Positions 1-37,209 of a stretch of DNA of 37,209 nucleotides are shown piece after piece (positions within the stretch are counted from its first letter, which is position 1; each line of letters begins with the position of its first letter). Below the pieces are notes generated by a model. It worked only from the letters and a program-made list of their open reading frames with translations, was not told the origin of the DNA and ran no database searches. Both the position numbers and the translations under genes were made by a program. Location: contig JAQVLW010000005.1 of assembly GCA_028703945.1 (NCBI GenBank), positions 1 to 37,209 of the forward strand, read 5' to 3'. Source of the DNA: Aliarcobacter sp. (GTDB lineage Bacteria > Campylobacterota > Campylobacteria > Campylobacterales > Arcobacteraceae).

Positions 1-20
1 TTCAGTCAAATTGGACGGGA

Positions 21-49
21 ATTATAATAGGTTTCTGTCCCTTTGTCAA
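21..49 (-). promoter_or_regulatory. perfect sigma70 promoter reading left, out of the window
   Basis: On the minus strand TTGACA (44-49) and TATAAT (21-26) are separated by exactly 17 bases, so both hexamers match consensus in full. The bases after the -10 are C-rich (TTCCCGTCC), a discriminator type known from stable-RNA promoters. The tRNA-Asn promoter at 3067-3095 has the same architecture and also continues TATAATTCC. I infer that a tRNA or rRNA operon starts just left of the window; the gene itself is not visible. Confidence 0.8.
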
Positions 50-85
50 TAGCTTACCGCTTAAATTTAGCTTAAATTTTTGGAT

Positions 86-114
86 TTGCTGCTTTCTCAC
101 TACTTTACTATACT
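86..114 (+). promoter_or_regulatory. possible glnS promoter
   Basis: TTGCTG (86-91) and TATACT (109-114) are 17 bases apart, matching 8 of 12 consensus positions. The leader to the glnS ATG at 262 would be about 140 bases. A closer alternative is TAAAAT at 215-220, which would give a leader of about 35 bases but has no convincing -35. Apart from these and the leftward promoter, I see nothing coding in 1-261. Confidence 0.3.
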
Positions 115-261
115 TCTATTGTGTTTTATATGTGATTTTTCATTTATCATTAAATCTATACCTATTATATTTAGCTGTGTATAAAGAGTATTTAAACTTA
201 AAGCACTTATTTGATAAAATACAAGCCTAATAACAGTTTCACAATCAAAGGTTTAATAATA

Positions 262-2529
262 ATGAGTGAGCATAAAGATTTTTTACGAACAATAGTTGAT
301 GAGGATTTAAAGTCTGGCAAATACAAAGAGATTATTACAAGATTTCCTCCAGAGCCTAATGGCTTCCCACACATAGGACATGCAAAATCTATTTGTATAA
401 ATTTTGGTATTGCACGTGATTATAATGGTTGTTGTAACCTTAGAATGGATGATACTAATCCAACTACTGAAGATACAAAATATGTTGAAGCACTTAAAGA
501 TGCTGTAAAATGGCTTGGTTTTAACTGGAATGATGATGTATATTTTACTTCTGATTATTTCTCTAAAATATACGATTATGCTATTGAACTTGTTAAAATG
601 GGTAAAGCTTATGTTGATAGTCTTAATGAAGAAGAGATTAAAGAATACAGAGGAACTGTTAACGAAGCCGGTCGAAGAAGTATTTATGCTGAGCGTTCTA
701 TTGAAGAGAACTTGGACTTACTTGCAAGAATGAAAAAAGGTGAATTCAAAGAAGGTGAACATATTTTAAGAGCTAAAATAGATATGAGTGCAGCGAATAT
801 GAAAATGAGAGATCCTCTTTTATATAGAATTAGACATGCTCACCATTTTAGAACACAAGATGAATGGTGTATTTATCCTATGTATGACTTTGCTCATTGT
901 TTATCTGATTATATTGAAGGAGTTTCTCACTCTATTTGTACACTAGAATTTGAAAACAACCGTGATATTTATGATTGGGTATTAGATACACTTAATCTTG
1001 TTCCCCCAAGACCTTATCAACACGAATTTGCACGTTTAGGTATAAACTATACGGTTATGAGTAAAAGAAAACTTTTAGAGCTTGTAAAGGGTAACTATGT
1101 AAATGGTTGGGATGACCCTCGTCTTCCAACAATTGCTGGGTATAAAAGACGAGGTTATACACCTGAGTCTATATTAAACTTCTGTGACCAAATTGGAATT
1201 GCAAAAGCAAACTCGATGGTTGATGTTTCACAACTTGAATTTTGTATAAGAGATGATTTAAATACAAAAGTTCCAAGAGTTATGTGTGTACTTGCCCCAC
1301 TTAAAGTAACTATTGAAAATTATGAAGGAAGTGAAGAGATTGAGGCTTCATATTATCCACATGATGTACCCAAAGAGGGTCTGAGAAAAATACCTTTTTC
1401 AAAAGTGATTTATATTGAAAGAGAAGATTTTGAAGAAAATCCTCCAAAAGATTATAACCGTCTAACACTAGAACAACCTGTACGTTTAAGACATGCATAT
1501 ATTATTACTTGTAAAGAAATAATAAAAGATGCAAATGGAAATATTATTGAGATAAAAGCAGAATATAACCCTACTTCAAAAAGTGGCTCAGATACAAGTG
1601 GTATCAAAGTTAAAAGTGCAATCCAATGGGTTGACTCAGTTCAAGCAAAAGAAATCGAAGTAAGACTATATGACAGATTATACTCTTGTGAAGCTCCTGA
1701 TGGATTAGAAGATTTAAACCCTAATTCATTACAGATTATCAAAAATGCACTTGTAGAACCAGCTGTTATCACTGATAAAGCAGATGTTAGATTCCAATTT
1801 GAAAGACAAGGGTATTTTTATGCAGATCCAATTGATTATACAGATGAAAAACCAGTATTTAATAAAATAGTAGGACTAAAAGACTCTTGGGCTAAAAAAA
1901 TAAAAGTAGTTGAGAATATAGCTAAAATAGAAGTAACACCTAAACAAGAAACTAAAAATCTACAAGTTGTTGGTGAAGTTGCACCTATGAGTGAGAATGA
2001 AAAAGCACTATTTGATAGATATACAAATGAACTTAAACTAAATAATGAAGTAGCAAATATTCTAGCACGTGATAAAAAACTTTCATCATTCTATGAAGAA
2101 GCATTATCAAAGATTAATAGCCCTGTTTCAATTGCAAATATTGTAGCAAATGAAGTAGCAAAAGAACTAAAAGAAAAACAAGCCAGTGAGCTAAAATTCA
2201 CAGCATCTCAAATAGCTGAACTTATTAAAATGGTAGATGATGAAATCATTTCAAATAAAATTGCAAAACAAATATTTGAAGAGATGACTCAAACAGGAGT
2301 AAATCCTTCAAAAATTGTTGAAGATAAAGGTTTAGTTCAAATAAGTGACCCAAGCATTATTTTACCTATCATAGATGAAATCATTTCAAGAAACCCAGAC
2401 AACGTAGAAAAATTCAAAGCAGGTAATACAAAACTGTTAGGCTTTTTTGTAGGACAAGTGTTAAAGGCCACTGGTGGAAAAGCTAATCCTCAAGTTGTTA
2501 ATGAGCTTGTAGCTGAGAAGTTAAAATAA
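262..2529 (+). CDS. glnS: glutamine--tRNA ligase with C-terminal YqeY-like domain
   Basis: Charges tRNA-Gln with glutamine in the cytoplasm. Class I synthetase signatures are clear: HIGH at residues 37-40 within PPEPNGFPHIGH, and MSKRK at 266-270. After the catalytic and anticodon-binding beta-barrel part, roughly residues 590-755 form a helical extension resembling YqeY and the GatB tail. The protein is 755 aa, against about 550 for the E. coli enzyme. The frame is open upstream from a TTG at 211, but I chose the ATG at 262 because AAAGG (247-251) lies about 10 bases before it and MSEHKDF is a typical GlnRS beginning. The same fusion architecture is known from Deinococcus GlnRS. Helicobacter and Campylobacter lack GlnRS and make Gln-tRNA by GatCAB amidation, so this gene is a notable lineage difference. 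It appears monocistronic and ends at a strong terminator. Confidence 0.95.
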   Translation: MSEHKDFLRTIVDEDLKSGKYKEIITRFPPEPNGFPHIGHAKSICINFGIARDYNGCCNLRMDDTNPTTEDTKYVEALKDAVKWLGFNWNDDVYFTSDYFSKIYDYAIELVKMGKAYVDSLNEEEIKEYRGTVNEAGRRSIYAERSIEENLDLLARMKKGEFKEGEHILRAKIDMSAANMKMRDPLLYRIRHAHHFRTQDEWCIYPMYDFAHCLSDYIEGVSHSICTLEFENNRDIYDWVLDTLNLVPPRPYQHEFARLGINYTVMSKRKLLELVKGNYVNGWDDPRLPTIAGYKRRGYTPESILNFCDQIGIAKANSMVDVSQLEFCIRDDLNTKVPRVMCVLAPLKVTIENYEGSEEIEASYYPHDVPKEGLRKIPFSKVIYIEREDFEENPPKDYNRLTLEQPVRLRHAYIITCKEIIKDANGNIIEIKAEYNPTSKSGSDTSGIKVKSAIQWVDSVQAKEIEVRLYDRLYSCEAPDGLEDLNPNSLQIIKNALVEPAVITDKADVRFQFERQGYFYADPIDYTDEKPVFNKIVGLKDSWAKKIKVVENIAKIEVTPKQETKNLQVVGEVAPMSENEKALFDRYTNELKLNNEVANILARDKKLSSFYEEALSKINSPVSIANIVANEVAKELKEKQASELKFTASQIAELIKMVDDEIISNKIAKQIFEEMTQTGVNPSKIVEDKGLVQISDPSIILPIIDEIISRNPDNVEKFKAGNTKLLGFFVGQVLKATGGKANPQVVNELVAEKLK

Positions 2530-2537
2530 TATACTAA

Positions 2538-2569
2538 AAAAAGGTTAGTGTTAATACACTAACCTTTTT
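2538..2569. terminator. bidirectional intrinsic terminator between glnS and the tRNA-Asn array
   Basis: A 14-bp perfect stem (2538-2551 with 2556-2569, around AAAAAGGTTAGTGT) closes a 4-base loop. The plus-strand product ends in a run of five T followed by CTTACTT. On the minus strand the hairpin is followed by seven T. It lies 8 bases after the glnS stop and about 180 bases beyond the last tRNA-Asn, so it can end both converging transcripts. Between 2570 and 2750 I see no gene and no other clear terminator for the tRNAs. Confidence 0.85.
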
Positions 2570-2750
2570 CTTACTTATTCTGTATAATATCTAATTTTTC
2601 TAATTCCAAATAAAAACTACTCTAAGCTTTTCTTATAACTTTTATATTAAATTTACTGTGTGATAATTTATAAAATTAAGAAATCGATTTAATGATTAAA
2701 TATTAAAAAATATTTTTGATAAATGGATTTGTTTTGATTAGAAATAAAAG

Positions 2751-2825
2751 TGGCTCCGGCACCAGGATTCGAACCTGGGACCAAATGATTAACAGTCATC
2801 TACTCTACCGCTGAGCTATGCCGGA
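2751..2825 (-). tRNA. tRNA-Asn(GTT), copy 3 in transcription order
   Basis: 75 bases including an encoded CCA end. The cloverleaf reads clearly on the minus strand: acceptor TCCGGCA paired with TGCCGGA, D-arm GCTC/GAGT, anticodon loop CTGTTAA giving anticodon GTT, and T-arm with GGTTCGAATCC. The sequence is identical to the two neighbouring copies. It is the most distal copy from the promoter at 3067-3095. Confidence 0.97.
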
Positions 2826-2857
2826 ACTTGAAAGTTTGCTTTTTGAAAATTTATAAA

Positions 2858-2932
2858 TGGCTCCGGCACCAGGATTCGAACCTGGGACCAAATGATTAAC
2901 AGTCATCTACTCTACCGCTGAGCTATGCCGGA
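2858..2932 (-). tRNA. tRNA-Asn(GTT), copy 2 in transcription order
   Basis: Identical 75-base gene including the encoded CCA; the anticodon loop CTGTTAA gives GTT. The spacers on either side are both 32 bases long but differ in sequence, giving a 107-base period. No separate promoter is evident, so it is probably co-transcribed with its neighbours and matured by RNase processing. Confidence 0.97.
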
Positions 2933-2964
2933 ATCTATAAATTTAAACATTAAAAAAGAAGTTA

Positions 2965-3039
2965 TGGCTCCGGCACCAGGATTCGAACCTGGGACCAAAT
3001 GATTAACAGTCATCTACTCTACCGCTGAGCTATGCCGGA
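2965..3039 (-). tRNA. tRNA-Asn(GTT), copy 1 in transcription order
   Basis: Identical 75-base gene including CCA, with anticodon GTT. It is promoter-proximal: the -10 hexamer at 3067-3072 would start the transcript about 20 bases upstream of the mature 5' end. Confidence 0.97.
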
Positions 3040-3066
3040 TTTTGACTTCATCTTCAATGGGTTGGA

Positions 3067-3095
3067 ATTATAGTAAAAAAATGCTTTAATGTCAA
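3067..3095 (-). promoter_or_regulatory. perfect sigma70 promoter of the tRNA-Asn array
   Basis: On the minus strand TTGACA (3090-3095) and TATAAT (3067-3072) are separated by 17 bases, a full 12/12 match. The following bases are TTCCAACCC, a C-rich discriminator. It sits between the 3' end of the radical SAM gene (3106) and the first tRNA (3039). Confidence 0.88.
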
Positions 3096-3105
3096 GGTAG
3101 AAAAA

Positions 3106-4029
3106 CTATTTCAGTAAATTTTTATAAAATTCAACTCCACTGCTGTCTACAAGCGTTATTATCTTATTTTTTATTAACTCATTTAAAGCCATTTTTGATT
3201 GATTGTCAAACATATTTTCTATATCTTCAGTAGTTAACGGTCTTCTTCTTAGCATTTTAATTATTTCATCTTCTGAGTATGTTTGCATAGATTTTGGTCT
3301 ATTTTTGTAAACAATATTTACATTAATATTCTTAAATTTACTAGCAACATCTTCTAAAAATTCATAAGTTACAGGTTTAACCTGATAAGCTGGTGGTCTA
3401 TCAATTGTTCCTATATCTACTCGTTTTGGCTTAATTTGATTTATCGCCTTATTAAGTAATTCTATCTCATCTATTTTGTCATTTAAATCTTTTACAAATA
3501 AAATTTCTAGTACTAAATCATTTTTTGTTTGTTTTGAAAAATCTATCATTGCAGGAACAATTTTTAGTGTTTCAACACTATTATTTACCCTATCAAGTTT
3601 TTTGAAACATTTTTCACTTATACAATCAAGTGATAGCTTTACAATATCAATTTTTAAAAGAGTATCATAAATCTCTTTTTTATATATTGTGCTTCCATTT
3701 GATAAAATAAGAGTTTTTGTATTTGCTTTAATTTTATTGATTTCATTTATCAATTCATCTAATTTTGGATACAAAGTAGGTTCACCATTTGCTGTTAAGG
3801 TTATAACATCTATTTTATGATGTGTTTTAAAACTATTTTTAATCTCGTTAATAATATTTTCAACACTGGAATATTCATCCATTTTATCAACTGTTTTAGC
3901 ACCTTCTAATTCACAATATAAACAATCAAAATTACACTGTTTTTTTCCTGGAGATAAATCAATACCTAAAGATATACCAAATCTTCTTGAGGGAATTGGT
4001 CCAAAAATAATAGAATTTGAATATGACAT
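3106..4029 (-). CDS. radical SAM protein (COG0731-like)
   Basis: Predicted S-adenosylmethionine radical enzyme of 307 aa. It opens with FGPIPSRRFGISLGIDLSPG, followed by the cluster-binding CX3CX2C motif with Cys32, Cys36 and Cys39 (CNFDCLYC), and a GEPTLYP segment in the core barrel. The last ~60 residues (around DEIIKMLRRRPLTTEDIENM) look like a small winged-helix domain. Relatives are grouped with wyosine-type tRNA-modification radical SAM proteins in COG0731, but bacteria do not make wyosine and the substrate is unknown to me. It is separated from hemE by a hairpin at 4049-4074. A purine-rich AGAAAGA precedes the ATG. The family assignment is secure; the function is not. Confidence 0.8.
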   Translation of the reverse strand: MSYSNSIIFGPIPSRRFGISLGIDLSPGKKQCNFDCLYCELEGAKTVDKMDEYSSVENIINEIKNSFKTHHKIDVITLTANGEPTLYPKLDELINEINKIKANTKTLILSNGSTIYKKEIYDTLLKIDIVKLSLDCISEKCFKKLDRVNNSVETLKIVPAMIDFSKQTKNDLVLEILFVKDLNDKIDEIELLNKAINQIKPKRVDIGTIDRPPAYQVKPVTYEFLEDVASKFKNINVNIVYKNRPKSMQTYSEDEIIKMLRRRPLTTEDIENMFDNQSKMALNELIKNKIITLVDSSGVEFYKNLLK

Positions 4030-4048
4030 GATTTTTTCTTTCTGAAAG

Positions 4049-4074
4049 AATAAGTGAGAGGATTCTCACTTATT
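4049..4074 (-). terminator. hairpin between hemE and the radical SAM gene
   Basis: An 11-bp perfect stem (AATAAGTGAGA, 4049-4059, with 4064-4074) has a 4-base loop. It lies 10 bases past the hemE stop. Read on the minus strand it is followed by CTTTCAGAAAG rather than a T-run, itself a short palindrome, then the ribosome-binding region of the next gene. It may be a weak terminator, an attenuator or an mRNA-stability hairpin. Confidence 0.5.
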
Positions 4075-4084
4075 TAAGATTAGA

Positions 4085-5122
4085 TTATTTTTTACTTACT
4101 CTTTGACACTCTTTTACAAAGTGAATAGCGTTTTCAACAGGAACATCTGGAAGAATTCCATGACCTAAATTAAATATATGCCCATCACCTTGCATTATTT
4201 TTTGAATTCCTTCTACACACTGTGTAGTTGCTTCTTTAGAATATAACCTACAAGGCTCCATATTTCCTTGAAGTACATATTTACTACCAAGTTTTTCTTT
4301 AGCCATTGCCATTGGAGTTCCCCAATCAACACCAAAAACATCGAAGTTTCCATAAACTAAGTCTCTTTCAATAAAAGCTGTAACTCCTTTTGGAAACATA
4401 ATTATTGGAATATGCGGATATTTTTCTTTTAAATAATCTGCAATTTCAACCATATATTTCCATGAAAATTCGTCATATTTTGATGGTTCAATAGCAGCTG
4501 CCCATGAATCAAAAATTTGAACAACATCAATTCCTGATTGGATTTGTTTTTCCATATAAAACTTTACAACTTCAGTTACTTTTCTTAAAATTTTATGTAA
4601 AAGTTCAGGTTCTGAATACATCATTTTTTTACAAAGATTATAAGTTTTTGTTCCTTGCCCTTCAATCATGTATGTTGCTAGTGTCCAAGGAGCACCTGTA
4701 AATCCAATTAGCGCTTTATCTTCAGGCAGTTGTTGTTTTAAGAGTTTAATTGTTTCATAAACATACGTTAATTTATTAGCAGCCTCTTCCCCGCCAATTA
4801 AAGCATCAATATCTGATTCATTTACAATTGGATCTTTAAAAATAGGACCTTCACCTTTTATAAAATCTAAATGCATTCCCATTTCATTTGGAATAACTAA
4901 AATATCTGAAAATAAAATTGCTGCATCAACACCTACAATATCAAGAGGTTGAATTGTTACCTCAGCAGCAAGGGCTGGATTATGACAAAGATTTAAAAAA
5001 TTTCCGGCTTCTGCTCTTACTTTCATATATTCGGGAAGGTATCTTCCAGCTTGTCTCATCATCCATACAGGTGTATATGGAGTTGGTTTTCTAAAACATG
5101 CGTCTACAAAAATTTTTGACAT
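4085..5122 (-). CDS. hemE: uroporphyrinogen decarboxylase
   Basis: Cytoplasmic enzyme of heme synthesis that removes the four acetate carboxyls of uroporphyrinogen III to give coproporphyrinogen III. It is 345 aa, the usual size. The N-terminal signature [16 protein letters not shown] is present, with Arg23 and Arg27 as expected substrate-binding arginines. The internal [16 protein letters not shown] and the late GNMEPC and [11 protein letters not shown] segments are also typical of HemE. AAAAAGG lies upstream of the ATG at 5122. It follows the YqhA-family gene by 11 bases and is probably the last gene of the gyrA-asd-yqhA-hemE run. Confidence 0.97.
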
Positions 5123-5133
5123 TTTTTACCTTT

Positions 5134-5646
5134 TTAATGTTTTCCAACTTTACCTAAAAAGTAAAGTCCTACCGATAATATTCCAATAGATAATGCAAAA
5201 TATAACATTTGTAAAGCACCATCATAACTCGTATGCAATACCTTTTGAAAAAAACTTACAATTAATACCATCACAATAACTTTTGCAATTTTATCTTTTA
5301 ATTGATCTAATGAATGAATTGCTAAAATATTATTTCCAGCAGAAGTATCTTCAGCTGCATCAATTTTTGAAATAAATAGTTCATATAAACCAAATGCAAA
5401 AATCAACATAACAACAGCAATCAAATATAAATCAACTGCTCCAATAATTTTACTTACTATCTCTTCATGAAAATTTTCAGGATGTAATCCATTTAAATAT
5501 ACACTTAATGTATAACTTAGAACTTCAAAAATATCTTTTGAAGCTACAACAAAAAGTATTATAGCTCCAATGAGTCCAAAAATAACTGGAAGTAAGACAA
5601 AAAGTCTTACTTTCCATAGTGCACTTTCAAAGATTCTTTCTAACAT
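5134..5646 (-). CDS. YqhA family (UPF0114) membrane protein
   Basis: A 170-aa inner-membrane protein. Hydrophobic segments are visible at about residues 14-36 (VRLFVLLPVIFGLIGAIILF), 70-90 (AVDLYLIAVVMLIFAFGLYE), 121-138 and 143-165. The N-terminal LERIFESALWKVRLFVLLPV is characteristic of YqhA/UPF0114 proteins. The molecular function of the family is not established. The start codon shares its last base with the stop of asd, so it is translationally coupled and belongs to the same transcript as asd and hemE. Confidence 0.85.
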   Translation of the reverse strand: MLERIFESALWKVRLFVLLPVIFGLIGAIILFVVASKDIFEVLSYTLSVYLNGLHPENFHEEIVSKIIGAVDLYLIAVVMLIFAFGLYELFISKIDAAEDTSAGNNILAIHSLDQLKDKIAKVIVMVLIVSFFQKVLHTSYDGALQMLYFALSIGILSVGLYFLGKVGKH

Positions 5647-6683
5647 TAAATATCATTTTCCAGATCAGCCCATTTAAGAGCAATTCTTACTGCATTTGTT
5701 GCAGCCCCTACTCTAACTTGGTCAGCAACATTAAAATAATGAATAATATTTGAAGAATAAATATCTTTTCTAATTCTTCCAACATACGTAATATCTGTAT
5801 CTGTTGCAATAATTGGCATTGGATATTTTTTATTTGCTAAATCGTCAATAACTTCTACATTTTCAAAGTTATTTAGTACTTCTCTTACTTTATCTAAATC
5901 AACATCAACATCACTTCCAAATGTAACAGTTATTGACTCACTATGAGATCTTAGAACTGGAACCCTTACACAAGTAGCTGCAATTTGCATCTCTTTGTGC
6001 ATAATTTTTTGAGTCTCTTTAACCATTTTCATCTCTTCTTTTGTAAATCCATTATCAGTAGCAACGTCAATTTGAGGGATTACATTTAAAGCAATCTGAT
6101 GAGGAAAAGCTTTTACTTCTGCTTCATCTAATTTAAAAGTAAAAAATGCTTGCATTTGTTTTACAAGTTCTTCCATTCCAGTTTTACCAGCACCAGAAAC
6201 TGCTTGATAAGTTGAAACATCTACTCTTTTAATTCCATATAATTCATCAAGTGGTTTTAGTGACATCACCATTTGAATAGTTGAACAATTTGGATTTGCA
6301 ATAATTCCTGATTCTCTCCATAATTTAATATCTTCTGGATTAACTTCAGGAACAACTAAAGGAACTTTTGGATCCATTCTAAAATGACTTGTGTTATCTA
6401 TTACAACAGCTCCTGCTTCAACTGCAAATTTTGCAAATTGTTCAGAAATACTACCACCAGCACTAAAAAATGCAATTTCAATATCATTTTCTTCAAAACA
6501 AGTTTCAGTTAATTCTAAAACAGTTATCTCTTTATTTTTATATTCAACTTTTGAGCCAGCACTTCTTGAACTAGCTAATGGAATTAATTTATTAATAGGA
6601 AAATCATATTCTTCTAAAACTCTGAATAATTCTTCCCCAACTGCACCAGTAGCTCCTACGACTGCAACATTAAACTTTCTCAT
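5646..6683 (-). CDS. asd: aspartate-semialdehyde dehydrogenase
   Basis: NADPH-dependent reduction of aspartyl phosphate to aspartate semialdehyde, the branch point to lysine/diaminopimelate, threonine and methionine. The Rossmann motif GATGAVG is at residues 10-16, the catalytic cysteine is Cys133 in ANPNCSTIQM, and the acid/base His lies in RVPVLRSHSES. The total is 345 aa. The frame is open for six more codons (ATG at 6701), but that start would overlap gyrA. I chose the ATG at 6683 because MRKFNVAVVGATG is the family's usual beginning and GAGGA precedes it. It starts 4 bases after the gyrA stop. Confidence 0.96.
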   Translation of the reverse strand: MRKFNVAVVGATGAVGEELFRVLEEYDFPINKLIPLASSRSAGSKVEYKNKEITVLELTETCFEENDIEIAFFSAGGSISEQFAKFAVEAGAVVIDNTSHFRMDPKVPLVVPEVNPEDIKLWRESGIIANPNCSTIQMVMSLKPLDELYGIKRVDVSTYQAVSGAGKTGMEELVKQMQAFFTFKLDEAEVKAFPHQIALNVIPQIDVATDNGFTKEEMKMVKETQKIMHKEMQIAATCVRVPVLRSHSESITVTFGSDVDVDLDKVREVLNNFENVEVIDDLANKKYPMPIIATDTDITYVGRIRKDIYSSNIIHYFNVADQVRVGAATNAVRIALKWADLENDI

Positions 6684-6687
6684 CTTT

Positions 6688-9282
6688 CTACTTTTCCTCA
6701 CCTTTTTCTAAATTATCTTCTTTTATTTCTATAACATCCAATAAAGTTGGTGTTTTTGTATCAAGTTCAATAGATATTGATTCTAAAATTTCACCATCTT
6801 CTGTATATCTTATGATATTTCCATTTTCATCTAGTTCAATTTCTTCATCTTCTTTTGGACATTTTGCAATTGAAACAACTTTATCATTTTTATCTACATT
6901 TACAATAATAACACCAGCTGTATTTCTTCCAGCTTTTCTAATTGATTGCATATCAACTCTAATCATTTTTCCAATTGAAGTTAATAACATTAAATCTTGT
7001 GTATCGTCTACTAATACTTCGCCTACAACATTTCCAGTTTTTGGAGATAGTTTCATAGAAATAACTCCCGAACCTGCTCTATTTGTAAGCCTATACTCTT
7101 CAACAGTTGTTCTTTTTCCTATTCCTTTTTCAGAAACAGTTAATAACTCTTGTTCTTCATTACTTACAACATCAGCATCAACAACAAAGTCAATATCGTG
7201 TTTGAATTTAATTCCTCTAACACCTCTTGTACTTCTACCTTGATCTCTTGTTTTTTCAATTTCAAATCTAATACATTGTCCCATACTTGTAAAAATCATT
7301 AGATATTGAGTTTCAACATCTGCAATTTTTGCTGTTACAATTTCATCTAAATCATCAAGAACAATAGCTCTTACACCATTTGATCTAATATTTGAGAACT
7401 CGCTTAATGATGTTCTTTTTATAATTCCATTTCTTGTGAAGAATACTAAAGATTTAGATTCATCAAAATCTGGAGTTGGAATAATTTCCATAATTTTTTC
7501 ATCTGGTCTTAAATTGATTAAGTTAACAACTGCTTTACCTTTTGCAGTTCTGCTACCTTCAGGAATTTTGTAAACTTTTAACCAATATAATTGTCCCATA
7601 TTTGTAACAAACATTAAAGTATCATGAGTATTACTTACAAAGAATTTTTCGATAAAGTCATCATCGTGAGTAGTCACAGCAACTTTACCTTTTCCACCAC
7701 GTCTTTGTTTTTCATAAGATTTAATTGGAACTCTTTTTACATAACCATTATGAGTAATTGTAACAACCATTGGTTCATTTGGAATTAAATCTTCAATATC
7801 GATTTCGTCATAAGAATCTTCAATATCAGTTCTTCTATCACTTGCAAATCTTTCTTGAATATCAGTTAATTCTTCTTTAATGATTTCATTTAATTTTTCT
7901 TCTGATTTTAAGATAGCTTCTAATTCAGCAATTAAAATCATTAATTCTTGATATTCAGCTTCTAATTTATCCCTTTGAAGACCTGTTAATCTTCCTAGTC
8001 TCATATCTAGAATAGCTTGAGATTGAATTGGACTTAAACCAAATCTATTTTGTAAACTATCTTTTGCTTCTTGATCATTTGCACTAGCTCTAATTATTTT
8101 TACAACTTCATCAATATTGTCTAAAGCAATTTTTAAACCCTCTAAAATATGAGCTCTGGCTTTTGCTTTTTCTAAATCAAAAATTGTTCTTCTAATAATT
8201 ACAGTTTTTCTATGTGATAAGAAAACATTTAATAATTGAGGTAAGGTAAATACTTTTGGTTCTTTATTATAAACAGCTAAAAGAATAATTCCAAATGTAG
8301 TTTCCATTGGAGTTGATTTGTATAAATTGTTTAAAACAATTTCACTCATTGCATCTTTTTTAAGCTCAATTACAACTCTAATTCCTTCTCTGTCAGATTC
8401 ATCTCTAACTTCTGAAATACCATCAATTTGTTTATCTTTTGCAAGGTTTGCAATAAGTTCAATAAGTCTTGATTTATTCACTTGATAAGGTAATTCATCA
8501 AGAACAATAATCTCTTTTTTACCTCTTGTTTCAATATGATGTTTAGCTCTAATTCTTACTCTTCCTCGACCAGTATTATAAGCATCAATGATTCCTCGTC
8601 TACCAAAAATTGTTCCACCTGTTGGAAAATCTGGACCTTTGATAAATTGCATTAATTCATCTGCCGTAACATCTGGATTATCTATTGTATATAAAACTGC
8701 TTCTAATAATTCATTTATATTGTGAGGAGGAATTTTTGTAGCCATACCAACAGCAATACCTTCACTACCATTTAAAAGTAATGTAGGAACTCTTGTTGGA
8801 AGAACTGAAGGTTCTCTCATTGTATCATCATAATTTGGAGTAAAGTTTACAGTATCTTTATCTAAATCTCTTAAAACTTCTTCAGCTATTTTTGTCATTC
8901 TAGCTTCTGTATATCTCATAGCGGCTGCACTATCTCCATCGATAGAACCAAAGTTTCCTTGTCCATCAACAAGAGGTGCTCTCATTGAGAAAGTTTGTGC
9001 CATTCTTACTAATGCATCGTACACAGAAGTATCTCCATGTGGATGATACTTACCAATAACATCTCCAACGATTCTTGCTGATTTTTTATATGCAGATTTT
9101 GAAGTAATATTTAAATCATGCATAGCAAATAAAATTCTTCTGTGAACAGGTTTTAAACCATCTTTTGCATCTGGTAATGCCCGACCTATAATAACACTCA
9201 TAGAATAATCTAAATATGAAGCTTTTACTGAGTCTTCAATATTTATATCTATAATATCTTGATTTTCGAAAAGGTTTTCCAT
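6688..9282 (-). CDS. gyrA: DNA gyrase subunit A
   Basis: Breakage-reunion subunit of gyrase, which introduces negative supercoils with GyrB. The 864 aa match the family length. The catalytic Tyr124 lies in [10 protein letters not shown]. The quinolone-resistance region reads [19 protein letters not shown] with Thr85 and Asp89, equivalent to E. coli Ser83 and Asp87 and to C. jejuni Thr86 and Asp90, so the common resistance substitutions are absent. The C-terminal pinwheel begins with an intact GyrA box, QRRGGKG, followed by repeated beta-blade motifs. The tail (after about residue 820) is acidic. AAAGG precedes the ATG, and a TATAAT lies 33 bases upstream. It leads the gyrA-asd-yqhA-hemE run. 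Confidence 0.98.
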
Positions 9283-9314
9283 AAAAAAAGGCCTTTGTAG
9301 TATAAAATTAATTT

Positions 9315-9320
9315 ATTATA
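9315..9320 (-). promoter_or_regulatory. -10 element upstream of gyrA
   Basis: A perfect TATAAT on the minus strand lies 33 bases before the gyrA ATG, in the 144-base gap after ydcH. No good -35 is present at 17 bases. This fits the weak -35 requirement reported for Campylobacterota promoters, but makes the call less certain. Confidence 0.45.
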
Positions 9321-9377
9321 TCTAAAATGCGCTTAGCATAAGTTGTAATAAAATTTATAAAAATATAAATATAAAAA

Positions 9378-9407
9378 AAGGGATAAAAGCATAAACTTTC
9401 ATCCCTT
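9378..9407 (-). terminator. intrinsic terminator after the ydcH-like gene
   Basis: The arms 9378-9389 and 9396-9407 pair over 12 positions with a 6-base loop. The one non-Watson-Crick position is a G-U wobble only when read on the minus strand, and the minus-strand product ends in seven T. Both points indicate termination of the leftward transcript of the 71-aa gene, insulating gyrA. Confidence 0.8.
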
Positions 9408-9426
9408 ATTTTTAACTAACTAAAAA

Positions 9427-9642
9427 TTAATTTTCACTCTTATATTTAACAATTACAGAATAAATTTCATCTTTTAATTTTAATTTTTCTTTTTTCTTAG
9501 CTTCAATTTCAAATTGATCAGCATGTGATTCTTCTAGTTTTGCAATAACATCATCTAACTCATTATGTTTTTCAAAAAGTTTATGAAAGTGTCCATCTTT
9601 TTGTTTTAACTCTGTAATTACATCTCTGTATTCGTGAAACAT
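9427..9642 (-). CDS. YdcH family (DUF465) small coiled-coil protein
   Basis: A 71-aa, highly charged, mainly helical protein. The pattern HEYRDVITELKQKDGHFHKLFEKHNELDDVI, then a Lys/Glu-rich second helix with KLKDEIYSVI, is the DUF465/YdcH signature. The function of the family is unknown. It stands alone, with a TATAAT at 9672-9677, an AGGA ribosome-binding site and its own terminator, so it is very likely expressed as a single gene. Confidence 0.82.
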   Translation of the reverse strand: MFHEYRDVITELKQKDGHFHKLFEKHNELDDVIAKLEESHADQFEIEAKKKEKLKLKDEIYSVIVKYKSEN

Positions 9643-9671
9643 TTTGCATCCTATGTATTTAATTTTTTTGC

Positions 9672-9677
9672 ATTATA
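9672..9677 (-). promoter_or_regulatory. -10 element upstream of the ydcH-like gene
   Basis: TATAAT on the minus strand lies 29 bases before the ATG, in the 72-base gap after argJ. The upstream sequence is T/A-rich with no clear -35 at 17 bases. Confidence 0.45.
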
Positions 9678-9714
9678 CTATCTAAGTACTTAATTTTTTG
9701 TAAAAAGTTATTTA

Positions 9715-10896
9715 TTAGCTTCTATAATCTGCGTTAATTTCCACATATTTGTAACCTAAATCACATCCATATGCTATAAACTTACCCTCACCTAAACCAA
9801 TATCACAAATAATTTTATATTTATCTTTTTTTAATACTTCACCTGCTTTAGCTTCAGTTGCCGCATCAAAACAAATTTCACCTTTGTTAAAAACCACTAC
9901 ATCATTATATGAAATAACTAATTTTTCGTCATCACAATCAATTCTTGAAGCACCGATTGTTGAAGCAATTCTTCCAAAGTTTGGATCTTCTCCAAAAAGT
10001 GCAGTTTTTACTAATAATGAGTTTGATAAAGCTTTTGCAGCAATCATTGCTTGCTCATTTGAAACAGCATTTATAACTTCAAAGGCAGCAACTTTTTTTG
10101 CACCCTCACCATCTGCCACCATTAACATAGCCATATCATGCATTACAAGTCTTAAAACTTCTATAAATGCTTCTTTATCATAAGCTTTTGAATTACCATT
10201 TGATAAAACCATAACTGTATCATTTGTTGAAGTATCTCCATCAACTGAAATTGCATTAAAAGTAGTTTCACTATTTACTTTTAAAGCTTCCATAATATCA
10301 CTATAAGGAGCATCAGCATCTGTGCAAATAAAACAAAGCATAGTTGCAAGATTTGGGTTTATCATTCCAGCACCTTTAGCAACCGCTCCTATTTTAAAAG
10401 AAGTTCCATCTTCAAGTTTTACTTCATACATACAACTTTTAGGATATGCATCTGTAGTCATTATTGCTTTTGATAAATTTTCACCATTTTTAGAAGTTAA
10501 ATCAAAATTTTTTGCACCTGCTACAATTTTATCAATTGGTAAGGGATTACCAATAACTCCGGTACTACTCATAATTGGATTAACTAAATTAAAATCTAAT
10601 TGAGAAAATAATATATTAATATTTTCAATACCTTTTCTTCCAGTTAATGCATTAGCATTTTTTGAATTTATTAAAACAAAGTTTGTTTTAAATCCTTTTT
10701 CGTACTGTAAAAAATGTTTTAGTGGTGCTGCTTGAAATTTATTTTCAGTAAAAATTGCACCAACAGTACAAGGTTTATCACTATAAATAAACCCTAAATC
10801 ATTATTTCCATTTGGCTTAAGTCCAGCATGAATTCCATCACAATAAAATCCATCTATTTGATCAATATAACCTTTAATTGGTAAAATAGTAAACAT
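9715..10896 (-). CDS. argJ: bifunctional glutamate N-acetyltransferase / N-acetylglutamate synthase
   Basis: Catalyses the transacetylation of the cyclic arginine pathway, moving the acetyl group from N-acetylornithine to glutamate; bifunctional members also use acetyl-CoA. The autocleavage region AKGAGMINPNLATML is intact, with the Thr that becomes the N-terminal nucleophile of the beta chain. VDGDTSTNDT and the C-terminal ADYRS are also typical. The frame can start at ATG 10908, but GAGG would then abut the start codon. The ATG at 10896 is about 12 bases from it and gives a 393-aa protein starting MFTILPIKGYI, so I prefer it. The start lies 5 bases after the K+ channel stop, suggesting co-transcription with rpmB and the channel gene. 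Confidence 0.96.
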   Translation of the reverse strand: MFTILPIKGYIDQIDGFYCDGIHAGLKPNGNNDLGFIYSDKPCTVGAIFTENKFQAAPLKHFLQYEKGFKTNFVLINSKNANALTGRKGIENINILFSQLDFNLVNPIMSSTGVIGNPLPIDKIVAGAKNFDLTSKNGENLSKAIMTTDAYPKSCMYEVKLEDGTSFKIGAVAKGAGMINPNLATMLCFICTDADAPYSDIMEALKVNSETTFNAISVDGDTSTNDTVMVLSNGNSKAYDKEAFIEVLRLVMHDMAMLMVADGEGAKKVAAFEVINAVSNEQAMIAAKALSNSLLVKTALFGEDPNFGRIASTIGASRIDCDDEKLVISYNDVVVFNKGEICFDAATEAKAGEVLKKDKYKIICDIGLGEGKFIAYGCDLGYKYVEINADYRS

Positions 10897-10900
10897 AATT

Positions 10901-12028
10901 TTATACATCCTCTGGTTTTTTAGTTAAATTTATAATTTTTTTAGCTCTTACAATACCTTTTTGAGAACCTACTAACAATAATTTGCAATTTGCATTTATT
11001 GGCATAGTTCCCTTTGGCATTTGTATAAACTTTCCTTTTTCTTCAGTGATTCCAATTATTGAAACTTTTAATCTGTCTCTTAAATGTAAATCTTTTATCT
11101 CTTTATTCACTACCCAAGAATCTTCATTTACAAAAACTTCTTCCATATCTATTGGAGTATCTCTTTTATATAAAAATTCATCAAGAACATTTTCCATATC
11201 AGGTCTTATTGCCATTGCGGAAACTCTTTTTGCCATTAAAGAAGGAGTTGCTACAACTTTGTCAGCTCCAAGTTTTTTAAGCCTTATTTTTTCATTTTGC
11301 GTTTCTGCATTGGAAATAATTAAAAAAGGATTTCTTCCTAATTCTTTTTCATAAAGTCTAACAGAAGCTATTAAAGTAATATTATCTGAAATATTTTTTG
11401 ATAAAGAAATAGCACCTTTTGCTGAACTTAAATGTGATTTTAGAAAAGCAATTTCTTTATAAGGTTCTTCTTTTACAAAATAAGGATAATTATTTTCTTT
11501 CGCAATTTGTTCTATTTGATCACTAGGATCAACAACTACAAAAGGAATATGATTTTCTCTAAATTGTCTTGCCAATTGAGCTGTATATTCATTGTGATAA
11601 CAAATCACAAAATGTCTTCTTAATCTTGCTATTTTATAAAGCATTTTTCTTTCCTTTAATAATTCCCGTAAAGGTCCATTAGCAATAACATCAATTACGA
11701 TACCAACTGCAAAAATAAGACTTGCAAATCCAGATAACATCAAACATACTGTAAAAACTATAGTTTCATTTCTAAAATTTGATTCATTTAATGCACCAAA
11801 TCCTGTATTAGTTAATGTATATGCTGATTGAAATATTGCATGCATAATAGAATAGTCTTCAAGATAAACATATCCTAAAGTTCCTATCATCATTACAATC
11901 TGAATCAATATTAAGGGAAGTCTTAAAGGTTTGAGTTGAGAATAAATTAAGGGATTTAAATCGTATTGAGGTTTGGCTGTTCTTATTTCCCAGCCAATAG
12001 CCTTTTTTACTTTAGTAAAGATGCTCAT
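10901..12028 (-). CDS. two-TM potassium channel protein with RCK/TrkA-type domain
   Basis: A 375-aa inner-membrane ion channel. TM1 is at about residues 37-55, the pore helix and filter at 61-80, and TM2 at 88-116. Then come an RCK/TrkA_N-like Rossmann domain from about 139 and a TrkA_C-like domain in the last ~90 residues. The filter reads TNTGFG (73-78), a relative of the canonical TVGYG. The expected GXGXXG nucleotide motif is replaced by residues around CYHNEY (143-148), so NAD binding may be lost or altered. The H. pylori channel HP0490 also lies beside rpmB and, as I recall, has a TGFG filter. The gene begins 22 bases after rpmB and almost touches argJ. Confidence 0.88.
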   Translation of the reverse strand: MSIFTKVKKAIGWEIRTAKPQYDLNPLIYSQLKPLRLPLILIQIVMMIGTLGYVYLEDYSIMHAIFQSAYTLTNTGFGALNESNFRNETIVFTVCLMLSGFASLIFAVGIVIDVIANGPLRELLKERKMLYKIARLRRHFVICYHNEYTAQLARQFRENHIPFVVVDPSDQIEQIAKENNYPYFVKEEPYKEIAFLKSHLSSAKGAISLSKNISDNITLIASVRLYEKELGRNPFLIISNAETQNEKIRLKKLGADKVVATPSLMAKRVSAMAIRPDMENVLDEFLYKRDTPIDMEEVFVNEDSWVVNKEIKDLHLRDRLKVSIIGITEEKGKFIQMPKGTMPINANCKLLLVGSQKGIVRAKKIINLTKKPEDV

Positions 12029-12050
12029 GTAAGCACTTTTCTAGAGCCTT

Positions 12051-12239
12051 TTATGAGTGTTTTTTAAGAGTTCTTAGCTCTTTTGCAGAAACTTTTAATT
12101 TTGTTGTAGTTCCATCATCTAATGTAACTCTAACTGTTCTAATATTTGGTAAAAATCTTCTTTTTGTTCTGTTTTTTGCGTGACTTACGTTGTTACCAGA
12201 CATAGGTCCTTTTCCAGAGATTGCACATCTTCTTGCCAT
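12051..12239 (-). CDS. rpmB: 50S ribosomal protein L28
   Basis: A 62-aa basic ribosomal protein of the large subunit. [25 protein letters not shown] with RRFLPN following is the standard L28 beginning, and the C-terminus [12 protein letters not shown] fits. GAAGGAA precedes the ATG. It begins 62 bases downstream of the glycan cluster and probably opens the rpmB-channel-argJ transcript. Confidence 0.98.
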
Positions 12240-12273
12240 TTTGTATTCCTTCTATAGTGAAAAATATTTGCGT

Positions 12274-12279
12274 ATTGTA
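12274..12279 (-). promoter_or_regulatory. -10 element upstream of rpmB
   Basis: TACAAT (preceded by GG) on the minus strand lies 34 bases before the rpmB ATG, in the only gap (62 bases) between the glycan cluster and rpmB. No convincing -35 is seen. A weak inverted repeat, CTTAA-N5-TTAAG (12281-12295), lies just upstream but has no T-run to act as a terminator. Confidence 0.4.
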
Positions 12280-12301
12280 CCTTAATTTTCTTAAGTTATA
12301 T

Positions 12302-13171
12302 TTAAATATTCTTTATTAACTGGTTAATTTTTTCTAAACTACTTTGAAGAGTAAATTCAAAAGCTAATTTTCTATTTTCTTTCTGAATCATTTTTAAATC
12401 ATTTTCATTTAATAATATAGCATCTATTTTAAAAGCAATACTTTGATCTGTCGGCGAATCCATCGAAGCAAACACATCAACTATTTCTTTTGCATCATTA
12501 TCTAAACTAACAAAAACTACACACTTACAATACATTGCTTTTATTATATTTGTTGAAAATGATTTATTATAAGTTGGTAATAAAAATATATCTGAAGATA
12601 AAAACAAGTTCTCAATATTAGAATAATTTTCTAATAAAATTATTCTATCTTGAAGATTAGAATACTTTGAAATTTGAAAATTTAAATTAGCAATTTGTTT
12701 TTTCTCACCAGCAATTATAATTTTAAAATCACTATAATTAATAGAAGAACAAATATCCAAGAATTCTTTTACTCCCGATGATTTAAAGTTTTTTGCAGTA
12801 AAAAAAATAAGCTTAGTGTCCAAATCTATTTGTAATTCTTCACAAATCTTTGCTTTTACCTCTTTTGTATTTTTATATTCAATATTTATACTTGGATAAA
12901 TTACTTTTATTTTTTCTTGAGAGATTTTAGTTTTTTCAATAATTTTATTCATTAAATCAAAAGAATTTGTAATAGTTATTTTTGCATTTTTAATATTTTC
13001 AATAGATTTATCATCTAAAATACCTGTATGAAAATACACATCTGCATACTTCTTTTTACTAAATAAAGAAGATAGTAAATTTCTTTTTTTTAAAACTTTT
13101 ATATTTTCTTGTTTTTTTAATTCTTCGATTAACAAACTTGTTGATTTGTATGAGATTGTTATTTTATTCAT
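12302..13171 (-). CDS. short GT4-like glycosyltransferase with substituted EX7E motif
   Basis: A 289-aa GT-B fold protein resembling family 4 transferases in its C-terminal half: LIFFTAKNFKSSGVKEFLDI, FKIIIAGEKKQ, and LFLSSDIFLLPT. The N-terminal acceptor domain is only about 110 residues, much shorter than usual. At the EX7E position that normally contacts the nucleotide-sugar donor it has KSFSTNIIK, so both glutamates are lysines. It may be catalytically dead, use a different donor, or act as a partner of another transferase. It overlaps the GT2 gene by 8 bases and ends the long leftward run. Codons are extremely AT-rich. I see no frameshift, so it appears maintained as an intact gene. Confidence 0.75.
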   Translation of the reverse strand: MNKITISYKSTSLLIEELKKQENIKVLKKRNLLSSLFSKKKYADVYFHTGILDDKSIENIKNAKITITNSFDLMNKIIEKTKISQEKIKVIYPSINIEYKNTKEVKAKICEELQIDLDTKLIFFTAKNFKSSGVKEFLDICSSINYSDFKIIIAGEKKQIANLNFQISKYSNLQDRIILLENYSNIENLFLSSDIFLLPTYNKSFSTNIIKAMYCKCVVFVSLDNDAKEIVDVFASMDSPTDQSIAFKIDAILLNENDLKMIQKENRKLAFEFTLQSSLEKINQLIKNI

Positions 13172-13931
13172 CTTTATCTTTCTTTATACTCTTTTGATTA
13201 TTTAATTCATATAATTTTGCTTCTTTTAAAAATGCATAATAAGAATTATTTATAGCTGCAATAAATCCTCTTGTTCCATTAAAAAATCCTCTTTTGATGA
13301 AAAATGATTTAAAAAAAGATAATGGAAAAACAAAAATTAATTTTAATAATGAAGCTTTTTTATTTTTCTCAAATTTTTCTTGCGCTCGTAAAGAAGAATA
13401 TTCATTTATTTTATTTAAATGGGTTTTTAAATTCAACGTTCCATAATCATAAATAAAACCTTTAGCTTTTGCTATTTTACCTTTTACAACTATTGATTCA
13501 TGAACTAATTTCTTTGGATAAAATCCAACACTTTTTCTAAAAAATCTAATTCTTCTGTTAAATTTTGACTTTTCACTATTAAATTTTCCAAGATATAAAC
13601 TTGAAATCTTTATATTTAATCCATCAATTTTATTTTTTTCAATTATATCAACAATCTCATTTTTTAGTTCATTTGTTAATTGCTCATCAGCATCAAGATT
13701 TAAAACCCATTCATTTGAACATAAATTCTTTGCATACTCTTTTTGATTTGCAAATCCTTTCCACTCTTGATAAAAAACTTTATTTGTATATTTTCTTGCA
13801 ATTTCTAAAGTATTATCGATACTTCCACTATCAACAACTATAATCTCATCAAAATCTTTTACACTTTCTAAAACTCTTTGAATATGTTTTTCTTCATTCT
13901 TACAAATAATATAAACTGATGCTTTTATCAT
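13164..13931 (-). CDS. family 2 glycosyltransferase (WaaE/KdtX-like)
   Basis: A 255-aa GT-A fold transferase that probably adds a hexose to the LPS/LOS core at the cytoplasmic membrane face. It begins ASVYIICKNEEKHIQRVLES, with VDSGSIDNT and a metal-binding DXD as Asp80-Ala-Asp82 in NLDADEQL. The following RIRFFRK...KLVHESIVVKG region is like WaaE/KdtX beta-glucosyltransferases. Residues ~194-225 contain a hydrophobic/aromatic stretch (LLKLIFVFPLSFFKSFFI) that may anchor it to the membrane. The ATG overlaps the preceding deacetylase stop in an ATGA junction, with AGGA 8 bases upstream. The family is certain; the acceptor sugar is unknown. Confidence 0.87.
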   Translation of the reverse strand: MIKASVYIICKNEEKHIQRVLESVKDFDEIIVVDSGSIDNTLEIARKYTNKVFYQEWKGFANQKEYAKNLCSNEWVLNLDADEQLTNELKNEIVDIIEKNKIDGLNIKISSLYLGKFNSEKSKFNRRIRFFRKSVGFYPKKLVHESIVVKGKIAKAKGFIYDYGTLNLKTHLNKINEYSSLRAQEKFEKNKKASLLKLIFVFPLSFFKSFFIKRGFFNGTRGFIAAINNSYYAFLKEAKLYELNNQKSIKKDKDE

Positions 13932-14713
13932 AATTTATTCCTAATTCTAGTAACTTTTAATAAAAAATCTACAAAACTTTCTGTTCCCAAAATTCCAATT
14001 CTTTTTATTATAAAAGGATTATCATTTTTTTCAAATAAGCCTCTTTTTACTACTGTTGCATTTTTATATCCAATTTCTTCAACGGACTGAATAATATTAT
14101 CATTAAATTTTCCATAAGGATAAGCAAATGCTTCGCACTCTTTTTTAGTAATTTTTTCAATTTCTTCTTTAGACTTTTTAAGTTCAATAAATAATTGTTC
14201 ATCATTTATTGTTGATAAATTTACATGAGATAAAGTATGTGAACCAAACTCTATTAAACCTGTATTTTGCATTTGTAAAATTTGTTCATTATTTAATAAA
14301 TTTGATAAAATAGAAGTATTTTTTTCTTCCCAATTATTTATTGATTGATTTGGGACTAAATAAATAGTTGCTTTAAAATTGTATTTTTTTAGAATTGGAA
14401 AAGCATTTATAAAATTATCTTCATATCCGTCATCAAAAGTTACTATAAATGACTTTTTAGGAATTTCATCTAGTTTAATAAGCTCTGAAATTGTAAATGA
14501 ATTCCATTTATTATCATAAAACCATTTCATTTGTTTCTCAAAATCTTTTGGTTTTACTCTCCATTTATTATGTTTTTCATTTTCAATATGTTCACTAATA
14601 CTATGATACATTAAAACTCTAGCTTTTTTATAACTTTGTGGTAATCTCCACCAGTTATATCTAGCAGATAAAGCGATCAATAAAACTAAAATTATACTAA
14701 TTATGTAAATCAT
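13928..14713 (-). CDS. membrane-anchored polysaccharide deacetylase (NodB family), distal copy
   Basis: A 261-aa carbohydrate esterase family 4 protein that removes N-acetyl (or similar) groups from a glycan. Residues 1-17 form one hydrophobic N-terminal segment that likely anchors it with the catalytic domain in the periplasm. Motifs: VLMYHSISEH, TFDDGYEDN with Asp94/Asp95 (base and metal ligand), GSHTLSH with metal ligands His159 and His163, and FAYPYGKF near 197. All are intact. It is a clear paralog of the gene at 17732-18544, sharing the N-terminal layout and an aromatic WWR at the membrane edge. It lies 4 bases after a GT4 gene. The substrate is not identifiable; amino-sugar residues of the LOS/LPS are the natural guess. 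Confidence 0.88.
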   Translation of the reverse strand: MIYIISIILVLLIALSARYNWWRLPQSYKKARVLMYHSISEHIENEKHNKWRVKPKDFEKQMKWFYDNKWNSFTISELIKLDEIPKKSFIVTFDDGYEDNFINAFPILKKYNFKATIYLVPNQSINNWEEKNTSILSNLLNNEQILQMQNTGLIEFGSHTLSHVNLSTINDEQLFIELKKSKEEIEKITKKECEAFAYPYGKFNDNIIQSVEEIGYKNATVVKRGLFEKNDNPFIIKRIGILGTESFVDFLLKVTRIRNKL

Positions 14714-14717
14714 TATA

Positions 14718-15704
14718 TTACTTTAATAAGCTTTTGTATGCTTCTAAATATTTACTTGCCATTTTTTCTATACTATATTCATCTTTTTTATCTTTAACTT
14801 TTGCAAATAATTGTTCATATTTATCATAGTTTTCATGTACATCTTTTAATTTATTAATAAAAGCTTTTATTGAATTTTCAAAAACTAGTTTTTCTCCCAA
14901 TAACTCTTTATGATTTGCAATATCCGTTGCCACTAAAACTTTTGCATAAAAGATCCCTTCAATTAAAGCTAAAGATAGCCCTTCTTCGCTAGAAGATATA
15001 ATTTGCAAATCACTATTATAAATATAATCATGAACATTTTTAACAAAACCTACCAACTCTACTTTTTCTTGTAAATTTAATGAATTTATTAAATTTTGTA
15101 ATTCTTGTTTTTGTTCACCTTCTCCTATAATATTTAATTTAAAATCAAAATCAACCTTTGATAAAGCATTAATTAAAGTGTGAAATCCTTTTACAGGAGC
15201 TAATCTTCCAACACCAACTATATTAAATGTGTTATTTTTATCAAAATTAATCGCATCTTTAAAAGGTATTCCATTTGGTATAGTAATATTTTTTTTAGCA
15301 TTTGTATAAATTCTTGTTTCATCAGAAACTGCAACACCTAAATCGGCTAATGCAAATTTTTTCTTAACTATTGGATTATGTCTTGTACCCACTATCGGTA
15401 TTTTTTTACCAATAAAAAATATTGCATTATATATAACCTCTAACTCTTTTGTATTATGAATATGAATAATATCTGGATTAATTCTTTCTATAATTTTTGC
15501 TATTTTATATAAAAAAAATGGGTTATATCTATTTTTCTCAAAATCAACTTCAACTAAATTTACACTTTCATCTATATAAGGTTTAATTTTATTTGTTGTT
15601 AATAGATGAACTTCATGCTCTTTTGCAAATTCATTACACAAATCAACACAAACTTTTTCTGTACCAGCAAATTGAACCCAATGTAAAGTATGTAAAATAA
15701 TCAT
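14718..15704 (-). CDS. GT4 family glycosyltransferase, distal copy
   Basis: A 328-aa GT-B transferase beginning MIILHTLHWVQFAGTEKVCVD, with DIIHIHNTKELEV and GTRHNPIV in the acceptor domain. The donor domain carries FNIVGVGRLAPVKGFHTLI, FKLNIIGEGEQKQEL and SSSEEGLSLALIEGIFYAK, with an intact EX7E. It is a paralog of 16746-17735: both share RYNPF at the same position, the VGRL-KGF block, the IIGEG-QK block and the final EGL-L-LIEGI block. It overlaps the CgeB-like gene stop by 4 bases and is followed after 4 bases by a NodB deacetylase. Confidence 0.88.
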   Translation of the reverse strand: MIILHTLHWVQFAGTEKVCVDLCNEFAKEHEVHLLTTNKIKPYIDESVNLVEVDFEKNRYNPFFLYKIAKIIERINPDIIHIHNTKELEVIYNAIFFIGKKIPIVGTRHNPIVKKKFALADLGVAVSDETRIYTNAKKNITIPNGIPFKDAINFDKNNTFNIVGVGRLAPVKGFHTLINALSKVDFDFKLNIIGEGEQKQELQNLINSLNLQEKVELVGFVKNVHDYIYNSDLQIISSSEEGLSLALIEGIFYAKVLVATDIANHKELLGEKLVFENSIKAFINKLKDVHENYDKYEQLFAKVKDKKDEYSIEKMASKYLEAYKSLLK

Positions 15705-16762
15705 ATTTTTTCACCTTGTTTAAATTTATACTCACTCCACTCATAATTATTGCAATTTTTATCATCAAATAATAACTCTAACATATACTTTGTAGTTCGT
15801 TTTGCATTTGTAATTTCGTAAGTTTTAGCTTGACCTTTTTTAGCAATATCTATAAATCTATTATCTTCTAAATAATATTTTAATTTTTCAAAACAATCAT
15901 TTGGAGTATCAAAATATACAATATCAACTCCATCTTCATAAAGTTTTTCAAATCCTTTTATTCGTGGAGAAAACGTACAAATTCCTGAACCTAAAAATTG
16001 TGCCATTCTATCAGAAGCACCAAGAATCTTATCTTCATTTGTTTTTTCTAAATTATCATCCCTATTAAAATTAATTGCAATTTTAGTTTTAGCAATTACT
16101 TTGTGAAAATCATTACCAAAAATTGATGGATTACCCAATGAAGCGAAAACTTGAAGTTTTATATTTTCTTTATCACAAAATTCTTTTAATAATAGTGCAA
16201 ATTTTGTTCTAACATCTTCGTTATAATCCCTTGCAATATATATTACATCTTCAGTTTTTTCTATGTCTAAACTTTTGTCAAAAGCTGGATCAGAGATATT
16301 TGGGAAAAAAGAGAATATTGCATTTGAATATTTCTTTGATAAATTTTGTAAATCTTTTGCATTGGCATAATAAAAAACATCCATACAATCTAATTTATCA
16401 AAAAAACTATCTTTTTCTTGTAAATGGTCAACATACCATTGTACAATTTTTATTTTTGGTAAGATTTTTTTTATAGTAATTAAAGTCTCTTTATCTATCT
16501 TTTCTGCTTTTGCTAAAAATAGAATATCTGCATCTATATTTTTGCAAATATCAATTAATTTTTTATTCATTTTTTTTAATCCACTATCTTTTAAACCAAA
16601 AAATCGTGAATTTCTTTCTATATCTCTGTAACTAAAATCATAAACAAAATGCCCATTTTGCATTAAACCGTGGCTTATTTTTCTTTCTAGTCCATAAAAA
16701 AAATTTCCATTATCTTTCTCATTAAAAATACCACAATGAACTATTTTATAATGCTTTTGCAT
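15701..16762 (-). CDS. CgeB-like glycosyltransferase
   Basis: A 353-aa protein related to the CgeB / Glyco_trans_1_2 type of GT-B transferases. It begins HYKIVHCGIFNEKDNGNFFYG and has an N-terminal domain with DILFLAKAEKIDKETL. In the C-terminal domain, INFNRDDNLEKTNEDKILGASDRMAQFLGSG and SPRIKGFEKLYEDGVDIVYF are typical of the family, followed by DCFEKLKYYLED. It has no signal peptide, so it should act at the inner face of the membrane. It sits at the centre of the mirrored NodB-GT4-X-GT4-NodB block and overlaps both neighbours (17 and 4 bases). The donor and acceptor sugars cannot be read from the sequence. Confidence 0.78.
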   Translation of the reverse strand: MQKHYKIVHCGIFNEKDNGNFFYGLERKISHGLMQNGHFVYDFSYRDIERNSRFFGLKDSGLKKMNKKLIDICKNIDADILFLAKAEKIDKETLITIKKILPKIKIVQWYVDHLQEKDSFFDKLDCMDVFYYANAKDLQNLSKKYSNAIFSFFPNISDPAFDKSLDIEKTEDVIYIARDYNEDVRTKFALLLKEFCDKENIKLQVFASLGNPSIFGNDFHKVIAKTKIAINFNRDDNLEKTNEDKILGASDRMAQFLGSGICTFSPRIKGFEKLYEDGVDIVYFDTPNDCFEKLKYYLEDNRFIDIAKKGQAKTYEITNAKRTTKYMLELLFDDKNCNNYEWSEYKFKQGEKI

Positions 16763-17735
16763 CTTTGAAACCTTTATAATACTCTAGTAAATTTTTTATG
16801 TAATCATCAAAATTAAATTTTAATTGAGAATCAATATGTTTTTTTTGAAAATCTTCACAATAATAATCATATTTGTCATAAATCTTTGTAATAACATCTG
16901 AAAAGTTATCAATATCAACTAGATAATCTTTATCTAATATTTCTACAATTCCTCCAACGGGTGTTGAAATAATTACAGGACTATACAAAATACCTTCAAT
17001 TAAAGTCAAAGGCAGACCTTCACTTAATGATGACATAACTTGCAGATGACTATTTAATAAATATTGAGGAATATTATCTTTAAATCCTAAAAGTGAAACT
17101 TTTTGATTAAGATTTTTAGAGTTAATTAATTCCTCTAACTTATCTTTTTGATTTCCTTCGCCAATAATATTTAAATGAAAATCAAATTCTAACTTTGAAA
17201 CTTCTTCAATAAGCCTATCAAAACCTTTTATAGTATCAAGTCTCCCAACAGCTAGTATTGTAAATATATCATCTTTAATTGGTGTTAAATTGTGATTTTT
17301 TTTGATTCCAAAATATAAAACCTTACTTGAATGTGTAATTGTATTCGCAACCTTTAAAGAAACACTTATTACATTCTTAATTTTATTAAAAATTTTTCCT
17401 TTTCTACTATTATGTTTTGTTGCAATATGTATAAAAGAAGTAATAAATTTATTAATAAAATATGTAATTTGAGATGCTTTTGCCCCATGGGTATGAACAA
17501 TATCATAATTTTTAACTATTTTAGAAATTTCTAAATATAAAAAAGGGTTATATCTTTTATCATAAGACTTATACTCAAAAATTTTAACTTTATTTGAAAC
17601 TTTATCTTTATATTTACATCCAAAAGGAACAATTAATAAAGTATCATGTTCTTTACTAATCTCATTTATAGAATCAACTACTATCTTTTCAACTCCACCA
17701 TAAATAGTCGAACAAGAAAAATAACATATTTTCAT
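16746..17735 (-). CDS. GT4 family glycosyltransferase, proximal copy
   Basis: A 329-aa GT-B transferase beginning MKICYFSCSTIYGGVEKIVVD, with DIVHTHGAKASQ and ATKHNSRKGK in the acceptor half. The donor half has ILAVGRLDTIKGFDRLI, FHLNIIGEGNQKDKL, and SSLSEGLPLTLIEGILYSP with an intact EX7E, then STPVGGIVEIL. It is a paralog of 14718-15704. It is coupled to the preceding deacetylase by a 4-base overlap and to the CgeB-like gene by a 17-base overlap. Confidence 0.89.
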   Translation of the reverse strand: MKICYFSCSTIYGGVEKIVVDSINEISKEHDTLLIVPFGCKYKDKVSNKVKIFEYKSYDKRYNPFLYLEISKIVKNYDIVHTHGAKASQITYFINKFITSFIHIATKHNSRKGKIFNKIKNVISVSLKVANTITHSSKVLYFGIKKNHNLTPIKDDIFTILAVGRLDTIKGFDRLIEEVSKLEFDFHLNIIGEGNQKDKLEELINSKNLNQKVSLLGFKDNIPQYLLNSHLQVMSSLSEGLPLTLIEGILYSPVIISTPVGGIVEILDKDYLVDIDNFSDVITKIYDKYDYYCEDFQKKHIDSQLKFNFDDYIKNLLEYYKGFKDAKAL

Positions 17736-18544
17736 CTATTCCGTCCTTTTTTTATTTTCAAAATAAATGAAAACAGACTTTGTCTTCCACTAACCATGAT
17801 TCTTGGAATCTCAAAATTAGAATATTTAGTTTTATCAAAAACTCCATTTACTGTAGTTGTTGCATTTGTATAGGTAAGCTCTTTAACAATTTTTACAGAT
17901 TCTTTATCAAAAAAACCGAAGGGATAAGCAAAAGAATTACAAATTATGTTAAAAATTTCTTCAATTTTTTCTTTTGACTCTTTTATCTGGGTAATTTTTT
18001 CATTAAAAGTAAGCTTTGGTAGATTTACATGATCCAAAGTATGTGAGCCAATCTCTATTAATCCACTATCTATCATCTCTTTAATTTGTTCATTCAAAAG
18101 CATTTTTTCAGAATTTAATTCATTAGAAACTTGATTTAAATCTTTATCTGTTGCCCAATTTTGTTCAAACCTATTTAATACAATATAAATAGTTGCTTTA
18201 AATCCATATTTCTTAAGTAGTGCAAATGCATTTTTAAAGTTATCTTCATATCCATCATCAAAAGTTATAACTATAGACTTTTCTGGAATTTGTTCTAAAT
18301 CTACAAGTTCACTTAATGTATAGCTTTTAAAATTATTATTTTTAAGCCAAATTAGTTGTTTCTCAAATTCACTTGGTTTTACTCTTAATCTATTAAATTT
18401 AGATTTATTTTTAGGTAAATGCTCGCTAATCATATGATACATTAAAACTCTTGGATAAGAGTAAGATATATTCTTTCTCCACCAAGAAAATCTAATAGAT
18501 AATAAAATTATCCCTAAAATTAAAAAAACAACTATATATATCAT
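17732..18544 (-). CDS. membrane-anchored polysaccharide deacetylase (NodB family), proximal copy
   Basis: A 270-aa paralog of 13928-14713. A hydrophobic anchor (residues 1-17) is followed by SWWR, VLMYHMISEH, and TFDDGYEDN with Asp96/Asp97. GSHTLDH supplies metal ligands His168 and His172, and FAYPFGFF follows near 205. All catalytic motifs are intact. The two copies differ in the loop before GLIEIGSHT, so they may act on different positions of the glycan. It overlaps both the O-antigen ligase gene and the following GT4 gene by 4 bases. Confidence 0.88.
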   Translation of the reverse strand: MIYIVVFLILGIILLSIRFSWWRKNISYSYPRVLMYHMISEHLPKNKSKFNRLRVKPSEFEKQLIWLKNNNFKSYTLSELVDLEQIPEKSIVITFDDGYEDNFKNAFALLKKYGFKATIYIVLNRFEQNWATDKDLNQVSNELNSEKMLLNEQIKEMIDSGLIEIGSHTLDHVNLPKLTFNEKITQIKESKEKIEEIFNIICNSFAYPFGFFDKESVKIVKELTYTNATTTVNGVFDKTKYSNFEIPRIMVSGRQSLFSFILKIKKGRNR

Positions 18545-19698
18545 TTTGCTAACTTGAAACTATCTGAATATAAATAAAATACAAAAATTGTTAAAAAACT
18601 TAAAAGTTCTTTTGAACCAAATGCACCAAAATCAAATTGTGTTATCACTAAAAAATATGTGGCAATTGGTAATAAAATATAATTTCTTGTTTTAAAAATT
18701 TTAACTAATACAACACCTATTGTTAGAGCACATGCAAGTAATCCAATAACTCCTGTTTTAATTAATATCTCTAAAATCATATTGTGAGAATCAGGAAATT
18801 GTAATAAAAATTCATCACCTAAATTTTTCCAACTATCCATTCCATAACCAACAAAAAAGCTTTTTTGAATAAGTACAATTGTGTGTTGCCAAATCATTGT
18901 TCTATTACTAGAATTTCCCTCTAATAATTGTGCAAATCTTGTTTGAAAAGAATCAAAACTAAAATACAAAATTAATAAAAACCCTAAAAATAGTGCTAGA
19001 AAACCTAAGTGTTTTAATCTAAATTGTTTATAATTTAATATACAAAATAGTGCTGTTGCACCAAAACTAGCAACCCATGAAGATCTACAAAATGAAAAAA
19101 TCATCAAAAATGTAAAAAATGAAATAAGTAAAAAACCTAATACTTTTCTATCTTGAATTAATAATAAACTCAAAACAAATCCCATTCCAATGCTTAAACC
19201 AAAGGCATTTCTATTATCCAATGTACCAACTATACCTTCACCTAAAATTACTTCTGGATGATTTAGAACTTGATAAACTCCAGTTAAACCCAGATAAAAA
19301 AATGAAAGTATAGAAAAGATTACAATATCTCTTTTTGAAAAGAAATCAAATTTATAAAAATAAGCCAAAATTATAAAAATAAGTCCATACCTATAAATAA
19401 ACATAAAAATCAAACTCCAAGATTTTTTATCTAAGATTTCTAAATTACTAACATTTGCCAAAAGCATAGTAAAAATTATTAGAATAAAACCAACAAAAAG
19501 AAAAACTGTTTGATTAAAATTACTTTTTAAAACTATAAACTCTTTTGTTTTAAAAATATGATAAACAAAATATAAAACCATTAGTACAGATGAAATCTGA
19601 AAAACTATATTTTTAAAAGGAATTGACATTATCCATAAAAATAAAAAAGACTTAAATAAAAGTTGCTCATTCATCTCAAAATTTAAAAATCTACTCAT
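18541..19698 (-). CDS. O-antigen ligase family membrane protein (WaaL-like)
   Basis: A 385-aa polytopic inner-membrane protein with about ten hydrophobic segments and a larger periplasmic loop (about residues 235-285, SFDSFQTRFAQLLEGNSSNRT). Within this loop, EGNSSNRTMIWQHTI and FPDSHNMILEILIKTG are the conserved Wzy_C/WaaL features, with the essential-type His in DSHNM. WaaL-type ligases transfer undecaprenyl-linked glycan onto lipid A-core in the periplasm. The related Wzy polymerases and protein-glycan ligases look similar, so the exact role is inferred. It overlaps the upstream GT4 gene by 8 bases and the following deacetylase by 4. Confidence 0.85.
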   Translation of the reverse strand: MSRFLNFEMNEQLLFKSFLFLWIMSIPFKNIVFQISSVLMVLYFVYHIFKTKEFIVLKSNFNQTVFLFVGFILIIFTMLLANVSNLEILDKKSWSLIFMFIYRYGLIFIILAYFYKFDFFSKRDIVIFSILSFFYLGLTGVYQVLNHPEVILGEGIVGTLDNRNAFGLSIGMGFVLSLLLIQDRKVLGFLLISFFTFLMIFSFCRSSWVASFGATALFCILNYKQFRLKHLGFLALFLGFLLILYFSFDSFQTRFAQLLEGNSSNRTMIWQHTIVLIQKSFFVGYGMDSWKNLGDEFLLQFPDSHNMILEILIKTGVIGLLACALTIGVVLVKIFKTRNYILLPIATYFLVITQFDFGAFGSKELLSFLTIFVFYLYSDSFKLAK

Positions 19699-20782
19699 TT
19701 ATTATTCCTTTATAAACTTCAACTGTTTTACTAACCATATTCTCCAAAGAAAAATTACTACTAATATAACGGTACCCATCAAAACTTAAAATTCTAGATT
19801 CCAAAATATTTTTAGCTAACTCTTTATAATCGCCAACTTCAAAGAAAAAACCATTAACATTCTCAATAATTATATCTTTAACTCCACCATGATTTGTAGC
19901 AATCACAGGTTTATTCATACAAATGGCCTCAGCAACAGCTCGTCCGAAACTCTCTGGCTTTTTTGAACTACTGATTAGCACATCACTTAAAGCATAAATT
20001 TGCTCAATTTTACTTTGGCTTCCTGTAAAGATGATATTCTCTTCTAAACTTAACTCTTTTATTAAACTTTTCAAAGAATTTAAATAATCCTCTTTATCAC
20101 TTCTTACACCACCAACAATTAAACCTACAATATTTGGAATCTCTATTTTTACAAGTAAAATAGCTTTTATAAATGTTTCATAATCTTTTAGTTGAGTAAC
20201 TCTTCCAACACTTGAAACTACAAATTTATTTTTTAAATTAAACTCTTTTTTAAAATCTTCAATAAAACTATTATCAATATTTTTTGGATTAAAAAGTTCT
20301 AAATCAATTCCCCTTGGAATCACTGAGATTTTATTTTCACTTGTTTGATAATACTTTTGAATATACTCTTTTATGCTATTACTCACACAAATCACCGCAT
20401 CTGATTTTTGCATGATTGAGCTATAAAATCCAACACTATTAAAACCATGAACTGTACTAACTACTTTTATCTTTAGGCTTTTATTTGCAAAATAAACAAG
20501 CCATGCAGGAACTCTACTTCGTACATGAATGATATCTGGATTTATTTCTTTTAAAATCTTTTTTAAAGTATTTACTCTTGAAAATGCTGTGAAAATATTT
20601 TTACTACAAACATCAAATTTCACATGATTTCCACCATCAAAATCTATTCGATTTTCAAGTTTTCCACTGGCACTTATTACAAAAGATTCTATTCCTTTTT
20701 TTACAAACTCACGGTTTAGTTCAACAACACCTCGTTCAACTCCACCTTCATTTAATTCAGGAATAACTTGTACAATTCTCAT
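19691..20782 (-). CDS. GT4 family glycosyltransferase
   Basis: A 363-aa GT-B transferase. It begins MRIVQVIPELNEGGVERGVVE with the glycine-rich acceptor-domain start, followed by DIIHVRSRVPAW, VSTVHGFNSVG and ISVIPRGIDLELF. The donor domain has VSSVGRVTQLKDYETFI, and SSSKKPESFGRAVAEAICMNKP with an intact EX7E, then ATNHGGVKDII. It is more distant from the paired GT4 genes at 14718 and 16746 than they are from each other. It starts 3 bases after the nucleotide-sugar dehydrogenase stop and overlaps the O-antigen ligase. Confidence 0.9.
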   Translation of the reverse strand: MRIVQVIPELNEGGVERGVVELNREFVKKGIESFVISASGKLENRIDFDGGNHVKFDVCSKNIFTAFSRVNTLKKILKEINPDIIHVRSRVPAWLVYFANKSLKIKVVSTVHGFNSVGFYSSIMQKSDAVICVSNSIKEYIQKYYQTSENKISVIPRGIDLELFNPKNIDNSFIEDFKKEFNLKNKFVVSSVGRVTQLKDYETFIKAILLVKIEIPNIVGLIVGGVRSDKEDYLNSLKSLIKELSLEENIIFTGSQSKIEQIYALSDVLISSSKKPESFGRAVAEAICMNKPVIATNHGGVKDIIIENVNGFFFEVGDYKELAKNILESRILSFDGYRYISSNFSLENMVSKTVEVYKGIINE

Positions 20783-20785
20783 ATA

Positions 20786-22057
20786 TTATAATTTCCAAGA
20801 AGGCTCAGGAACAATTCCCTTAACATCAATAATTATTTTTTCACCATTTATTATGTTGTCATACTCTTTTTGACTTAATGATTTAAATTTATCATGTCCA
20901 ACTGCTACAACTATTGAGTCATATTTTTTTGAGTTTTCAAATGGATTTTCTACAAAAGTATAATCATAATAATCTTTATCTTTTTCATCAATCCAAGGTT
21001 CATAAACATCTATATTTGCACCATAATCTTTTAATTCAGAGATAATATCTACAACTTTAGTATTTCTTATATCTGGACAATTTTCTTTAAAAGTTAATCC
21101 CATGATTAAAATATTTGAATCTTTTATAAGTTTTCCAACTTTAATCATAAGTTTGATTGTTTTTTCAGCGATATATTTTCCCATTCCATTATTTATCTGT
21201 CTTGCACCCAAAATAAGGTTTGGTTTATATCCTAATTCTTCTGACTTAAAAGTAAGATAATATGGGTCAACACCTATACAGTGTCCTCCAACCAATCCTG
21301 GTTTTAGTTTAATAAAATTCCATTTAGTTGCAGCTGCTTCTATTACATCATTTGTATTTATATTCATAGTATCAAAAATTAAAGCTAATTCATTTATCAA
21401 AGCAATATTCACATCTCTTTGAGTATTTTCAATTACTTTTGCTGCTTCTGCTACTTTTATCGAACTTGCTTTATAAGTTCCTGCTGTGATGATTGATTTA
21501 TAAAGTTCATCAACAACTATTGCAATTTCTGGATTTGAACCTGAAGTTATTTTAAGTATTTTTGTAACTGTATGTTCTTTATCACCTGGATTAATTCTCT
21601 CAGGAGAATACCCACAAAAGAAATCTTTATTAAAAATCATTCCTGATTCTTTCTCTAATTCAGGAACACAAACTTCTTCTGTTACACCTGGATATACTGT
21701 CGATTCATAGATTACAATATCATCTCTTTTTAATACTTTTCCAATAGTTTGTGAAGATTTAATTAAAGGAGTTAAATCAGGTCTATTCGTACTATCAATT
21801 GGAGTGGGAACTGTAACTATATAGATATTACAATCTTTTATATCATCTATATTTGTGCTATAAATCATCCCATTTTTTATTGATTCATTTACTTCATCAC
21901 TTGTTAATTCCAAGGTTCTATCAAATCCACTATTTAGCTCATCAACTCTTGGTTTATTTATATCAAAACCTACTACTTGATATTTTTCAGAAAATGCATG
22001 TGCTAAGGGTAGTCCTACATAGCCTAGTCCGACTATACATATTTTTTTATTCAACAT
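20786..22057 (-). CDS. UDP-N-acetylhexosamine 6-dehydrogenase (WbpO/TviB type)
   Basis: A 423-aa NAD-dependent nucleotide-sugar dehydrogenase that would oxidise C6 of UDP-GlcNAc or UDP-GalNAc to the uronic acid in two steps. Seen: Rossmann motif GLGYVGLP (residues 10-17), VPTPID, ESTVYPGVTEEVCVPELE, FCGYSPERINPGDKEH, the catalytic Cys260 in GLVGGHCIGVDPYYL, and LTFKENCPDIRNTKV in the C-terminal domain. The sequence is closer to the WbpO/TviB/WbpA group than to UDP-glucose dehydrogenase; UDP-GlcNAc and UDP-GalNAc cannot be told apart by eye. It supplies an acidic sugar to the glycan cluster. The partner epimerase and transaminase genes are not in the window. Confidence 0.9.
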   Translation of the reverse strand: MLNKKICIVGLGYVGLPLAHAFSEKYQVVGFDINKPRVDELNSGFDRTLELTSDEVNESIKNGMIYSTNIDDIKDCNIYIVTVPTPIDSTNRPDLTPLIKSSQTIGKVLKRDDIVIYESTVYPGVTEEVCVPELEKESGMIFNKDFFCGYSPERINPGDKEHTVTKILKITSGSNPEIAIVVDELYKSIITAGTYKASSIKVAEAAKVIENTQRDVNIALINELALIFDTMNINTNDVIEAAATKWNFIKLKPGLVGGHCIGVDPYYLTFKSEELGYKPNLILGARQINNGMGKYIAEKTIKLMIKVGKLIKDSNILIMGLTFKENCPDIRNTKVVDIISELKDYGANIDVYEPWIDEKDKDYYDYTFVENPFENSKKYDSIVVAVGHDKFKSLSQKEYDNIINGEKIIIDVKGIVPEPSWKL

Positions 22058-22064
22058 TTTTCCT

Positions 22065-22940
22065 TTATATTTTTACTCTTTTTAATATTTTTACAAAATC
22101 TAACTTTTCATCCATATCATTAATTATAGATGCTAATTTATGATATTTTGTATTCTCTTTTTTTGATTCTAATTCAATTATATTTATTTTAGCATCACTA
22201 TTTGCTCTTACTTCACTTAACATTGAAGTAGAATCTATTGTTATGAAAAATTCATCACAAATAGCTATAAAATCGCCTATTGGATTTATATCTGGTTCTT
22301 TTGAATAAATAATTTTATAATTAAAATTATACTCATTAATTAGTGATTCAATCTTAGATGATGTTCTTCTTGAAGTAGTCACATATTTTAAATAATCAGG
22401 ATACTTTTTAAAAATCTCATCTAATTTTTCTTTTATTACATGATAAGGCATTGTAAAAATGCCATTATCTCCACCAATTATTACAGCAAGAGATTTTTTA
22501 TCTTCAATTTTCTTAATATAACCTTTTGGGCTTGGATACGACAGATTTAAAGGAATAGCCAATAAATTATCTAACAAAATAGGATGATCATGCTCTTGTG
22601 CGATTATATAATAAAAATTTGAGTATTTATAAGATTTCGGAAGCATTAATGCAATTGATTTTTTATTATATTTTTGAGATATCAACTTACTAAAATAATA
22701 AGTCCCTGAACCTGCACTAATAATTGCATCATAAAACTCTGGATAATAATTTTTATGTTCTTCAAAAAGAGAGTCTGTAAAAAAATCAAATCTATCAAAA
22801 ATATAAGATAAAACTTTATGAAATTTTGATTTGAATTTTACTTCTAAAATATCATAACTAATATTTTTAATTTTACAAAAAGCTATTGATTGATTTAAAT
22901 GCCCTGGTTTCCCATCACTTATTATTAAAATTCTTTTCAT
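22065..22940 (-). CDS. ELM1/GtrOC1-type putative glycosyltransferase
   Basis: A 291-aa protein starting MKRILIISDGKPGHLNQSIAF, a hallmark of the family that bacterial annotations call mitochondrial fission ELM1/GtrOC1. Later blocks YDAIISAGSGTYYFSK, LAVIIGGDNGIFTM, TTSRRTSSKIESLI and FFITIDSTSMLSEV fit a GT-B-like fold. The frame is open to 23003, but I chose the ATG at 22940, preceded by AAAGAGA, because the family motif begins there. The gene still overlaps the acyltransferase by 26 bases. Neighbourhood with a lipid A acyltransferase is recurrent for this family, supporting a role in LOS/LPS; activity is inferred. Confidence 0.8.
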   Translation of the reverse strand: MKRILIISDGKPGHLNQSIAFCKIKNISYDILEVKFKSKFHKVLSYIFDRFDFFTDSLFEEHKNYYPEFYDAIISAGSGTYYFSKLISQKYNKKSIALMLPKSYKYSNFYYIIAQEHDHPILLDNLLAIPLNLSYPSPKGYIKKIEDKKSLAVIIGGDNGIFTMPYHVIKEKLDEIFKKYPDYLKYVTTSRRTSSKIESLINEYNFNYKIIYSKEPDINPIGDFIAICDEFFITIDSTSMLSEVRANSDAKINIIELESKKENTKYHKLASIINDMDEKLDFVKILKRVKI

Positions 22941-23826
22941 ATATCTCTTTATAATGACTTTTAAACCTTTTGTGAGGCCAAAACCATTGTTTTTTATCTT
23001 CATATATTATAGCAGATATTGCATTAGCTTCCAATTGAGAAATTATTTTTATATCATTTTTTTCATTATCAGTTTTAATAGGAATAATTGGGTCATATAT
23101 TTTTATTTTATATTTATAATTATCCTGATTAAAAATAGCAATTGGAATTATATAAGCATCAAATTTTCTAGCTAAATTTGCACTAGAAGATGTTTGATAA
23201 GCTTTTTTTCCTAAAAACACCACCTCTTCACCCTCTCTTGAATTAATATTTTGATCAATCAATAAAGATACTGCCTCTTTTTTTAACATTGCTTTTACAA
23301 GTATTTTTATAGCCCCTGATCTAAAAATAATCTTACTTCCTGACGTTTCTCTAGCTTTTATAATAAACTCATCTATCTCTTCAAAATTTGATTCCCTTGC
23401 TACTTGATACACAGGAATTACAAATCTATTAATATAATGACTAAGCATCTCTATATTTCCATAATGAGCAGAAATAAAAATTAAAGGTTTACCCTCTTTT
23501 TTTAAATTCTCAATAATATGAAGATTTTCTATTTGAACTGTTTTTCTAAGTTCTTCATCTGTAACATCTAAGTTTTCGATAAGCGATTGGACCCATAAAA
23601 TCATATTAAAATAAGAGTATTTTTGAATCTCTTTAATTTCTAAATCTGATAAAGTATTTCCAAAAACAAAATCTAAATTTGTTTTTATTATTCCATTTGT
23701 TTTTTTTGCAAACAAATATCCAGAAGCTGCTATAAATCTAAAAAAGGCTCTTCTTAAAAATTTTGGCATTTTTCTTAGTATAAAAATAACTACTAAAAAA
23801 AGCTTATAAACCATTTTTTTCATCAT
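22915..23826 (-). CDS. lipid A late acyltransferase (LpxL/HtrB-like)
   Basis: A 303-aa inner-membrane acyltransferase that would add a secondary fatty acid to lipid A. It has an N-terminal hydrophobic segment (about residues 6-18). The catalytic HX4E is His121 to Glu126 in ISAHYGNIEM. LLIDQNINSREGEEVVFLGK matches the family substrate-binding block, and the C-terminal QWFWPHKRFK matches the usual QWFW-H-R-K end. Which acyl chain and position are used cannot be read. The ATGA overlap with the ppx-like stop implies translational coupling. Confidence 0.9.
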   Translation of the reverse strand: MMKKMVYKLFLVVIFILRKMPKFLRRAFFRFIAASGYLFAKKTNGIIKTNLDFVFGNTLSDLEIKEIQKYSYFNMILWVQSLIENLDVTDEELRKTVQIENLHIIENLKKEGKPLIFISAHYGNIEMLSHYINRFVIPVYQVARESNFEEIDEFIIKARETSGSKIIFRSGAIKILVKAMLKKEAVSLLIDQNINSREGEEVVFLGKKAYQTSSSANLARKFDAYIIPIAIFNQDNYKYKIKIYDPIIPIKTDNEKNDIKIISQLEANAISAIIYEDKKQWFWPHKRFKSHYKEIYEKNFNNK

Positions 23827-25291
23827 AATATCTTTATAGTTAAATCTTCAGGGCTTTCTAATTTATCAATATTTGATTCAATCAAAAATGATTTATTTAA
23901 TAAAGATATTAATAAAGTATTATTTTTTAATATATATTCAACTTTTGGTCTTGATAAATCTTGATTTATTGCAATATTTAAAGAAATCATAAAAGACATC
24001 CATTGAATAACTTGTAAAGAGGGTAAAAGTTCTTCATATTTTAAAATGTCATTTCTTATAGGAAGTGATTTTTTTGAAAATTTGATTGTATGTGCTACAA
24101 GAACTCTTGAAGTATGTAAAAAATCATAATTTAAACCATTTAAAATAAAATCAAATGCATTATCATTTGATTTGTAAAAATTTAGTGTTGAACCAATAGA
24201 ATGAAGTTTTGAAGATATTACTAATAAACTTCTAAATTTATTATCAAGATTGTGTATTGGTTTTAAAACATCAAATATTTTCTTTGCATTATTACCTAAA
24301 TATGCACTTTGTTTTTCATCAATTTGGAATCTATCTAATAAACTTCTAACACTTACATTAAAATTTTCTGGAAATTTATGATTTGAAGTTCTTAATAAAT
24401 CAGCTAAATAAGCGCCCTCTCTTACTCCAACTCCCGAAGTAACAACCTCATCTATTTCTAATTCTTCTAAAATAGTTTTAAAGATAAATGCACCCTCTTT
24501 TATGGTATCAAATCTATCTTTTTTTACACCAAATGATTTTAAATCATCATTATTTTTAGCTATTGATATTTTGTTGAATAAACTAATTTCATCTCTTACT
24601 TTATACATATATTCATGTAATACATCTAAAGGATATTGATTTTTTGTCATTACAATCTTTGACAAAGATCTAATACTTCCTCCAATTCCTACAACTTTTT
24701 TCGGAATCTTTATTTCTAAATTTGAAATCTTTTTTAAATTATCTAAAATATATTTTTTAGCACCTTTAATATCATTTTTATTAAAATAAAGTTCTTTTAT
24801 TCTAACTGTCCCAATATTTAAAGATATTGATTTTTCTACTTTCCCCTTATTTACAAAACAAAATTCAGTTGAGCCACCACCAATATCAACAGTTACAAAA
24901 GTATCATCATGAAGTAAGTTTAAAGCAGCAACCCCACCATAATATGCTTCTTTTTCTCCATCAATTACTTTTATATTTAATCCTAAATCTTTTGAGATTC
25001 TAGAAATAAACACATTTGAATTTGGAGCATCTCTTAAAGCTGATGTTGCAACACAAATAATTTTTCTTGATTTTAAAGCTGTAGATATATTTAAAAAAGA
25101 TTTTAAAGATTCATATGCTCTTTGCATAGGAATTTCTTGTAAATTTCCATTATTTTCGTAGCACCCCTCAGATATTTTAACTCTGCTTTTTGTTTCATTT
25201 ATTAAATTAAATGCGAATCTGCTACTTTTTTGTAGTACAACCATACGCATTGAGTTAGACCCAATGTCAATAATAGTTGTTACTTTAGACA

Positions 25292-25292
<1 letters not shown>
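23823..25292 (-). CDS. Ppx/GppA family phosphatase
   Basis: A 489-aa member of the ASKHA fold, acting as exopolyphosphatase and/or guanosine pentaphosphate phosphatase. Seen: IDIGSNSMRMVVL at residues 8-20, CVATSALRDAPN, VIDGEKEAYYGG with the catalytic-type Glu, VTVDIGGGSTEF as the second phosphate-binding loop, VVGIGGSIRSL, and VTSGVGVREG. The C-terminal ~170 residues form an HD-like helical domain (LHSIGSTLNFYKS). It shares one base with the ferredoxin stop (TAATG). Its place between a ferredoxin and a lipid A gene links stress phosphate metabolism with envelope genes on one transcript. Confidence 0.9.
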
Positions 25293-25567
<275 letters not shown>

Positions 25568-25589
25568 TTATTTATGGTGGAGTTATAAC

Positions 25590-26345
25590 CTAAACTTCTT
25601 TAATAAATTCTTTAACTAAATTAAACTTTTGCTTATTTTTTGAAAGTAATAAAGATTTATCTGTTTTATAAATGCATAAATCCTTACAAATATATAAAGA
25701 TGCCGCAATATCAAACTCTCGTATATTCCCACAATATAATACAAAATCGTAATTTTCTGCATCACATAAAGATAAAGCAACTGCACCTAAAGATCTAAAT
25801 TTTATGTTATTTTTTGATAATTCTTGACAAATCATTGGATATTTATAAGCTCTTTCAAAAACTGAAATCTTAGTTTTTAGAGTATTTATTGGAATTATTT
25901 CTTTATTTTTTGTAAGAGAAAAATATTTTATTTCATCATCAAATGCTCTATATTTTATAATTGAGGATACTAAATTAGTCACAAATCCAGCTATAGCTAT
26001 TCCATCTTTTTGTAAAGCAATAGAAGTTCCATAATATGGTAAATTAGAATAAAAATTATTACTTCCATCAAGTGGGTCAATAACGATTGTAAACTCTTTA
26101 TTTGTATTTAATAATCCACACTCTTCAGAGAAAATATTTCCAAAACTTTCTAAATATTTAATAAAAATATTTTCTGCAATTAAATCTATTTTTAAAGAAT
26201 TATCCCCACCAAAACCAGTAATATTTGTGTATTCGTAATCATTTAAAGATAGATTTGTATTTATGTAAGTATGTAACTCTTTATTTGCAAGAATTACAGC
26301 CTCAATAAAATTTCTTTTATATAAGGCTGTAAGATTATTATTCAT
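25590..26345 (-). CDS. inositol monophosphatase family protein
   Basis: A 251-aa metal-dependent phosphatase. The core motif FTIVIDPLDGSNNF (DPXDG-N-F) with the preceding IFSEECGL supplies the metal ligands Glu and Asp, and the second signature is represented by LGAVALSLCDAENYDFVLYCG. The usual WD of the second motif is not evident, and the protein is slightly shorter than most members (about 260-270 aa). Substrates of the family include inositol phosphates, fructose-1,6-bisphosphate and 3'-phosphoadenosine phosphate; none can be chosen here. It begins 3 bases after gltD, in the same transcript. Confidence 0.85.
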   Translation of the reverse strand: MNNNLTALYKRNFIEAVILANKELHTYINTNLSLNDYEYTNITGFGGDNSLKIDLIAENIFIKYLESFGNIFSEECGLLNTNKEFTIVIDPLDGSNNFYSNLPYYGTSIALQKDGIAIAGFVTNLVSSIIKYRAFDDEIKYFSLTKNKEIIPINTLKTKISVFERAYKYPMICQELSKNNIKFRSLGAVALSLCDAENYDFVLYCGNIREFDIAASLYICKDLCIYKTDKSLLLSKNKQKFNLVKEFIKEV

Positions 26346-26348
26346 TTA

Positions 26349-27725
26349 TTATAATAACTCTTTTATTATAGTTTTTGCAGCTTCTCGTCCATCAACAGCG
26401 GCGGTAACAGCTAAGTGAGCGCCTCTTTGACAATCTCCCCCTGCATATACTTTTTTGTTTGAAGTTTTGAAGTTTGAATCAACTACAATTCCGCCCCATG
26501 AGTTAGTTTCAACATTTAACTCTTTTAAAAATGATGGTATTTCAGGAGAAAAACCTAATGCTAAAATAATAACATCAGCATCTTCTAAATATTCACTTCC
26601 TTCAATTAAAACAACTTTTTGTCTTCCGCTAGTATCTGATTTACTCATAGATGTTTCAAGTAATTCAACTCCAACTGCTAAACCATTTTCAACTTTTATA
26701 GACTTAGGGCTTACATTAAACACAAATTCAACACCCTCTTCTTTTGCATTTACAACTTCTTTTTTAGATCCTGGCATATTTGCTTCATCTCTTCTGTAAA
26801 GGCATTTAACACTAGTAGCACCTTCTCTTACAGATGTTCTAACACAGTCCATAGCAGTATCACCACCACCAATTACGACTACTTTTTTATCTTCTACATT
26901 AATATATTGTGCATTTTTATTACCAAGATTTCTTTTTTGAATTCCTGTTAAAAAATCAATTGCAAAATGTACATTTGAAGATTTTTCACCTTCAATTTTT
27001 ACTTCATTACTTTTAGTCGAGCCAATACCTAAAAATATTGCATCAAAATCATTTTCAAGTTCTGTTATTGATTTATCGTGTCCTATTTCACAATTTGTAT
27101 GTAATTTCATTCCAGCTTCTAATAGCCAATTAATTCTTCTATCAATAGTTGTCTTATCAAGTTTAAATCCCGGTATTCCATACATTAAAAGTCCACCTGC
27201 ACGATCTGCTCTTTCAAACATTTCAACATTAAAACCTTTTCTTAATAAAAAAGTTGCAGCTGAAATTCCAGCAGGTCCTGAACCTATAATTGCTACTTTT
27301 TTATCATTTTTATGTTCAGGAAACTTAAGTTTAATTCCTCTATCAAAGGCATCTTCTGATATAAAAGTTTCAACAGCACCAATAGAAATCGCTCCATGTC
27401 CTGTATTTAGTGAACAAGCACCTTCACATAAAACATCTTGAGGGCAAATTCTTCCCAAAATTTCAGGAAAAGGAGATGTCTCATTTGATAAAGCAAATGC
27501 CATATCTGGATTTTTAATAGCTGTTTGTTTTAACCATGCTGGGATATAATTTCCTAATGGACATCCTGTATGACAATATGGATCACCACATTGCATACAT
27601 CTATCAGATTGTTCAACAGCTCTTTGTTTTCCAAATACTTGGTATACTTCATTAAAATCTTTTAATCTTTGAAGTACATCCCTTTTTTCAGGATTAATTC
27701 TTTCAAATTTTGTAAAGTTTAACAT
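26349..27725 (-). CDS. gltD: glutamate synthase small subunit
   Basis: The beta subunit of NADPH-dependent GOGAT, passing electrons from NADPH through FAD and 4Fe-4S clusters to GltB. It is 458 aa. The N-terminal cluster region has Cys43, Cys46, Cys51 and Cys55 (CMQCGDPYCHTGCPLGNYIP), with a second set in GRICPQDVLCEGACSL. The FAD-binding fold is VAIIGSGPAGISAATFLLRKG, the NADPH-binding site VVVIGGGDTAMDCVRTS, and the C-terminal YAGGDCQRGAHLAVTA FAD motif is present. It starts 4 bases after gltB, as in many bacteria. Confidence 0.97.
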   Translation of the reverse strand: MLNFTKFERINPEKRDVLQRLKDFNEVYQVFGKQRAVEQSDRCMQCGDPYCHTGCPLGNYIPAWLKQTAIKNPDMAFALSNETSPFPEILGRICPQDVLCEGACSLNTGHGAISIGAVETFISEDAFDRGIKLKFPEHKNDKKVAIIGSGPAGISAATFLLRKGFNVEMFERADRAGGLLMYGIPGFKLDKTTIDRRINWLLEAGMKLHTNCEIGHDKSITELENDFDAIFLGIGSTKSNEVKIEGEKSSNVHFAIDFLTGIQKRNLGNKNAQYINVEDKKVVVIGGGDTAMDCVRTSVREGATSVKCLYRRDEANMPGSKKEVVNAKEEGVEFVFNVSPKSIKVENGLAVGVELLETSMSKSDTSGRQKVVLIEGSEYLEDADVIILALGFSPEIPSFLKELNVETNSWGGIVVDSNFKTSNKKVYAGGDCQRGAHLAVTAAVDGREAAKTIIKELL

Positions 27726-27729
27726 ATCT

Positions 27730-30700
27730 CTAATCTCCCTTGTCCGGATCCAGTGGTAACACTGTCATATTTTTAGGTTTTACCATCCAGAAGTTTCTAA
27801 TTTCTGCTCTAAAGTTTTGTAATATATTTTCAGCTATTTCACTTTGAGTTTCATGTAAATAGTCTAGTAATAATCTTTTTAAATATAATCTTTCTCTTTC
27901 AGTATCATCTGTATCAACTCTAACTGCTTCAATTAATTCTTGATTCATTTTATCAACAAAAGTTTTTTCAGGGTCATAAACAAATGCTAAACCACCTGTC
28001 ATTCCAGCCCCAAAGTTAATCCCCGTATTTCCTAAAATTACAGCAATTCCACCTGTCATATATTCACAAGGGTTATCTCCTGTTCCTTCAACAACAGTAA
28101 TACAACCAGAATTTCTAACCGCAAATCTTTCACCTACTGTTGCTCTGATATAAAGTTTTCCACCAGTTGCACCATATAAGCATGTATTTCCGGCACCAGC
28201 AAAACTGTTACCTTGATGTGCTGGATTTATGATAATTTTTCCACCATTCATACCTTTTCCAACATAATCATTTGCAACTCCATCTAGATGTAAATTCATA
28301 CCTTTTGATAAAAATGCTCCAAAAGATTGACCTGCAATTCCTTTTAAATTTATATTTATAGAGTTTTCAGGTAATCCTTTATCTCCATAAAATCTTGCAA
28401 TTTCTCCTGAAATTAACGCACCAAATGATCTATTTAAATTAGATATTTCAGTATTTACTTTTATTGGTGAATTTGGATTTTCTATTGTTCTGTGAACTTT
28501 TTTTAATAACTCTTTTTCAAATTTATTATCATCAAAAGGAGCATTTGTTGCTTTTTGACAAGTATCAATTCCCTCTATTCTTCTTAAGATATTTTGGAAA
28601 TCAAATTTTTGTGCAAATTTATCATCAATTACTTTTAGTAAATCAGATCTTCCAACTATTTCTTCAATAGTTTTATAACCTAAAGATGCCAAAATATTTC
28701 TAACATCTTCAGCTATAAATGTAAAATAAGAAATCAATCTATCAACTGTTCCTGTAAAGAAATCTCTCAAGTTTTCATCTTGAGTTGCAACTCCAACTGA
28801 ACACTTATTTGTATGACAAATTCTCAAAATTTTACATCCAAGAAGTGTTAATGAAGCTGTTCCAAATGCATAAGATTCAGCTCCTAGCATTGCTGCTTTT
28901 ACAACATCTAGACCTGTTTTTAATCCACCATCTGTTTGTAGATGTACAAATTCTCGTAAATGATTTGCTTTTAAAGCATTATGAGCTTCAGAAAGACCCA
29001 TTTCCCAAGGATTTCCAGCGTGTTTAATAGAAGTTAAAGGAGCAGCTCCAGTTCCACCATCTCCACCTGAAATGATAATTTTGTCAGCATAAGCTTTTGC
29101 AACTCCAGCTGCAATTGTTCCAACACCAATAGATGAAACTAATTTAACTGTAATTTTAGCTAATGGATTAATTTGTTTTAAGTCAAAAATTAACTGTGCT
29201 AAATCTTCAATTGAATAAATATCATGGTGTGGTGGTGGTGAAATAAGGGTAACACCTGCCACTGTATGTCTAAGTGTTGCAATTAAAGGCGTTACTTTAT
29301 GACCAGGTAATTGTCCACCCTCGCCTGGTTTTGCACCTTGTGCAACTTTAATTTGTAACTCTTCTGCACTTCTTAAATATGCTGGCGTTACACCAAATCT
29401 TCCAGATGCAACTTGTTTGATTTTAGAATTTTTAATTGTTCCAAATCTTTTTGAATCTTCTCCACCTTCACCTGAATTACTCATACCACCAATTGTATTC
29501 ATAGCAGTTGCCATTGCTTCGTGAGCTTCTGGTGAAATTGAACCCAATGACATAGCAGCTGTTGAGAATCTTTTGAAAATATCTTCTTTTGTTTCAACAT
29601 TACTTACATCAATTGCCGTTCTATCTGAATTAAATTCAAAGAAATCTCTAATAAACTTTTTATCTCTATTATTTACTAAATCTCTTAAACCTTCAAAATC
29701 TGTAATATCTTCTTTCTTTGCAGCTTTTTTATTATGCATAGCCCTTGTAGTTGCTGGTCCATAATCATGGTATTCTCCACCATTATTGTATTTATAAAAA
29801 CCACCTAAATCTAATGGGAAAATAGTATTTTCTTCTTTAAATGCATTATGATGCGATTTATTTATTCTTTCTTCAATATCAGCATATGTTAATCCACATA
29901 AATCACTATGAGCGCCAGTAAAACAGTCATTATTAATTTCATCACTTAAACCAATAATATCAAATAAACCAGAGTTTCTATACGATGCGATTGTACAAAT
30001 TCCCATTTTTGACATAATTTTTAATAACCCAGCATTTACAGATTTTTGTGTATTTTTTAAATATTTTTGCATCTCATATTTAGTTGGTTTTTCCCTTTGG
30101 AAAAATGCAACCGTTGAGGCATACATCATATATGGATAAATAGCAGTACATCCAAATGCAACTAAAACAGCAGCCATATGTGGGTCATAAACTTCACCTG
30201 TAATTGCCACTATTGAAACATTATGTTTAATCTCTTCTTTTAATAATCTTTGATTAATATACCCAACAGCCATTACCGCTGGTATTACTTTTTCATTTTC
30301 ATTAAGTGTTCTATCATCTAAAAGAATAACCGATACATCATCATATTTAACTGCTTTTATTACATAAGAAGCTAATTGTTCTAAAGAAGCTTTTAAATTT
30401 GTTTTAAATGTAGTAGAAAATACTCTATTTTTATAATATGAATCATATCTTGGTGATTTTTCATCTCCAAAAGAGTATAAAACATCATATTTTTCTTTCA
30501 TTAAAATAGGACTTGTTACTTTTAATCTTCTTGCATATTCAGGTTTTTCATCTAATACATTATGTACTTTTCCAAATCCTGTTTCAAGTGACATAACCAC
30601 TTTTTCTCTATATGGATCAATTGGTGGGTTTGTAACTTGTGCAAATTTTTGTCTAAATAAATCTGTAAAATTTCTATTTACTTGAGAGAAACATGCTAAT

Positions 30701-32169
30701 GGAGTGTCATCACCCATAGAACCAACAGGTTCTTTTCCCTCTTTTGCCATTGGCTCAATAACTTGGTCTAATACTTCGTAAGTTATATTAAAGAATTTTT
30801 GTTTTTTCTCTAAATTTTCTAATTTATAATCTTTTATATTTAAAAAAGTATCTTCAATGTATTCTTGAACATAATCCATATCATCATTTAACCATTTAGA
30901 ATAGTGTTGTGACGATTTTAAATAATTATTAATATCTTCTTCTTTTAATATTTTCCCATGTTTAAGGTCAAGTGCAATCATCTGTCCTGATTGTAATCTT
31001 CCTCTTTCAAGAATATTATCATCTTCAATTTCTAATGTTCCGTACTCAGATGTAATATATAATTTATCATCTTTTGTAATAGTATATTTTGATGGTCTTA
31101 ATCCATTTCTATCAATTAAACATCCAATATGTCTTCCATCAGTTAAAGATACAGCTGCAGGTCCATCCCATGCTTCCATCGCAGTTGCTGTATATTCATA
31201 AAATGCTCTTAAATTAGAATCCATATGAGGAGCATTTTGCCAAGGTGCAGGAATTAAACTTCTCGCAGCTTTAAAGAAATCCACACCATTTGCTAATAAA
31301 AATTCAAACATATTGTCTAAAGATGTAGAATCTGAACCAATTGGTTGTAAAATTGGTAATAATCTTTTCATTTCAGATTCTGAGAAAATCTCTGATTTTA
31401 ATTGTTCTGATTTTACTTCAACATTAAATCTATTCGCTTCAACAGAGTTTATTTCTCCATTATGTGCAATTGCTCTAAAAGGTTGTGCTAATCTCCACAA
31501 AGGTAGTGTATTTGTAGAAAATCTTTGGTGAAATAAAGAGAATGATATTTTAAAATCTTCATCTCTTAAATCTACATAAAAAGTCTTAATATGCGTAGGC
31601 ATAATAAGCCCTTTATATGATATAACTTTTGAGGAAAAGCTTGGAATATAAAAGTCTTTGTCATTTATTAATTTGTGTTCACACTCTTTTCGTGTTAAAT
31701 AAATCATTGCATCAAATCTTTTTGATGACATTAATGTATTAGGAACAACAAATACTTGTATTATTTGAGGTAAATTATCTAAAGCTTGTTGTCCTAAAGC
31801 ATTTATATCAACAGGAACTGTTCTTACAAATACTACTTTTAAATCATTTATTTCACAGTATTCTGTAAAAACATCTATATCTTTTAAGTCTTTTGTAAAA
31901 ATCATAGCAACAGCATATGTTTCAGGTAAATCTATACCTTTTTGTGTAGCGATTTTTCGCATAAAAGAGTCTGGCATTGATAATAATAATCCTGAACCAT
32001 CTCCCGTTTTACCATCTGCTGCTACTGCACCTCTATGCATCATTCTTTCAAGTGAAGTTATTGCATCTTCTAAATTTTTATGACTCGGTCGGTTTTTCAT
32101 GTCAGCGACTAAACCAAACCCGCAATTATCTTTAAAAGAAGTTAGTAAGTCTAAATTGCACCCCATCAT
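27730..32169 (-). CDS. gltB: glutamate synthase large subunit
   Basis: The alpha subunit of GOGAT: converts glutamine plus 2-oxoglutarate to two glutamates. It is 1479 aa. Domains: class II glutamine amidotransferase from Cys16 (KDNCGFGLVAD; the mature protein should start at this Cys after a short propeptide), with RGAVAADGKTGDGSGLL following; a central domain; the FMN-binding synthase domain with ISGGDGGTGAAPLTSIKHAG; a 3Fe-4S site near residue 1105-1115 (GCKILRICHTNKCSVGVAT); and the GXGXG helix domain with GKGMNGGKIIINP and YMTGGIAVILG. Two ATG codons are adjacent; the second (32166) is better spaced (5 bases) from AAAGGA. It opens the 17-gene leftward run, behind a long leader. Confidence 0.97.
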   Translation of the reverse strand: MMGCNLDLLTSFKDNCGFGLVADMKNRPSHKNLEDAITSLERMMHRGAVAADGKTGDGSGLLLSMPDSFMRKIATQKGIDLPETYAVAMIFTKDLKDIDVFTEYCEINDLKVVFVRTVPVDINALGQQALDNLPQIIQVFVVPNTLMSSKRFDAMIYLTRKECEHKLINDKDFYIPSFSSKVISYKGLIMPTHIKTFYVDLRDEDFKISFSLFHQRFSTNTLPLWRLAQPFRAIAHNGEINSVEANRFNVEVKSEQLKSEIFSESEMKRLLPILQPIGSDSTSLDNMFEFLLANGVDFFKAARSLIPAPWQNAPHMDSNLRAFYEYTATAMEAWDGPAAVSLTDGRHIGCLIDRNGLRPSKYTITKDDKLYITSEYGTLEIEDDNILERGRLQSGQMIALDLKHGKILKEEDINNYLKSSQHYSKWLNDDMDYVQEYIEDTFLNIKDYKLENLEKKQKFFNITYEVLDQVIEPMAKEGKEPVGSMGDDTPLACFSQVNRNFTDLFRQKFAQVTNPPIDPYREKVVMSLETGFGKVHNVLDEKPEYARRLKVTSPILMKEKYDVLYSFGDEKSPRYDSYYKNRVFSTTFKTNLKASLEQLASYVIKAVKYDDVSVILLDDRTLNENEKVIPAVMAVGYINQRLLKEEIKHNVSIVAITGEVYDPHMAAVLVAFGCTAIYPYMMYASTVAFFQREKPTKYEMQKYLKNTQKSVNAGLLKIMSKMGICTIASYRNSGLFDIIGLSDEINNDCFTGAHSDLCGLTYADIEERINKSHHNAFKEENTIFPLDLGGFYKYNNGGEYHDYGPATTRAMHNKKAAKKEDITDFEGLRDLVNNRDKKFIRDFFEFNSDRTAIDVSNVETKEDIFKRFSTAAMSLGSISPEAHEAMATAMNTIGGMSNSGEGGEDSKRFGTIKNSKIKQVASGRFGVTPAYLRSAEELQIKVAQGAKPGEGGQLPGHKVTPLIATLRHTVAGVTLISPPPHHDIYSIEDLAQLIFDLKQINPLAKITVKLVSSIGVGTIAAGVAKAYADKIIISGGDGGTGAAPLTSIKHAGNPWEMGLSEAHNALKANHLREFVHLQTDGGLKTGLDVVKAAMLGAESYAFGTASLTLLGCKILRICHTNKCSVGVATQDENLRDFFTGTVDRLISYFTFIAEDVRNILASLGYKTIEEIVGRSDLLKVIDDKFAQKFDFQNILRRIEGIDTCQKATNAPFDDNKFEKELLKKVHRTIENPNSPIKVNTEISNLNRSFGALISGEIARFYGDKGLPENSININLKGIAGQSFGAFLSKGMNLHLDGVANDYVGKGMNGGKIIINPAHQGNSFAGAGNTCLYGATGGKLYIRATVGERFAVRNSGCITVVEGTGDNPCEYMTGGIAVILGNTGINFGAGMTGGLAFVYDPEKTFVDKMNQELIEAVRVDTDDTERERLYLKRLLLDYLHETQSEIAENILQNFRAEIRNFWMVKPKNMTVLPLDPDKGD

Positions 32170-32254
32170 TTTCCTTTATCTTTATATTAATCTTTATATT
32201 CCGTAATAAAATTGAATTGTAATATACTGCAAATTTGTTTAAATTAAGTTAATT

Positions 32255-32269
32255 ACACAGAATACAGAA
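32255..32269 (-). promoter_or_regulatory. direct repeat of the ATACAGAA motif in the gltB leader
   Basis: ACACAGAA (32255-32262) and ATACAGAA (32262-32269) are adjacent direct copies sharing one base (plus-strand spelling). They lie just downstream of the predicted gltB start point, centred near +16, where a bound protein could block transcription. Together with 32319-32341 they form a possible operator set. Confidence 0.35.
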
Positions 32270-32284
32270 TCTTTACGATGGCTC

Positions 32285-32290
32285 ATTATA
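32285..32290 (-). promoter_or_regulatory. -10 element of the gltB operon
   Basis: A perfect TATAAT on the minus strand lies in the 357-base gap right of gltB. The start point would be near 32278, giving a leader of about 108 bases before gltB. No good -35 lies 17 bases upstream, where the sequence is T/A-rich, consistent with a promoter needing an activator or with the relaxed -35 of this group. Confidence 0.5.
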
Positions 32291-32318
32291 CTATGAAAAA
32301 AAGATTTAATTTATATCA

Positions 32319-32341
32319 TTCTGTATAATTTATATACAGAA
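32319..32341. promoter_or_regulatory. palindrome TTCTGTAT-N7-ATACAGAA upstream of the gltB promoter
   Basis: A perfect 8-bp inverted repeat with a 7-base AT-only centre. It is centred about 52 bases upstream of the predicted gltB start, a usual activator position. Its half-site recurs downstream at 32255-32269. It has no T-run and is unlikely to be a terminator. I cannot assign a regulator. Confidence 0.45.
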
Positions 32342-32447
32342 GATAACTTTTATACAAAAAAATCATTTATGATAAAAAATCTACAATTATAAAATCACTT
32401 AACTTTTAACTATAGTTTTTTATATCAAATTTAAGAAGAGAAAAAAT

Positions 32448-32537
32448 ATGAAAAAATTAGTTATAGGAACTACAGATACGATGATTGCAAGACCTAAAAA
32501 AGAAAGGGATTTCTTCTTTTTCTTTTTTAAATTATAA
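32448..32537 (+). CDS. possible 29-aa small ORF in the gltB-GDPD gap
   Basis: The frame starts MKKLVIGTTDTMIARPKKER and ends in six Phe, then KL. A purine-rich AGAAGAG lies about 7 bases before the ATG. The Phe run is the translation of a T-rich hairpin region, so the ORF runs through what looks like a weak terminator and overlaps the end of the GDPD gene by 11 bases on the other strand. It may be a small protein, a leader peptide, the remnant 5' end of a lost gene, or chance. I do not recognise it. Between 32342 and 32447 I see only AT-rich sequence without a clear element. Confidence 0.3.
   Translation: MKKLVIGTTDTMIARPKKERDFFFFFFKL
32496..32528. terminator. weak A/T-rich bidirectional terminator
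   Basis: AAAAAAGAAA-GGGA-TTTCTT followed by further T-rich sequence can fold into a short hairpin (core GAAA/TTTC, extended by A-T and one G-T pair on the minus strand). It has T-runs on either strand. It lies at the 3' end of the GDPD gene and at the end of the small plus-strand ORF. G/C content is low, so stability is doubtful. Confidence 0.4.
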
Positions 32538-33243
32538 AGTTTTCAAAAATAACTGCTGATACTTTTTTATCAATATTTTGAAAACTTTTTTTATCTTTAA
32601 TTGTCCAAACAATAACTTCTAAATTTTTTTTCTTGCAAAAATCATAAATCGAACTATTTATTAACTTATTTTCTAAAGAGATAAAATCTGCTTTAGTTTT
32701 AAAAAATTTATATATAAAAACTGCTTTTTCATACTTTTCATACTTTTTAAACTTATTTGGAAAACTAGCAAAAATCAATCCTCTTTTTTGCTTAGGTTTA
32801 TTATTTCGTAACCAAGATAAAATATCTTTTTCAAAAGAACAAATAAAATATTCCCCTTTATACACTTCTAACATTTCAAGTAAAATATTTTCTAATAAAC
32901 CAACATTTTTATGTTTTTTTATCTCAATTACTAAAGGTATTTTTCCACTAATCTCAACGAGTAAATCTTTTAATAAGGGGATTTTTTCATCGCTTTCATA
33001 TAGTTTTAAATCTTTTAAAAAATCATAACTAACTTCTTCAATTTTCTCTTTTTTATTACATAATCGATTTAAATCATCATCATGAAAAATCACTATTTGC
33101 TTATCTATTGTTATATTTATATCAAATTCAATTGCATAGTTTTTTTCCATAGCATTTTTAAAAGCTTGTATTGAATTTTCAGGAATTATTCTACTTTTAT
33201 GTAAACCTCTATGTGCTATAAATCTATTTTTAAATAAATTCAT
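32527..33243 (-). CDS. glycerophosphodiester phosphodiesterase
   Basis: Hydrolyses glycerophosphodiesters to glycerol-3-phosphate and an alcohol, recycling phospholipid headgroups. The 238-aa TIM barrel has all family residues: FIAHRGLH (His-Arg), PENSIQAF (Glu-Asn), AIEFDINIT (Glu, Asp) and VIFHDDDLNRLC (His-Asp), with PLVIEIKKH later. No signal peptide is seen, so it is probably cytoplasmic. The frame is open to 33300, but the ATG at 33243 is preceded by AAAGG at 8 bases and begins directly before the catalytic strand, so I prefer it. It overlaps the histidine kinase 3' end by 14 bases, implying co-transcription. Confidence 0.92.
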   Translation of the reverse strand: MNLFKNRFIAHRGLHKSRIIPENSIQAFKNAMEKNYAIEFDINITIDKQIVIFHDDDLNRLCNKKEKIEEVSYDFLKDLKLYESDEKIPLLKDLLVEISGKIPLVIEIKKHKNVGLLENILLEMLEVYKGEYFICSFEKDILSWLRNNKPKQKRGLIFASFPNKFKKYEKYEKAVFIYKFFKTKADFISLENKLINSSIYDFCKKKNLEVIVWTIKDKKSFQNIDKKVSAVIFENFII

Positions 33244-34819
33244 AATGTATGCCTTTAGTATCACTATTTTTGGGTACGAATACAGCAAATTTTGCACCAT
33301 CTTTTGTATTTCTAACTCTTAATTTTCCTTTCATATTTTTATCCACAATTATTTTTGACATATAAAGCCCTATTCCTGTTCCATTACTATCTTCTTTTGT
33401 TGTGAAATATGGCTCAAATATTTTACTTTTTGGCTCAACTAAAACTCCACCACCATTATCTTCTACATATAAAACAATATAAGTATCCTCTTCATAAGCA
33501 GTAATTTTTATATATGGATTTTTTATTTTTTTTTCTATTACTACATCTTTTGCATTATTAATGATATTTAATAAAACTTGTTGATATTCATTTAAATATG
33601 TTTTTAAAATAATATTTTTATCAATTTGTATTTCTAATTTAATATCATAATTTTTTAAAGTACTTGAAATTATATTTATTACAACATCAACAGTTTTATA
33701 TAAAAAAAACTCTTCTTTCTCTTTTTTAGGCATAAAAAAATTCCTAAAATCATCTATAGTTTGAGACATAAACTCCAAAACTCTATCTGCTTCTAAAGAT
33801 TTTTGATCCATTGTTTTAGAATCAAGGGCATTAATACTATATTTAAATTTTATAAACATTAAAATTGAAGATAATTCACTTAATGGTTGTCTCCATTGAT
33901 GTGCAATATTTGAAATCATTTCTCCCAATGCTATAAATTTTGATTTTTGGACCAAGAATTGCTCTTTTTCTCTATTTTTTTCAATCTCTTTTTTTACCTT
34001 TTCTTCCAGTGATTGATTTAACTCTTCCAATTCTTTTGCATTTGAAGAAACCTTATTTTCATAACCTTTTAAAACCTTATCTATTTTTTCTGAGATAAAT
34101 ATTGATATTAAAATAGCAATAGATAAAAACATTACAAATAAAACTACATTTTGAACAACCTGATTTTTAATTCTTTTTTTCAAATCTTCAGTTTTTACTG
34201 CTATCTCATTTTCCATGTCATCTGTATAAATACCAACTGCAATAATCCAATTCCATTTTTCATAATATTTAAAATATGATATCTTTTGTTTTATTTCTTT
34301 TGTGTCTGGTTTTTTATAAGCATATTTTGTAAAAGATTCACCCTTATATCGTATATCTCTTAAAAAATCTTCTCTAAATTTTTTTCCATCTTCATCTTCA
34401 TAATTTGTTGATATTAAAGTTCCAACTAAATCAAGTCTATTTGGATTTACTATAAGTTTTGCAAAATCATCTCCACCTTCCATATTTTTTACTTCATATA
34501 CAAAAAAATAGTTACTTGTATTTTCTTCAAAAGTTATATTATTTAAAAGTCTAATAGCATCCATCTTTTGTTCTTCATCATCTAAATTTGATTTAACAAT
34601 ATTATAATTTAATATATCAAGAATAGTATTAATCTCTTTTTTTAATGTCTTTTTTTTATCTGAATAATACTCATTTATAAACTTTTCTGTTTCTACATCA
34701 AAATCACTATATGTATTTTTAACATAAAAATATGACATTGCAAAAACCATTGATGTCATTATTACAATAAATGTAAAAATAATAATCTTTGACAAATTCT
34801 TTTCTATAACTAAACCCAA
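33230..34819 (-). CDS. Cache-domain sensor histidine kinase
   Basis: A 529-aa membrane sensor kinase. TM1 is at about residues 11-31. A periplasmic single-Cache-type domain follows (about 35-220), with YFFVYE and KYYEKWNWIIAVGIYTDDM, the usual end of such domains. TM2 is at about 221-243, then a coiled coil (about 255-290), the H-box IALGEMISNIAHQWRQPL with His307, the N-box LNIINNAKD near 417-425, and ATPase G-boxes VEDNGGG and GTGIGLYMSKII. It starts with TTG at 34819; AAGAAGG lies 7 bases upstream and no ATG is available before TM1, so the rare start is well supported. The response regulator at 34886 is transcribed divergently and is the probable partner. The ligand is unknown; Cache domains commonly bind small metabolites. 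Confidence 0.92.
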   Translation of the reverse strand: MGLVIEKNLSKIIIFTFIVIMTSMVFAMSYFYVKNTYSDFDVETEKFINEYYSDKKKTLKKEINTILDILNYNIVKSNLDDEEQKMDAIRLLNNITFEENTSNYFFVYEVKNMEGGDDFAKLIVNPNRLDLVGTLISTNYEDEDGKKFREDFLRDIRYKGESFTKYAYKKPDTKEIKQKISYFKYYEKWNWIIAVGIYTDDMENEIAVKTEDLKKRIKNQVVQNVVLFVMFLSIAILISIFISEKIDKVLKGYENKVSSNAKELEELNQSLEEKVKKEIEKNREKEQFLVQKSKFIALGEMISNIAHQWRQPLSELSSILMFIKFKYSINALDSKTMDQKSLEADRVLEFMSQTIDDFRNFFMPKKEKEEFFLYKTVDVVINIISSTLKNYDIKLEIQIDKNIILKTYLNEYQQVLLNIINNAKDVVIEKKIKNPYIKITAYEEDTYIVLYVEDNGGGVLVEPKSKIFEPYFTTKEDSNGTGIGLYMSKIIVDKNMKGKLRVRNTKDGAKFAVFVPKNSDTKGIHYEFI

Positions 34820-34885
34820 AATAGTACCTTCTTAACCTAATTTTGCTATGATAACATATCTTTTATAATAAGGATTTTTATAAAT

Positions 34886-35572
34886 ATGCAAAATGATTTT
34901 ATAAATAAACTCAATGCTTATTCTGTTTTATATGCAGAAGATGAAGATGGGATTAGAAATAATATAAAAGAGATTTTAGAACATCTATTTAAAGAAGTAA
35001 CTTGCACAAAAAATGCTAGTGAAGCGTATATAAAATATCTTGAAAACAATCCTGATTTAATAATTACTGATATAAAGATGGGAAATGAAACTGGTCTTGA
35101 TTTAGTAAAAAAAATAAGAAAGTCTGATTCAAAAACTAGAATTATTATAACATCTGCATATACAGATTTGGAATATTTACTCCAAGCAACAGAACTTCAT
35201 CTAATAAAATACATAATTAAACCAATAACTCAAGATAAACTAATGGAAGCACTTGAAGGTTTTGTAAATAGTTATAATGACTCTAAAATATATAATTTAA
35301 TACCTAATTGGATTTTTGATTCTAGTAAAACACTAGTTTCAAATGGAAAAGAAGATTATACTTTAACAAAAAAAGAAAATAATTTTTTAAAACTACTGCT
35401 TAGTAAAAATCGAATTATTACTTATGGAGAACTTGAAACAAATATTTGGGATGAAGATTCAATTATGACAGCAAATGCAATGAGGCTTTTTATTAAAAAC
35501 TTTAGGAAAAAACTTCCTAAAGATTTCTTAAAAAATATTCAAGGAATAGGATATAAACTAGTTAGAGACTAG
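34886..35572 (+). CDS. OmpR-like response regulator transcription factor
   Basis: A 228-aa two-component regulator. The receiver domain (about 10-122) has an acidic cluster EDED at 18-21, phosphoacceptor Asp62 in LIITDIKMG, the switch region ITSAYTD (88-94) and Lys112 in YIIKPI. The C-terminal winged helix (about 135-228) has YTLTKKENNFLKLLLS, ITYGELETNIWDED and the recognition/wing part RLFIKNFRKKLP...IQGIGYKLVRD. AAGGA lies about 11 bases before the ATG. It diverges from the histidine kinase across a 66-base spacer, so both could be autoregulated from there. TATGAT at 34847-34852 is a possible -10. Confidence 0.92.
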   Translation: MQNDFINKLNAYSVLYAEDEDGIRNNIKEILEHLFKEVTCTKNASEAYIKYLENNPDLIITDIKMGNETGLDLVKKIRKSDSKTRIIITSAYTDLEYLLQATELHLIKYIIKPITQDKLMEALEGFVNSYNDSKIYNLIPNWIFDSSKTLVSNGKEDYTLTKKENNFLKLLLSKNRIITYGELETNIWDEDSIMTANAMRLFIKNFRKKLPKDFLKNIQGIGYKLVRD

Positions 35573-36352
35573 CTCTATCTCTTCTTTTTTCAATTCATCA
35601 AGTTTTACAAAATAAGCATGTCCTAAATAAATAATATAATACACAGCTGTAAAAAGTGTTGCAAATGGAATCATAGAAATAAAATATAAAAATAGTGTTC
35701 TAAGTCTAAAATTATTTGCCTCTTTTCCATAAATAATTTTATATTGTTCAGCACTTAAAATCGTAGAACTAACATCAAAATTTAGAAGCTTATGAAAAAA
35801 ATAATAAAAAGGAATCGAAAAAGCAATAATATTTAAAACCGGTACAAAATACACTGGAATTAAAAGTATAAATAAAAACATCATCATAAATAAGCTTTTT
35901 AGCAAAACCAAAATAGATGAAAACAAAGTTCCATATCCATGTAATTCTAAATGGGAATAATATCTTTTATGTAAAATCCCTAAAATCATTGGTGTTAAAA
36001 ACCCAATTACAATAATCGAAAAAATCACTGAAGCTTGAAGAATAATCACTGTTCCAATTGTATAAAGCAAAAATCCAGCAATCCAAGATGTAAATGAGTA
36101 TTTAAATAAAAACACTATCAAATAAGTAAACCAAACAAAATAAAAGGGAGCATTCTCATCAATTATTACTTCTTGACCATTTTGAGATGCAATAGCAATT
36201 TCATGTAAACTTGAAATTCCAAAATCTGCTGCTGCAAAAAACAGCATATATAAAATAATCATCGTTGCAATCAAAGGAACTAAAGCAATTTTTAACATTG
36301 AACTTGAAAAAAAATCTTTTACACTTTTTAATATAATTTCTACTTCATTCAT
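35558..36352 (-). CDS. EI24 domain (CysZ-like) membrane protein
   Basis: A 264-aa inner-membrane protein of the EI24/CysZ family. The N-terminal helix is followed by FFSSSMLKIALVPLIATMIIL, a second long hydrophobic region around 72-125, a LLKSLFMMMFLFILLIPVYFVPVLNIIAFSIPFY block (about 148-185) typical of the family, and a last segment near 220-245. E. coli CysZ imports sulfate, but distant members are annotated only as EI24 proteins and the role here is unknown. AGGAGA precedes the ATG. Its 3' end overlaps that of the convergent response regulator by 15 bases. It follows the radical SAM/SPASM gene by 8 bases. Confidence 0.85.
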   Translation of the reverse strand: MNEVEIILKSVKDFFSSSMLKIALVPLIATMIILYMLFFAAADFGISSLHEIAIASQNGQEVIIDENAPFYFVWFTYLIVFLFKYSFTSWIAGFLLYTIGTVIILQASVIFSIIVIGFLTPMILGILHKRYYSHLELHGYGTLFSSILVLLKSLFMMMFLFILLIPVYFVPVLNIIAFSIPFYYFFHKLLNFDVSSTILSAEQYKIIYGKEANNFRLRTLFLYFISMIPFATLFTAVYYIIYLGHAYFVKLDELKKEEIELVSN

Positions 36353-36360
36353 TTTATCTC

Positions 36361-37209
36361 CTATTTATCAAATCTTGTTCTATATTCACACTTTTGGCAA
36401 AGTTCTTCAACTAAAATATTGTTTTTAAAACCCTTTTGAATACCTTTAACTCGTTTTGAATTTAATATATCTGCTATTTGTGTACTATTCGTATTTCCAA
36501 GCTTCACACAAGCATTTTGGTCTAAACAACAAGGAATTACATCTCCATTTACTAAAACTCCAAAATGAGAATCTAAACCATAACAAAATCCAGTTTTTGA
36601 AACTATCTCATTTTCTAATGAAGGCCAAGAAAAATATTCATCAAAATTAAAAAATATTTTTCTTGCAATCCTTATATTTTTAGGCTTTTCAATATAAACT
36701 TCTTCAATATTTATACTTGAATCAAAAAACTGATTGATTCTATCAAAAACTTTTTTGTTAAACTCTTTTGCACTTTTTTCTTCATCTAAATTCCAAATTC
36801 TAAAATTTATAAAATATTCATGGTTTTTATTTTGGGCAAATTTTACAAAATCCAAAATTGGATTTAGATACTCATCTAAAGATTTTTTATGAGAATTTGC
36901 ATTATAAGAGTTTATTGAAAAATTTATTTGTTTGATTGTTGGATTTGTAAGTGCCTCATAATGTTTTTCATTTATATTATTTGCAGTAGTTGTGATATTT
37001 ACCTTTAAATCATGTTTTAAACTGATATTTAAATACTCATTTAGATTTGATAATACAAGTGGGTCACCAACAATATGATAAGCCAACTCCTTTGTATATG
37101 GTTTTAATTGAGCATTTAAATCATCAAATTTTTCTAAACTCATAGTTGCATTTGGAAGTATTTTGGGAGGACAAAATGTACATTTTAAATTACAAATATT
37201 TGTGATTTC
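36361..37209 (-). CDS. radical SAM/SPASM domain protein, 5' end beyond the window
   Basis: Partial gene. The first ATG in the window is at 37143, but the frame stays open to the window edge and the upstream 22 codons read EITNICNLKCTFCPPKILPN. This contains the CX3CX2C radical SAM cluster motif, so the true start is off-window. The rest has HIVGDPLVLSNLNEYL, TTTANNI and INFSINSYNA typical of the barrel. The C-terminal SPASM-like region, CYGLDSHFGVLVNGDVIPCCLDQNACVKLGNTN written from its first Cys, has further cysteines ending LCQKCEYR, which bind an auxiliary Fe-S cluster. SPASM proteins mostly modify peptides or cofactors; the substrate is unknown and no precursor-peptide gene is visible here. 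Confidence 0.86.
   Translation of the reverse strand, partial: EITNICNLKCTFCPPKILPNATMSLEKFDDLNAQLKPYTKELAYHIVGDPLVLSNLNEYLNISLKHDLKVNITTTANNINEKHYEALTNPTIKQINFSINSYNANSHKKSLDEYLNPILDFVKFAQNKNHEYFINFRIWNLDEEKSAKEFNKKVFDRINQFFDSSINIEEVYIEKPKNIRIARKIFFNFDEYFSWPSLENEIVSKTGFCYGLDSHFGVLVNGDVIPCCLDQNACVKLGNTNSTQIADILNSKRVKGIQKGFKNNILVEELCQKCEYRTRFDK

Follow-up and report, generated by a model that had tools for sequence, protein, structure and literature searches.

LPS core sugars determine membrane stability, recognition by phages and antibodies, and sensitivity to cationic peptides. In Acinetobacter baumannii, the ELM1 protein 2903, LpsB and Gna, the last a homologue of WbpA/TviB, add KdoIII and GlcNAcA, and do so also in E. 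coli WBB06, with a reported gain of about 437 Da on Kdo2-lipid A (m/z 2237.0 to 2674.4; PMC10936431). Deletion of either the deacetylase 2901 or the glycosyltransferase (GT) 2900 abolishes GlcN in A. baumannii, and VanOtterloo et al. proposed that 2901 deacetylates UDP-GlcNAc prior to transfer (PMC10936431). The genes of group B OC loci include one for an ELM1 protein, pda2, a GT4 gene and a second ELM1 gene (PMC4172580), an order matched by an Alkanindiges locus (L085) in our comparison. In the literature searched, we found no paper describing an Acinetobacter-like core in Campylobacterota, which is not proof of absence, and none on LOS deacetylases of Arcobacter or Campylobacter.

We analyzed a 37,209-nucleotide stretch of DNA from Aliarcobacter sp., referred to in its entirety as the window. 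We propose, with a probability of about 60%, that a block of five genes within it is part of an operon for an Acinetobacter-like, GT9-free LPS/LOS core in which as many as two amino sugars are free, and that the order of these genes arose piecewise.

Gene order and conservation of the cassette

The block consists of five consecutive minus-strand ORFs: NodB_A (17732..18544), GT4_A (16746..17735), a CgeB-like glycosyltransferase with a predicted GT-B fold (15701..16762), GT4_B (14718..15704) and NodB_B (13928..14713). Their domains match the mirror-image order NodB-GT4-CgeB-like GT-GT4-NodB described in the original prediction, with scores well over cut-off for PF01522 in both membrane-anchored polysaccharide deacetylases, for the GT4 families in GT4_A and GT4_B, and for PF13524 in the central enzyme. 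The two GT4 proteins share PF00534/PF13692 domains and the EX7E motifs EGLPLTLIE and EGLSLALIE, the latter marking the EX7E allele of GT4_B. The designation CgeB-like holds at the level of the PF13524 domain only and not as a named family, as no NCBIfam model matched. The AF2 model of this protein (pLDDT 86.7, pTM 0.88) gave the GT4 enzymes BshA, PglA and MshA as top Foldseek matches, and no PDB sequence match was found for it. Downstream of NodB_B on the same strand lie its conserved partner, a GT2 glycosyltransferase (13164..13931), and a short GT4-like protein that is the last gene of the locus (12302..13171), both assigned by domain match and gene order.

The exact order is kept in 11 loci, the window included, from two families, Arcobacteraceae and what we take, from our reading of group f3, to be Campylobacteraceae; the number rises to 16 once inserted, duplicated or broken genes are tolerated. 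Two of the 30 possible arrangements of two NodB, two GT4 and one CgeB-like gene are palindromic, and symmetry alone is therefore weak evidence. Conservation of the order is strong. The mirror-image order is real and old; its symmetry may have originated by pure chance, which does not explain its conservation. The reasoning that neither a single inversion nor a single tandem duplication can yield this order is sound, and inversion was rejected as its origin, with all genes on one strand and the order common to two families.

Paralogy and history of the cassette genes

Pairwise BLASTP gave 48% identity between NodB_A and NodB_B (E 2e-78) and 37% between GT4_A and GT4_B (E 6e-53), and the shared motifs SWWR/NWWR, RYNPF, IIGEG and EGL..LIEGI are present, in agreement with the claim of true paralogy. 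The catalytic D/D/H/H residues (motifs TFDDG and HTxxH) are D96, D97, H168 and H172 in NodB_A and D94, D95, H159 and H163 in NodB_B, and are invariant in 19/19 members of each clade. With these active sites intact, both deacetylases look active.

Of the two predicted pairs, gene trees recovered GT4_A and GT4_B as sister paralogues, but united NodB_A, and not NodB_B, with a family of single-copy NodB proteins encoded after ELM1/GT4_C. A seven-residue insertion is common to NodB_A and the single-copy NodB and is lacking in NodB_B. A tree joining NodB_A and NodB_B gave p-AU of about 0.049 in two tests, with long outgroup branches, so that the grouping of NodB_A with the single-copy family is favoured and the alternative clade is rejected only marginally. 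Judging from the sequences, the two deacetylases probably did not arise by the same duplication as the GT4 pair. Descent of NodB_B from the short NodB encoded beside GT2 in waaC/waaF loci was also tested and not supported, those proteins forming a distant clade in the tree.

The original prediction envisaged a stepwise assembly line, in which the N-acetylated sugar added by each GT4 is then deacetylated by the neighbouring NodB, and a history in which the NodB-GT4 pair was duplicated as a unit would fit it. Such a history is consistent with the joint absence of NodB_A and GT4_A in one locus (L161) and of GT4_B and NodB_B in another (L160), and with the joint requirement for 2901 and 2900 for one GlcN in A. 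baumannii, but is in conflict with the discordant NodB and GT4 trees and the shared insertion, even if the AU test is marginal. Linkage disagrees as well: NodB_B is followed by the GT2 gene in 19/19 loci and preceded by an intact GT4_B in only 15/19, being present without GT4_B in L034 and L158 and with a broken GT4_B in L153 and L157. The deacetylase-GT4 pairing is thus loose on the B side, while on the A side NodB_A and GT4_A go together. GT4_B alleles are, moreover, exchanged without the accompanying NodB_B. A segment of GT4_B (14811..15440, minus strand) has mostly 30-80% DNA identity to a close relative (G023), compared with mostly about 90% or more in its flanks, a pattern that probably reflects intragenic recombination. 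We therefore do not favour duplication of the pair as a unit and consider it unlikely, while the amino-sugar part of the assembly line is plausible, A. baumannii and the enterobacterial WabH/WabN genes offering precedents.

The preferred history is piecewise, because in L099 the homologues of GT4_A and GT4_B stand in tandem (a CgeB-like gene being absent between the two, and a NodB_B-type gene lying further downstream), tandem GT4_B copies occur in L151, L152 and L157, the gene trees are discordant, and the NodB insertion is shared. In a Sulfurovum locus, GT4_A and GT4_B homologues are directly in tandem. To form the order, a GT4 gene would have been duplicated in tandem and a CgeB-like gene inserted between the copies, with a unit bearing NodB_A joining on one side and another, made up of NodB_B and GT2, on the other. 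The mirror order is probably a by-product of such stepwise gene shuffling.

The core locus and its upstream genes

The block sits in an LPS/LOS-core locus downstream of suhB-ppx, where direct comparison of locus content shows two alternatives, ppx-waaC-lpxL...waaF-gmhA-hldE-hldD or ppx-lpxL-ELM1-(UGD)-GT4_C-cassette. The site is that of waaC/waaF in relatives and lpxL adjoins it, which upholds the earlier assignment to an LOS/LPS locus. The first gene after ppx encodes an LpxL-type lipid A acyltransferase (22915..23826, PF03279), which adjoins the site in both core types. It is followed on the minus strand by an ELM1-family GT-like protein (22065..23003; PF06258, E 6e-21), of the Pfam family of A. 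baumannii GtrOC1/2903; a TviB/WbpA/Gna-like candidate UDP-GlcNAc 6-dehydrogenase (20786..22057; NCBIfam TviB, E 2e-162), whose score of 541 bits is below the curated cut-off of 592; GT4_C (19691..20782), a candidate counterpart of A. baumannii LpsB from domain match and homologue searches; and a Wzy_C/O-antigen-ligase-like membrane protein (18541..19698, PF04932). The ELM1 protein is remote from its gamma-proteobacterial relatives (21-26%). Homologues of GT4_C with 35-39% identity were present in 8/8 gamma genomes tested, four of them Moraxellaceae, and the putative LpsB assignment rests on these Moraxellaceae homologues, which are full-length, 35-36% identical and located outside the OC-like locus.

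Exclusion of GT9 heptosyltransferases

Within the genus, GT9 was found in 0/7 NodB-positive versus 23/24 NodB-negative genomes (Fisher 3e-6), and in the phylum sample in 2/25 versus 354/372 (Fisher 5e-24), counts that, like those for GT4_C, are uncorrected for phylogeny. Strong GT9 matches (E<1e-40) occurred in 0/11 GT4_C-positive and 19/20 GT4_C-negative genomes of the genus, and GT9 was absent from 31/52 GT4_C-positive compared to 10/345 GT4_C-negative genomes of the phylum sample. Both states are found within each of four genera (g1, g22, g30 and g35). GT4_C is a marker of the heptosyltransferase-free core type; some genomes carry it without NodB (L175/G010), and the deacetylases are therefore not obligatory for this type. 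The genome of the window contains waaA and only two fragmentary GT9 matches. It retains gmhA-hldE-hldD-gmhB, so ADP-heptose may still serve a non-GT9 enzyme.

Proposed function

By homology to 2903, Gna and LpsB, the ELM1 protein, the TviB-like dehydrogenase and GT4_C would make the inner-core base, KdoIII-GlcNAcA on Kdo2-lipid A. GT4_A, the CgeB-like GT, GT4_B and GT2 would then extend the core on the cytoplasmic face. NodB_A, which lies near ELM1, GT4_C and GT4_A, and NodB_B, which goes with GT2, may remove N-acetyl groups prior to export, so that as many as two amino sugars (GlcN or GalN) would be free; export may be followed by ligation by the Wzy_C protein. In the literature searched, no LPS/LOS structure from any cassette carrier was found. 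Environmental carriers include Arcobacter caeni, and Poseidonibacter lekithochrous has the single-NodB form.

The substrate of one or both deacetylases might instead be a precursor bound to a nucleotide or lipid, or else peptidoglycan, as suggested by their nearest solved structures, which are generic or PgaB-type deacetylases, and by the proposal for 2901. We consider this improbable, and somewhat more so than duplication of the pair: the genes are strictly in core loci, linked to GT genes, and UDP-GlcNAc deacetylation would likewise place GlcN in the core. Synthesis of an O-antigen, capsule or other polysaccharide is very unlikely, despite the Wzy_C-domain protein in the operon and the best score of the dehydrogenase to the Vi-capsule TviB model, given the waaC/waaF site with its adjoining LpxL gene, the nearly full exclusion of GT9, and the lack of any recognised flippase or ABC exporter among the window genes scanned.

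Discussion

For Campylobacterota, we would give even odds to a wider reading, namely that two mutually exclusive core systems, WaaC/WaaF and an ELM1/TviB/LpsB type with predicted KdoIII-GlcNAcA, occupy one site, with repeated switches between them within genera, and that the second type often carries the two-deacetylase cassette, its GT4_B donor domain being exchanged among lineages as EX7E/EX7D alleles. If true, a group related to Campylobacter jejuni would have repeatedly swapped the heptose route for one that has been worked out in detail solely in Acinetobacter, the rare ELM1/LpsB mechanism would become testable in a second phylum, and failed heptosyltransferase searches in part of the Arcobacter-like and Campylobacter-like genomes would be explained.

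Among known systems, the waaC-waaF LOS locus of Arcobacter/Campylobacter (PMC5495459) shares the site within the genus, variable GT genes and lpxL, and in many cases includes a GT2 gene immediately preceded by a NodB-like gene of shorter length; it differs in having WaaC/WaaF and no ELM1/GT4_C, and its NodB is distant (about 30%). The WabH-WabN system of the Klebsiella/Edwardsiella core (PMC5485987) works alike, with a GT that adds GlcNAc, a deacetylase gene and GlcN in the core, but that core contains heptose, with waaC/waaF, and the likeness is one of function. The A. baumannii OC locus, together with LpsB and Gna (PMC4172580, PMC10936431), has, like the window, an ELM1 protein, a polysaccharide deacetylase and GT4 enzymes, as well as a TviB-type dehydrogenase and an LpsB-like GT4 (both candidates in the window) and a core built without WaaC/WaaF. 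The window has its ELM1, dehydrogenase and LpsB-like genes side by side in a locus that follows suhB-ppx, whereas the A. baumannii locus is at ilvE, with lpsB outside the ilvE-aspS locus; the two NodB genes flanking GT4-CgeB-GT4 and the Wzy_C protein further set the window apart.

Results

The predicted mirror-image run of five genes on a single strand (minus) was borne out, with open reading frames and domains as claimed: NodB_A (17732-18544, PF01522), GT4_A (16746-17735, GT4), a CgeB-like gene (15701-16762, PF13524), GT4_B (14718-15704, GT4) and NodB_B (13928-14713, PF01522). The genes overlap by 4 or 17 bases or are separated by a 4-base gap, suggesting one operon. Both pairs are indeed paralogous, with identities of 48% (NodB_A/NodB_B) and 37% (GT4_A/GT4_B). 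The mirror symmetry by itself is not improbable: such a gene set allows 30 orders, and 2 of them are palindromes. The source genome (2.33 Mb) is 99.9% complete, and the window lies within one of its contigs, of 77.6 kb; the nearest named relative is a Sandtown metagenome bin that carries the label Aliarcobacter sp. (NodB_A identity 91%).

The catalytic Asp and His residues do not vary within either NodB clade. Each N-terminus, as read from the sequence, has one hydrophobic stretch with no positive charges before it and Arg/Lys after it, a pattern that, by the positive-inside rule, points to a catalytic domain in the cytoplasm; this location would fit nascent core or nucleotide sugars as substrate. 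The CgeB-like protein is confidently predicted to adopt a GT-B fold, closest to GT4 enzymes.

Gene maps of 31 related loci were compared. The window, L031, L032, L033, L044, L148, L150, L154, L155, L156 and L159 have the order uninterrupted. In L149, L151, L152, L153 and L157 it is also present, altered by a gene that is inserted, moved, fused, duplicated or broken. Partial cassettes occur in L034 from Arcobacter caeni (NodB_A-GT4-NodB_B), L158 (lacking CgeB and GT4_B), L161 (lacking NodB_A and GT4_A) and L160 (lacking GT4_B and NodB_B). Carriers belong to families f1 (Arcobacteraceae) and f3, which we take to be Campylobacteraceae, with L160 in f10. Broken GT4_B genes stand beside an intact NodB_B in L157 (two in tandem, 9467-11456) and L153 (8228-9176); one L157 copy contains a G9 tract at 10874 that is possibly phase-variable.

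From the gene trees, tandem GT4 copies, a shared insertion and gene linkage, we conclude that the order was probably assembled stepwise: its components were a NodB_A-GT4_A unit and a NodB_B-GT2 unit, a GT4 was duplicated, and a CgeB-like gene was inserted. GT4_A and GT4_B form sister clades (support 98) relative to the GT4 that follows single-copy NodB. On a Sulfurovum contig (L099), a GT4_A-like and a GT4_B-like gene stand in direct tandem without an intervening CgeB-like gene; the NodB of this contig is of B type and lies further downstream, following a gene of GT2 type. Tandem copies recur at the GT4_B position in L151, where they are fused, in L152, and in L157, where each of the two copies is broken. 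In three trees (support 99/94, 100/97 and 96/89), NodB_A clusters with the single-copy NodB proteins from Arcobacteraceae, Sulfurovum and gammaproteobacteria, leaving NodB_B outside; holding NodB_A and NodB_B together was rejected only marginally (p-AU 0.049, two tests). A 7-residue insertion is common to NodB_A and single-copy NodB and absent from NodB_B and outgroups. GT2 (13164-13931 in the window) follows NodB_B in 19 of 19 loci, but an intact GT4_B precedes NodB_B in only 15 of the 19.

In loci of waaC/waaF type in the genus (L172, 14075-15531; L009-L017, L019), a GT2 gene is immediately preceded by a NodB-like gene that is shorter (236 aa), the two being about 30-36% identical to the window's GT2 and NodB_B, respectively. 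The tree gives no support to this short gene as the source of NodB_B.

Compared with genome G023, the locus is mostly 83-99% identical, and positions 14811-15440 within GT4_B mostly 30-80%. Relative to G023, GT4_B shows a probable intragenic replacement while flanking genes stay conserved. Two GT4_B forms, EX7E (EGLSLALIE) and EX7D (EPYGLTAID), each occur in both families, and a single origin of the f1 proteins was rejected (p-AU 0.00017). Judging from these sequences, the donor-binding part has likely been exchanged between lineages, perhaps altering the sugar added.

Upstream of the cassette, in the same direction, lie genes for LpxL, an ELM1-family protein (PF06258), a TviB-like dehydrogenase, GT4_C (19691-20782) and a Wzy_C protein. 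The equivalent site in heptosyltransferase-bearing relatives (L172-L174) reads suhB-ppx-waaC-lpxL-...-waaF-gmhA-hldE, with gene names taken from family membership and from synteny with PMC5495459. The NodB/GT4_C core type and the GT9 (WaaC/WaaF) core type exclude each other almost completely. In raw counts that ignore phylogeny, a GT9 enzyme was found in 0 of 7 NodB genomes of the genus versus 23 of 24 others, and in 2 of 25 versus 354 of 372 in a phylum sample of 397 genomes; when GT4_C served as the marker, 0 of 11 positive versus 19 of 20 negative genomes of the genus had a strong GT9 match (E<1e-40), and in the phylum GT9 was absent from 31 of 52 positive and 10 of 345 negative genomes. 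The sole genus exception, lacking both NodB and GT9, is a genome 54% complete. For the phylum GT4_C counts, GT9 absence meant that a genome was not on the list of GT9-matching genomes. Both core states occur inside each of four genera.

Locus L175 of genome G010 (8492-16731) has the core type ELM1-UGD (dehydrogenase)-GT4_C with no NodB_A/B-type gene, so deacetylases are optional in this type; a CgeB-like gene of its own is present, as is a different GT9.

The window's own genome, without GT9 heptosyltransferases, keeps the ADP-heptose genes gmhA-hldE-hldD-gmhB on contig C87 (L171, G000:C87, 24-3551; hldD and gmhB named from gene order and sequence starts), a retention that a strictly heptose-free core does not explain. 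This contig ends right after gmhA, the position of waaF in GT9-type relatives.

Discussion

In Acinetobacter baumannii, VanOtterloo et al. reported that the ELM1 protein 2903 and LpsB put KdoIII and GlcNAcA on Kdo2-lipid A, with UDP-GlcNAcA supplied by the TviB/WbpA homologue Gna, that E. coli WBB06 gives the same result, and that a GlcN residue requires both deacetylase 2901 and glycosyltransferase 2900 (PMC10936431). The ELM1 protein of the window is only remotely similar to the Acinetobacter-type proteins. GT4_C homologues were found in 8 of 8 tested gammaproteobacterial genomes with NodB_A-type genes (E 1e-53 to 2e-63), and in Moraxellaceae they lie outside the ELM1-NodB-GT4-ELM1 locus, adjoining an acyltransferase gene; these findings make GT4_C a good candidate for the LpsB counterpart. 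Its closest solved structure, the Rickettsia africae glycosyltransferase 7mi0 (E 1e-55), is a possible structural model for an LpsB-like GT4_C. The group B loci of Kenyon et al. contain an ELM1 gene, pda2, a GT4 and a second ELM1 gene (PMC4172580). Alkanindiges (L085), of the same family as A. baumannii, has the comparable order ELM1-NodB-GT4-ELM1, in a setting that we read as glnE-ilvE from neighbouring protein lengths.
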